NCBI RefSeq assembly: GCF_030936135.1
Contig: NC_082632.1
Location: forward strand, 291,161-355,160
DNA length: 64,000 bases
Reading direction: 5' to 3'
DNA from: Gavia stellata
Taxonomy: Eukaryota > Chordata > Aves > Gaviiformes > Gaviidae
This document shows, piece after piece, positions 1 through 64,000 of this stretch (the first letter of the stretch is position 1; every line of letters begins with the position of its first letter). The position numbers were made by a program, and so were the translations under genes. Under the pieces are notes generated by a model. That model worked only from the letters and a program-made list of their open reading frames with translations, was not told where the DNA came from and made no database searches.

Positions 1-3000
1 AGAACTGGGAATTTCCTGGATGTTATAACCCTTTGGCTTTCTAATGGCTTAAGTCAAGGGTAGAAGTGGGCCAAGGTGAGAGATGTGCCCCACCAGCACA
101 GGTGGACCGGGGATTAAGGTTCATCATCAGCCTAGGAATAAGACAGCAAAGGAGGATTCCACATCTGATTCCACCTTAACGTCAGCAGAAGGTGGGTTTT
201 GCCCAGCCCTTTGAGGTCAAAAGGGCTGCGTTTGGTGGAAATTGTGAATTCTTGCAAAAAAGAGGGTGCAGCGTGTTGACTGAATTGGTCCTCACCAGGC
301 AGAGGTCCCTTCCAGAGGAGGAAAGGGCAAGAATTAAACCTTTCGCTGTTTTTGCCGTAAGCTAGAAACCAAAACTAGAGGCAGCAGGAAAAGAGCGTGA
401 AGCAGCACCACAGCAAGGCAGCGGAGGATGGAAACAAGACAAGGATGTGAAAGGCCACTACAGGTGCAGGGAAGATGGACCGGGAGTATCGAGACTTGGG
501 TCAGGCCGTCTAAAGACGCCCGCTGCCCCTCAGCACTGCAGGTCTCCTGAGGGCGGCTAGATTCGGGCAGGTTGGGAGCCTTTGCTGGCTGAGGGGGGGG
601 CGAATTTCTTCTTCTATCACTCCAGGACAAGAACGGTTCCTTCGGGCGGGTTTTAAGAACCAGCCCCTGAAAACGCACTTGGTGCGGTGGCCGAGTCCTG
701 CCTCACAAGCTTCGGAGGTTTAGTTTTCAGAGTTCAGCCTCTCCACGCCAGGACGATGTTCAAACGGCCAAGCTGAGGGCAGCTAGAGCTTAAAAATAAT
801 CGCGCAAAACGGAGGCTTGATCCTGGCAGGGCCCACTTGGTTTCCACAGTGGAGGAATCCCATTTAAGTGAGCCACGGTAGGATTCCGGGCACCGAGTAA
901 AACAGTGACCCCGTTTCTTTGAAACCCTACAGCTGTTTCAAGACAAAACAAGTGAAGGGATCCCAAACAGCGGATGGGATCCCTTATCACACCACCACAG
1001 CCATGGGCCTATTCCTCTCCCTGCAACACCCAGAGGGTGGGAGTCTCCCAACGCAACCACAGCCCAAAAAAAAAAAAAATATATACCCCAAGAAACCCCC
1101 AAAAGCCACATCGCACTTACTGCCAGGCTGAGGAAGTGAGTGCAGTTTCCTGCAGTGTTTCCTGGGAGCGATATCCAGGTCAGCGTAAATAATTTCCCCA
1201 GCCATAGCGGGAGAGGCGAGAGGACCACCAGCCGTGCCTCTCGCTCGAACAGTGGCAATCCAGCAGTGGGGAAATCCGTTTTTTCTGAGGTTTTTCACTC
1301 CTCCAGCTCAGTTTTACAAGCTCCTCTCCAAGCTAGAGGTCTGCAAGGATAAGCACGAGCCTCTGAATGCTTGTCAGGCCGCAAGAGAGCGCGTTCGATG
1401 CGCTGGCCAGCCTGAAAATGAAACCTCACGTAACTTCTGCTGAATTAAGCCAGGGAAAATGAGCTCACATCAAGGGAAGTAACATCTAATAGCATCAAGA
1501 AGCCTCTTCTATTCAAAGTCGAGCCATATTCAAAGGTACCAAACGAAATCTCCCAAACAAGACACCTTTAATAATAAAAAAAGCCCAAACAAACCCAAAA
1601 TGTCATTCTGCAAATAGGCAGTTCCAGACTTCGCTTCCCTCTGTCCAAATTGGTTATTTTGCAAGAAAAATAAGGTGTGATTGCAAGAACGATGCAGAGA
1701 CTCGGCCATCTCCCAGAATATTCCCAGTAGGATTGTAAGAATTGTGATTTTTATGAAATAAAACAAACCCAGGTCCCTCCCACCCTTATCGTCTCCCTTT
1801 AGCTACTTGAAAGGTGTTTTCTAGCCTCAGTCACTGCTTCTCCCCACCCAAACCTATTCCAGCATCGCCATCTTCTTCCTGTTACCAATTTCTCTGTAAT
1901 CCCACTGGTTTTTCAGCTTGGGTTTGAAGCACACCACCATTTCGCTGCTCTGCGGAGCAAGCAGGTGCCAAAAAAGCCTGGGAGACTCTGGAAACAAGGG
2001 GTTAGAAATGAGCCCTTCAAGGGGAAGAGGATGGAAAAATGTTCCAAACAGCTCAAGAAATCTATTTTGGTTTTCCTTCATTCCTTGTTTTCAAGTCACT
2101 TCCAAGAGACAGTCAGCTTCTCCCTTTGGAAACCAGGATGAGACTAGACTAGAGGGCAGGAAAGGTAGAAAACGCAAACCCAAAGTTATAGAAAATACAG
2201 CTATAAAAGCGCAAGATGACATTCTCACTGGTTTGTTTGCAAGACTTGCCCATCTTTTTCTGCACACAGGCTGAGAAACGCCCCCCAAGGATCCTCCAAC
2301 CCCAGCGAGGCAAAAGCCAGACTGTCAGAAGAGAAGTCAGATGCTTCTGCATCCAAGAATTAGGTATTTACCCCCCTTTAGGAGAAAGTGGTTTCTCTGG
2401 AGAGCAAAACCACTCCAGACTTGCAACATGAGCACGTGGGGGAGCCCGACTGCAAACTTTACACCTGCAAGCTTGTTAAGCTATTTTTAATTTTGCAGCT
2501 CGGAACAGGAATCCCTGCATATCGCCGAGCAGGATTCCTCCTCTTTACAGCAGCAGGAAGGAATTAAGCAGTGCGTGGAAGATGGACGCTCAGCCATGCT
2601 GGTTGCTCTGGAGGGACCAGTTTAAACCACTGCTCCCAGTCCAGCTTGAACTGCAGGCAACGCTGGCAGGAGTCCCGGTAACGTGGAGAGGAAGAAAAAG
2701 AGAGTCAGATGTGGGGAAATGTGAGCTAAACCAAGGTGCAGGCATTGCTAGCGCAGGCAGCTGGGTGAGAACCGCCTACGCCAGCCATCACCATGCTTAA
2801 AGCAGCTCGGTGCAGACCCTTATTTCCACAACAGCCCCCATCTGACACCCGATTTCCTTTCTGCCCGCCCCCGTCATGCCAGAGACAAACATTGCTCAAA
2901 GGCATTTTTTCTTCCTTTAAATAGTTTCGAGGCCCCATTGGGTAAATTTTGCCCTGTCCCCTGAGAAGCGGAGTGGCTGTGGTTAACAGCATGAAAGCAG

Positions 3001-3975
3001 AAAGGTTGCAATGAGAAGGGCAGCCTGTGAGGGCTGCCACATCTGCCAAGGTAATTATAGAGCTGCTGCGGCCAAAAAGCCTGAGTGACCTTGCCCCGGG
3101 GAAAAAAGGCACCTCAGAAGCAGGTATGTGCCCCCGCCTTTCCCACTCTTCACTCACCGCAGCCTGTGCCCACTCTAATGCGGGGGGGGTTAGCATTCTT
3201 CTAGCTGGATCGTCATCCTTAACGGAAGCAAAGGCGGAGAGGAAGCGTAGCGGTGTGAGCGCTAAGGGAAAGACAGCAGAAAGAAAGGCGTTAGGAAGAG
3301 ATGAGAAAGAAGTTGGGGGGGGGGGGAGGGAGAGAAGAGCCTCTCCCCATGGCAGAAGCCCCCAAAAAAGGGTTTCCCCAGCTCAGGAAGAGCAAGCCAA
3401 ATAAAAATGGGGTTAGACTACCCCACAGCACTCCTCTCCCATCCGAACCCCTAACTGGGATGCTCGAGGACAGGTGGACTGGGACCACTGGGAAGGGGTC
3501 CTCCCAGCGGCACCGTGCTAGCAGGGGACACGGTGAGGTTTGTTCGCCCACCAGCCTGGCCAGGTTCGTCCCCGATGCCCACAGCTGCTTTCAGCTGCTT
3601 CTGGGGCACCTCCAGCAGCCCCTTCTTGAGGGTGTCAGGGCTTGGGGGGCCCCGGGAGCCCCCGTACGCGGGAAAACAAGGGGTGACAGGGAGGGACGGC
3701 GGTTTTCAGCAGAGCACGGCCTGGGGGAAACCCCAGAAGTCACCCGGGCATTGGGCAGAGCCAGCGCCCCGTGACAGGCTCCAGCCATCCCCCTCCAGGC
3801 TCTGGCACCCCCGGCTGCCGTGGCTCGAGGGAGAAGACCCCGGGGGGCAGCCGTCCCCTCACACCCCTGCACCCCAACGCTCCAAAAGCCAGGATGGGGA
3901 GTGCACCCGGGGGTGAGGACGGGAACGGACAGGGCTGCCTTGAGCAGGCACCTTCCGGATCAGAAGGGACACCCA
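1..3975. other. Intergenic sequence, no gene recognised
   Basis: I read both strands and found no conserved domain, no splice-compatible run of coding exons and no clear interspersed repeat. Short open frames occur throughout but look like chance. There are A-runs near 1066-1078 and a G-run near 3316-3328. This stretch lies beyond the 3' end of the minus-strand lectin-like gene. Confidence 0.5.
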
Positions 3976-3991
3976 CGGGCGTTTACCATGT

Positions 3992-3997
3992 TTTAAT
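3992..3997 (-). terminator. Candidate poly(A) signal (ATTAAA) of the lectin-like gene
   Basis: Read on the minus strand this is ATTAAA, about 480 bases beyond the stop codon of the lectin-like gene. It is the first plausible poly(A) signal I saw there. A plus-strand AATAAA overlaps it, but no plus-strand gene ends nearby. Confidence 0.35.
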
Positions 3998-4478
3998 AAA
4001 AAAATCAGGAGAAAAACAGCATCGACATCTGTAACTCTCGTGGGCGCCAGACACGGGCCGCTTCACACCCCGGCTCTCTGTCCTGTCGGCCCCGCACAGT
4101 GCCAGGGACCTCCGCTGAGCTCTCCGCGCCCATCTCATCCGGCAGCAGCTGCTCGAGCTCCATCGCCACAGCGCAACAGCAGATCTACGCGAACCGCGAG
4201 AGAAGCAAGATGAGTTCTGGGGTGGGCCCAGAAGGAGAAAGAAACCCGCGCCACGCGCAACCCGAGCCCCCAGTCCAGGCAGCCACATGTCCGCTTCCAC
4301 GATGTCTCCCCGTCCTGCAGGTTCATCTCCCCAAGACCCGGCAGTGAGTTGTTGCGGAGACCAGGAGCAACCTGCACCAGCAGCTGAGGCAAGAACATCC
4401 CTGCGCTACTCGACGCTGGTGAAAGAGGTGAAGCTGTGAGTCCCCAGCACGGAGAAGGTCCTTTCTCCATCACCTCTG

Positions 4479-6165
4479 TCACATCAGAGCTTGGGGCTTG
4501 CTGCAGATGTACGGCCGTTGCTGTGAGCAGCTTGAACTCGCAGCAGCATCGTCGTTCAAATACACACAGGCTCCTTGGCCGTGCACCGGGAACCTGCAAC
4601 AAAAAGCAAAGACGCCGCTGGTACTGTCGGGTTAGCTGCTGTCTCCTGGTGCTCGAAGGGACAAGTGCTGCCTGCAAGGGACAGTCCCAGCAGCCACATC
4701 CCACCAGGCCCCTGCCCGTCCCACCACAGGACGGTCTCCCCACAGCCCTGGCTGGCGACGGGACTCACGTGTGGTTGAAGCTGCTGCCGTTCACCCACTC
4801 CAGCCGCTCGCCCTGTCTCCGCAGCCCAAGCCAGTAATCAGCATTGCCCTTGAGACGCAAGAGAAACCCCTGGGTAGGAAAGAGAGAAGCCAACAGTCAG
4901 GAGCTGCTGCCGGCCCCACGCAAGTGGCTCTCCCAGCCCCACGTCGGTCCCTGCCAGCCCCACACCGTGCCTCCTTCCCTCCCTCCAAGGCCCCAGGGCA
5001 GAACTGCATCTCGGTCCCTTCAAGCACCTCTCGCCTGCCAGCGCCAACCCCGGCATCTGCACCCCCCCTTCACCCCCCCAGCAGCCACAGCAGCCCCTCG
5101 CTCACCATTTCCCACCTCATCCTGAGCACAGCCAGCGAGGCCCCGAGGGAGGAGCACTGCTCCTGGCTCCACTCCCAGCTCCCCTCCTCCCTCGAGAGGT
5201 GGTAGCAGACCTTGCCGTACGCAACCCAGTCCTCAGGACAGGCCAGCACCAGAGCCGCAGGCACGGTTGGATTCCCTCCGCATCTTCCTGATGGAGAGGG
5301 AAGGGGAGAAGGTCAGAGGGTTCCACTCCACAGGGAGCGGGGGACACAGCTCCGTGGGGCAGGGAAGGAGGCAGCCCTGGGCTCCCCCCGTGGGGATCCC
5401 CAGTTTGCTGCCAGCGACCTACGGGGAGCAGAGGGGGTTAACAGCCTGCCCCACAGCACCGGTGGGGGTGTCCCTGCTCCTCCCCGGACCCCCGGCACAG
5501 GGTAGGGGCACAGCCAGCCTGAGGGCCTGGCCCCACCGAGCTCCCCTGCCAGCCTTGGCCTCACACACCAACGCCTGCCCCAGCCCGGAGGGGAAGGGGC
5601 CGCATCCAGCCTGGCACCGCACGGGCTGGGCTGCCGGCGGCACAGCCAGCGCTGCACCCAGGGGCCTGGCAGAGGCAGCCGCTCCTCCCTTACCCGATAG
5701 TACAGCAACAGCCGCGACCAGAGTCAGGATCAGAGCCAGGAGCGCGGCCAGCACCAGGGCACACGCTGGGTGGACTGCATACCACTTGTCTGGAGGAGGA
5801 AAAAGCCACTCGCAGTGAGGATGGTGCTGGCCCAGAGCAGGATTTGGGGGGCGGGGAGGGAGGGGCGTCTGCTACAGACCACCCGCTGAGGACCGAGCAG
5901 AACCCCAAGCCCTTTCCAGACAGCTGGAAGAAGCCTCGCACTTGCCAGCCCCAGCCCTCGTGGGGTGACACTGCCACAGGGACGCTATCCCCTCCCTACA
6001 GGCCACAGCACTGGCCCTGCACTCACCCAGAAGTCTTTTGTGTGTCCTTTTGTCCATACCCTCAGGCATCTCCGGGTTGGTGGATGCCCCTCCGTCCCCG
6101 GGACCCAGGAGCTCCTCCACTTTCCCATCATTGGAGCAGAATCCACTCCCCTCCCCTTGTCCCAT
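4479..6165 (-). CDS. C-type lectin-like type II membrane receptor (Blec/B-NK/CLEC2-like)
   Basis: Five coding exons: 6165-6027, 5789-5694, 5287-5106, 4869-4769, 4593-4479. All have GT-AG borders, phases match, and they encode 210 aa. Exon 1 is a short cytoplasmic tail without an ITIM-like tyrosine. Exon 2 carries one hydrophobic helix (ALVLAALLALILTLVAAVAV), so type II topology. Exons 3-5 form the C-type lectin-like domain: CPEDWVAYGKVCYHL opens it, WLGL marks the core, GACVYL and PYICSK close it with the usual cysteines. No EPN, QPD or WND calcium-binding motif is visible, so this is an NK-receptor-type fold likely to bind protein rather than sugar. Two N-glycosylation sequons (NGS, NHT) lie in exon 4. 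The start at 6165 is the first of several in-frame ATGs; a noncoding 5' exon is possible. Family assignment is firm; the choice between Blec-like and B-NK-like is open. Confidence 0.85.
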
Positions 6166-7299
6166 GGCACACTGAAACACGGAATCTCTTTGCTTGTCAC
6201 AAGCAGGATCTTGCGCCCAAGGTATCACAGCTGCTGTCAAAGCCTGTTTCAAGTCATGCGTGGATGCAGTTTTACCACCACAGCTGCTAGTATTATAATG
6301 GGAGATTACGGAGAACATGATGACGATGCAATAGATTGGGACATTAAATTCTGTTGCCTGACAGCTGTCACGCTTGATTTAAAATATCAGCAGTGGCCCT
6401 GCGGTGACACCCAGGCTCAGGAAGGCGATGCCAGCACAGTCCTGCCCTGTCCCTGCTCCCCCTGTGACGCTGCAGCCTGTCCCCCGCACCCAGCCAGCAC
6501 CTGGGGAGAAAAACGCAGCGTCACTGAGCTCAGGGACCAGCCCTTGGCCCCCAGCAGACCCAGCACCCTCCCCAGCACCCTGCACGCACCCTTTCCAGAC
6601 AGGCCGCAAGGCACTCGCTGGCTGGGAGCTCCCCACCCCACTCCACCACCAGCAGATCCAGGGTCCCCCCCCAACACGTCCACTGAGCCCTCCTCTGCTC
6701 ACCACAGCTGCTGGACACCACCACCAGCAGCCCCAGCACCCCAGGCTGGGGCAGGGGCAAGACCTCGAGCCTTTGGAGCCAACAAGGAGCTGGAAACTCA
6801 GTTATCCCAGGCACGACGGCACGAAGAGGGGCTGAGCGAAGCTTCTTTAAGGTGCGTCAGAGAAAGACTGAAGTCAGCGCCAGGGAGGGAACAAGACAGA
6901 TCGGGGAGTAACTGATACAAGCCCGCAACTTACAGCTTCTCCCCCGCTTATCTGACAGAGCCCTGCGCACCCAGTCAGGACAGAAACCAAAACTCAGAGC
7001 ACAAGCTCTCTATCCAGCACACGCAAACACCAACGCCTGGAAACTGCCAGCTGCTGGCACAGCAGAGCTGCCAAGCAGACTCAGCTTGCACAGAGCAGCT
7101 CCTGCCCTGGCGATCCCCACAGCTCCAAGCGCTCGCATAACCGACCTTCCTGGTTGTTCAGGAAGAAGAGGCTGGCTCCCTGTCGGGAAAGGCAGAAGCA
7201 GCTCCTTCCTGACACGGCCCCGGGGGGAAGGAAGCACCAACGCCCACAGAGAGACGGGGGACTGCGGAGGGGGGGTCCTGAAGGAGCACTCGCTGCCTG

Positions 7300-8140
7300 G
7301 GAAAGCCCGGACGGGACCAGGCCCTCCCAGGCCCCCCCTGCCCCGCCGGGCCCAGCGCAGCCGGGGGACTGAGAAGCTGAAGGATGGGCAAGGAAAGGAA
7401 AGCCTCCGAGGCCCCCCCGCTTCCGTGCTGCAGACGGAGACCAGAACTACCCACAGCTGCGGGGGCACAGACTCCTCCTGGGCCCGCACGCACCGACACC
7501 TGCTGCGGGGACAGCGGGAAGGAGTGGGCCGCAGGCAGCCGCCCCCTCCCCGGCCCACAGGGAGGCGGGAAACGGGGAGCGCCGAGGGCGGGGAGAGCCC
7601 GCCGGGCTCCCTTCACCACAGCTCCCACCGCAGACGAGCGGCAGAACCGACGGCAGATCCCCACCTGCGCTGCGGCCCTCCCCGGGCTCCGCCGCCGCCT
7701 CAGGGAGAAGACTCCGGTCGCTGCCGCCCTCACAACCGCCTCGCGCAGCCCGCTCTTGCGCCGGCCAATCAGCGCGCCGGAACGAGGAGTGGCGGGACGG
7801 AGCAGCCAATCGGAGCGAAGCACTGCCTTTCAGCCCGCCGGGCGCTCGGCCCACCCCTCACGCCGCGCCCGCGGGGTCGCTCGGTGGTTCCGGCGCTACC
7901 GGGGCGGGGGGGGGTCCCGGCCCCGCCGTTTTGGGTGGAAACTCGGTCCTTTGTGAGCCGCGGAGACACGGGGGGGGTGCGGGCCCCCCTCCTTCCTGCC
8001 GCCGTGGTTTTCCAGGCCCTTCCCCGCCTGTCCCCGCTCCCTCAGGCCGTTCCCGCCTTGCTGGGCCGCGGCGGGGGGGGGTCGCCGGGAAAACCCCCTT
8101 CCCTCACGAGGGGCCCGGCCAGTCCTTGGAGTATAAAAGC
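7300..8140. promoter_or_regulatory. CpG-rich block with two CCAAT boxes and a TATA-like box, gene unassigned
   Basis: This stretch is very GC- and CpG-rich compared with its flanks. It carries plus-strand CCAAT boxes at 7765-7769 and 7806-7810 and a TATAAAAG at 8132-8139. No coding exon I recognise starts here. It may be the promoter of an untranslated first exon of the minus-strand lectin-like gene, or of a noncoding transcript. Composition and motifs are seen directly; promoter activity is inferred. Confidence 0.35.
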
Positions 8141-8524
8141 GTATTAACCTTGTTAACACGCATTATTTCACTTTCCGCGCTGCCACGCAGTGAGGTAGTG
8201 ACATTTTACCTCAGATTTTGGTATTAAATCAAGGAAATTACAGGTAGGCCCAGCCTGGAGAGAAGGACTTTGCTTCTCGGGTGCTGAGAGCTGCGTGAGG
8301 GGGTGAAGGATCCCCCCCAGACAACCCCGATGCTGCCAGCATCTGCCCCTCTGACCCGTCGTTGAAACCCTGCCAGCGTCGTGGAGCGTTAATTACAGCA
8401 AGATGCAGCCCAACAGGCAAGCAGCAAGAATAATGCAAAACCGGAGTCGCTTCGCAAGGTTTAGCGATGATTAGTAATTGTTAACATGGGTGTTAGGCAT
8501 TAGTAACGTCACCGGGCAGCTGGA

Positions 8525-8782
8525 AGAGTATAAAAACGTGCTGAGGGGAGATTCAGACTAGATCTAAAGAAATTTTTGATGCTGAGGGTGGTGAAACCCT
8601 GGCCCAGGCTGCCCGGAGAGGTTGGAGATGCCCCAACCCCGGAAACACTCCGGGTCAGGCTGGTCGGGGCTCTGAGCAACCTGCTCCGGTTGGAGATGTC
8701 TCCGCTCGTGGCAGGGGGTTGCACTGGATGACCTCGAAAGGTCCCTTCCAACCCCAACCATTCTACGACTCTGTGATAAAAA
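8525..8782 (+). repeat. CR1 LINE 3' end
   Basis: The stretch reads like a CR1 3' tail: GGTGGTGAAACCCTGG, then a cysteine-free untranslated region with TTGGAGATGCCCCAACCCC, GAGCAACCTGCTCC and the diagnostic GGTCCCTTCCAACCCCAACC, ending in CATTCTACGACTCTGTGAT. It is 5'-truncated and in plus orientation, which is typical of bird CR1 copies. Confidence 0.85.
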
Positions 8783-11700
8783 CCGCATTCGGGTGCCTCA
8801 GTTTGTCTGGGACCTCCTCATGCACAGAGATAAATATTTACCCTCGCTAATGCACATTTATTTCCCAGCCTCCCTCCCCAGCACATGCCTTTTCATAACA
8901 GCGTTGGGCAATTTCCAAGCTGGATCTAGAATCGCGGACGTTCTCGGCGACATCCCCCCGTCCCTGCCCGTGCTGAGAGCAGGACGCCGTTGATCCATTT
9001 GCTTTTTCGGCTGGTGGGGGTCCCCGGTGGGATGCAGGAGCCGGGGGATGCCGCCGACGCGGAGCCCTCAGCCAGGGATGCTGCTGACACCCCGATGGGG
9101 CCGTTCCCCCTCTGCCCACCACATCCCTCAGGATCGACCCTGCCCAGATTTGGCAGCTGCCTCGTCTTGAACTCCTTAAAACCCGACTGCATTCTTTTTT
9201 TCCTGTAGGACTTGCTTGCCAAACATCTCTAACGATGAAGGAGCTCGTGCTAAACCTCGCATGAGCTCAACGGCATCTTCTCCGCTCCTTTTGCTGACCT
9301 TGAGCACCTTCCCCTCCTCTCTACCTTGTCCCAGCAGGAGTTAAGCTCGGCTTTGCCAGGCTCTCCCCAGGGATGACGGGCATCCGAGGCCAAACAGCGA
9401 TGGGTGTCCCGGGGAGGAGGACAACGTGTCACCCCTGTGCCTGCTCCGGTCCCCCCCAAAAAGGGGCTACGTCCCTTCCACCCTGCCCGGGCACCACGGT
9501 CCATCACGGTGGGGCTTCGGGGTGCGAGCGTGGAGCAGGCACCGAGCTTCTGTCCTGAGCGCCAAACTGGGAGGAAACTGGGGGAAAATGGGGGGGGGGG
9601 GGTGACAAAGGCCTTTGGTCAAAGCATTTGTCTGAGCAATGTACCAAGAGATGGACGCCAATTACTGAGGAATTGGAACGAAAATCAAGCTGATAAACCC
9701 TTCACAGCAGCAGAAACGGCTCGGGTAGAGAAGATTAAGCGGTAGTAACAAGTTTTCCCTATTTTGGTCTTGCATAGGCAGCACGGGAGCACACGTATCC
9801 TCCCCAACCCTTTGTGCATTGAAAATTAAACCCTACTTGTCACCCACATCTCAATCTCTCCGTGGAGAGCCCGAGACCGATGCGTCTGCTTTTCCCATGG
9901 CAGTGGGGGAGTTAAAAATAAAGGGGGTGAGATCATGTGCGAACATGTGAGCGGAGAAAATGAAAGAGGAGGGGATGACATGGGGCTGACGCAGAGGCAG
10001 GGGCCATCCTGCCCTAAAAAGCACTCTGGGTACATGAGCGCCCCGGTCTTTAATTGCCCGGAGGCAGAAGTGAGATGGAAATAGAGAGGTGAGACCCGAA
10101 CTGGAAGGGGAAAACCGCTCAGCATCACGGCATGAGGAAGGGGACGGATGATGAGCCGCCTCGGGAGGGCTGTGGCGAGGTCCAGCACAGCAGTCACAAA
10201 AGCAAAAATGAAAGCTTGATTAAAGCCTGGGTGCTTTCCCAGAAAGCTGAGCTATGACTGGAGTCTTTTATTAGTAACATTACCAGTAATTATGTTGTAA
10301 AAATAACATTACTGAAAGAATATAACATCAACTGGAAATTTCCGAGCATGAAGAAGAATTGAAGCTTTTGGAGAAAAAGCTGTAGTGTCGGGCTCTCTCA
10401 CAGTATTTCTCCAGGATGCAGCCGCATAAACAGTTTACATTTTATTTCTATTTCTATTTTATTTATTTTTTCCTTTCCAGAGTCGTCTCTGATTTAGATA
10501 CCAAACACCCTCTGTACAGCCAGGGCTGGGTGCAGAAACAGAGCCAGGGCAGAGCAGTTGACAGCTGCCTCATGGTTTTGCAGAAGGTGGATTTCAAAAC
10601 GAATTTTCCCAGAGATAGAACTAGAAATAAGGAATTTGTCTTGTGCTGTATAATCACCTGATCCGGATACGCCTGCCGCATTGCTGATGTGGCAAACAAA
10701 CATGTTTACAAGGGCTGCAGCCAATAGCAGGCTTTAACCCGCACGGTAAAGTCGCGTTTGGGGAAGAATGAAGGCGGAAAAGAGAACAAAAAAAAAAAAC
10801 CAAGAAAGGGGAAATCTCCCACTGGTGACCAGCGGAGAAGGGAAATGATTCCGCTGTCATGGCAAGCAGCCTCTCCTAGGCTCCTTTGTGGGTTTTAACT
10901 ATCATTGTCATTAAGACACATCACTCCTTAGGCTAGCGGTGCTGATTAAAGCCTGTTTTTCCGCTGCGCCATCCTAAAATGGCCCTTCTTGGTCTGATCA
11001 GGTGCACTTTATTTCTCTATTCACTTCTGTTTCTCGTAGTTCTCCTTAGGTTTGGTGAATACACGGTTAACTTTATGCCCGCCCACGTGAACACACATCT
11101 GTATGATCCATTAACCGTGGTCGTTATTAATAACCAAGGTCCTAGTTTTCCCTCATTTGGAGCAGAGAAACTATTTAAATCAAGGACAGAAGGGATCTAC
11201 GTCTTCTCCTTCTCGTTATGCGCACGTATAGTAATAAACCTGAAAAACAAAACAAAGTGATATTTAATTTTCAATGTGCACAGGCTACCTCCCCTCCCAT
11301 GCTGCCTACGCAAGGCAAAAATAAGGGAAACTTGTTATTACTACTTAATCCTCCTTACTTGAGCTGTTTCTGGTGCTATTCAGGGTCTTTCAGCTGGGTT
11401 TTGTTTCCAGTCCTCCTGTCAGTTGGTGTTTGGGATCCATCGGTGTTTGATAGCTGTCGGTGATGGGTACGCATCAGCGCTTGATGTCCGTCGGCATCTG
11501 CCATCCATCAGCTCCCCCTCTTCTCTATCACATAAACTTGAGTTTAAAGCGGCAGCGATTTCTGCCATCAGCGTTTTCTCCTCTCTTTTCCGTTACGGTT
11601 TTAACAGCACTTTATTTCACCCCAGAAATCGGGAGCTACAGCTGCCCTTCTCTCCTGCTTCCGTCCCCGCCACCTTTCACAGCTCCAGCCTCGTCCTTCC

Positions 11701-12376
11701 TCCTCTCTCCTTCACTTTCCACCAGTTTCTTCTTTGTCTTCTCGCTCAGAGGAAGGAAATTTCCCCCACTACCTCCACCTGCCTCTTCCCACTTCTCTCC
11801 CCGTCTACGCCCGGTTCATATTTCTCTCGCCGTCTGCGCCACGAAACCAACCCCACCGTGTGGCTGTATTAATAATACATGTATTCATATCAAATTAATC
11901 GTATGATTTATCATGAATATTACTGTGTTATATCACAGTATTAATGTTACTGCATTAATAATACTGTTTACGAGGTTTCGGCCGAGCAGAGGTGCAGCCG
12001 GTGCCCCGCATGTGAAAGCCGCCCTGCGGGAAGTGATGCTGGGGAAAGGGGGTGAGAATTCCTTTTAAAAAATAATAAAAAAAATAAAAATAATTTTTTA
12101 AAAAATCCACTTTTTGGAGGGGAGATCAGCTGGGGAGAAACGCTAAGTTTACAACAGCTTTCTTGATGCCAAGCTGATCCGAGCTCTTGCTGGGGAGAGG
12201 AGAACCGGGAAATGGTGCTCAAGTGGGTGGAAAAATTATTTCATGTAAAACCGGGAGAATTTGGGCAACGGGGATGACCGTCAGCCACGGATGGTAAAAG
12301 CCCTTGGAGGAATGGGAAGGGGCACAAGGCGGGCATGGAAGAGGTCACCCAGCCATGGCAATAAAGTGCGTTAGCT
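8783..12376. other. Intergenic sequence, no gene recognised
   Basis: No conserved exon or domain found on either strand. The stretch includes a TTTATTTC-rich low-complexity run near 10440-10475 and an AT-rich segment near 11870-11965 made of short imperfect ATTAAT and CATGAAT-type repeats. Another A/T run lies near 12065-12110. Confidence 0.45.
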
Positions 12377-12400
12377 TTTATTATTATTATTATTATTACT
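12377..12400. repeat. (TTA)n microsatellite
   Basis: About seven uninterrupted TTA units are visible directly, upstream of the ZNF692 CpG island. Confidence 0.9.
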
Positions 12401-12799
12401 AATTATTAGCGCAGCTCAAAGGGAAGGGGTCTGGGGCAGGTTGGGGGGGTTCTGCCTTCTCCTGCGCAACGGCAACCAAACCAAATCCCAACCCGGGAGG
12501 CGAAAACCGCCCTCAGTGGGGCTGCGCAACGCCAAAAAGTGCCTGTGAGGGGAATATTTCACCCCCAAAAAGGCCAAAATTGGGAACGTCTCCCCTGCCT
12601 CGGCACTGGGGCCTGATGGATGTGGGGCCCAGGCCCCACACGCCCCCCCCCAGGCTCAGCATGGCTCCCCCAGAGTGTGGGGCCTGGCACCGGGCAGAGG
12701 GGACAGGGGAGTCCCGGGGGCTTCGCCTCGGGGTGTGGGGTGGGGGGAGCACCCACCGAGGGGACCCCAAAGGGCCTCGACCCTCCCCGGCCCCATGGC

Positions 12800-12960
12800 T
12801 GAATTTCCCATGATGCAGCGCGCGCCCCCCCCAAGAACTACAACTCCCGTCAGTCCCCGCGCGAGGGACTCCATTTCCCGGCGCCCTCTGGAGGGCGGCA
12901 GCGGCGCAGCGCGCATGCGCCGCGACGGGGAGGCGGGGGCGGGCCCTCCGCCATCTTGTC
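12800..12960 (+). promoter_or_regulatory. Probable ZNF692 core promoter with ZNF143/SBS-like, NRF1 and YY1 motifs
   Basis: The block holds ACTACAACTCCC (12837-12848), a good match to the ZNF143/Staf element, and a second partial match TTTCCCATGATGCA just upstream. A perfect GCGCATGCGC (12911-12920) is the NRF1 consensus. GCCATCTTG (12950-12958) is a YY1 element in the orientation common near start sites. There is no TATA box. These motifs characterise broad, ubiquitous promoters, and the CpG-rich stretch continues to about 13480. The first noncoding exon probably starts near 12950-13000, upstream of the coding exon at 14373. Confidence 0.6.
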
Positions 12961-13496
12961 CCGGTCCCTCAGCAGTGTGAGCGATGCGGGGGGGGGGGGG
13001 GGGGCCTTTGGCTCTTAAAGGGGGCACGGCCGCGGGGTGGGGCCACCTCGGGTTGAGATGGAGCGCGGCCCGGCGGAGGAGGTTCGCCGGCGGGCGGGAC
13101 GGCTGCGGCGGGGATGGCGGTAGCAGGCCGGAGCCTCGGCCCTTCTCTTCCCGTCGGCTTCCCCGTCCCCGCCGCAGGGCCCGCTTTAAGGCCCCGCTGC
13201 GGGAACGGGGCCGCGGCGGGGCGGGGGGGGGCCGTGAGGGGCGGGGGGGGATCGGGGGAGAAATGGCGGGAGGCGGGGTTAGGGAGAGAGGGCGGGGCTT
13301 ACGGCGGAGGGGCGGGGCTTGCAGGCGAGAGGGAGGAGCTAGCCGAAAGGGCGGGGTTGGGGAGGGGCTAAGTGGGGCAGTAGGCGTGGCTGTGGCGGGT
13401 GGGCGGGGCTAAGAAGAGGGCGAGGCGCTGTAGGGGAGGCGGAGGGGTGGAGCCAAGGCGTGGGGGCGGGGCCTAGAGGGGGAGGCTGGGGGGGGC

Positions 13497-14380
13497 AGCC
13501 ACTCCCATGTGTCCCCCCCGTGTCCCCCTCTACCCTGTCACCCCCATGGAGCTGGGACACCCCCATGTCCCCCCCTGACCCCCCCCCAGGCCACCCCCAT
13601 GTCCCCCTCTACCCTGTCACCCCCCATGGAGCCGGGACACCCCCATGTCCCCCCCTGACCCCCCCCCAGGCCACCCCCATGTCCCCCTCTACCCTGTCAC
13701 CCCCATGGAGCCGGGACACCCCCATGTTCCCCCTTCCATGTCCTCGTATCCCCTCGACACCCCCCCCCCCCCCCAGCACCCTCCCATGTCCCCCTTGACC
13801 CCCCCAGGCCCCCCGCCATGGGGCTGGGCTCTCCCCATGTGTCCGTCCCCAATGTCCCCCCTCACCCCCCAGACCCCCCCCCCATGGAGCCAGGCCACCC
13901 CCATGTCCCCCCTGACCTCCCCATGGGGCTGGGCCATCTCCATGTCCCCGTCTGACACCCCCCCCCCCCCGCAACCTCCCCATGGAGCTGGATTGCCCCT
14001 AAATCCCCCTCCCGTGTCCCCATGTCCCCCTCTGACCACCCCCACGTGTGCCCCCCCCTGCCCCCAGACCCCCCCCCCCCCATGGAGCCGGGCCACCCCC
14101 TTGTCCCCCCTGACCCCCCCATGGGGCTGGGCCATCTCCATGTCCCCCTCCCATGTCCCCATCTGACTCCCCATGGAGCCGGATTGCCCCTAAATCCCCC
14201 TCCCGTGTGTCCCCCCCTGCCCCCAGACCCCCCCCCATGGAGCCAGGCCACCCCCATGTCCCCCCTGACCCCCCCATGGGGCTGGGCCATCTCCATGTCC
14301 CCATCTGACCCCCCCCGGACCTCCCCATGGAGCCGGATTGCCCCTAAATCCCCCTCCCGTGTGCCCCCCCAGACCCCCCC
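13497..14380. repeat. C-rich minisatellite ending at the ZNF692 start codon
   Basis: Diverged tandem units of roughly 55-100 bases repeat the words CCCATGGAGCCGGG, CACCCCCATGTCCCCC, TGACCCCCC and GGGCTGGGCCATCTCC. ATGGAGC words start at about 13546, 13626, 13705, 13884, 13982, 14082, 14173, 14237, 14327 and 14382. The last is the start codon of ZNF692. Several copies are preceded by a CCCCAGAC word like the splice acceptor of that exon. Strand asymmetry is extreme (nearly G-poor on plus apart from the unit cores). Open frames running through it are a product of the repeat. Confidence 0.9.
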
Positions 14381-14381
14381 C

Positions 14382-17300
14382 ATGGAGCCGGGCCGCCCCG
14401 GTCGGCAGCGGGCCCCCGATTGCATCCGACGGCAGAAGCGCCGGGAGCTGGACGCTCGCCGCAGCAAGTGCCGCATCCGCATCGGGGGGCACCTGGAGCG
14501 CTGGTGTCGCCTCAAGGAGCAGCTCGGCTTCGCCCTGCACTCCCAGTTGGCCCAGTTCCTCCTCGACAGGTCGGTGCGGAGGGGGCTGCAAAAGTCTTAA
14601 GAACTCCTTAAAATCCCTTGGGATGGGGAAAAGAAAGGTTTACCCTCGCTCACGCTCCCTCTTCCCACTGCAGGTACAGCTCCCATGGCTGCGTCTGGAG
14701 CCCAGGTAGGTGCCTTCCACCCCACATCCACGTTGGCCTCGATTATTTTGGGTCCAAAAGAGGTTTATGGTGAAGAGAGAAGATTCCTGGTGCATTGGGT
14801 GCTGGAGATGCACCTGGAGATGCTCACCCCCCGAGCGGGAGGCGAATCGCTCCCTGGGCTGGGCTGCGTTGGGGTTGTTGGCATCCTCAGCTCTTTTTTG
14901 GGGGGACTATGTGAGATTTTGGGGGTTGCTAAAAAACGGGAGCTCTTCATGTGGTGGAAACATCAAAGCCTGCATGAGAAGGTGGAGAAGGTGGAGGGAG
15001 ACCCTTGCAGATGTCCCACCCGCCCTACGCTGGTTTTGCACGACGGAGAATAATGGAAGAGCTGAAGTTTGGAGCTGTTTTTTACGGATTTGTCTGGTTT
15101 TTGTGCCTTCCCAGGCGAGCCGGAGCCCAACCTTCTCCATGCCGATGCCCTGCAGCGCCTGGTCGTCCTGTCCCACGGTCACGGCCAAGAGTGTGGTTTC
15201 ATCCCCGACGTGAAGCCCCCGGCCCCGGGCAGCACGTCCCAGCTGGTGTGGGAGTGCGTGGCCGGGCACAGCTTCTCCTGGGGCGTCCCCGGGGCGGCGG
15301 GGGACCGTACCCCCACAGCCGGCCACCACGGAGAGGACCAACGTGGGGATTCGGGGTGCAGCTCCGCACCAGCCACTGGCCGCCGGCGCTCGCTCCGGCG
15401 AGCAGGGCTGGCCGCCGAGTCCGGCTCTGGGAAGGATGAAGCCGAACCGGAGGTAGCAGCTCAGTCACCCATCGGCGATGGGGACCGGAGGGAAGAGCCG
15501 GGAGCTGATGGTGATGATGGCAGCACAGGTGAGCTCCTCTGTGTCCCCTTCTCCACCCTCATTTCCCCGTTGGCCTCTTGATTCCCCATCTTCAGCCCTT
15601 CTCCCAGTCCCAGGGGTGCATCGACCACCTTCCCACTAGGATCGGATGTTCCCCTGTTGCATCCCTCTCACTCCTGACATGGCAGCACCATCACGTAAAA
15701 CAAATCTGTAGGGCTTTGCTGGAAAAACAGGTAGAGGAGTCTCCCACCGGGCTTGTTCCTACCACAAAACAAGCCCGTAACTTCTCCATCCCGTCCTCCC
15801 CCTGGAAAAGCAGAGCTGGGAGACCTCAGGTTCATTACAGGCGTTGAGCAGAAGACCTCGCTGAGCCCACACAGATGCAGTTCCCAGCAGTTTCCAAGAG
15901 CCACAGCTCTTGTCGTTTATCCAAACTGAAAACCAGGGAGAAAAATCCTGCAGTAGCTACTTGAGAAGAGGTTCAGCTTCTTCCAGTAGAGTATTTTGGA
16001 GTAACTTGGCCCTCATTTCTTCTGGTCAGCGTGATGGCACCATGCAGGTCCTTTCCAACACCTGCAGGCTTCTCAACCCTGCTGCCAGATCCGCTCCCCA
16101 TCCTCCTCCTCCCTCCTCTGCCTCTCCCAACATCCTGGCTCAACCAGCCCCGCTTCAATTTACCGCAACTCCTGTCATCCTCTTGCAGCTCCCCAAGTGC
16201 CGACGGAGACAGGGACCATAGCAAAAGATCACGGGAGGTGAGTGGTGGCACGCATGAGTCTTTGCCCGGTGTATAACTGAGCTCTTCGGAGCTGAAGGTC
16301 AAGTTTGGACCCATCCGTCTCATCCCTTGAGTTCTCCGACGGGCAGCCAACATTTTAACGAAGACCTTCCATGATAAAACCTGTTGCGGTAGAGTTGACT
16401 GTGACCGTTGTGTTCCTGCAGCGTGCCCATCCCGGAGAAGAAAGCGGAGCAGGGGGCTGAGCCCCAAGAAGAGGAGGAGGAAGAGGAGGATGAGGACTTC
16501 GCCGAGGACGATGACCTCGCCTACACAGATGACCTGCGCGATGAGAACTACCACCCATCTCTGGACAGGTGAGGAGTGCTTAATGCTGCTGGGAAGGAGC
16601 CTGTGGACTGGGACCACGTGAGAGCGAGTCCACAGGCTCCCAGTCACACCATCCCAGTCCAGACGGGTATCACACTGGGAGCGTTTCAGACCTTACATCT
16701 CTGCCCCCTCTCGTCTTGCTACAGCTGACCCTAGCAGAGATGGGAGGAGATGGGAATAATGTCCTTATGTCACCTAAATAAGGTGCTTCTGAGCTCAAAA
16801 GGGCACAGCCCTGTGGGGAGGCACCTTCTTTCACTGTATCTCTGCCTGGGTGAGGGTCTTTGCCACGTCCAACCAATGTCCTGCCACGTCCAACCAATGT
16901 CCTGCCACGTCCAACCAATGTCCTACCACGTCCAACCATGTCCTACCACGTCCAACCATCTAAACCATCTTGCCTATCCCGTCTTCTCCCCCAGCGACTC
17001 TGAGCCACAGCGACGACAAAGCCAGACCAAAGCCCGTAAGAAACCCGTGAAGGAGGAGCAGCCCCTGAATGAGCTGAGCCTGACCAGCTCCGGCCCGTCG
17101 GAGGAGAAGGTTGGACGAGTCAGGTGAGTCATGACGGCCGCCTCGGTGTGGTGACGCTGGGGACGGGCATCGGGGTGCCTGTCTTGGGCCATCCATCTCT
17201 CCGTGGCCACTGAAGGAGTGTTTTGGGGCACGTTGGAGATGCTGCTGCTTTCCACGCTGAGAAACCAGATGGAAACCATCCAACCCAACAACAAACGATG

Positions 17301-20300
17301 TTCAAGCTCTGAGCGCGGGGCCGGGCGAGAACCGTGTGTCCCCGAGGGGGGTTTAATCCTTCTCCTCGCGGTACCGTCGTCCGCAGGGCAGAGCTGCGTT
17401 GTTTGGCCTCGTTGGGTGTTGGAGCTTGCAAAGGCGGGGGATCTGCCGTGCGGATCTCGCTACGGGAGGGACTTAACGAGTCTTGGTTTCATCGGCTGTG
17501 TCTCTCACGGAGCTGGTCCCCGTGCTCGGGTGGCCGGGGAGCGAGGACATGCTGCTTGGGCAGGGGTTGAAGACCCCTTAAACCACCACCGTGGTGGGCG
17601 TTGAAGCCCTTCTTTCACATATATAAAGCCTCCCAGCAGCCTGGAGGTTTGCAGCAGCAAAAAATCCATACCTTCCACCCCCTGCATAAGCACAGAGACT
17701 CCTGTCTCCACCTATAGATATTGGGCTTCTCCAGCAGCCGGAGCAGCTCTATACGGCCCAGCTATATTGCCCAGCAGCTCAAGCCCATGGGGAGAGCTGA
17801 CGGCAGCGCTGCCAACCTCAAGTGTTGGCCAAGGGACAGCTTGATAACGACCGCAATTATTTAATTCGCAAGCACTCTTTACCCCTGCCTGTCTGAGGCT
17901 GAGGGTTAGGTTTTAATCTTTCCTTCGCAGCCACGTGGGCTCAAAATTCACTTTTCTGTTCTAAATAAGCTCAAATCGTCACTCAATTATTTGTTGGGTC
18001 TTTCCGCAAGAGGATTAAATAGAGGTTGGTCTCGATGCTGAAACAAGAGGATGGTCCATGCGTTGCGTCTTGGGTCTGACACACAAGGAGACGTCACCTC
18101 GCTGCATTTTCTTACACTTTTAATACGACGAGGGCGTTAAAATCCCCTTTTTCGTTGGAGTTAGCCAGAGCGACCATGTAACACCGCCTTGCAATGCACT
18201 TGCCTTCGTGTGTCCCATGAAAGACGGGACTGACAGCAAAACGCACGCCCCAAAACTCACCACGTAAGTATCGTGCTGCTCCGTTAAGGCTTTTATTAAT
18301 TTGCTTTTCACTTTTACGTGGTATTGCTGCTTCTTTTCGGTGCTAAACACCCTTCCCGTCTCCTTGCAGCTCTAAAACTGCCCCGTAGCTCCCTGGAAGA
18401 GTGAACGCCCTCCTGGAAACCCAGTGCTGGCAAAGGAAAATGTGACGGTAAATATGGCATTTGCTTTTCTCCTCTCCCTGACCATCACTGGTCACGTAGC
18501 ACCAGGGGACACCAGGCTCTAAAATTCAATTTGAGGGTGGAAAGGTTTGGGTTAGGTCTAAGTAGTTCTTGTCACAGGCCAAAAGTGAATTAAAAGAGGG
18601 ATTTTTTTCACATCCCTCTGGCATTTTTTGGGTCCTGCACGCTTTCCGTTCAAGATCCTGGTGTTCAGACCACCAAAAGTGCCTGAAGATGGCCCTAAGG
18701 ACCATTGGAGATTTGCAGAAGTGGCTGATGAAAGCAGCCGTTGACTTTCCTGGGCAACCAGTGTGGTCTCGGAGCTTTTAACCCCCTCTCCAAAGCCCTG
18801 CCTAAGCTTTAAGTTGGTGCTGCCCTTTTTAAGGCTGAGCTTTTGGTTACAGAGGTCTTATTTACAAGCATTTGATTCATTTTCCCCCCCTTTTGTTGCA
18901 GCAACTGGAAGAATGGAGATAAAAGGCTATTTTTATGAGCAAAAGAGAGCGCCTCCAGCCTTCAGTGCATTCATCCTCCTCTCGCTTCCCAAAGGTAATG
19001 CCATCGTGAGCTGATAAAACATTTTTTTAAGAGATTGGGGACAAAGATGCCCAGCCCCTATTTTTATTCCGTGCTGAGGATGTGGTCCGGCATCGTCGTC
19101 TATTAACGATCTCTTTATTTCTCCTCCCCACAAAAGCACGCCTGGTTTTTGGTTGGTGGGTTTTTTTTAACATATCTTTCTTTGATTTCAGGATGTCAGC
19201 CAGAAATAGCTGCTGTTTCCAAGGAGCTGTGGATAATTTATAGATGAAACCTGTGTTGATGTGAAGACAGCGAGGCTGGCATGAGGCTGACAGCAATCTT
19301 AAATGTCCTGGGACATATCCAAAACCATGTGAAAGATTTCTTTTGTAATGATAATAAAGAATATATTCCTATCTATAATGTCTGTGCATTTGTTAACAAC
19401 ATCGTTTCCTGCTCTGATGGGGAGAAATATTGGAGTGAATTCCCAAAATGGAAGAAATAAGAGAAATGGGCGTCCAGAGGATGATTTTAATGTCGCGTTT
19501 GCTCAGAAACCCACCAGCTGCGAGGTTGGAGGACCACAGCTTCTCGGCTCTGTGCTTGGGGACAAGGAGAGGGGACAAGGGCCTCACTCAAGACGTTTCT
19601 TTCCCGTTGCAGCTGCAAGAGGCGAGCGCGGCCGTGCGACGAGGACGTGGCCCAGATCGGCCCGAAGAGGATCAGGTACCTGGGGCCGGTGGGGAAGGGG
19701 AAGCTGCCGCGCCATTTCCCGGCCCCTCGGGAAGACGAGGAGGTGCAGCTCAGCCCTTCCGTGGTGGGACACGCTTGGCAAGCGATGCTTGCTCTGATAG
19801 GAGCCTCCTGAAGGGCTTTATTTGCTTAAATTAAGCTTTTGATGGGTGGGTAAGAGGGAAGATGGGTGAGGAGAACCGTGCCAAATCCAAAAGCCACAGC
19901 TTTTCCGGCTCTCCTCCCTGCTCACCCTCACTGACGATGGTTTTCCACCCTCTCTCCTGCAGGAAGGCGGCGAAGCGTGAGATCCTCCTGTGCGACTTCG
20001 AAGGCTGTGGCAAGATCTTCTCCAACCGCCAGTACCTGAATGTGAGGGCTGGGGGCAACCCTTGGGCTTAAATCCACCTCTCACGCCCCGGGAGGTGCAG
20101 CTGAGCCGGGCACGAGCATCCCTTCCTCTCTACACCTCCTCTGGGGCCACCAGGAGCTTTGGGGACCCACCAGATGGGTCAGGTTTTCCTGCCCAAGCTC
20201 CGGTTTGGGTATCTTGGCTGTTGTCCTAGAGCCGGAGTTGGGCAATCGGAATTGCCCGTGGCTTTCCGAAGCTGGGTAACAGATACAGGAACTTGGCCCC

Positions 20301-21937
20301 GTGTGTCCAGCAGCAGCTCGGCGTGCCTGAGGTCGCTTCAAGTCCCACCACGCGCTTCAGGGAGCGAAACGGGGCGGGGGGTTTGCCACTGGAACGTGGC
20401 CTTGGGCTTCCTCCAAGTGCAGCTTCTCAGCACCGACCTCCTCTCTTCTTACTCCCCTTTTTTTTCCTCCCCAAAACGGCAGCACCACAAGAAGTACCAG
20501 CACGTCCACCAGAAGACCTTCACCTGCTCGGAGCCCAGCTGCGGCAAGTCCTTCAACTTCAAGAAGCATCTCAAGGAGCACGAGAAACTGCACAGCGGTG
20601 AGTCGGCCACCTCAGCAGGGATACACGGATACACAGATATATACCTCCCTATAGCTCCCCTCCTGCGCTGGTCCCACCTCCGCTGGGCTACAGACGACCA
20701 TACCCACGTCCTCACCATTCGCATTTGCATCCCCGGTAGATGTTACCGCACCCGTTTGCTTTCTGCTCCCGAGACCTACTGTCAATCTCTCATTTATCAT
20801 CTCCGTTTCTGCACGGAGAAAGCATCACGCCTCCCAAAATACATCCGGAAAGCCCCCTGACTGCTCTCCTAAGCTGGATCAGCCCCGAATCTTTTTTTTC
20901 TTCTGCCCCACAGACAAGCGGGACTATATCTGCGAGTTCTGCGCCCGTTCCTTTCGTACCAGCAGCAACTTGATCATCCACAGGCGCATCCACACAGGGG
21001 AGAAACCCCTGCAGTAAGTATCGGTCCCACCGGTGCGACCGCTGACTTTCCGGTTGGCATCAGCGTTTCTCCCCCGTTGCTTTTCAACCCAAATTTAGCT
21101 TCTTGGTGCGTGGTTCCATGGGAGAGCCAATTTCCTCGCTGTGGGTAGCCGGAGGACTTGGTGTTATTTTTGCTTTGCCTAAAGGATTCTGCCCCCGGAG
21201 CTGAGCTGCGCTCTGATCCAGCAGCTTCGGGATCAGCTTCAGGGCGTGGGCTTGATTTGAAGAAGCTTAATAAGCTGGGACTTAACGAGAGCGATGCATT
21301 TCTTTGCCTGGAGGGCGTGCTGAAGCCACGCACAGCTGACGCAGCGGTGCGGGGCGGTGGCTTTGCTAAACCCACGTTAAAATTGCAGCATCAAGATGAG
21401 GCGGGGCCAGTTCTCCCTCGCGCTTAATCCCTTGTAATACCTTTTTTTTTTAATTCCTTTACCTTGAATCCCGTCCTCTTTTCTCCCAGGTGCGAGATCT
21501 GCGGCTTCACCTGCCGCCAGAAAGCCTCCCTGAATTGGCACATGAAGAAACACGACGCCGACTCCTTCTACCAGTTCTCCTGCGACATCTGCGGCAAGAA
21601 GTTCGAGAAGAAAGACAACGTCACCGCCCACAAAAGCAAAAGTCACCCCGAAGTGCCCGGCGGACCCCCCCAAGCCGAGGGGGGCCAGCGGCAGACGGTG
21701 CCATCCCCACCGCTGAACTTCCGCACAGGGACGCGGGCAGGGCTGGAGCACCCGGAGGCAGCCGGAGCGTTGGCTGTGGAGCCCCTGGAGATGCCGGGGC
21801 TTGGGGACGCCCTGGTGAGCGGCGGTGAAGCGGAGAAGACCCCACCTCCCATTGCAGCCTCGGCTGAATATGGGGGGGGTATCGGGCAGGATCCAGGCGC
21901 GCCCCGAGGCCGGGTGATGGACGGCGTCGGGTCATAG
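14382..21937 (+). CDS. ZNF692: ZNF692 orthologue, C2H2 zinc-finger transcription regulator
   Basis: Eleven coding exons: 14382-14569 (exon acceptor near 14372), 14674-14705, 15115-15528, 16189-16237, 16422-16568, 16995-17123, 19613-19675, 19963-20041, 20483-20597, 20914-21013, 21490-21937. Phases match at every junction; the product is 587 aa. The N-terminus has the ZNF692 signature block [20 protein letters not shown] followed by [17 protein letters not shown]. Then comes a cysteine-containing segment ([14 protein letters not shown]) and an acidic Glu/Asp stretch in exon 5 of the middle region. [19 protein letters not shown] leads into five C2H2 fingers, among them [30 protein letters not shown] and [14 protein letters not shown]. 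In mammals ZNF692 (AREBP) is a nuclear, AMPK-responsive repressor also linked to ribosome biogenesis; that role is known for the family and not shown here. The bird protein is longer than the human one (519 aa as I recall), mainly in the middle and C-tail. The start codon sits in a minisatellite copy. Confidence 0.93.
16858..16963. repeat. Short tandem repeat of about 21 bases in ZNF692 intron
   Basis: Five near-identical copies of CCACGTCCAACCAATGTCCT lie in the intron before the 16995 exon. Later copies lose one or two bases. It is directly visible and non-coding. Confidence 0.9.
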
Positions 21938-22225
21938 CAGGACTCATCCTCCAGTTCTTGGCCGAAGAGAGCAGCATGGGAGGACCAATGGGACAAAGTG
22001 AAACGACGCTGGACCCCGCAGCGCGTGGCGGCAGCGCGTCCAGGTGCCAAAAATACAAGGGACAGGCAAGGACCGGCGCTTGCCGGGGGAAATCCCACCT
22101 TCTCCGCCAAAAGCCGGGCTTCCCTTGAGCTCGCAGCAGCATTGCCACAGGTGGAGAACCTCTCGCCCGGCTCCCTTCCTGCGAGGAGGGAGCACGAGGT
22201 TGCCAAAGTCCTTGGCAGGATCCTC

Positions 22226-22231
22226 AATAAA
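22226..22231 (+). terminator. Poly(A) signal of ZNF692
   Basis: AATAAA about 290 bases after the ZNF692 stop codon, followed by a T-rich stretch. It gives a short, normal 3' untranslated region. Confidence 0.7.
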
Positions 22232-24004
22232 ACTTATTTTGTGTAAAAGCGAGTTTTCCCGCGCGCACCAGCCACCGCTGCGGCGCTGAGTTTCTATGAA
22301 AAACAGGTAGAAAAGTGAGGTTACCGTGTGTGCAGCGTGGCTCGACACCCAGTCCAAAGGTTGTCTGTGTTTAGCACAATAAAAAAAAAATGGTGATTCA
22401 GGTCAGGAAGGCAGCGGTAGGTGGAGGAGATCGAGGCTGTATCAGTTTTGGCCCCAGAAACAGGCGTTATTTGATCCATTGATGGTTCCTCAAGTCCTAT
22501 AAACACCACTTTCCTTTTATCGAGCTGTTTTGAAAAGGATTGTAATATTTACACAGCCTTGAGGGTCACCAGCTCAACAGGGTTTATCAGGAAAAAACCA
22601 CCAACGCTGCAAGCGTAGGCTGGAAGATGGTTTTGACACAGATAAAGCAGCTGGGGGGAGGATGGAGCTCACTGGAGCATCCCTGAGAATTGGGGACCCA
22701 AAATGGGACTGGCTGTAGGAATTACATGTTGGGCAGGGGGGAAAAAAAAAGCCCATTTTAGGGGAGAAGATGGGCATTAGAGGTGGGTTTCTCCACTGCG
22801 ATTCTAAGCATCCACAGCTTTTTGTTTCTGGCTGCAATGAGGACTAAATCCCAGCTGCTGAGGGGGATGAGCCGGAGCGCCGTATCCAAACTGTGCCACC
22901 AGCATTGGCTTAGAGAAACTGGTAACGAAGGAATTGACCCAAAAAATGGGGCTGTGAGGGCTCTGTGAGAGCTCCCAGACCGGGGAGAAATAGGGTCAGC
23001 GACGGCGCAGAGATGCTCTGCGATACCCCGTCTCAGGGGCACCCACTTTCCTGCTGCTCCGTGTTTATCCTCTCAAGAGCAGAAATGGGGGGCGGATGAC
23101 AGGCACCCCAATTTCCCCCAGCACAACACAGGGCAGCAGTACCCCTCGTCCACCCACTCCTTCCCCGGGCACACGTGGTTGATGCTTACCTGCAGAAGGG
23201 CTGTGTCCCCTCCCTGAAGGGCTTCCACCCACCCCCAAAAAAGGGGGATTTTTTTTTTTACCCCCAAAAAGGATTTTTCTCACCCCAAAAAAAGGGGCTT
23301 GATGCTGCGAGGAGATGGGCACTGGCAGGGCCATGGGGAGGAATGAGGATCCCCCCCTTCACCATGCAAGCCCCTAACATCGCTCCCCCAAAACGAGGGT
23401 CCCTCGCTCCCCTTATTCTGCCTCTCCCAGGGTTTATTTTAAAGGCTTTACATGTTATTTTCTTCCCTTCTCTAGCAGCTCCGAAAGAAAACGGAGCTGT
23501 TGCCTCAATGCTTTGACTAAAGAGTTAAACTCTATCTATATATACGCAAGGAAAGGGTGGGGAGGGTCTCCAACCTCCAAAAGTGGGCCTTTCTGGGTAT
23601 TTAAAGAAGTCGATTTAACCTGTAAATTTGATTTAAAATGACAGGTAGCCCGAGGCTCTGAGTCGGGGCCATTTTGTGGGGCTCAAAGCTTGGGGTGTTT
23701 CCTGGCTGGTGGAGTTAGGGGGGGATTGCTCAGCCCTCCTCAGCTGCGCCCATTGCTGGGTGAACCCATGAACTCAGACCCTCCACAGACACCCCAAAAC
23801 TCTGCTGAGCCCCCCCCCGAGGGGGTTGGGGACAAGGAGAGGTGTCCCCAGCTCTGTTCACCTCAGAGGAGAGGGTGGCTCAGCAGCAGTAGCATCGCTG
23901 CTGGGGACAGGCTTGGTCCTGAGAGCGGCTTTTCCTTCCGCAGCTGGCACAAACAAACATCAGGTTATTGGTTTTTAGGGTTTTTGGGTTGGGTTTTTTT
24001 TTTT
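22232..24004. other. Intergenic space between convergent ZNF692 and the TRIM gene
   Basis: No gene recognised. The two flanking genes converge here. Local low-complexity words occur, notably three CCCCAAAAA-type runs at 23225-23300 that form short GGGG/CCCC inverted repeats, and a T-run at 23994-24007 next to the TRIM 3' end. Confidence 0.5.
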
Positions 24005-24018
24005 TTTGCACAGCAACT

Positions 24019-24024
24019 TTTATT
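24019..24024 (-). terminator. Poly(A) signal of the TRIM gene
   Basis: AATAAA on the minus strand, about 1.0 kb beyond the TRIM stop codon at 25048, followed by an A-rich tract. The implied 3' untranslated region covers 24005-25047, and I saw no other feature in it apart from a CAAA-rich run near 24745-24770. Confidence 0.6.
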
Positions 24025-25047
24025 TCCCCACTAAACAGAGTGACAGGGCAAAGAGACATAACAGCATCGCGGGATCACACGAGGGCGGGCAGGGGTTTAT
24101 AAGCACGCGCGAGATCACACCTAAAACAAGGCTTCCCCCTCCTTCCCCACGACACAGCCTGGGGTTCCATCGGGAGCTACCCACATCCACAAAGCCAACC
24201 CCCAAAATCTGCGATTCCGAGCGCGCCCGAGAGGCTCCAGGGTTTACGGCACGTCCTCGCCTTCTCCCTACAGCGACACCCCTGCCCCTGCTTTTGGGTT
24301 GACCCAAAAACATCCATCTCCCCTTTACCTGCCCCCCCCAGCTCACACTGCCTCCATCCCCAGGGCTGCGGCTCCCAGTGCTCGGCTCTGCTCCGGCCCT
24401 ACGGATGCTCAGCGTTAACGGGGCGGGGGGAAGCGGCGAGGGAAGATCGCGAGGTTTTGCTCTCTTAGCGCTAGCGGCAGCCAAAAACGGGCTCGGCCCT
24501 TTCCCAAGGAGGAAAGGGAAGCGAGGACGGGGTGGGGGGGGGGAAGCAAAAAGGTGACCTGCAGAGCAACGGTGTCAGAAATCAGGGGTTGGGTACGATG
24601 CCTCTCCTCCTCACGCAGGTTTTCTAGCCCTCGAGGTGCACAAAAGCAGGCGGCTTTGGCTACGGATCAATGCGGGATGCGGTAAACCCCTAAGGTAGCT
24701 TTTCTCCCTGGTTACATCCCTGTTTACATGGGGCAGCCAACTTCAAACAAAACAAACAAACAAAATATACGGGGTTGCTTATACAGCAGGCCAGAGGGGG
24801 GGGAAATAACCCCACGTAGAGGCTATTCAAGCAGCCACCCTCAATGGTTGATGCCCCAGAGGAAGGTTTTCAGGGTAAAAGAGACCCAAAACTTTTAAAT
24901 GCAACAAGAAAAAAAAGTTAACCCCAAAGCCGAACAAGGGACAGTCATGAGTTTTGGGGTCCTTGGTCTAAAAGCAAGGGGAAAAAGGGGACAGGATCAG
25001 GCACTACTTGCAGGTCGCCTTGGGGAGGGTTAAAGAAACTGGACGGG

Positions 25048-28000
25048 TCAATTGCAAAGGGAGAGCGAGGAGCCCACGTAGAAGAGCCAGAAGAAAGGAA
25101 AGATCTTTTCAGTGAAAGCGGCCGTGAAGGTGAAGATGGGAGCCATGTTATCGGCGTTGTAAAACGCCACCCACCCGCCTTCGTAGTCCAGGTACACCCC
25201 GATCTTCCTGGGCCTCTCGCACAGGGACAGGGGCGTCTCCGGGGAGGTGAAAGCCTGATACTGATCCCAATTCTTCCCCTTCCAGTTCAACCCCACCGCC
25301 CAGATCCCCTCCTCCGGAGCAAAGTCGATTTTTTCCTTCCTCCGCACCGACTCGCGGGCCGCCCCCAGGACCCAGCTCTCTCCGTCTCCCACCTCCACCT
25401 CCCAGTAATGCCTCCCAGCTACAAAACCCTCCACCGCCAGCACGCAGAAGGAGTAATCGAATCTCTTGGGGTTTGCCGGCAATTCCTGGGGAGCACTCCT
25501 GAGCCGCACGCTCCTCTTGTCTTCCGACAGCACCAGGTAGGGGTTGGCAGTGTCCGGGTCCAGAGAGAGATCACCTGGGAAGGGGGAAACACGGACGTGA
25601 GCGTCTGCAAGCTAAGGACCCTTCTCCCACCCTCGTCGGAGCCACCCTCCAAGGGGATTCGTGGTCTCTGCCCCAAACCAGACGAGGACGACACCGGGCG
25701 TGTCGCCTCCAAAAGCTTTAAGCACTCAGAAGAGCCGCTGGGGAACAAAAATCAGGCTCCACTTTCTAATTAAAGCATAGAAACACCCAGCATCTCTGCT
25801 GCAAACCCACCAGCCCGCCCCATCCGAGACACCTCCTTGCTCTGGAATAGAAGTTTCTGGGCAGAAATAACATTGTATTTTTTTTTTAGTCACTGCCAAG
25901 TACCAGAGAGGAATGAGCACAAATATCCTCATGTTTTAAGGGCTGCTCTTGTCCTCGGGGAACTGTCAGGAACTAGGGCTGCACAGCCTGAAAATGACTG
26001 CGAGAGGGGAATATCGGAGACTGCTGAAAGCGAGACGGGTCTGTCCTGCACCCAGGCGAGGGGGACAGAGCCCAGCGACGGCCCTGAACTACCGGCAGCA
26101 AACACAAAGGTTGCAAAGTCCACCTCTGAGCTAACTCAACACCCACCAGCGGGGCCAAAGGTCTCCTCGCTCCACGTAGAGCAGATCAGCTTCTGGAGAG
26201 TCCTCTTAACCCACAGTTTCCTAACAAATTTGAGGGCTGAGCTTTTTGTGGACTCTCCCAGCAGCTGGATCATTTTTTTATCCCTTCCCTTGGCAGCACC
26301 AGCAATAATTTTCTCCTCTCCCGTCCTCTAAGGCTAGCTTGAAGGCATTACCGCTGGGATACGCCCCCGGGGAAGCTGAAACTCTCAAATTAAGGCTTGC
26401 AAAAATGAAGGTCAGACTCCCAAAATCAAACTGTGCTCACCTGTGTCATTCTCCAGCTCGAACCGGAGGTTCTCTGAGGGAAGAAAAGAAATAAATTTAG
26501 ATCCCTTAGCGCACGGGGAGTCCCCGGGGACTGCCTACGCGCACACGACCTTGCTCCCCGCCTTATGGCAAGCCACCAAACACCACTGCTTGGGAACGAC
26601 CACATATGGCCACATCAGACTTCCACGCAGAAATCCAAGGGAGATGTGCTGCTTTTCAAGCAAGCAGGGCTTTTTATTTTTGATGAGCAGATGCTCAAAC
26701 AGTAAAGAGTTCTCCCAACAAGCCCAAGGGAGAAACAAGAGCACAGCTCAAACCAAATCATCTTTTAAGCTGAATTAAACGTAGGGGTTAGGAGGCACCA
26801 ACTTTTAAAGAAAACCTTTTTCAGCGCTCACCCTTGAACTCCAGCAAGACCTCTTTCAGCACTGCACTCTTCTGAGAAAAGCTCTTGAGTTTCTTCTCCA
26901 GCTCCGTGAAGCCAGCCTCTGGCTTGCAAAACATCCAGCTCTCAAAGCTGGGGAGGAGAAAGAAGCGTTAGGTTCCCTCTGGAAAAAAATACAAAATCTC
27001 CAAACTAGAGGCAGGAAAGAAACCTGCCCTGGTACTGAAGAGGTTTGGTGCTGGATTATTCTCTCTCTGCCAGCGCTTGCGAGGCCACACCTGAGGATGG
27101 GTCCAGAGTTTGGGGCTGCCCAGTACGGTGCACACAGGAGCACACCGAGACAGAGATGAGGAGGGATCTCCACGCCTTGGCTGGGGCTCAGCCCTGAGCA
27201 GCCTGATCCAGTTTTTGATACGGGTCCTGACGGCGTGGATTTGGTCCCTCACCAACCGAGTTACCCTGCGGTTTCCTCTGGAAGGATGCTCAAACCCTCC
27301 CACAGCCCACCTGCCGCAAACCCCCTTCGCAAAGGTTTGGGTTTTGCCTCAAAGGTAACACCCGGGGCGTGGGGAGAACCGCAAGGCAGGTGGGGGGGAA
27401 GCTGGACGGGGCATACGCCCTCACAACACCAGCTCTGCCTCCAGTGTGAGCTGCCCAGTTAACCCAGCAAGGGCTCAGGTTCACTCACCTGCTTCCAGCC
27501 GGGGCAACACCCTGGAGAGAGAGTAAAAAAACCAAGAAATGAATCAGTACAAGTCTCTCTTCTACCTCACAGCCTCCAAAACCCTCCCCAAAACTGGCCC
27601 CATGGCTGCTCTGCTGAGGGGATCAGCTCTCAGCAGCTGTTTCCAAAGCAGAGCACAGTTGGACTCACAGATATGGCAAAATTAGTTTGTAATTATGGGT
27701 GGTTTTTTCCCCCCTTTTTCTTTTTAAGTGTGAGTGGGGACCAAACATGCTTCTTTTTAAAGAAATTAAGAAAAATCATCATTGCCATCAAGCTGCCAAA
27801 ACCTTGAGGATTCAGGGCTCACAGTAACGACGGAGTGACACACACCAGAAATGTCTGGGAGGTTCGTTCGGGTATTTCTTAGTTCTTGGTATCAAAGGAA
27901 GCCCAAGGAGCTTCACTACTACAAGGGCCAATTTTATCCCCCAAAGCTGTGCTAAAATTTGGGTTCCCACCTGAAAAAACAGCCCAGCAGCAAGTCAAAA

Positions 28001-31000
28001 ACCCTGACTCATAGATGGGCCAGCTCCAGCACGGAGTTAATGGACCCGAGCTGCTCCCCAGTGCAACATGTCAGCCCCATGTGGTCCCTGTAAATGGATT
28101 TTTGTCCCCAGGGATCCCAACCCCAAGCTCTCCCGGGTTTTACACCCTGCGATACCATAACCTCTGGGCTGGGAGGACATGTTGCAGAAGTCTCACCTGC
28201 CCAGACTGGTTTCCTGGGCTGTTCTCTCCTCCTTGCTCGCTCAGCAGCTTATCGAGCTGGGCAATCTCCTCAGAGAGCTGGGAGACGCTCTCATCTCTCC
28301 TCTTGACGATGTCTCTGTCTAGCTCCTCCAGACGGGATAGCAGGAGCTGCTCCTTCTCCTCCAGGAAGCCCCGGAGCTCCTTGCACTCGGCCACAATCTT
28401 CTGCCTCTCCACTTCGGTCTGCTTCTGCAAAACCCAGAGGGGAAACCCACGTGAGACCGAGATCCCTGCGGCTGCGGAGGGTTCGGATAAACCCCTACCC
28501 CAAGGCACTCACCAGCAAGTCTTCGCTCTGCCTCTCCCTCTCAGCCTTGGCTTCTTCGCGCCCTTTCCTCAGGGAGCTCAAATGCTCCTGCGGCACCTCC
28601 TGGAAGGAGAAAGAGGAGATCTTTTGGGAATCCTTCCCATTTGGGATCAGGAATACAGAGGAAAGGGATGGTGGGGGATTCCCTCCAATTTCATCAACTG
28701 CGTTTATTTTTTTAAGCTGGAAAACACCATGAATCCACAAAGAGGTGAGGCCGTCACTGGACCATGTCCTCCCCTGCCCTGTTATCCTCAACCCTTAGTT
28801 TTGGGCATGCCAAGAAAGCCTAAAACTTTCCCCAACCAGCCCAAAAACTGTCCCCTGAAACAGCCAGAACCAGGTGCAGAAGGAAGAAAGGGCAGCAAGG
28901 CAGAAAAAAAAAAAATTAGAGCCAATTTTTAGCTCCCTGGAAGAGCGCAGCTGCAAACACAAACCACCAAGTCCCACCCACGTGAAAACCTCTTCCGCCT
29001 CGGCGCCTCTTGGGATCAGCTTTCACATCCCAGCCCCACCACGAGCCAGGGAGACCAGCCAAGGCACCCCAACATCTGCCTGAACCCCACCGAGATGGAG
29101 GGGCTGGCCACCTCCAGGCTGCTCGTTAAGTTTATTAACGGCTTATTAGTGGAAACCATCACGCCCGTCCTCATTTAAGTCATTTGACCTCCGAAGGAGA
29201 GGCTCCTAGCAACGCTAAACAAAAAGCAGCAGGGCTTTTGGGAGCAAGCAACAACAGATCTTTTATAAATAAAACGCAAAGCTACAGAGATTTTGCTGCT
29301 GTTAACCGGCTGTGCAAACCGGCGCTTGCTACCACGCGCCTCATGATAATGCAGAATTTAAGCGCGAGATAAAAGCAAAGATCAGAAAAACGGGGGCATG
29401 TGTTGCAAGCAGCCCCCAAAGGGCAACAACCGGTTGTTAAAAATGCATAAAAGCAGATTAATGAGGGGAAATAAACCCAAGAGAGCAGCAGCCTGAGCAG
29501 CGTTCAATGTCGGACCTGCCTAAAGGCCCTGCGGTCCTAAAAAAGGACAAGATCCCAAATTTGGGGGTGGGGAGGGCGACAACGACTTGAGCTACAGCTT
29601 CCTTCTATGAACTACCACAGCCACCGAAGATGGCAAGGATGGCGCAACCGGGCACCCGCAGCAATTTCAGTACAAAATTCAGTATAAAAGCCTTTGGTGC
29701 CACCTGCCTCCATACTGATAACTGCAAGAATTAATATGAGATTAATGATACGGTTAACGATCACGCAATCCCCTTCCCCAATCCACCGTGATTGCCCTGG
29801 CTGCGCCGGTGCCACCCTCCTCCTCCTCCAGCCGCTGCTGCGCAGTAAACATCCGTTGCCCGTCCGGCATCTTGGTTTTCCTCCACCCCACCGGAGAAAC
29901 AAGGCCTGGCTGCTCGGGGTCAGGCCGCCGCACTCACGCACCTCTTAATTATTAATTAATAATTATTTCCAGCAGGCACCGCCCCCTCCCCCCGCATCCC
30001 GACATCGGGGTCTCCCCTTCGTCGCCACAGTGGTTTCGGCAGAGATTGAACGCCATCAGAGGCCGCGTTCCGTATTCACTCTGCGTCACGTTGCTCAACC
30101 GCCCTGTGCTGGATTTTTTTTTCTGGTGGGGGGGAGGAAAGTCACTCCTGGGGGATTCCTGCTCCACTTTAGCCCCAGATTGTGGTCGGTGCTAAAAAAA
30201 TAAGCCCCTCCCCGTCCCAAGGAGCCAGGCTCCATGCTCACTCCAGAGCATTTCTGCCGAGGGAAGTGGGAGCTGAGGGTTTTGGGGGTCCTGACGGTAT
30301 TTTCCACGCTCACACCCTGCGCAAAGGCAGCCCCAGGGATTCCCATACCAGCTCAGTGTTATTCCATACAGGAGGTGAAACCAGCCGACAACCCCTCCCA
30401 GTATCTTCCCAGTTAAACCCAGCTCCATTTTGCACAAGGAACAGTCCCCCCTCCACCCCTACTGCGTGGGGTCAGTCCCCACCCCAGGGTGTCCCTGTTT
30501 GGGGGGGATTTGAGTCCCTATTGCATCCCATATCCTGCCCCGCTGCGTGGAGGAGCGCCCAGCTTGGAAGGGGGTCCCCAGCAGGGCCCCATTCTGCACC
30601 CCACCTACATATGAATGGGGGGGTACACATCAGGGGAGCGTTCCCTATTGCACCTTACACCTTGGGGGCAGTGGGTCACCAGTGGGTACAAGGGGGGCTG
30701 GGGGGTGTGTCCCTATTACACCCAAGGTGCATTGCTTCCCGTGGGGAGGGGGTTCTCCACTACATTCCCATCCCATGGGCTGTTATTGCACCCCTAATTC
30801 AGGGTGGGGGGGTGTCCCCGGTGCTCTCCCTTCGCAGAAAGGGTCCTTATTGCTTCCCCCATCCTTGGGGGTGGTCTCCTGCACCCAAGAAGGGCTCCCC
30901 GGGGGTGTTCTCATTGCACCCCCAGATCCCGGGGAGGGGGGTTCCCTACCGCACCCGACGGGGGCTCCGGGGGCATTGCCACCCCCGGGAGCGGGGTCCC

Positions 31001-31678
31001 TTCTGTACCCCCACAATCCGAGGTCGGGGGGGGGGGGGGGTATGGTGTGTCCTTTTGCACCCAGTATCTGCTCCCCAGCTCCCCGCCGCCCCCGGGGCGT
31101 CCCTCCCGCACCCGGCACGTGGTCCCGGTGCACCGCCGCCTTCCTCCCGCCCCCCCACCACTGACCTCTGCGGCGTGGGCCGCCTCCTCGGCGGGCAGCA
31201 CGGTGTGGGTGCGGTGCTCCCGGGAAAGGTGGCAGACGACGCAGACGGCGCGGCGATCCTGCACGCAGTAGAGCCGCAACGGTTCTCCGTGGCGGGGGCA
31301 ACGCGGTGGGCCCGGCGGGCCGGGAGGAGCGGCAGCGGGCAGAGGCGGGGCGGGGGCGGGAGGCCCCGGCGGCGGTTCGGCGGGGCCCGGCGGCAGCCCC
31401 AGCTGGCGAACGATGTGGACGATGTTCCCGAGAGAACGGTTAGGGCGAAAAAGCCGTTGCGGCACCGGCTCCCGGCACTGCGGGCAGCAGAGCCGCCGCG
31501 CCGAGTCCTCCCAGCACTGGGTCACGCAGGCGCGGCAGAAGTTATGACCGCACTCGGCCACCAGCACCGGGTCGTTGAAGTACTCCAGGCACACCGGGCA
31601 CGTCAACTCGTCCTGCAGGCTGCGGGCCACGCTGCAGGGAGCGGGCGGTACGGCGGGAGGAGCGGGCGGCGCCTCCAT
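25048..31678 (-). CDS. TRIM E3 ubiquitin ligase, class IV (RING, B-box 2, coiled coil, PRY-SPRY)
   Basis: Seven coding exons: 31678-31166, 28599-28513, 28424-28197, 27511-27489, 26947-26832, 26473-26441, 25574-25048. Phases match; the product is 508 aa. Exon 1 holds a RING finger from residue 27 (CPVCLEYFNDPVL, CGHNFC, CPQC) and a B-box 2 (CPRHGEPLRLYC, CVVC, EHRTH). Exons 2-5 encode the coiled coil. Exon 7 is a B30.2 domain with LDPDTANPYLVLSED, GRHYWEVEVGD, and IGVYLDYEGG. The exon pattern, including the 23-base exon 4 and 116-base exon 5, is the standard one for the TRIM7/27/39 group. Such proteins ubiquitinate targets recognised by the SPRY domain and many act in innate immunity. Chicken MHC-B carries TRIM7-, TRIM27-, TRIM39- and TRIM41-like genes; which of these this one matches best needs a tree. 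Exon 2 is 87 bases, three codons shorter than the usual 96. Confidence 0.92.
30470..31075. repeat. Diverged G/C-rich minisatellite in TRIM intron 1
   Basis: Units of roughly 60-70 bases repeat words of the type GGGTCCCTATTGCACCCC followed by CTGGGGGTGG. Identity between units is low. Long open frames run through it on both strands, but there is no family resemblance and the repeat explains them. Confidence 0.65.
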
Positions 31679-31679
31679 C

Positions 31680-31880
31680 CCGGCTCCCCGGCTGCGCTGG
31701 GCTCCGCGCTCCGCTCCGCGCCGCTCCGCCGCCCGTCTGCCGGGCGGGAGGGGCGGGGCCGCGCCTGCGCGGGGCGAAGGGGGCGGGGCCGCGCCTGCGC
31801 CAAGCGAGGCGGAGAGCGAGGACGCCTGCGTCTTTCCCCCGCGGGGGGCGGACTGCTCATGCGCGGCGACGCGGGGCGGG
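31680..31880 (-). promoter_or_regulatory. CpG-rich TRIM promoter with GC boxes
   Basis: Immediately upstream of the TRIM start codon lies a CpG-dense block with two copies of GGGGGCGGGGCCGCGCCTGC (GC boxes plus NRF1-like GCCTGCGC) and a CATGCGCGG word at 31859. No TATA box is visible. The position and motifs fit a broad CpG-island promoter for the minus-strand gene. Confidence 0.55.
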
Positions 31881-31902
31881 GCCCGCAGACCCGCTTGGGG
31901 GG

Positions 31903-32520
31903 GCTATAGGGGGCGGGGGGGTGTCCCTATAGGGTGCTGGGGGAGCCCGGATGTCCGAGTCCCTATAGGGTGTTGGGGGCGGGGTGGATGCATCGGTGCC
32001 TATAGGGTGCTGGGAGGGGGGTGTGTCCCTATAGGGTGCTGGGGGAGCCCGGATGTCTGGGTCCCTATAGGGTGCTGGGGGGAGAGTGGACGCATCGGTG
32101 CCTATAGGGTGCTGGGAGGGGGGTATGTCACTATAGGGTGCTGGGGGAGCCCGAATGTCTGGGTCCCTATAGGGTGTTGGGGAGAGAGTGGATGCATCGG
32201 TGCCTATAGGGTGCTGGGAGGGGGGGTGTGTCCCTATAGGGTGCTGGGGGAGCCCGAATGTCTGGGTCCCTATAGGATGTTGGGGGGGCATGGATGCATC
32301 GGTGCCTATAGGGTGCTGGGAGGGGGGGGTGTCCCTATAGGGTGCTGGGGGAGCCCGAATGTCTGGGTCCCTATAGGATGTTGGGGGGGCATGGATGCAT
32401 CGGTGCCTATAGGGTGCTGGGAGGGGGAGGTGTCCCTATAGGGTGCTGGGGGAGCCTGAATGTCTGGGTCCTTATAGGATGTTCCGAGGGGATGTATCGG
32501 TGCCTATAGGATGCTGAGGT
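31903..32520. repeat. Higher-order minisatellite, about 102-bp unit of three 34-bp subunits
   Basis: Each subunit contains CTATAGGGTGCTGGGGG. Three subunit types alternate in fixed order: one ending in AGCCCGAATGTCTGGG, one ending in GTGGATGCATCGG, one ending in GGGAGGGGGGTGTG. The AGCCC/AGCCT word starts at 31944, 32046, 32148, 32251, 32352 and 32453, a period of 101-103 bases. The last part (32480-32520) is degenerate. The period is nearly divisible by three, which keeps frames open on both strands. Confidence 0.95.
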
Positions 32521-35500
32521 GGGGGCACCCGGATGCCTGGGTCCCACTCTTATGCCAGGGAGGTGGCTGGGGGGAGTGCCCTGAAAATAAACTTTAAATA
32601 TACGTTAATTTATCCACATCTCCTCATCCTGCCCCTATTAAACACATACTATTAAATCACATATTAATAATCACTAAAAACTATCATCTTAATCTCTCAA
32701 GTTCTGACAGCGAAGTGTCTTCATTAGGCTGAACATGGGCCATCTCCTATTTTAATTTTCCTTAATTCTAACAGCCCCGATGAAACAGCCTCCTATTTTT
32801 CTTGCTTCTCCCATTTTTTGGTTAACAGAAGGAGACACCAGGCAGTTTGCAGCTGCCCTGGGTTGCAGCAGACCCTCACGGCAGCCCATTTTGCCTCCAA
32901 ATTAGTGCTTTTTGTGGAAAGGGGCACATTTTTGCCCCAGGCTCGCTCACCCATCACCCAGCAGCCAGGTTTTCCAGCGTAAAGGATTAAATATTGCGAA
33001 AAAGAAGTTGGAGGAGCTCCCTGTGAACTTCTTTTTTCCCTCAGAAATCCATTTTCAGGGGGTGGCGGTCACCGATCTGGGGGTTTCTGGCGTGAAGGCG
33101 GGAGGATTTTTTGGGGGTCTCGGGTTTTTGGGCCTCTCAGCCGCATCACCACGGGTGTCACAGATCGGCTTGACGGACCTGAATTCAGGGAAGAAGAACC
33201 CAAAACCTCCCTGCAACCTTGCAATAGCGCTTCCCAGGATTTATAATCCCTACCAGGAGCGTCCCTCTTGCTGTGGGAGAAGCGCGAGGCAGATGGAGGA
33301 TACAGCGCCACGATTTCGCTGCTTTTCTTCAAATTTTCCTTACTGTCTCTGGTAAATTTTGCATTGGGGTTGAAATAGTCGCAGGAGACATTACTATGAG
33401 GTTGTGGGGGGCAGAAACTGGGGTGAAAAACCATTGATTCAGGGCCTGAGGGTCAGGATCGCCTCAGAGGGGAGTCGCCCGCTTCCAAAATGGCTGCCCG
33501 CGCCCGCTTCCAAAATGGCGGCCCCTGCCCTCTTCCAAAATGGCAGCCTCACCCTCAGGCAGGGCGAAAGGGAAGATGGCTGCGGCCTCTTCCTCAGCGT
33601 GGGGCGCTCGGGGCAAGCAGGGCGAGATGGCCGCTGCCTTCCCCTTGCTGCTAGGACAGCCCTGCTCAAGATGGCCCCTGGGGGACGAAGCCCTGGGGTC
33701 CATCTTGGGTGAGGGCAGCCAGCCGGTGTTGCCATGGCAACGGGCCCTGTCAGGGGGCAAAGCCCCCCAAAAGGGCCGCTGTGGGCCCGGGGTGTGGGGG
33801 GGGGACAGGGCCATTTTTGAGGCATCTGTGAGCCCCAAACCCCTCATGTGGCTCTTAAACACGTTTGGGCCGTGCTCCTTGCTGGCCTGACATCCCCGAC
33901 ATGCAGGCAGCCACCCCCCGTTGACAGAAACCCCACCTTTTATCCCCAAAACCAGACCCTATCCCCGCTGTGAAGAATCGGGACAGACGCCGCAATGGGA
34001 GGATTTGCCTGATCCGGCAGCCCTGTCCCCTCAGTCCACACTTGCTAAAACATCCCCCAGTACCCTTCCCAGGCTCTAAATTTAGGATTTTTGGCCCCAA
34101 AGTGGTCCCTAATGGGTTTATCGCCAATAAATTTATGGGGTCGCGCTTCCCGCTGGCAACAAGGAGCTCCACCGCCGCAGCCCTCCGCGAGGAAAATGTC
34201 TCCCAGGGGCGCGTCCCCGGCCCCACGGAGGGGCAGGCAAACCCCCAAACCATCCTTTTTTCCACATTTTTGGGAAAAAAACACCTCACCGGGACATCAG
34301 TGAGCATTTTTCTCTTTGCAAGGTGTTTTTTTTTTTTAATTTCCGCCCAGAGACACCGTCGCTATTGCCGCCAGAGGGCCCTGGCAATTGTGCAGAGCTC
34401 TTTTCTCCCCTCTTTTTTTTTCCCCCCTCTTTTTTTTTTAATTCCTTCCTTCCTTCCTTCCCTGTTTTTTTTTTTAACTCTTATTGCTCGGGATATCAGA
34501 GGGACCGGGCTTCCCCAGTCACGCCGCGGCCGCCACACCGTGCCTCGCTCCCCGTGGCCCTCGCATCCCCGGGACACACACACACAGAGCCCCTCGCTGC
34601 CCCCCTGCCCCATTTTTGGGGGGAAAAGGGGCTTTCTGGGGGGGAAAAAGTGTGGGGAGGGAGCATCTCTGGGCTTTGCCGACAGCACCTCCCGAGCCGG
34701 AGACTGCAGGTAACGGGGAGGTTCGGTCTTTGGATGCAGAGAGGGAGCGGAAAATGGCTCCTTTTTTTTCATCCCTTTCCTTTCCCCCTCCATCCTTCCC
34801 TTCCTCTCTCCTCCCATCCCCTCCGGCTCTTCTCCCCAGGGGGCCTGCACACACACCAGGCTTAAACTCCATGCCCGGATGCTCTCCATCTCCGGGGAGG
34901 TGGGAAAAATAATTTAAAACAAAAACAAAAAACCCACCAAAACCCCAGCCCCGTTGTCTTTCTGCAGGAATCCGTCCTTCCCCCCTCGCTTCATTCGGGC
35001 GGGTGGGTTTCATTTTTGGACGGGCTGCCGGGGGGGCCGGGAGCGGAGGTGCCTGCGAGGGCGTGCGGTATTGACCCCTTTTTTTAATTGTTTTTTTAGC
35101 AGGATGGCAAACTACCGGGGAATAAATGAAGCGGGCTGAGATGCTGATGGGGGCTTCAGGAAAAAAAAAAAAAGAAAAAAAGGCAAAAATTGCAGGAGGG
35201 ATCTGCGGTTCGTGCTTGAAATTGCCTTTTTATTCCTGGCATCAGTAAGTCAGCAACAACCTTCTGCAAATCCGCCTTTTCCCAACCTACCTCCTCCATC
35301 CTCCGCAGCTGTAACAGCTCTGCTTCTAGAAAATAAAAATAAATCAGCCCACGCATTGGGATCCTAATACGCCTGCTGCTCACAGAGGAGGATGAGGAAA
35401 GGGTCGGGGGAGTGGTGGTAATTTACTTTTAAATGATTTTTGCGAAGGAGAGGACCAAACCCTCTTCCTACAGCTGGGAAAACTCATGTTTTCCCCCGAG

Positions 35501-36240
35501 CACAGGCTCTGAGCACTGGAGATTTGTGTAGAGAAATAACTGGGTGATTTATCCTCTTTAAGAAGGAGGAGTAATTGCTATGGGGTTTTTTTTGGGGGGG
35601 GCGGTGTCTGGAAAATTTGGGACAGGAGTCTCTGGGAAGGTGAAGAATCCTGTGGATGAGCACCCAGGGTTTGGTGCAGTAGGAATTAGCTGTTAGATAA
35701 AATCTGGGTGAAAATGAATTTTAGGGTAAGGGTCTCTCAGCAGAGTGTTGTCTGCAGGTTACAGAAACATGTTCTTCTTGGGCTGGGTTTTATCTCTTTT
35801 TTATTTTTTTAAGGAATTGTGCTGTCTGCATTTCCGTTTTCCCCTTCTGCTTCCTCCTCCCCATTAACTTTTGGGGAAAAAAAAATGTTCAGCCAGATTT
35901 CATAGAGGCAGAGGGTATAAAGTTCCTGCAAGATTTGGGAAAATATGTGGCAGGGTAAAGGATGGAGGTTTTTATTAGTCACCTGTCCCCACGCCTTACC
36001 CTCATTTTGTGATTCAGCTTAGCCTTTCTGTTAGCTTATTGGAGAATAATAATCTATTAGATTATTAAAGAATCCACAGGTTAATAAAAGAGAGGGTTTT
36101 GCATGAAGAGTCCAACTGATGGATGCAAATCCATAGGATAATGGCTGGTGATGGGTTGCATGCCGGGCTCTGCTTATAGGGGGTTACATCCTCCTTGCAG
36201 GGGGGACACCAGGCTCTGCTTATGGGGGGGTTACCTCCTT
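32521..36240. other. Intergenic region between divergent TRIM and zinc-finger genes
   Basis: No coding exon recognised. 32590-32720 is AT-rich. 33480-33740 holds the YY1-like cluster listed separately. 34320-34480 has T-runs and a (CTTC)n run at about 34446-34461. 34680-35060 is moderately GC-rich, and GACTGCAG followed by GTAACG near 34708 could be the donor of an untranslated first exon of the plus-strand zinc-finger gene. That last point is inference only. Confidence 0.4.
33480..33742 (+). promoter_or_regulatory. Cluster of YY1-like ATGGC motifs
   Basis: Three tandem copies of CTTCCAAAATGGC-type words (near 33483, 33508 and 33534, about 26 bases apart), the second being a full YY1 consensus AAAATGGCGGCC. 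They are followed by AGATGGCTGCGG, AGATGGCCGCTG and AAGATGGCCCC, then one reverse-orientation CCATCTTGG. Clustered, same-orientation YY1 sites occur in promoters and first introns. Activity here is inferred; it could serve the zinc-finger gene starting near 36.2 kb. Confidence 0.5.
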
Positions 36241-36253
36241 CTTTCAGGGGGTC
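36165..36253 (+). repeat. Two-copy tandem duplication over the KRAB-exon splice acceptor
   Basis: GGCTCTGCTTATAGGGGGTT and GGCTCTGCTTATGGGGGGGT each begin a unit of about 47-50 bases that ends in a pyrimidine run plus CAG followed by GGGG. The second CAG is the acceptor used in the model of the downstream exon; the first is a ready-made alternative acceptor. Confidence 0.7.
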
Positions 36254-36267
36254 TGGTGGCACCAGCC

Positions 36268-39097
36268 ATGGAGCCGTACGTGATGCTGGACCCACGACAG
36301 CGAGCGCTGTATCGCGACGTGATGCAGGAGAGCTACGAGACGCTGATGGCACTGGGTGAGGAGCCTACCCCTCCCGCAGCAGAAAATTTGGGGTGAATGG
36401 AGGATCCGGCTTGCTGGATCCTCACATCTTCATGCAAGGGGTGCTGGGATCAAGGCACTGCTGGAGAGGGCAGACCCTCTTGACCCATGTTGCTCATTCC
36501 CCCTCTCTTTTCCAGAATTCCCCGTTTCCAAGCCCGATCTGCTGTCCCGCCTGGACCACGGGGATGAACCTACAGCCCTGGATCTCCACGTGCCCAGGGA
36601 CACCCTGGCCGCAGGTGAGCCTCCGATCGCACCTTGACCACAGTGGGGAAAAAGCCTGGGTTCGGCTCCTGCAAGCGTGGAGGGCTTCCTCCCCTGCCAA
36701 CCTCTCCCCAAAATGGGCAACCCCCACCTGCAAGCCCTGGTTTAGCCATGGCATGGAAGAGAGATGCTGGGGAGGAGAGACTGTAATGCCGGAGGGATGT
36801 CCTGGCCAAAATGGAAATGCCGGACCGCCCTCCTAGACAGCCGCGTTTCTGGAGTGGCCCACAGAGGTGCAGTGGAGCTGCTGGTGGATTAATTACCATG
36901 TCCATGTTGGTGGCAGAGAGGAGCGATGAGGATCAGAGATGCCTCTGTTAGAGATGCTTACCTGGAGGGGTGTGTGAAATAAAAAAAGGAGAAGGAATCC
37001 CTCCTTGCTTTCCTTTTCCTACCACCTTCCCATCTTCCCAGCCCCAGGAGAGACGATGTCTCCTGCCTGGGTTGTGTCTGTCTCTCTTTGTGCCCCACAG
37101 AGGATGGAGCAGGAGCGGCGCAGGAACCCCTTCGAGAAGAAGCTGCTGAGAAAGAGCCCGAAGTGGTGAAACCTGCAGGCGAGGAGCAACCTTCAAGCCC
37201 CACCGACGCCGGGGCAAAGGCGGGCAGGAGCGGGGGACCAGGAGAGACGGCCACACGCCTGGGCGAGAGCCAACCCAGCAACACGTGCAGCGAGTGCGGG
37301 AAGAGCTTCAGCCACAAGTCAGCCCTGGTGAAGCACCAAAAGATCCACACCGGCGACCGCCCACACGAGTGCCCTGACTGCGGCAAGTGCTTCATCCAAC
37401 GCTCGGACCTCACCATCCACCAGCGGGTCCATACGGGCGAGCGGCCCTACGCCTGCCCCGACTGTGGGCGCCGCTTCAGCGTCAGCTCCTCCTTGCTCAC
37501 TCACCAGCGTACCCATGCGCCCGGCGGGGAGAAACCCAACCGTTGCCCCCAGTGCGGCCGCAGCTTTGCTGATCCGGGAGCCCTTGACCGGCACCAGAAG
37601 AGCCACCTGGGTGGGAAACCCTACGAGTGTGGCGTGTGTGGGAAAGCCTTTGCCTGGAGCTCCCACCTCGAGCGGCATCGGCGCATCCACACCGGTGAGA
37701 AGCCCTTCCAGTGCACCGAATGCGGGCGAGCCTTCGCCTGGAGCTCCCACCTCGACCGCCACATGCGCACCCACGCTGCTGCCGCTGCCGCCGCCTCCGA
37801 GGACGAGGAGGACGGGGAGGCGGAGGAAGAGCCCCCGCCACCCCCCCAGAAATGCGCCGACTGCGGCAAGCGCCTCAACCACCAGACAGACCCCCAGCGC
37901 TTCAAGCACAAGGGCACCCAGACGCCGCCGGCCGGTGCCGAGCCCACTGGCAGCCCCCCGCGGCCCTACCGCTGCGAGCAGTGCGGCAAATGCTTTGGCC
38001 AGAGCTCCAACCTCCTCAAGCACCAACGCGTCCACACCGGCGAGCGGCCGTACCCCTGCCCGGATTGCAAACGCTGCTTCCGCTGGGGCTCAGCGCTGGC
38101 CAAGCACCAGCGCACCCATGCCCGAGAGCAGCAAGCCAGTGACACCACCAAAGCCGTGCCAGCAGCCACCGAGGAAGCCAGCGTTGAAGGAGGCGGCAAA
38201 CCCTACCCGTGCGGGGCGTGCGGGAAGAGTTTCGGGTGGGTCTCACACCTGGAGCGCCATCGCCGCATCCACACGGGGGAGAAGCCCTTCCGCTGCGGGG
38301 AATGCGGGCGGGCGTTCGCCGTCAGCTCCCACCTGGAACGGCACCGCCGGGTACACACCGGCGAGCGGCCCTACCGCTGCGGCGAGTGCGGGAAGAGCTT
38401 CGCCGTCAGCTCCACCTTGCTGGCTCATCGTCGCACCCATGCCGCCCAGCCCGGCCGGCCCCACGCCTGCCCCGAGTGTGGCAAGGGTTTTAGCACGCCG
38501 GCCAGCTTGGAGCGGCACCGGCGCCTTCACCGGGGTGAGAAACCCTACCAGTGCAGCGTCTGTGGCAAAGGCTTTGCCTGGAGCTCCCACTACGACCGGC
38601 ACCGGCTCACCCACACTGGTGAGAAACCCTTCTCCTGCGCCCACTGCGGCAAATGCTTTGGCCGCAGCTCCCACCGCAACCGGCACCAGCGTGCCCACAC
38701 GCAGGGCGGCCCGGAGAAGCGGCACGTCTGTCCCGAATGCGGCAAAGCCTTCGGCCTCGGCACGGCCCTGGCGGCTCACCAGCGACTGCATGCCACAGCC
38801 GCCGGCACCGGGAGCCGCAGCACCCTCTCCTTGCTGCCGCCTGCATGGTGGGAGGGCGAGAGGCGAGCGGGGACGCCCACCCCCTCCGAGCTCTGGCCCG
38901 AAGAGCCCAGCTCCGTTTTCCAGCAGCACCCTGTGCCTTCCTCCTCCTCTTCCTCCTCCGCAGCCCCCAGGGGCTGGGCTGCCAAGGCTCTCCTGCCCCC
39001 CACCATGGCATGGAGGCCTGGGGAGGGGGACACCCTGCAAAGCGATGCCTCTGCCCCCCAGGAGCCCTGGGCTTCCCTGCCTCCCCCCAGCTCCTGA
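36268..39097 (+). CDS. KRAB-like C2H2 zinc-finger protein (first of three)
   Basis: Three coding exons: 36268-36355, 36516-36614, 37101-39097, all phase 1 junctions; 727 aa. Exon 1 encodes a shortened KRAB A box starting MEPYVMLDPRQRALYRDVMQ, exon 2 a KRAB B box (FPVSKPDLLSRLDHGDEP). The last exon has an acidic/Ala-rich spacer and 16 C2H2 units, of which 15 are canonical with TGEKP-type linkers. The seventh (starting CADCGKRLNHQ) lacks the proper histidines and follows a poly-Ala, Glu-rich and poly-Pro insert. A Ser/Pro-rich tail of about 100 residues follows. Likely a nuclear sequence-specific DNA-binding protein; the target is unknown. The KRAB A box lacks the N-terminal DV residues needed for strong KAP1 binding in mammals, so KAP1 repression is doubtful. 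Repeated finger cores such as AWSSHLERH suggest recent internal duplication. Comparable genes in chicken MHC-B are called Bzfp. Confidence 0.9.
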
Positions 39098-39687
39098 GAT
39101 GGGGCCATGGGGACCAGGGGGGTGCTCAGAGCCACCCAGGGTAGGAAAAGGGCTATTGCAGCAGCTGGGGGGGCAGGATACCCTGGGGTGGGGGTCAGGG
39201 TGGGGAAGTGGTGGTGGGGAAGGGGGACGGGGAGGGTGAGCGGTCTGTGCCGGGGGGTAGCAACCAGCATATGGGCTTTGGGGGGGAAGACCGGGAAAGG
39301 AGGGATGGGGGAGGCTGGGGGTGGATTTGGGGAGGCCTGGGTGATAATATAGGGCGGTGGGGAGACGTCACTTCTCCCTATAACCCTCCTCATCCTCTGC
39401 CCCACTGTTGGGGTGGGGGGGCAGAAGGGGAGCAACATAGCTTGGGCGTATCGGCAGGAACCCACTGGTAAAATCACCCAGGGAACGCTCTTCCACAGGG
39501 GGCTTTTGGGGGCAAACGGCTTGGAAAAGAGCCATGGGGACCTGCATCAGTCACCAGTGCTGCTGCTTCCTTGCTGGGACCCCCCCCAAACGCTGCTTGA
39601 GTTGTGCCGAGGGCAGTTTGGGATGCGCCGAGCGGGGAGTTTGGCAAAGGTGGAGAGGATGGGTTTCCTCGGCTCGGGTTAGCAGGT

Positions 39688-39693
39688 AATAAA
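39688..39693 (+). terminator. Poly(A) signal of the first zinc-finger gene
   Basis: AATAAA about 590 bases past the stop codon at 39097. It faces the poly(A) signal of the convergent gene only about 170 bases away. Confidence 0.7.
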
Positions 39694-39860
39694 GTAGAAG
39701 GTAGCTCAGTAAAAAAGAAAAACCCCTCCGCCTGTCTCAGCGTGTTTTTCTCTTTGGAGAGGGAGAAGATGCTTGCAGTGTTTCCTACAAGGAGCAGGAG
39801 CCCGGGGTCGGTGCACAAGGAGAGCCAGACACAGGCGGATGTGGGGTACGGGGCTCCCTT

Positions 39861-39866
39861 TTTATT
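39861..39866 (-). terminator. Poly(A) signal of the second zinc-finger gene
   Basis: AATAAA on the minus strand about 460 bases beyond the stop codon of the minus-strand zinc-finger gene. Confidence 0.7.
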
Positions 39867-40324
39867 CCTCGCCCCATGCCAGCACCTCCCGCCACGCCCT
39901 TGGCGTCTTGCCCTCTCCGTCGCTGCAAGGTGGCATCCCCTTCTCCAGCCCGCTGGCGCAAGGAGTAGGCACAAATGACACCGTATTTTGGCACAAGAAC
40001 CAGCCCCGGGTTATCCCCGTCCTTTTCCGGTGGAGAAGAGCACCGCTTCCCTTGGGAAGAAGCTCCCTCTCCCCCAAGATGTCCCTTTCCGGGCTCCCCT
40101 TCGCGGCAGAGTGCAGGCACCATTCACACATCGCTGCTGGGAGACATCAGGAAGGATAAATCCCACCCTGACACCTCGCTGGAGCAGCCCCGTCACCCAC
40201 CCCAGTGCCACCCTCCACCCCTTAAATGTCACTCAATGTCCTTTGATTTGTCCCCAAGCCGAGATTTCCCCTGGGCACGGTTCTCCCTCCCCATCCATCG
40301 CGCCGATGGGGGGGTCTCGGTCCT

Positions 40325-42209
40325 TCAGGGCTCCTCGCCGCTGCAGGCTCCAGGTGGCTCCACCAGCCCCACGGTGCCATGGGGCTTCTCCCCTGCCAGC
40401 CGGGTCCTGGAGAGGGGCAGCGGTTGAGGGGCAAGGGGGAAAGCGGCCTTGGGGAGGTGGCTACGGCGGTGTTTGGTGAGGTGGGAGCTCTGGCTGAAGG
40501 CTTCGCCGCACTCAGGGCACTCGTAGGGCTTCTCGCCGGTGTGGACGCGGTGGTGCCGCTCGAGGTGGGATGCCCAAGCGAAGCCCTTGCCGCACTCGCT
40601 GCAAGTGTAGCTCTTCTGGGCGGCGTGACCCCGCTGATGGGCAAGGAAGGGGGGAGCCTCGCCGAAACGTTTGCCGCAGTCGCCGCATTTGTAGGGTCTG
40701 TCAGGGGAGTGGGTTTTGCGGTGCTGGAGGAGGTGAGCTTTTTGGGCAAAGCGCTCGCCGCAGCTGCCGCAGGGGAAGGGGCGTTCGCCCGTGTGCACCC
40801 GCCGGTGCCGCTCCAGGTGGGATGCCCAGACAAAGCCCTTCCCGCAATCAGCGCAACGGTGGGCACGCTCCCGCCGGTGACACCGCTGATGCCGCGCCAG
40901 CGCCGGCCCAGCTCGGAAAAGCTTGCCGCAGTCGCCGCAGCGCAGGGCTTTCTTGCCCAGGTGGGTGCGGCGGTGACGGGCCAGGTCGGAGCTCTGGCAG
41001 AAGGTCTTGCCGCAAGCCGGGCAGCGGTGGGGCCGCTCGCCGGTGTGGCTGCGGCGGTGCTTGGCGAGGTGTGAGCCTTGGCTGAAGGCTTCACCACACT
41101 CAGCACAGCGGTAGGGCTTCTCACCGGTGTGCACCCGCCGGTGCCGGGCGAGGTGGGATGCCCAAACGAATCCCTTGCCGCAGTCGCTGCACTTGTGGGG
41201 TTTCTCGGCAGCGTGGCCCCGGCCGTGTGCAGCCAGCTCGGCGGCGCCGGCAAAGCGCTTGCCACAGTCACCGCACTTGTGCGGCCGGTCGCTGGCATGG
41301 GTACGGCGATGCTGGAGGAGGTGGGAGCTCTGGCTGTAAGTCTCGCCACACTCGGGGCAGCTGAAAGGCCGCTCGCCAGTGTGCACCCGCCGGTGCCGCT
41401 CCAAGTGCGAAGCCCACGGGAAGCTCTTGCCACAGTCGGCGCAGCCAAACGGTCTCTCCCTTGCTGGTCCCTTGCTGGCTGCCCCACATAGGGGCTTGGC
41501 ACAGTCCAGTTTGGGTACTGCCGCTGCTTTAGGCATCTTGGCAGTGCCGTGCGGCACGGCTTTATCCGGGCGCTTCGTTTTCCGCCTGTTGGAGCCGAGG
41601 GTCTTCTCCCTCTCCGGGCTGTGGGACGAGCAGGCTTCGAGCTCCTCGCAGCTCTCCTCTGCCGCTCCTTCCTCCGCTGCTTTTTCACTCACCAGTCCCT
41701 GTGCTGCTGGGGAGATGGGAAAAGGAGAAAAAGGGGAGAGCGTGGCCTCGACCGGAGCAGGGGGTGGCATTTAAATCGATGGAGCAAGGAACAGAATTCC
41801 CCTGAAAAGCTTGGTCTCCCAGAGAGGAGGAAGAGAGATGCGATGGGACACCTGATCCCAATTTGAACTGGGAATGTGGAAATGCTGAGCGCACCCCCCT
41901 ATTGCCCGTATTTCCAATTAAAAAATAAAAATGCAGAGAAATCAGTAACATTTCCCTGCAGAAAATTCGAGGAGAGGGATGGTATTTGGGGAAATCCCCC
42001 CTGAAACCTGCCTGGATTCTTCCTCCCCTCTTCCCATCCCGCTTGCGATCCCTTTGCTTCCCTGCCAGAGACAGGAAAAAAAAGAGCAAGAAAAAAAGAG
42101 GATTTTTTTCTGTTTGCTTACCAAGTGACATCAGCGTTTCGTAGCTTTCCTGCATCACATCCCTGTACAGGGCCTTCTGCCGTGGGTCCAGCATCACCCA
42201 CGGCTCCAT
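40325..42209 (-). CDS. KRAB-like C2H2 zinc-finger protein (second of three)
   Basis: Two coding exons: 42209-42122 and 41706-40325, joined in phase 1; 489 aa. Exon 1 is nearly identical in design to that of the neighbouring gene (MEPWVMLDPRQKALYRDVMQ), an N-terminally shortened KRAB A box. No KRAB B exon is visible between them. The second exon has an acidic leader and a Lys/Arg patch, then 12 intact C2H2 fingers with TGEKP-type linkers, from CADCGKSFPWASHL to CPECGEAFSQSSHL. Fingers alternate WASHLERH and SQSSHL types, which suggests duplication of finger pairs. The acceptor is a CAGCAG tandem, so transcripts may differ by one codon. It is convergent with the first zinc-finger gene. Nuclear DNA-binding role inferred from the family; target unknown. 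Confidence 0.9.
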
Positions 42210-44742
42210 GACAGGGAGAGGTGATGGTGGCTGTGAGAAGGAGGGTCTCTCCCTCCGTTCCTCACTCAGGGCTCCTCAAAATCCCCTGTGGGGAAGAGAA
42301 ATCCCTTGAAATGAAGGAAAACCCCTGTGTAATGCTTCTTGCCTGGGTTTTGATGTTTTTTCTGGGGGTGTCGCAAGAAATGTTGGGGGTTTTCCTCCCT
42401 GGGTTGCAGCACACGGATGGTCCATCCATCCAGGACTAAGCCTGAGCCTCCACGAAGCAGCTTGGGGATGGGGTCCAGGAGGGTCCCTGTTCTCCCCCAT
42501 CTTTCTGGCAGACCACATCCCACAGCAATCTCTGCCTTCCTCCCTCCAGCATCCCAGTTCCCCTGGTCCTCATCTCACTGGAAATCATCCCTCCCAGGCT
42601 GACAGGGATGTGGGGGACATGTCCCAGTAGCTGGGCTGCATGCTCCATCCCCGGGGAGCCCTGGATGCATGCAGGGACCGGGGCTCCCTCTCCATCCTGC
42701 TTAGCCACCGTCCTCTCCCCAAAGGAGCTGTTGCTCCTGGGAACATCCCCAAGGGCCGGATCCTGCAAGCTCCAGCGCTGACGCAGCTCAGGACCCGCTG
42801 CACAAAGCAGGGACGCATCCCTGCCCCGGGTTTCTCCCTGTTACCTGGAGTCCCCGACTCAGGACTTGCTGTCGGCCGAGCCTGGAGCTGCCTCCCTTCC
42901 CTGGAAGAAGCGTCCCCCCTTCCCAGGCTGAGGCTGCAAGGAGGGGGGGATGCACAGACCCCCCCCCTTGCACCCCAAGGACCGCCGAGCCTCCCGACAG
43001 CAGGGCACAATGGAGGCGACGCCGGGCATGGCTTTGCTCCGGAAGCCCAAGCCGGTATCCGGGAAAGAGGAGACGCCAAGACCAGGCTCCTCGGCGTTTA
43101 CCCAGAGCCCTCTAGAGGTAACCCAACCTTGGCTTCCCCCCCATCCCGACCCTCCCCGTAGGCTCCCCGGCACCCGTGGGGGGCACACGGGACCCCGCTA
43201 TGGTCCTGCCCCGTCACCCCCATGCTCTTCCCTTTTACCCAGCGGTTTTGGAGAGCCCCAGCCTTGATAGAAACTCTACCGGGGCAGGGATCGTGATAGC
43301 GGCAGCGGGAATATTTGAGTATGGCAACTATGGGGAGGCGTGGGAAGGTGATGGGGGTCCCTCCGGGACAACAGGGCATGCCCCAGGTGGGCAAGGGGGA
43401 CACCGGGCTGGTTGCCCGATCAGCATCAGGGATGGGAGCTCTGCAAGCAAAAAATTAGGTTTTCCACCTGGAAAAGTGGCCCAAACTGTCTTTTCATCAC
43501 GTGGCTGGTGAAAATGGGTTGTTTTCCCCCCCAAAGCTCCAGGCTCGGGAGTCATGCGCTTGCGGGTGGGAAGGAGGGGAATTTCTACTTACCAAGTTCT
43601 CCCTCCTTGTTGCTGGAGGAGGAGATCACAAAGGCCAAGGAAAACAAAACTCTGTGAACAAGAAGATAAAGAAATGCAGCAGGGGAATGAGAAAGGAGCC
43701 TGGATTTCTGCCTCTGAGAAAGCCCAGGAGATTTGAAACCACACGGACGCTTTTCTCTACGGTGGGTGCAGGGGTTTTGGTGGTCGTTTAATCCCTCCCT
43801 GGCTGGGAAAAGCCGGGAGCAGAGGGGAAGCAATAATTTTCTTTTAATTTGCTTTGGAAAGAGTGCAAGGATGGGGAATTATCCTTAAATCCTGCCCTCC
43901 CTAACGCACAGGCGTTTAACCCCTGCCTCCCCGCTGAAGGAGGGAGCGGAGCTGATTTCTGCAGCCTCCCTGACCCTCTATCCCTACTCCATCACTCCTT
44001 GGCTGGTGGCAGTGGACGGATGTCCCCACGGGAGACCGGGGGACCAAGCCCTGGTGCTGGGGGACACCGAGCAGCCCAGGTGGCTCTGGGAGTGTTGCAG
44101 CTCGGCTGCGTATGGGAGGACACAGGAAGGGGCTGGATCAGCTGGATACTGAAGGCTGAGGGGAGAAGGGGGCTCTCCAGGGATCCTGGATGTGTTGGGA
44201 GAAGGGGCTGTGGCAGTGGGTGCTGGCGTAGCACAGGCAGAGCCCTGCCTGCATCCCCAGGCCCATTGAGGCACGCAGCAGCCTTCTGCCTGCACCAGAG
44301 CCAGAGACTCCAGGTGATGGGCACAGGGAGGGAGGGAGAGACCCATGCGGGATGCCCTGCCTCCCAGTCCAGCTCCAGTCTGTCTACTGGGACCAGTGCA
44401 AGGAGCAGAGAGGGAGCACCAGTCCCTGCCCTTGCCGGTTGCGCCTCAAGAGGGCATGGGGAGACCAGAGCTGCTCCCAGGACCCGGCTCTTCCCTGGTG
44501 ATTCAAGCAGCAGATCTGCTCCCAAGAAGGTGGAAAAGGTCCGACGAGGTTGAGCTGTGCTGGGCACGGGCTGGCTGAGCCCTTTCCCGTGTCCCGAGGG
44601 GAAAAACCTCTCAGGAGCGAAGGAGGCTGCTTCTTCCCTTGCACAGACGCCCATGCAAAGGGCACTGCCTGGATTTGTCCAGGATTTTTTCCCAGCTTTT
44701 CCCCCCAGGGAACAGCTCAGCACCTCCTTCTCCCTCCATAGG
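42210..44742. other. Shared upstream region of two divergent zinc-finger genes
   Basis: No coding exon recognised; untranslated first exons of either gene may lie here. Several long plus- and minus-strand open frames (for example 43849-44553) lack any family resemblance or splice support. An acceptor CTCCCTCCATAG at 44742 begins the exon that carries the start codon of the third gene. Confidence 0.4.
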
Positions 44743-44788
44743 CTCCAGCAGAGCATCCTCATGGCTGCTGAGACAAACGGAGAAGGAC

Positions 44789-47636
44789 ATGGGCACAGCA
44801 GAGCCAGCACAGGTGAGGGAGAGTCTCTCCTTCGCGGTGGGCAAATGGATTTCACCTGACCCGAAACATCGGTGCCACGTACCTTCTGCCCAGTCTGGTG
44901 GGGCTGTACAAGCTGCTCTGTGACCATGGCTGTGGGTTATCACCTTCCTTTTGGACCAAGAGGTCCCCATATACTGGTGAGATATGGTCAGGGTGCAGGA
45001 GAGGTGGTGAGGAGCAGAGGATGGAGCCCACGGTGGGCACCCTTCAAGGCTGAGCCTTGGACGTAAGATGCCATAAGGGTTTCTCTGAGCTCCCCCATCT
45101 CAGAAACACAGGGAAAGTGGAAAATCACAGCAGGGCATGGGGTTTTGTGTCTTCAAGTGACAGGAAAAGGCACAGAGGACAGGGTGGAGAGGTTGAGCCC
45201 AGCCTGGTTGAGCTCCATCATCCCCATCAGGCATTGTTGGGTGTTCAACAACCCTCAGTGTTTCCCAGTTTCTTTTTTTCCTTCCCCATAAGCTTACCCA
45301 GCTTCTTTCTGAACCTTTAGCATCCATGATATCCTGCGGCTTTCCACAGCTTAACTACACCCCATGAGGAATGATACCTTGATATCTCTAATCCTTGCCA
45401 GCATCCTTTCTGGCTCTCCTGCAGCTCTGCTGAATGTAGCTTTGGCTCATCTCCCTGCTGCCTTGAGCTGACCCACGGTGGCAGGCGCTGAGATGGGACA
45501 TCCTTCTTGTTTCAGTGTCCAGTGACCTTCAAGGAGGTGGCTCCGTACTTCACCGATCCCGGCCAGCGGGCCCAGTACTGGGAAACCATGCAGGAGAGTG
45601 CTGGAAATTACTCCTCTTTGGGTAAGGATGCACCTTTCCTCCTTTCTGGGCTAAGTCTTGGGGTTGGGTGGGCACAGAGGGTGCTCCTCTAGACTTTGGA
45701 GGTGAAGGAGACTTTCCCCATCGCTTCTGGCAATTGTGCTTCCCCCTTGGGACGCATATTAGGGACATATAGCACCCTCCATCCCCGCCTTCTTCAGAGG
45801 AGCACATGCTCTACCACGTCAGACCAGTGGTCCATCTGGCCCCACGTTCTCTCCAGCCACGGTGGGAGGAGATGCTATGGAAGAGAACAAGGAGAGAGAC
45901 CTTTCTCAGCTGTGCCCAGCCCTTGCATTGTCCTCTCTCCAGCAGAGCCCTCGAGTCTTCTTGCAGTAGCTCCTCAAATGCACCCAGACCTCTGCTCTGT
46001 CTCAGGAACCAGCTCTGCCAACCCTCAACCTGACAGGATCTCCTCTGGGCTGGAGTTGGAGAAGACGTGGACCCCAGCTTCCCAGGACTCAGATGCAAAG
46101 CCCTTCTCTAACAACTCTTCCACGAGTGAGGAACTGGCTTAAATAACCTAGAAAGCATCTGGGAGAAAAGCAAAACACCTGGGACTTCTACCCAGGCCCT
46201 AAGACACCCACCCTGAGCATGGTATCTTCTAGGAGAGGGGTCCCAGAACCTCTCCCGGTCCCTTGGGAAATGTTGCCTCCAGATGCGCACTGGAGGGGAA
46301 CTCTCAGCCCATGGGAAGCAAAGGCAGAAGCTCTCCTTTTGGGTTATGGAGGGTTTTAAGAGTTGGGGTTTGAAGCTGAACTTCAGCCCAAGCTTCTCCA
46401 GCTGGTCAATGGTCAGTGTTTGGGCCTGGGCTGACGGTGGAGATCACATGAGCTTTCTTCATTCTTGGCTTTCCTCCACCCTGCTTCTTCGGTGGGTTCC
46501 CTTTTCCATCCCAGCCAGGGACTGACTCTTCATGAGCGCTTTCTCTTTCCTCTGCAGGGGTCGGGATGGTGAGTGGGATGAGGGACAGTGCCGCACACAC
46601 AGACATCGGGACCTGCCTGGAGGACATCTCCCAGCACCGTGAGCCAGCCAACATCCACCAGAGCTCCCGAGAGAAAGGCCAAGAGGAGGTCCAGGGTCGT
46701 CCTGGGAGGGAAACTCCAGGGACATGCAGGGAATTGCTGTTCCCCCATAGCCTTCGCCCCAGGGATAGACCCATCCCTCATCCCACCAACGAGAAGAGCT
46801 TCCATCCCCGGAGACGGGGTTCCCAGCACCCCTGCCCTGACTGCGGGAAAAGCTTTGGGGTCTTCTCCAACTTACTCTGTCACCGGCAGACCCACGGTGG
46901 GGACAAGCCCTACAAATGCCCTGACTGCGGGAAGGGTTTTGGGCAAAGCTCGGCGCTGGTGACGCACTGTCACGTCCATACAGGCGAGAAGCCCTACCAG
47001 TGCACCGACTGCGGCAAGAGCTTCAACGTGGTGTCCAACCTTGTGCGCCACCAGCGGAGCCACGCCGGGGAGAAGCCCTACCAGTGTCCCGACTGCAGCC
47101 GGTGTTGCAGTCAACGTTCCCACCTGGGGACCCACCTCCGGTTGCACACGGGCGAGCGCCCGTACCCGCGCCAGGAGTGTGGGAAGGGCTTCAACGTCAG
47201 CTCTGATCTCATCAAGCATCGCCACACCCACACCAGGGAGAAGCCCTATGAGTGTCCCGACTGCGGGAAGCGTTTCAGCGGCAGCTCCAACCTCATCACC
47301 CACCAGCGGCTGCACAGTGGCGAGCGGCCCTACACCTGCGCCAACTGTGGCAAGGGCTTCACCATCAGCTCCAAGCTCATCACCCACCAACGGACACACA
47401 ACGGCGAGCGACCCTACAGCTGCACCAACTGCGGCAAGGACTTCGGCGACCAACCCCACCTCATCTGGCACCGCAGCACTGGCTGGCAGGAGAAGCGCTA
47501 CAAGTGCTCCGAGTGCGGCAAGGGCTTCACCACCAGCTCTTACCTCCTCACCCACCAGCGCAGCCACACCAGCGAGACCCCCTTCCTCTGTGGTGTGTGC
47601 GGCAAGAGCTTCACAGTGGTCTCCAACCTGGCGTGA
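44789..47636 (+). CDS. KRAB-like C2H2 zinc-finger protein with premature stop (third of three)
   Basis: Four coding exons: 44789-44812, 45516-45621, 46006-46125, 46558-47636; phases 0, 1, 1 match; 442 aa up to the first stop. Exon 1 encodes MGTAEPAQ, exon 2 a full-length but divergent KRAB A box (CPVTFKEVAPYFTDPGQRAQ) lacking the usual LLDP and RDVM words. The last exon has nine complete or degenerate fingers and the first half of a tenth. Finger 4 has Cys in place of the core Phe, finger 5 starts with Arg instead of its first Cys, finger 8 lacks its last His. Finger 10 is cut by TGA at 47634-47636, right where Arg is expected before the His pair. The same frame continues with three more good fingers. 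Likely a decaying gene or a nonsense allele; a truncated protein could still be made. Confidence 0.75.
45775..45875. repeat. Possible ancient interspersed repeat in intron
   Basis: The words GTCAGACCAGTGGTCCATCT and a following GGCCCCACGTTCTC resemble an old amniote repeat family with the wording 'accagtggtccatctagccc'. This is from memory of the pattern only, and the copy is very diverged. Confidence 0.3.
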
Positions 47637-47936
47637 CACCGGTGCATGCACACCGGGGAGAAGCCATTTCGGTGCGGGGAGTGCGGGTGGCAGTACAGCC
47701 AGCGGGCTCATCTCACCACCCACCAGCGAGTCCACACCGGCGAGCGACCCTACGTCTGCGGCGATTGCGGGAAGGGCTTCAATGTCAACTCATCCCTCAC
47801 CAAACACCGGTGGGTGCACACCGGGGAGAAGCCCTACCGCTGCCCTGAGTGTGGGAAGAGCTTCAGCCAGAGCTCCAACGTCATCACCCACCGGTGGCTC
47901 CACCATGGCCACAGGGTGCACCAGCTCCATGCATGA
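47637..47936 (+). pseudogene. Out-of-reach 3' fingers of the third zinc-finger gene
   Basis: Directly after the TGA the frame stays open for 99 codons. It completes finger 10 (HRCMH) and adds three fingers: [28 protein letters not shown] and [14 protein letters not shown]. It then ends in TGA at 47934-47936. All linkers are intact. A single C-to-T change (CGA to TGA, a CpG site) explains the break; sequencing error, polymorphism or readthrough are alternatives. Confidence 0.8.
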
Positions 47937-48532
47937 GTGGCTCCAGCTCCCACACCGTGCTGGTGAAGCCCAGTAATGCCAGCCCAGCCAGGAGCTCTTC
48001 TCCAGAGGCTGGAAGTCAGCCAGGACTCTGGTTATCTTGGCACACGTGGGAGAGGGAAGAAAGATCTGTGTATCTGGGGCTATGACGGGAAGGATAGGGA
48101 CCAAGCGTGGCCACCATCAGCAGAAAACACCAACTCAGGGTGAGGTTCCTCCTAATCCACTGGAGGAGAGAAAAAACACCCCTCGTTCTTCCCAACCAAA
48201 TTAGGACAGGGTATCTCCTGCTCCCACCTTGCCCAAACACAACAAAAAGGACCTTTGTTTTTCCTCGCTGCTCCAAACTCTCTCCACACGGAGACATTTG
48301 ATACAAGGTGCCTGAGTGCTGTTTCATCTCCCATCTCAGGCACCTTGCGTCCCAGAGCTGCACAGACACCGGTTTTAACGTCGGGGCTTTTTTTGCATTT
48401 GAGCTGTAAGGTCGTTGGGTTTTGTCTGGAGAACATGGCTAGGGAGCTCCAGACAACACCGGGCTTTGGTGTGGTACCCACCTTGAACCTTGGACAAAGT
48501 AACACGCCAAACCCATAAGTGCAGACCTTACA

Positions 48533-48538
48533 AATAAA
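48533..48538 (+). terminator. Poly(A) signal of the third zinc-finger gene
   Basis: AATAAA about 600 bases after the distal stop codon at 47936 and 900 after the premature one. It is the only clear plus-strand signal in the stretch. Confidence 0.6.
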
Positions 48539-48985
48539 GAGAATCAGTGGCAGAAAACATCATTTCTCTCTCCTACTCAGTACCAAGCCAAGAGGAGCGT
48601 AACTTCAGAGGCCATCGCGCTGTTTCCAACCATGGCAAACCTCTCCAGTGGATCTCCAACCTCCCCAGACACTAGGTGTGGTCTGAGATGAGGATGGAAT
48701 CTCCTGATGGGGAGCAGCCTTTCGCTGCTGAGGTCTCAGCTCACAGCTGGATAGAGGTCTTCAACGAGGTCAAGGTGGACTTTGGTGATCTCCCACCAGC
48801 ATTGCAGGGGGCTGAGTCATGTAGTCTTACATGGGCAGGATGGTGAAGATGCTCCCATCCAGGAGCCGCCCTCCAAATTACCTCCTTCAGGGACACGTGG
48901 GTGCTGGGGTGTTGGTGGGACGCCAGGTTTGGTGGTCATCTTTACAGGAATGATATTGAATCAGGCGACTGAGAAAGGCTCTGAG

Positions 48986-48991
48986 TTTATT
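48986..48991 (-). terminator. Poly(A) signal of the first H2B-like gene
   Basis: AATAAA on the minus strand about 90 bases beyond the stop at 49080. I saw no histone stem-loop of the GGCTCTTTTCAGAGCC type, so the mRNA is probably polyadenylated. Confidence 0.55.
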
Positions 48992-49079
48992 CTTTTTTCT
49001 CCTCTTTTCTTCTTCTCCCAGGCATGCAACGAGGGAGACAAGGAAAGATATCCATGGCAAGAGGACAGGCCCTTCTTAG

Positions 49080-49499
49080 TCAGTTCATGCAAGAAGATCC
49101 GCTGGGGATGGAGGAGGAAAAACACACTCCACCTTCACCTTTCAGAACCTTATCCACAGCAGCCTGCAACTCCGAGGTACCGATGAAGGACCCCCGGCGC
49201 CGCCTCCTCCGGCAGTCCGCCTCGGTGACCAACCCCTTGCAAAGGACACCCATGGAGATGTTCATCAGCCTCTTCGCCTTCACCGACATGCGCCTGGTCG
49301 GTGGTGTCAGCTGGCTCAGCAGCCTGGAGATGTACCTGTTGCAGGATCCCTTCCTGAACCAGCCGCTTAATCCCTTCGGAGCTGGTTTCCATCGCGCAAC
49401 CTGAGCCGGCGACCTTCTCCACTTAAGCAGAGGCTTCATCCACCGGACTTTCTGCTTCCTCCTCCAGGTTCTTCCTCGTCTCTTGGTGGCTGCAGCCAT
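49080..49499 (-). CDS. Highly divergent histone H2B-like protein 1
   Basis: Single-exon frame of 139 aa. Residues 1-55 are Lys/Arg/Trp-rich ([17 protein letters not shown]) and unlike a canonical H2B tail. From about residue 56 an H2B-type fold can be aligned: [16 protein letters not shown] over canonical [27 protein letters not shown] over [30 protein letters not shown] over ITSREIQTAVRLLL, then GE. A run of six arginines replaces the basic HYNKRST loop. The canonical alpha-C helix is missing; a short Ser-rich tail follows. Upstream lie CCAAT (49608-49612) and an octamer-like ATTTGAAT (49576-49583), the layout of H2B promoters. Probably a replication-independent, perhaps tissue-restricted, variant; function is inferred. 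It could also be a decaying copy, but the frame is intact. Confidence 0.65.
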   Translation of the reverse strand: [139 protein letters not shown]

Positions 49500-49575
49500 T
49501 GGGTCTCCTCGAGACTCAGTGCTCCTCCCTACAAAGGTGTCCCACCAGAGCCCTGGACCTCACCTAGCTGGACAT

Positions 49576-49612
49576 ATTCAAATGAGGGATTGACAATGCA
49601 GCCCGGGATTGG
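49576..49612 (-). promoter_or_regulatory. CCAAT box plus degenerate octamer of H2B-like gene 1
   Basis: Read on the minus strand: GGCCAAT, then 24 bases, then CCCTCATTTGAAT. The octamer ATTTGCAT has one change. It lies 77 bases from the start codon. The arrangement and the flanking word CCTCATTTG match those at the second H2B-like gene. Confidence 0.6.
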
Positions 49613-50438
49613 CCAGCTGCAGCAAAGCCTTTATGAGGCAACTTGTCCTCATCCAGAATTTGCATAAGGATTTTTTGCCTGAAAAGCAGGGAGTTAAACC
49701 AAAAGAACATAACCCTTTTTTTGACTTGAAAATCCCCAAAAGTTTTCTCCAAAACCACCTTTCCTTGCGGAGAAAGAGTCAGAAACAACTTGATGTCGAT
49801 TCTCCCTGGGTTAATTATCGCACTGGCTTAATGAAGGCGCACGGTCAGCATGCGGAGGGAAGCTTTTCAGAAGGATCTGGAGCTAAACCTGGAAATTTCA
49901 GGCTTTGCCTTGGCAGCTGGAGAAACGTTGGGGAAAAAAAAACCTTCAGTGGAGTCTGCTGGGCTTTGCAGAGCGATGGGGGAGACTTCCAAGAGCGCAA
50001 TTAATGAGGAGAAAACGGTCAATTTGGCTATGGAGTAAAAACAGAAAGTAAAACTATGTCGGTGTTAAATTAAATTAAATCCGGGATTTTACTAGCGCCA
50101 CGAGCGTGTGAGCGTGCCTCTTCTTTTTCCGTCTTTCTCCTAATTTTTGTTTTTAGAGGCGATGACCAAATTGCAGCCACGATTGCGGCGTGTTTCAGCG
50201 TAAAACGGGGCTGCTCCCGCTCTTCCGAAAAAGCGAATCCTGAGCGGGCAACGGAGACCACATGGACCAGGGATGGAGCGATGGAAGCAGAGGAGCAGAA
50301 AAGAGCCAGGAGAGGGTTTTGCCACCGCAAAAAATAAAGTCGCTGCAAATTTGGAGGGTTATTGAAGAGGCAGGAAAGGTCAAGATGTGGCAGGATTAAT
50401 TGTCGAGGATGAGAAGGGTGAGGAAGGTTTTTGACAGT

Positions 50439-50546
50439 GTCAGGATGGCCGAGTGGTCTAAGGCGCCAGACTCAAGGCTTCGCTTTCCCTACCCGGGGTT
50501 TTCTGGTCTCCAAATGGAGGCGTGGGTTCAAATCCCACTTCTGACA
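50439..50546 (+). tRNA. tRNA-Leu (CAA) with 24-base intron
   Basis: The sequence begins GTCAGGATGGCCGAGTGG and ends TTCAAATCCCACTTCTGACA, folding into a normal acceptor stem, long variable arm and T arm. The anticodon CAA is at 50473-50475. The intron 50477-50500 sits one base after the anticodon, the usual place in vertebrate tRNA-Leu(CAA). A and B box promoters are internal, and a T-run for polymerase III termination begins at 50551. Confidence 0.97.
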
Positions 50547-50566
50547 CAGCTTTTTCCTTCTAAAAA

Positions 50567-50682
50567 CTAACATTTTTGTCATTTTTAATCATTTTTTTTA
50601 AAATAATACCCACTAACATTTTTATCATTTTTTTAAAATAATACCCACTAACATTTTTATCTTTTTTTTTAAATAATACCCC
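50567..50682. repeat. AT-rich tandem repeat, three copies, after tRNA-Leu
   Basis: Units of about 35-46 bases with CTAACATTTTTATCATTTTT and AAATAATACCCA. The first copy has an internal insertion. It begins just 20 bases after the tRNA and contains many T-runs. Confidence 0.85.
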
Positions 50683-50986
50683 CATAATCCCCGCGCCTGA
50701 GTTGGAGAATCGTCTTTTTCCCTTCCCCCCCAAAAAAAACCAACTTATTCCTGTAACCGTCTCCACCGTTCGCCGCTTGCGAAGTGCGCCCACGCGTGGA
50801 GCAAAAGCACGGGGAGGAGGGGAAGGGAGGGGAAGCGGGCTGCACGCTGCCCCGCGGGTGTCTGGGTTGCGGGGAGAGGCGGGGGCAGCACAGACACCGG
50901 CCCCGGGGGGTCCGTCCCTGTCCCGTGTCCGTCCCCCCGTGGAGCGGCCACGCGTGGGGCCGCGGCAATGAACTGCGCTCAGCGCT

Positions 50987-51058
50987 TCCCTGGTGGTCTA
51001 GTGGTTAGGATTCGGCGCTCTCACCGCCGCGGCCCGGGTTCGATTCCCGGTCAGGGAA
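50987..51058 (+). tRNA. tRNA-Glu (CTC)
   Basis: A 72-base cloverleaf starting TCCCTGGTGGTCTAGTGG and ending in TTCGATTCCCGGTCAGGGAA. The anticodon loop CTCTCAC gives anticodon CTC at 51020-51022. No intron. A T-run follows at 51069. It matches the strongly conserved vertebrate tRNA-Glu. Confidence 0.98.
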
Positions 51059-51567
51059 ACTCCATCATTTTTCCCCATCCTCAACAATTTCCTCTTTTTT
51101 TTTTTTTCCCCTTCTGATGATACCAATAATAGTTTTTTTCGCAGCAAACTCAACCCTGCAAGCACACACACAGTGACGGCAAAACGCCACCGTTATTCTA
51201 AAAGCCCTTGCTGCGCAGCATGTGGCCAGGCTGAGCTTGCTTCTTAAAAGTCACTGCTTTAACCGTCATGGGTAATAGCAGCTTAACGAGGGATACGTTT
51301 AGCAGGACAGGGATATCACCACCACTATCCTAGGGTAATTTAGGGGACTTTTTCCCCTGCTCGCAGCAATTCCCATCATCTGCTGGTGATTTAAATACAT
51401 ATATTCAAGTGTATTTAACCACCTACTTGCAGCAAGGAGGGCATGCAAGCCCATCTTTCTCTAAGGTAAAAACCACCTACAGATTCTCACTAACAAAACA
51501 CCAACCCCTCATCATCCTTTCCTGCAAAAGAAACCCCTCACACCACCAAATGCAGCCGCTCTCAGGC

Positions 51568-51573
51568 TTTATT
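51568..51573 (-). terminator. Poly(A) signal of the second H2B-like gene
   Basis: AATAAA on the minus strand about 195 bases beyond the stop at 51766, again pointing to a polyadenylated rather than stem-loop histone mRNA. Confidence 0.6.
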
Positions 51574-51765
51574 GCGATGCCGTGTTGACTATTTCATTCG
51601 ACAAACTCCCCACTCCAGCTGGTGCATTGCTCAGGTCTTCCCAAACCAGTGGTCGCACAGGTCTTTTCAGCGATTGGGGTGGTTTGGTCTTTTAATTCCT
51701 CTCCCTTGGGCTTTAGGTCTTGCTTGCCACCCATCCGAACCTCAAGGGAAGGAGGATGTTTTCTT

Positions 51766-52206
51766 CTAGTGCCTGTTTCTTGAGACCGCGGTGGGCAGGT
51801 GCCTCCACCTCCTCTTCGGCACCACGCGCCGCAGGGCGGCTTGCACGTGCGCGGGGCTGACGAGGGGATCGTGGCTCTGCCTCCGCAGCCGCTCAGCCTC
51901 GCTCGACACCTGCTTGTAGACGTCCTCCACGAAGCTGATCATGAGCCCCTTCGCCTGGTGGGAGAGGAACCAGCTGTCTCGCTTCATCTGGTTGAGCCTC
52001 TTGGCCTTGGAGTAGAAGGAACGTTTCAAAGCCCTTTTCCTCTGCTTCTGCACAGGTTGACGCTTCGCCTGGCCCCAGTGCTTCCTCTGCTTGGCCAGAG
52101 ATCTCCTGCCATGGCTCTTCTGTCTACTTCCCTGCTGGGATCTCCTTCTGTGCCAGGATCTCCTTTCCTGCTGGGATCTCCTCTTTCTTCCCCTTGGAGA
52201 TGCCAT
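51766..52206 (-). CDS. Highly divergent histone H2B-like protein 2
   Basis: Single-exon frame of 146 aa. The first 60 residues are a protamine-like Arg/Lys/Gln/Ser tail with repeated RRSQQ words. The fold region aligns clearly with H2B: QAKGLMISFVEDVYKQVSSE over [20 protein letters not shown], then EAERL over EASRL and LVSPAHVQAALRRVVP over ITSREIQTAVRLLLP. After that, canonical GELAKHAVSEGTKAV is replaced by basic KRRWRHLP, so the two glutamates H2B gives to the nucleosome acidic patch are absent. Upstream: CCAAT (52316-52320), a perfect octamer ATTTGCAT (52285-52292) and a TATA-like CATAAA (52270-52275). This is the classic H2B promoter order. Such variants elsewhere (for example H2B.W) are germline proteins; expression here is unknown. 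Confidence 0.8.
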   Translation of the reverse strand: MASPRGRKRRSQQERRSWHRRRSQQGSRQKSHGRRSLAKQRKHWGQAKRQPVQKQRKRALKRSFYSKAKRLNQMKRDSWFLSHQAKGLMISFVEDVYKQVSSEAERLRRQSHDPLVSPAHVQAALRRVVPKRRWRHLPTAVSRNRH

Positions 52207-52269
52207 AGCTCAACCTTGTCCCCGCACTGCCCGGACCCCTCAATCCTACAAACACCCCACCCTCCCTAC

Positions 52270-52320
52270 TTTATGCAAGCGAGCATGCAAATGAGGGGCA
52301 GCTCTGAGCCCTACCATTGG
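52270..52320 (-). promoter_or_regulatory. H2B-type promoter: CCAAT, octamer, TATA-like
   Basis: On the minus strand: TTGGCCAATGG, 23 bases, CCCTCATTTGCATG with a perfect octamer, then GCATAAAG. The octamer lies 79 bases from the start codon. An Oct-1 octamer near a TATA box is the specific mark of H2B promoters. Confidence 0.75.
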
Positions 52321-55300
52321 CCAAGTGAACAATGCCCCCCCCCAGTTCACAGTGGGTAGAATCCTGGCCAGTGCTGGTCGCTGGGGTCCCTCTTGGCCAG
52401 GGCAACCAGGCGTGATGGGTGCCTGCAAGCTTTGAAGACATGCAGGACCCCTCACCTCTCCAGGATGCTTGCCTTCCAAATGGAAATCTTCCACCCAACC
52501 TAAAAACTAGCATTTATTTCTCGGAGTATCGCCCCCATCTCAAAAGTTTTGTCCCACAGTTGCACGACCGAGCCCCGTACGTGCAACACGTGTCCTGGGA
52601 GTCTTCTGGGCGAGCAGGAAACTAATGACAAGAGAATCCTTTGAAAGAACATCTTTCCTCATCAGAAACTGCCTGCACATCTCAGACCTGTGTCTGCCAG
52701 CTCAAAGACTCATTCTGGCTAATTATTTAGTTAACAAATCCACCCAGATACACCCCGGGTTTTTCCCTCCCCATGCTTTACATACAGAGCTCATTTTCAT
52801 ATCTGCGTGTAAATGCTCACACATACGTGTAACTCCTATGTTTCTTTCAAGTTCCTCCATGCACCTTCAAAAACGCAGTTGATGTCCCACACCAACATCT
52901 ACGTGCTCTGGTTCTGGCGGACCAAACCCTGACTTCTTTTCTCCTCCCTTCATTAAGAAAAAAAAACCATAAACCAGAAGACGATTATTTGGGAGCAAAA
53001 AATTGTCCCTTCTTCCCCCGTCTCACGCTGGCCGATTCAGTTTGGTTTTCATCCCTCCCGCTGTCCTCCTCCAAGCTTCATGTCATAATCGGTTTCATGT
53101 GGAAACTCAGTTTCCAGTAATCTTCAAGGAAGCAGCAGACAGGAGCAGGAACATGGGAGGAACTCCTTTTGCAATTGCTTATACTCAAACAGTAAACCCT
53201 GTCATTTGAGGTTGATCCTAAAGCAACTTGTTAAGACACGCTTTAATCTAGCTCCTATCAAAACAAGACGAAACAAACTGCCCTCTCTCCAAAATCTCCA
53301 TCTGTCCTGGGATCATGTGGACATATTGGTTTCATCATGTAATCCCCAAATCCCCCAAGAAGTATCATTGCTTCATACGAAGAGATAATACGTGTCACCG
53401 CATTTTCAGTGTAGACACCCACAGATATCAGGAAACCAACCTGGTAATCGCAAGCCAGTAAAAAGAATCAGGTACAAAACCTTTTTTTTTTTTCAGAAAA
53501 ATGATGCCTTTGCCTTTTCCAAATGTTAAACATGAATCAAACTAGTGGGTTTTCTGAAACGGAGATGTGCTCTGGAACAAAAAACGCAAGAAAAATATGC
53601 TATCCTTCAGTTTTTCTCAGAAGGAAAGTTTCCACAGACAGTCACCCAATTTTAATGAGGACAAAGGGGTGGGCATCATGCCGAAAGCTGGTGAACTGGA
53701 TGCAAAGAATCAGTTCCTAATTTTGCCTTGATGCAGGCAGATATGCGCCCTGGAATTAAAAAACATCACTGTTTTGGAAGAGACTGACCCTATCAATGGC
53801 ACAGCCAAGGTGGCGTTAAAAGCGCAATGAACCTCCTTGGCCAATCCCAGCAGCAACACTGAGACTATGGTTTTGGGGAAGACTAAATTGCCCCAGGACT
53901 GGGCTGCCTGCAGGAGCAGGCGGAAGAAAAGGGTCTACAAAATCCCCACCTTGCTGTCGAAACACACCCACACTCCATCAACAAGCACCTTGCTGGGCAA
54001 GACCCACATCTTGGCTGCTTCCGAGAAGACCCATTGAACGGAGCACCGCAAAACCCCAATGTCTATGTCACAAGTCCACCAGAACCAAGAGATCCCACAG
54101 ATGCAAATCTATTCAGTGGTTCCTACTGGGTGGCAAAGATTAAAACCCCCGTCATCAGTGGTTAAGCAATTTGTAAGCACCATTCCCCAAAGACCAGAAT
54201 CACCCAGAGGGAACTTAATTTGTAACTTCCTGAGAGCATGACTTCACGGAAGGGGTAACACATGGGACATCCATGCAATGCTCACAGTCCTGACCTTGCC
54301 ATGGTTCTGCAATCCACTCTTCTGGGGCATTATTTAAAACACTAGGCCAATGTAGCATCACGGGTGGGCACCACTACCTGATCTTTCCAAAGCCATACAT
54401 CCCTTGCCGTGATTCTCCAAAACTCTACTTAAACTTTGCGAGTTGGACTCTATGATCCTTAGGTGTTTCCCTTCCACCTGGAGATATTTTATCATTAAAC
54501 TTAGTAAAACCCCACAATATTGTTGAGACTTGAATGGGATAAAGCATGGTGATGAGGTTGGCCCTGCACAGGAGACTCGAGCTGTTGCAATTAAAGAACT
54601 AAAGGAAGTAGTACTGAAAGAAGACAGAAAAAAAAATAATACCACCAAAGCTGCACTGTGCTCTCAACCTTGCTGTCTGGATGGCCAGGGAAGACACCCA
54701 AACATCGAAAGACCAAACTTTTAATAGCACAACGGAATGAGATTGCTTCTGCTTTGATGCACGTAGCTCTGGGCTCCAACGCAAGGAGAACTGAAAGCAT
54801 TACAGGAAAAAAAACCTAAAGGAGGATTTCAATAAGCAAATAGCACTAAGAAGAACCAATTGCTACTGAGGCTTGCAAAACCGCATCCAGCAAAACGTTT
54901 TTCAGGGGAAACTCCTTCCATGAGGCTGGCGTCTGCCTTGGCGCTGAGATCACACCTCAGGGTCCAGAGGTCTGGGAAGTACCAACATTGAGTTTCATTT
55001 CCTCAATCAAATCCACAAATCGTCTGATTAACTGAAAAAGACAGTCTTTAGGCATAAGGCAAAGGATAGAAGGGACAAGAAAGTTTGGAGGGGAAGGGTA
55101 GTTTGTGGTGGGTTTATTACTCTTTTTTTTCTAGGAGCAGAGCAGCCAAGGTGCCTACACAGAGTTGAGTATGTCCATATGGTGGGCAAAACATGGTCGA
55201 CCAGCCAAGGGATGGTTCCTCAGATTGGTTTATGGTGCTTTGGTAGGTCAAAGTTCTCCATCCTGCAAAAACGCTGGTACAACTCACCCAGTTTTTGCCA

Positions 55301-55853
55301 TTTTAGTGAAGGTGTCTGAGCTCTGAGTTCTCTCTATAGTAATAAAGATGGGAACAAACAAAAATTGTGCAATGCTTAACAGAAGACTGTCCAGTAGATG
55401 AACTGTCATCTGGAAATGCCCATTTTCATCACCAGAAAGGATATTTTGGGTGCTAGCTCAGAGGTCTCCCTGGGATGCAGAATGAATCTTGTGATATTTA
55501 GACCGATTTAAATGGGTGCTCCTTTGTGCAGTAGAAGGAAAAAAAACAAACCTGATGTTTTACTGCTGGGAAGGTCTCTGCCCTTCATGGAGAAGGGTGC
55601 GGTCACCCTTATTGTATTCTGATAATCCTAACACTTCCTGAGATGTGCCATTGACTGATGGCTGATGTCCAAAGCTGGTAACAGCAGTGAGTAAAGCAAA
55701 AAAAACCCTCAGAGGAACTGACTAAATGCTCAATTGCTGCTTCCCCTTCTTATGACAAATAACACTTTGCTCTCTTCCGGGGTGTACTGATTGGCATAAT
55801 TTTTCTGAACCACCACAGCTAGGCTGCTTTTTTTTTTTTTTTTAAAGCCAGGG
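52321..55853. other. Intergenic region upstream of LAAO, no gene recognised
   Basis: No conserved exon found. A diverged CR1 tail lies at about 54438-54497 and a T-run at 55829-55845. The rest is ordinary AT-rich sequence compared with the zinc-finger block. Confidence 0.45.
54438..54497 (+). repeat. Diverged CR1 LINE tail fragment
   Basis: GAGTTGGACTCTATGATCCT followed by a TTCCCTTCCACCTGG-type word and ATATTTTATCATT corresponds to the CR1 3' end wording 'ggttggactagatgatcctt...cccttccaac...attctatgatt'. It is diverged and short. Confidence 0.6.
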
Positions 55854-55860
55854 TATAAAA
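55854..55860 (+). promoter_or_regulatory. TATA box of LAAO
   Basis: TATAAAA, 43 bases before the LAAO start codon, so transcription should begin near 55885 with a very short 5' leader. It implies a focused, inducible or tissue-specific promoter, unlike the CpG promoters elsewhere in the window. Confidence 0.65.
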
Positions 55861-55903
55861 TGAAAGCAAATCTCAGCAGAGGACTTGCCTTCCTACTGGA
55901 ACG

Positions 55904-58900
55904 ATGGCTAGGATCGGTGAGTGACTCTCCCCTGAATCTTGAGCTCTCTTGCTGTTGTTTTTCCGGTTTTCTTTCCTATTCAGTGCCCAGGGTGTTTTGG
56001 GATTTTTCGCCCATCTGGTGGAACACCTGCCTTTTCTGTCGCCTCCTGACAGCATAACCACAAACTTCCCTTTCTTCAGTTAGGGTATTCCATGATCACC
56101 TGGAGCTCAACTTTGCAGCGCTGTGGGCAGTGGGAGACCTCCATCGTAAGTTTGGGGAGTGGGATGTTCCTAGTTGTGCAGGGAGAGATGGAAACACAGG
56201 CAGAAGCTCAATGTCCAGGGACCTTCCTGGAGAACAGCTCCTTGCATCAGGTTTGTGGTTTCACAAATGGATGTAGAGAGCAAAATAAACTCCCCGTGAT
56301 CCAGGGAGAAGCAGTTAACGAACTTCTGTGCCACCTGGACACCCACAAGTCTATGGGACCTGATGGCATCCACCCAAGGGTGCTGAAGGAGCTGGTGGAG
56401 GAGCTTGCAAAGACGCTCTCCATCATTTATCAACAATCCTGGTTAACAGGGGAGGTACCAGACAACTGGAGGCTTCCCAACGTGATGCCCATCTACAAGA
56501 AGGGCCAGAAGGAGGATCCGGGGAACTACAGCCCTGTCAGCCTGACCTCGGTGCCAGGGAAGATTATGGAGATGTTCATCTTGAGGGCGCGTGTTGATGT
56601 AGCATTGTGGGACATGGTTTAATGGGCATGATGGTGTGGGGTTGATGGTTGGACTTGATGATCTTACAGGTCTTTCCCAACCTTAGTGATTCTGTGATTC
56701 ACCACATGTACCCACCACACAAGAAGGTCTGATGGAAGATGGAGATCCATCAGGCGTTTCCAAGAGCTGGTCCCAATGTACTTGCTCTCATCCCACAGAG
56801 AGCCTGATCTCCAAAAAGGATCTCCTTCATCTTCCACATGGTCCATAGGTCTCTGGGGTTGCCACGTTGGGTGAGATGAGGGCAGCAAGACTGGCTGCTG
56901 GCTCTACACCACTATGAACCCCACACATACCAAAAACAACTCAAGGCAGCACCCATGGTCCTCAAGAAAGATTAGGGCAGCATCAGCGTTGGGTCAGGAA
57001 GGTTGATGCAGCTTTGTCAACATGATGCCTCTTTCTGCCATGCTTTGAAGAAGGCAACCCTGCTGTTAACAGGCTAATTGTAGCAGATTCTTTCTAATTA
57101 TTTTTTACCGCCACAGTGTCTTCAGGAAGCTGGATCAGCTCTACAGGCTGTAGAAAGACCTGCTTTTGGGAGCTGGACTTGGGTCTCTCAAAAATCACCT
57201 GCACGACAACAGCTCTGGGGTTTATTTGCAGCAGGTGCACTTCGACCCAGGTTGTCTGCAGATCTGGGGCTGTTCCAGCAAAAGCAGTGACTCCCCAGGA
57301 GTAAAAATTACCCAAGGTGTGGCTTCAAAGGCTTTTTTTTTCTTCTTCCCTGGAAGGAAACTGGCAGTATTTGGGGGAAGAAAAAGAAAATGAAAGTTGC
57401 CCTGTAGTTATTCTAGAGAACAGAAACCAAAGATAGAAAAATCCCAGGGTGGTTTCTGTTCAAACTTCCTTTCCCTGTGAAAATATTAATATCGTTGTTG
57501 TGTCTGTTCCGGTAGAAATGGTTATTCTGCATGGGCTGCAGTCTGCCTGCTGTTCCCTATAGGTACCTCAGAAACAAAATCACTTTAAATACAGAGAGAA
57601 GTTCCATCACCTATCGTCATCTATCTAGACTGTCCATCTTTCTATGTAATATTGTCTCCATCTATTCTGTCCATCTTTCCGTACAACATCGTCTCCTCCC
57701 TTCACCCTTCTATCCACTGCATCAAAAATGCCAGGAATTACTGAGGTATGGAAAAGGGCAGCTGGGACAACAAGATTGCCTTAATTCTTTGCACGTGAAT
57801 GACATTAATTACCATTCTTCCTGATGGAGTCCTTTGAGCTTATTCAAAGGGGTCAAGCTCATTTTGGGAACGCACCACAGCAGCTGCACAAGAAGAACGT
57901 GAGTATGAAAAAACCCAATCATCTATGGGCTTGATTTCTCCTTAAAAAGATAAATCGCATTCACCAACACCGCTTGACATCTGGCTGCGGTCATGAGAGA
58001 CTTGCTGATGCCATGGATTTCATAATCATGCCAGCCGATTTGAAAACAGATTTGCTGGATGTTCCTCTTCGGGGTTTGGACACCAACGTACTCGGAGCCA
58101 GTTTGTGCTGTCACCTCCCTCCTGGGCTGTCAGGAATGAACTTGCATGCTGATTGCCGAGTGCCTTCGTTGCATTATTTTCTTCTCTTCTTTTCTTCTCT
58201 CCTCAGTCCTCTTCCAAATACTGCTGCTAGTAGGTCTCCTAAGTGCAAAGAGGTTTTCAAGTTTCCCTGAATATTGCCTTCATGACAAAGACTATGAGGA
58301 ACTGCTGAAGATTGTCAAACATGGGCTAGAACGTGCAACTCATCCAGCAAACGTGGTCATCGTCGGTGCAGGAATAAGTGGGCTTACCGCAGCAAAGTTG
58401 CTCCGAGATGCCGGCCACACGGTAAGTAGTTGCATGAGAGCCCTGAGTGCCGTTGGGTCTTGTTTTCCTACACTAAAGATTTTCCAGCATGGAGAGGGAG
58501 AAGGAAAGGCAAGGGAGTGGATTGCAGTGGTGGGAGAAGGAAGGAAAAGCAATTGGGCTCCAGTAATTTAATCTGACTTAGGCATGATTTTCAAAACCAC
58601 AGGCATGGACAGGAAGGGATAAGGGGAAGCTCTAAGCAAAGCAAGTTGTTTTAGGTGCTCTGCAAACGAAAGTAAGCAGCAAAGGCAAAAAGATGCAGTC
58701 TTCTTTCTCTGTCCCTAAGGGTTTTTGAGATCAGGCAGAGCTACAGCTGCCCTGGGACAGCCTTGGAGGCAGCACTGCTGCGAGTGGGAGGTTGGACTAG
58801 ACCCCTCCAGAGGCACCTCCAGCCTCAACTTCTACAATTCTCCAACTTGTTGGAACTCGCAGCCCAACAGTGACGTTCATTGCTGTAGATCAACCACCAC

Positions 58901-61900
58901 AAGACTCACAAGCCCTTCAAACCCTGCCTTGTTAAGGCGGCAGGTAGTCTGGGGGTTTCAAAACTGTGTTGACCATCCCAAGGTTCTAGACAAAATTCAA
59001 ACCCATGAGTTTCAAAGAAGGTTTCAAAGGCACGGAGGGACAGGTTGGTGCCTTCCTCTGGCTGTTTTCAAAACCCCGTTTCATCCTTTCCAGCACAGGG
59101 AGCATCTGAACCAACACTAGGACCCTCTCATCAGAGAGTAGGTGTCCAAATGTGTCACAGAAGTTAGGAATTGAGAAACTGCCCTGTAGGTAGAGGGATC
59201 TTGGCCAATACAGAGAGGGGTTTGGATCTACAGATGGTTCATTTGCCACCTGGAGGGGACCTGTCCAACCCCATGGGCCATAAATGTTGACTGCCAAAGC
59301 GCCTGTGAACTTGCTTTGTAGGTTGTTTGCTTAAAATAGTAATTGCCTGAACATCTGCAAACTCCACCCCATCCCTGTTTTTAGGTTACCATTCTGGAAA
59401 CAAGCAATCAGGTCGGTGGGCGGATCAGGACGTACCGACCAGAGGGACAGGACTGGTACGTGGAGTTGGGACCCATGCGCCTGCCAGGCAAGCACAGGTA
59501 AGACAACATCCTACTTCATGGCCATGACCAGATGAGGAACCAGCCCGTTTTGAGGAGCAAGGCTGTGGTTTGAGAAGGGGCTGAGGACTTGGACGTGGGT
59601 GTAGCACAGCAGGAGGAAGGAGCTTTCTGCCCCATCTCTCCCCAAGAGCTTAGCATCTGCATAAAAGGGACAAAAAACACATGGTCACCTGCATTTCAGT
59701 TGGGAGAATGAAAGAAGACTTCTTATCTCAGTGTCATGTCCGTGCATGATCAGACCTCAATTTTGGAAGTCACAACATCAGCAGATGGATGAATTTCCAT
59801 CAGCTCTGATGGAAATGGCCTTCCAGCCTGGGCTCTCTGAGAGGGTGAAGTCAAACAAGGTTCAGTCATCAGCCAAAATGCTGCGGGAAGAGGCTGTAGG
59901 TGAGTCACCAACCACACCACATGCCAAGGAAAAGGGTCAGAGCCATAGGGAACCCCAGCCTCCTACTTCAACAAGGCATTGCTCTTACTCCCGATTACAT
60001 CCTTGTGCAAGCACTAGCTGGAGAGAGCATAAGCCGAAGGGCTCCTTTCTCCATAGCACCGTAGTTGCCGCACTGAGCTGGGAGCAGGCAGGACAACTTC
60101 AAGCAGCAAAAACTAGAGACGGCGGTGCCTTAAATAGCCGCAGTCTCCACTCACAAGCCAAAATAATATGTGGCTACACCAACATAGTCGATGGGAAAGT
60201 GTCTTTTTATGCTTCTAATGTTTTGGTGGCAGGGTTTTTGAGTCTGGTTGTTTGCAAGCGCTTGTCCCCATGTGCTGTCCTCTTTTCTAGGCTTGTCCGT
60301 GAATTCATTAAGCAGTTTCACCTGAAGCTAAACCCATTCATCCAGACAGATGACAACGCCTGGTACTTTCTGAACGGCACTCGGACAAGAGCTGAGGAAG
60401 TGAATAGAAACCCCAACATCCTAAACTACACAGTAAAACCATTGGAGAGAGGCAAGAGTGCCAGCCAGCTTTATAGAGAAGCAATAAACAAGGTACATGC
60501 CCACAGGGAAGGGATGCTACCTTCCAGCAATGTTGCTCATCCAAGAGACATTGAAGCTATTTCCTCTGAGCTGTGGTGGACCCTCGCCTGCACAATGGGT
60601 TGAGGAACACTCAACAGTGAGTTGAGGAAGAGTAGGATCCTTTCAGAATGAAAAGCAGAAAGGCTCATTCAGAAACTAGGGCAGCTGATTGCAAAACCCT
60701 CTTTATACGCAAGACCTCTTTTCTCTGGAACAGATTCACCAAGACTTGGATGAAGCAGAAAATGCCACACCAAGGCATAACTTCCCAAAACTTGAAGCCC
60801 AAGCAGCAGGATCCACTAGCTCTAGCTCAGCTCCAGGGGTGCCCAAACCCCAAGACTGAAGACCCCAGATGAATCCTAACAGAATTTGGGGGAACACTTT
60901 GGGAAATGCACTTTTTCCTCATGAACATATCAATGTTTCCTCTCCAGGCTTACGTGGCGTTCCAGACTACAGACTGCAAGAAATATCTAGCTAAATATGA
61001 CTCCTACTCCACCAAGGTAAAGGGCTGGGGCTTGAGAGTAAATTTAATCCCCCTACCAATGATAAACCCCCATCCCTGCTTTGAGAAAGGATCCGAGTCA
61101 CTCTAGTCTCTTCCTCTGTTGACACTTTTGGATGCCCTTTCCCTAATCAATGCTGCCTTCTACTTAAAATGCTGAGAAAGGAGCAAGCATGACCCTGATG
61201 GAGTTGCTAGAGCAGTATCATCATCTGGAAATAGGAGAGAAGCAGCAGTGACTGGAAATGCTCTAGAAAGTCATCCAAATTAGCCACATGCCTTCATCAT
61301 GGGTCTCTTGATCAGACACGATGAAGTATCAAGCACTGGAGAGGATTTGCTGAGAAATCCACTGCATTTTCATGTGATCCAGCTGTCTCAGAGTGGGTAC
61401 ACCAAGCCACAAATCCCTTATTCATTTATCTCCAGAACTTCTGTCACGCTAAACCAGAGGAGATGATCTCCTGCAAAAAGCTACAAGAGCTGCATAAAAA
61501 CAAGGTTCTGGTCCAGGCTTTAAGCAGATCAGGAGCAGGAACAAGGCAGCGGGGCACGACTTTTGGCTTGGGATATAAAGGGGATACATGCACTGACTGA
61601 GATAATAACATCAGGCTACGTCTTCTTCCTGGTTTTTCTAGGAGTATTTGATTAAAGAAGGAAACCTAAGCCGAGGAGCAGTTCAGATGATTGGTGACTT
61701 GTTGAACGAGGATTCTGGATTTTATCTGTCCTTCCTTGCCTCGCTGTGGGATTTTGATGTCTTCTCTGATGAGAGGTAAGTTGATGTCTCTTATGGCAAA
61801 CCCCATTTTGTGCTGGTCCACAGCATTCCACCAGAAGAGAAAATTTCAGTGGCGTTTAGATGTCTGAACGGGAATCACTCCTGACACAAAGGGCCACCAA

Positions 61901-62821
61901 GCTCTGTTAGCATCTCTAGAAGAGGTCAGGTTTTACAGTTCCTAAACCCCAATGTCCTTCCCTCACCTCCTGCTTCTTCCTTTCAGTTTTGATGAAATCA
62001 CAGGGGGATTTGACCAACTGCCCAAAGCCTTCCACAAAGCGTTGTCTAATGTCATCCATTTCAATTGCACGGTGGAGAAAATCATGACCAAGGGAAACAA
62101 AGTCCATGTGTTTTACCACGCGCCGAACACCCTGGCCCAAAACGTAACTGCAGATTACGTCCTTGTCACGTCTACCGCCAAAGCCACCAGGCACATCCAA
62201 TTCCTGCCACCGCTCTCTCCTCTGAAGACCCACGCCCTGCGCTCCATCCACTATGCAAGCGCCTCCAAAATAGTCTTGGCTTGCACCAAGAAGTTCTGGG
62301 AGAAGGATGGCATCCGAGGAGGACAGTCCATCACCGACCGCCCTTCCCGGTTTATCTACTACCCCAGCCACAACTTCTCCAGTGGGGTGGGCGTGATCCT
62401 GGCTTCCTACACCTGGAACGACGATGCTGAGTTTTTCCTGCCCCTCACAGATGAGAAGTGCCTGGATGTGGTCTTCCAAGACCTAGCCGATATCCACCAA
62501 GTGAGCAAGAAGTACCTGCAGTCCACCTGCAACCAGTACGTGATACAGAAGTGGCAGCTGGACAAATACTCCCTGGGGGCATTTGCTGCCTTCACCCCTT
62601 ACCAGTTCGTCGACTACTCGCAGGCTCTCTTCGAGCACGAGGGCAGGGTGCATTTTGCAGGAGAACACACAGCTCAGCCTCACGCCTGGATTGACACCTC
62701 CATGAAATCGGCCATCAGGGCTGCGAGCAACATCCACCACGACAGCATCGAAGCCCAGATGCTGAACGAGGAGGGGGAGCGGGAGCAAACAGGGACATTC
62801 TTCCAGAAGGAAGAACTCTGA
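55904..62821 (+). CDS. LAAO: L-amino-acid oxidase (secreted/ER FAD flavoenzyme, IL4I1/venom-LAAO family)
   Basis: Seven coding exons: 55904-55916, 58207-58421, 59385-59497, 60291-60492, 60948-61016, 61642-61775, 61987-62821; phases match and give 526 aa. The split signal peptide reads [18 protein letters not shown]. The FAD-binding GAGISG lies at residues 58-63, followed by [13 protein letters not shown]. Substrate-site wording LGPMRLP contains the expected Arg. Later landmarks are [49 protein letters not shown] and the C-terminal FAD motif [17 protein letters not shown]. The family deaminates L-amino acids (often aromatic ones or Leu) to keto acids with release of ammonia and hydrogen peroxide, which is antimicrobial and immunomodulatory. 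Several N-glycosylation sequons fit secretion. The C-terminus is KEEL, which fits the ER-retention pattern. Exon 1 was chosen because it follows a TATA box and restores a perfect signal peptide; an alternative ATG at 58146 would read through the acceptor. Confidence 0.92.
56290..56700 (+). repeat. CR1 LINE fragment with reverse-transcriptase segment, in LAAO intron 1
   Basis: 56310-56590 translates to the start of the CR1 reverse transcriptase ([53 protein letters not shown]). It then jumps to a CR1 3' end (TTGGACTTGATGATCTTACA, ending TTCTGTGATTC). So the element is 5'-truncated and internally deleted. The remaining frame is open. Confidence 0.85.
57600..57722. repeat. Two-copy imperfect tandem repeat in LAAO intron 1
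   Basis: CTGTCCATCTTTCTATGTAA and CTGTCCATCTTTCCGTACAA begin two units of about 42 bases each that continue through CTCC-rich sequence. Confidence 0.6.
58735..58858 (+). repeat. Diverged CR1 LINE tail in LAAO intron 2
   Basis: GAGGTTGGACTAGACCCCTC, then a CAGAGGCACCTCCAGCC word and TCTACAATTCTCC, match the CR1 3' end wording in plus orientation. The upstream part is degenerate. Confidence 0.65.
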
Positions 62822-63144
62822 GCAGGGCTCCTGGGCTGAGCTTGCCGGATGCCACCGGCATGGTTTAAAGGCACTTTTGGTGGTGTAAATCTGTTTCTTT
62901 CCGAGCAAAGTCAGCAGAAGGACGTCAGCAGCTAAGGCATTAAAGAAAAAACTCAAAGAGCACCGAGTGTCATTAGACAGGACTAATAGCTACCTGGTTA
63001 AACACTTAATGAGGATAGGAGGGAGTACTAAAAAAAGTAATGTCTAAGTAGGTGTCACGACTCTAATATTACCCTGGCTCAGACACACTGCAGTAATTTC
63101 TAATTTATTTATGTACAAAATACTTCAGGAAATGACTAAGATGG

Positions 63145-63150
63145 AATAAA
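63145..63150 (+). terminator. Poly(A) signal of LAAO
   Basis: AATAAA about 325 bases after the LAAO stop, with a T/G-rich stretch (TTCTTTGTGTCTG) downstream. Confidence 0.7.
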
Positions 63151-64000
63151 GGTGGGTATTTCTCAGTTCTTTGTGTCTGAGGTGCCTCCATCTCTCCGCA
63201 GAGAGAAGTGTCATCCCATATAAATTGTCTCACCTCGCTTCAGCCATTTAGAAACTCATCACCTGTCAGCTGGGCCTTCCTCCCCTTCCAGAATTTGGGA
63301 GATAACTCATTGCTTCTGAGTCGTCATCTCCTTTGCGCAGCCCAACGCAACCACTCCTAACCCCCACGGGTACCAGTCAGGACGTGCTCCTGATCTCGAA
63401 CCTCCGTGGGCTCTCCTACCCATGTCCCATCTAGCTGAGCTCAAAGCATGGCCAACGCCAAGTTATAGAGATAGATTTCACTGTGAATATAAAAAGCAAG
63501 TCCAGAAGCAATATAGCCTGTGCACAAAGGTGTTAATGGCTTTTACTGGAGTTTCTCCTCTCACCAGTAATTGTTGTCCTAAATTTCATAGTCTTGGAAA
63601 CGCAATCTGTGCTGCAGGTGTTTTTTTCAGGTTATTGGAAGGATTTTGATAAATAAACAAAGGGAAAAACAAGACTGGCTGCTGAGTGCATCACGCCAGA
63701 GCTTTGCTGCAGCCACTTAGCTGCTTTGCATATAATTCATCTCGCTCCCCATAAAACACAAACCTGCCTCTCAACCTCTGACTCCACGTAGCTGGAGGGG
63801 AATGGCTCATGGTCTTCTCCAGCCCAAGAGACAGAGGTTCAGCTCTCACTAGAGGGAGCAGGGACAGAACTGGCGGAGACCACTACACCCAAGGCAGGAC
63901 TGGACCTAATTACAGCCAGCAGATTTCCTCCAGGCATTGCAGAGACAAAGATTTGCACTAGCTTAAAGCAATTAAATACAGGTGATAATTAAATAAGTAC
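63151..64000. other. Intergenic end of window, nothing recognised
   Basis: No exon, RNA gene or clear repeat seen in the last 850 bases on either strand. Confidence 0.5.

What the first reader, a model, noticed from the sequence alone, without database searches (positions are those of the whole stretch)
49080..52320. A pair of very divergent histone H2B-like genes with conserved H2B promoter geometry
Seen: two single-exon minus-strand frames (49499-49080 and 52206-51766) whose C-terminal halves align with the H2B histone fold but whose tails are Arg/Lys-rich and unrelated to canonical H2B. Both have CCAAT, then 24 or 23 bases, then CCCTCATTTG[C/A]AT, then 79 or 77 bases to the start codon. 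Both have poly(A) signals. Established: an octamer next to TATA and CCAAT is the hallmark of H2B promoters, and H2B variants with basic tails occur in the germline. Inference: an ancient tandem pair of replication-independent H2B variants, possibly germline-specific and possibly undescribed, kept inside an MHC-like region.
Basis: partly seen in the sequence, partly recalled or inferred. Interest (0 to 1): 0.9.

Follow-up and report, generated by a model that had tools for sequence, protein, structure and literature searches.

The report
Divergent bird H2B histone gene pair
Two neighbouring bird genes next to the MHC make unusual, strongly positive relatives of histone H2B; one copy is named in the galliform MHC map, but I found no account of the pair, its age or its odd protein anatomy, and it probably packages DNA in germ cells.

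Summary
Two intact single-exon minus-strand frames, A (49499-49080) and B (52206-51766), encode divergent H2B histones: about 29% identical to human H2B in the histone fold, yet matching H2B in sequence and profile searches and above every shuffle. Both are conserved. A has relatives in ostrich, kiwi and turtles; B in stork, crane, gull, duck, parrot, rhea and kiwi. The tree separates A (with turtles) from B; equal contig lengths suggest the pair is linked in kiwi and crane too. Synteny (zinc-finger genes, histone, L-amino-acid oxidase) identifies the locus as galliform MHC-B gene 44G24.1, 'histone H2B-like', dN/dS 0.28 (PMC5941149). So the locus is not new. What ten searches did not find in print is the pair, its age and its anatomy: long, basic tails, a longer L1 loop, an altered alpha-C end without H2B E113 or K120. 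Promoter elements are confirmed with corrected spacings; no histone 3' stem-loop was found. Germline function is inferred: I had no expression data, no structure prediction and no DNA of relatives.

The parts
49080..49499 (-). Gene A: 139-aa divergent H2B-like protein (type A, with relatives in ostrich, kiwi and turtles)
51766..52206 (-). Gene B: 146-aa divergent H2B-like protein (type B, found in several bird orders)
49576..49612 (-). Promoter of A: CCAAT, 19 bases, CCCTCATTTGAAT (imperfect octamer)
49658..49665 (+). Perfect octamer ATTTGCAT (ATGCAAAT on the gene strand) upstream of A
52285..52320 (-). Promoter of B: CCAAT, 18 bases, CCCTCATTTGCAT (perfect octamer); CATAAA follows at -69
48986..48991 (-). 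AATAAA poly(A) signal of A
   Evidence: read from sequence
51568..51573 (-). AATAAA poly(A) signal of B
   Evidence: read from sequence
40325..41770 (-). C2H2 zinc-finger ORF, by position and strand the counterpart of Bzfp1
   Evidence: order compared with the Mikado pheasant table
37088..39097 (+). C2H2 zinc-finger ORF, by position and strand the counterpart of Bzfp2
58146..62821 (+). L-amino-acid oxidase (LAAO/IL4I1) gene. The ORF at 61952-62821 is shown by homology; the one at 58146-58571 is assigned by an FAD-binding-like motif read by eye (no Pfam match at 1e-5)

Best explanation
A and B are two intact, old H2B-variant genes at the avian MHC-B 44G24.1 locus. Shown here: both match the H2B histone fold by sequence, both have conserved relatives in other birds, A also in turtles, and they form two separate clades. 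Inferred: each protein pairs with H2A and enters nucleosomes in place of H2B. Its long basic tail, richer in Arg (whole-protein R/(R+K) 0.62 in A and 0.67 in B, against 0.23-0.29 in four canonical H2Bs), neutralises more DNA charge. The altered alpha-C end lacks the acidic-patch residue E113 and the ubiquitin site K120; in B this end is basic. Together this would give nucleosomes that pack DNA, bind acidic-patch readers poorly and exchange easily. That suits germ cells, most likely spermatids before protamines load. The H2B-type promoter elements, poly(A) signals and missing stem-loop suggest polyadenylated mRNA made outside bulk S-phase histone supply.
For: H2B matches and shuffle control. 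Conservation: 27 proteins counting the two here. Clades A+turtle 98/96 and B 98/98. E76 kept in 27 of 27 rows; E113 in 0 of 27; K120 aligned in 1 of 27; E105 kept in 8 of 10 A rows, N in 3 of 3 turtle rows, R in 13 of 14 B rows (the C-terminal end is aligned loosely). Net charge of the N-tail +15 to +27 in A and B, +20 to +22 in turtles, +10 to +13 in canonical H2B (rows over 110 aa: A 9 of 10, B 12 of 14, turtles 3 of 3, canonical 4 of 4). Synteny and dN/dS 0.2762 for 44G24.1, Mikado pheasant against chicken. No histone stem-loop at gathering score or E<=10. In print, the five broadly present mammalian H2B variants are all expressed in the germline (PMC8857922, abstract and passages).
Against: No expression data were available. 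The tails are longer, not much denser in charge: +18 over 52 residues in A and +24 over 63 in B against +12 over 37 in human H2B, and the Arg share is as low as 0.40 in one turtle and 0.48-0.53 in several rows. Residues at octamer interfaces are changed: L80 and Y83 in A, Y83 in B, so the protein may not enter nucleosomes. The Pfam Histone cut-off is missed by both window proteins. A's promoter is only partly H2B-like, and the upstream regions are otherwise not alike. The published dN/dS is for one galliform gene whose type, A or B, I could not determine.
Confidence: 0.55

Rival explanations
1. Histone-fold proteins that no longer work in nucleosomes, like mammalian H2B.L (subH2B), for example in a perinuclear or cytoplasmic role in germ cells.
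For: Histone-fold identity to human H2B only about 29%; positions L80 and Y83 altered and the alpha-C end changed; H2B.L is reported to have an unusual role outside the nucleus (PMC8857922, passages).
Against: E76 is kept in 27 of 27 rows and the tails carry more positive charge, which favours DNA contact.
Confidence: 0.2
2. A cationic, histone-derived defence protein kept in the MHC for innate immunity.
For: Place among MHC-B immune genes; very basic, pI 11.9 and 12.0.
Against: No signal peptide noticed by eye (not tested). The fold is conserved better than the tail, bird A against turtle 0.59 against 0.33 (27 pairs). Other chromatin genes (CenpA, BRD2) also lie in MHC-B.
Confidence: 0.08
3. 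A slowly decaying relic: at least one of the two genes is a pseudogene in this bird.
For: High divergence; inconsistent annotation, for example 'possibly DAXX', function unknown, in a review (PMC4988538, passage); several relatives are fragments or carry odd ends.
Against: Both frames are open here and in distant birds; 22 of 51 core columns are invariant over 13 A and turtle rows, 16 of 51 over 14 B rows; dN/dS 0.2762 for the galliform gene.
Confidence: 0.07
4. Oocyte or early-embryo H2B variant rather than sperm, as for H2B.K and H2B.N. This overlaps with the germline part of the best explanation, so the odds do not add up to one.
For: H2B.K and H2B.N are mainly expressed in oocytes, and most H2B.N lack alpha-C (PMC8857922).
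Against: Arg-rich tails resemble sperm nuclear proteins (recalled knowledge); H2B.K and H2B.N have an intron, A and B none.
Confidence: 0.2

Closest known systems
44G24.1, 'histone H2B-like protein', galliform MHC-B (PMC5941149, Table 2; chicken map by Shiina et al. 2007, cited there, not held here)
   Same: Single exon, minus strand against IL4I1 (+), 408 bp, lying between Bzfp1 and IL4I1
   Different: One gene listed there, two here.
Mammalian H2B.W, H2B.L, H2B.N (PMC8857922)
   Same: Very divergent H2B fold, changed interfaces; most H2B.N also lose alpha-C (passages)
   Different: Reported to have arisen in mammals; H2B.N has an intron. None of their sequences was compared here.
H2B.K (bony vertebrates, chicken included; PMC8857922)
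   Same: Old vertebrate H2B variant present in birds
   Different: By that paper its fold is close to canonical H2B, it has an intron and slightly lower charge; A and B differ on all three.
Canonical replication-dependent H2B
   Same: Fold by sequence; CCAAT plus octamer elements in the promoter
   Different: About 29% identity in the fold, longer tail richer in Arg, one more residue in L1 in 26 of 27 rows, no E113, no 3' stem-loop found

Membership tests
H2B histone family | Significant sequence match to H2B over the histone fold | tested here: met
H2B histone family | Pfam Histone (PF00125) gathering score | tested here: not met
   B 16.7 of 26.4 bits, A none; 3 of 11 members match at E<=1
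H2B histone family | Histone-fold three-dimensional structure | not testable with these tools
   structure prediction switched off
Canonical replication-dependent H2B | 3' histone stem-loop | tested here: not met
   none at gathering score in the window or at E<=10 in 48400-52900
Canonical replication-dependent H2B | H2B promoter octamer with CCAAT and TATA (recalled definition) | tested here: inconclusive
   B: CCAAT, perfect octamer, CATAAA at -69. A: CCAAT, imperfect proximal octamer, perfect distal octamer, no match of three TATA-type patterns below the octamer
Canonical replication-dependent H2B | Ubiquitin site K120 and acidic-patch E113 (roles recalled) | tested here: not met
   K120 aligned in 1 of 27 rows, E113 in 0 of 27
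44G24.1 locus | Single-exon H2B-like gene between Bzfp1 and IL4I1/LAAO, on the strand opposite to IL4I1 | tested here: met
   one extra zinc-finger array and two tRNA genes lie in between here
44G24.1 locus | Sequence orthology with the chicken gene | not tested
   no galliform protein in the answers
Mammalian H2B.W/L/N | Shared ancestry or synteny | not tested
   PMC8857922 says these arose in mammals and finds only H2B.K at the shared place in chicken

The most novel reading that the evidence does not exclude
A bird-and-turtle class of H2B, split into two lineages at or before the bird-turtle divergence, builds an alternative nucleosome with a long, Arg-rich, protamine-like tail and without the H2B half of the acidic patch. 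It remodels germ-cell chromatin and has been kept beside the bird MHC since before living birds split; the A lineage would be over 200 million years old (age of the bird-turtle split recalled, no call).
Probability: 0.35. Interest if true: 0.75.

Novelty: new variant of a known kind. Interest (0 to 1): 0.5.

Why it matters
The H2B-variant survey that I read worked on mammals, with chicken as outgroup (PMC8857922). A second, independent-looking set in birds and turtles would show how often H2B is reinvented, and would add a natural nucleosome whose H2B side of the acidic patch is removed or reversed. It would also give a function to an unexplained gene of the chicken MHC map, a region studied for disease resistance.

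Tried and rejected
Promoter likeness through a recent duplication: rejected, since the upstream regions show no general similarity. 'Undescribed locus': rejected after finding 44G24.1. Canonical histone gene: rejected. Sisterhood of A and B: left open. Profiles of A and B match each other (hhalign probability 95.7, E 1e-8) and the extra L1 residue is shared by 26 of 27 rows (the 27th is a fragment that does not reach it; one of the 26, A_lgn11, lacks a residue nearby). But the fold identity of A to B (0.28) equals that of A to canonical H2B (0.28), the direct A-B score of 69 is only just above the best of 1000 shuffles (65 and 67), and with canonical H2B as the only outgroup the tree cannot decide. 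dN/dS of my own: not possible without DNA of relatives; scans of viral and genome contigs gave none. NCBIfam: no histone family.

Papers: 10 searches. The statement that pair, age and anatomy were not found in print rests on these, on open-access papers only. Seen: PMC5941149 passages and the whole of section 12; PMC8857922 abstract, passages and the whole of section 13; passages of PMC4988538, PMC9635633, PMC8813856 and PMC1794435; all others as search listings. Shiina et al. 2007 is not held under the DOI that I recalled.
Full report
What is there. Two open frames on the minus strand, A (49499-49080, 139 aa) and B (52206-51766, 146 aa), run from ATG to stop without an intron. Each C-terminal half matches histone H2B. 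For B the match is direct (about 1e-8 to single H2Bs). For A it is weak alone (3.7e-4 to the best single H2B) and clear with a family profile (7.6e-8); the B profile gives 1e-11. The best row in all four searches is a 188-residue chain that matches twice, so its E-values flatter the match. Pfam's Histone model does not reach its cut-off for either protein. Against human H2B, 0 of 1000 shuffles of each protein reach the real alignment score, and 0 of the 948 and 998 shuffles that phmmer reported reach the real bit score, so basic composition alone does not explain it.

Relatives. Three database searches returned, with the two proteins here, 27 distinct proteins. The last search scored only the 8000 candidates sharing most words, so absences mean little. 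Type A (10 rows): the window, ostrich, kiwi, a crane fragment and six unnamed sequences; three turtle proteins go with it. Type B (14 rows): the window, stork, crane, gull, mandarin duck, kakapo, rhea, kiwi and six unnamed sequences. No type B was found in turtles and no galliform protein was listed. The crane A fragment is named as a zinc-finger protein, which fits its neighbourhood.

Tree. On 74 columns and all 31 rows (27 plus four typed canonical H2Bs), A with turtles is one side of a branch at 98/96, B at 98/98 and canonical H2B at 99/98; A without turtles has only 83/80, and 16 of 28 inner branches are open. Kiwi has both types, so A and B were separate before kiwi split from the other birds; if the tree is right, they were separate by the bird-turtle split. 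Whether A and B are each other's closest relatives cannot be read from three groups. Their profiles do match, but direct similarity is low.

Place. The order in the window is a SPRY exon (-), a RING/B-box ORF (-), zinc fingers (+), zinc fingers (-), further zinc fingers (+), A (-), B (-), L-amino-acid oxidase (+). The Mikado pheasant MHC-B table gives TRIM7.2 (-), Bzfp2 (+), Bzfp1 (-), 44G24.1 'histone H2B-like' (-, one exon, 408 bp), IL4I1 (+). I take this as the same locus. That table reports dN/dS 0.2762 and 80.15% protein identity against chicken for 44G24.1, a ratio below 1 that fits purifying selection. It says that 27 of 38 genes had at least 1-fold RNA-seq coverage, without naming 44G24.1. 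A 2016 review calls 44G24 'possibly DAXX', function unknown.

Anatomy. In the fold, A and B are each about 29% identical to human H2B 1-J (0.288 over 66 columns, 0.292 over 65). Kept in 27 of 27 rows: S55 and E76. Changed: one more residue in loop L1 in 26 of 27 rows; R, Q, W or H in place of L80 and K, Q or R in place of Y83 in A; E, K or Q in place of Y83 in B; E113 in none; K120 aligned in 1 of 27; E105 kept in 8 of 10 A rows, N in 3 of 3 turtle rows, R in 13 of 14 B rows. The C-terminal end is hard to align, so the statements on E113 and K120 mean that no such residue stands at the aligned place. Tails carry +15 to +27 net charge in A and B against +10 to +13 in the four canonical proteins (short rows left out: A 9 of 10, B 12 of 14 counted). 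Much of this is length: +18 over 52 residues in A, +24 over 63 in B, +12 over 37 in human H2B. The share of Arg among Arg and Lys, over the whole protein, is 0.62 and 0.67 in A and B and 0.23-0.29 in the canonical four; over all 27 rows it runs from 0.40 (a turtle) to 0.85 (rhea B). What E76, L80, Y83, E105, E113 and K120 do in the nucleosome is recalled knowledge, not tested here.

Control elements. The CCAAT and CCCTCATTTG[A/C]AT pair is found twice and in none of 100 shuffles, with spacers of 19 and 18 and 76 and 78 bases to ATG. The octamer alone occurs five times in the window against 1.72 expected (4 of 100 shuffles reach five); two of the five lie upstream of these genes. The upstream regions are otherwise not alike. 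One frame upstream of A aligns with the N-terminal extension of unnamed protein P0014 (local score 93, against 25 and 20 in the other frames), so this stretch exists in another sequence too. No histone 3' stem-loop was found. TATA box, CCAAT box and Oct-1 sites are listed for human core histone promoters in PMC1794435 (passage).

How it works. The most likely mechanism is replacement of H2B in a germ-cell nucleosome that is more basic and has a changed surface; confidence 0.55. That they are functional H2B-family genes I hold at about 0.9. Sperm rather than egg is a weaker inference from the Arg-rich tails.

Novelty. The locus has a name and some relatives carry automatic H2B names, so this is not a new gene. 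The two-lineage bird and turtle class and its anatomy did not turn up in the ten searches made. The mammalian H2B survey queried chicken by tblastn with mammalian variants and reports only H2B.K at a shared place there, so it could have missed these.

Noticed in passing
50439-50546 (+) and 50986-51060 (+): Two tRNA genes lie between A and B: tRNA-Glu (CTC) and an intron-containing tRNA that reads as Leu (CAA) by eye. A table of the chicken region lists tRNA-Lys (two), Val and Leu.
   Followed up: partly
46566-47936 (+): A C2H2 zinc-finger array is interrupted by an in-frame stop at 47634-47636 and goes on in the same frame: a decayed gene or a sequence error. It is extra relative to the Mikado pheasant order.
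   Followed up: partly
41685-42209 (-): An ORF upstream of the Bzfp1-like zinc fingers holds a KRAB-like stretch by eye (recalled motif).
   Followed up: no
56092-56622 (+): An ORF resembling a CR1-type LINE reverse transcriptase fragment by eye; no Pfam match at 1e-5.
   Followed up: no
31857-32441: Repeated short peptide units in the ORFs of both strands suggest a tandem repeat near the TRIM-type ORF; not run through the repeat finder.
   Followed up: no
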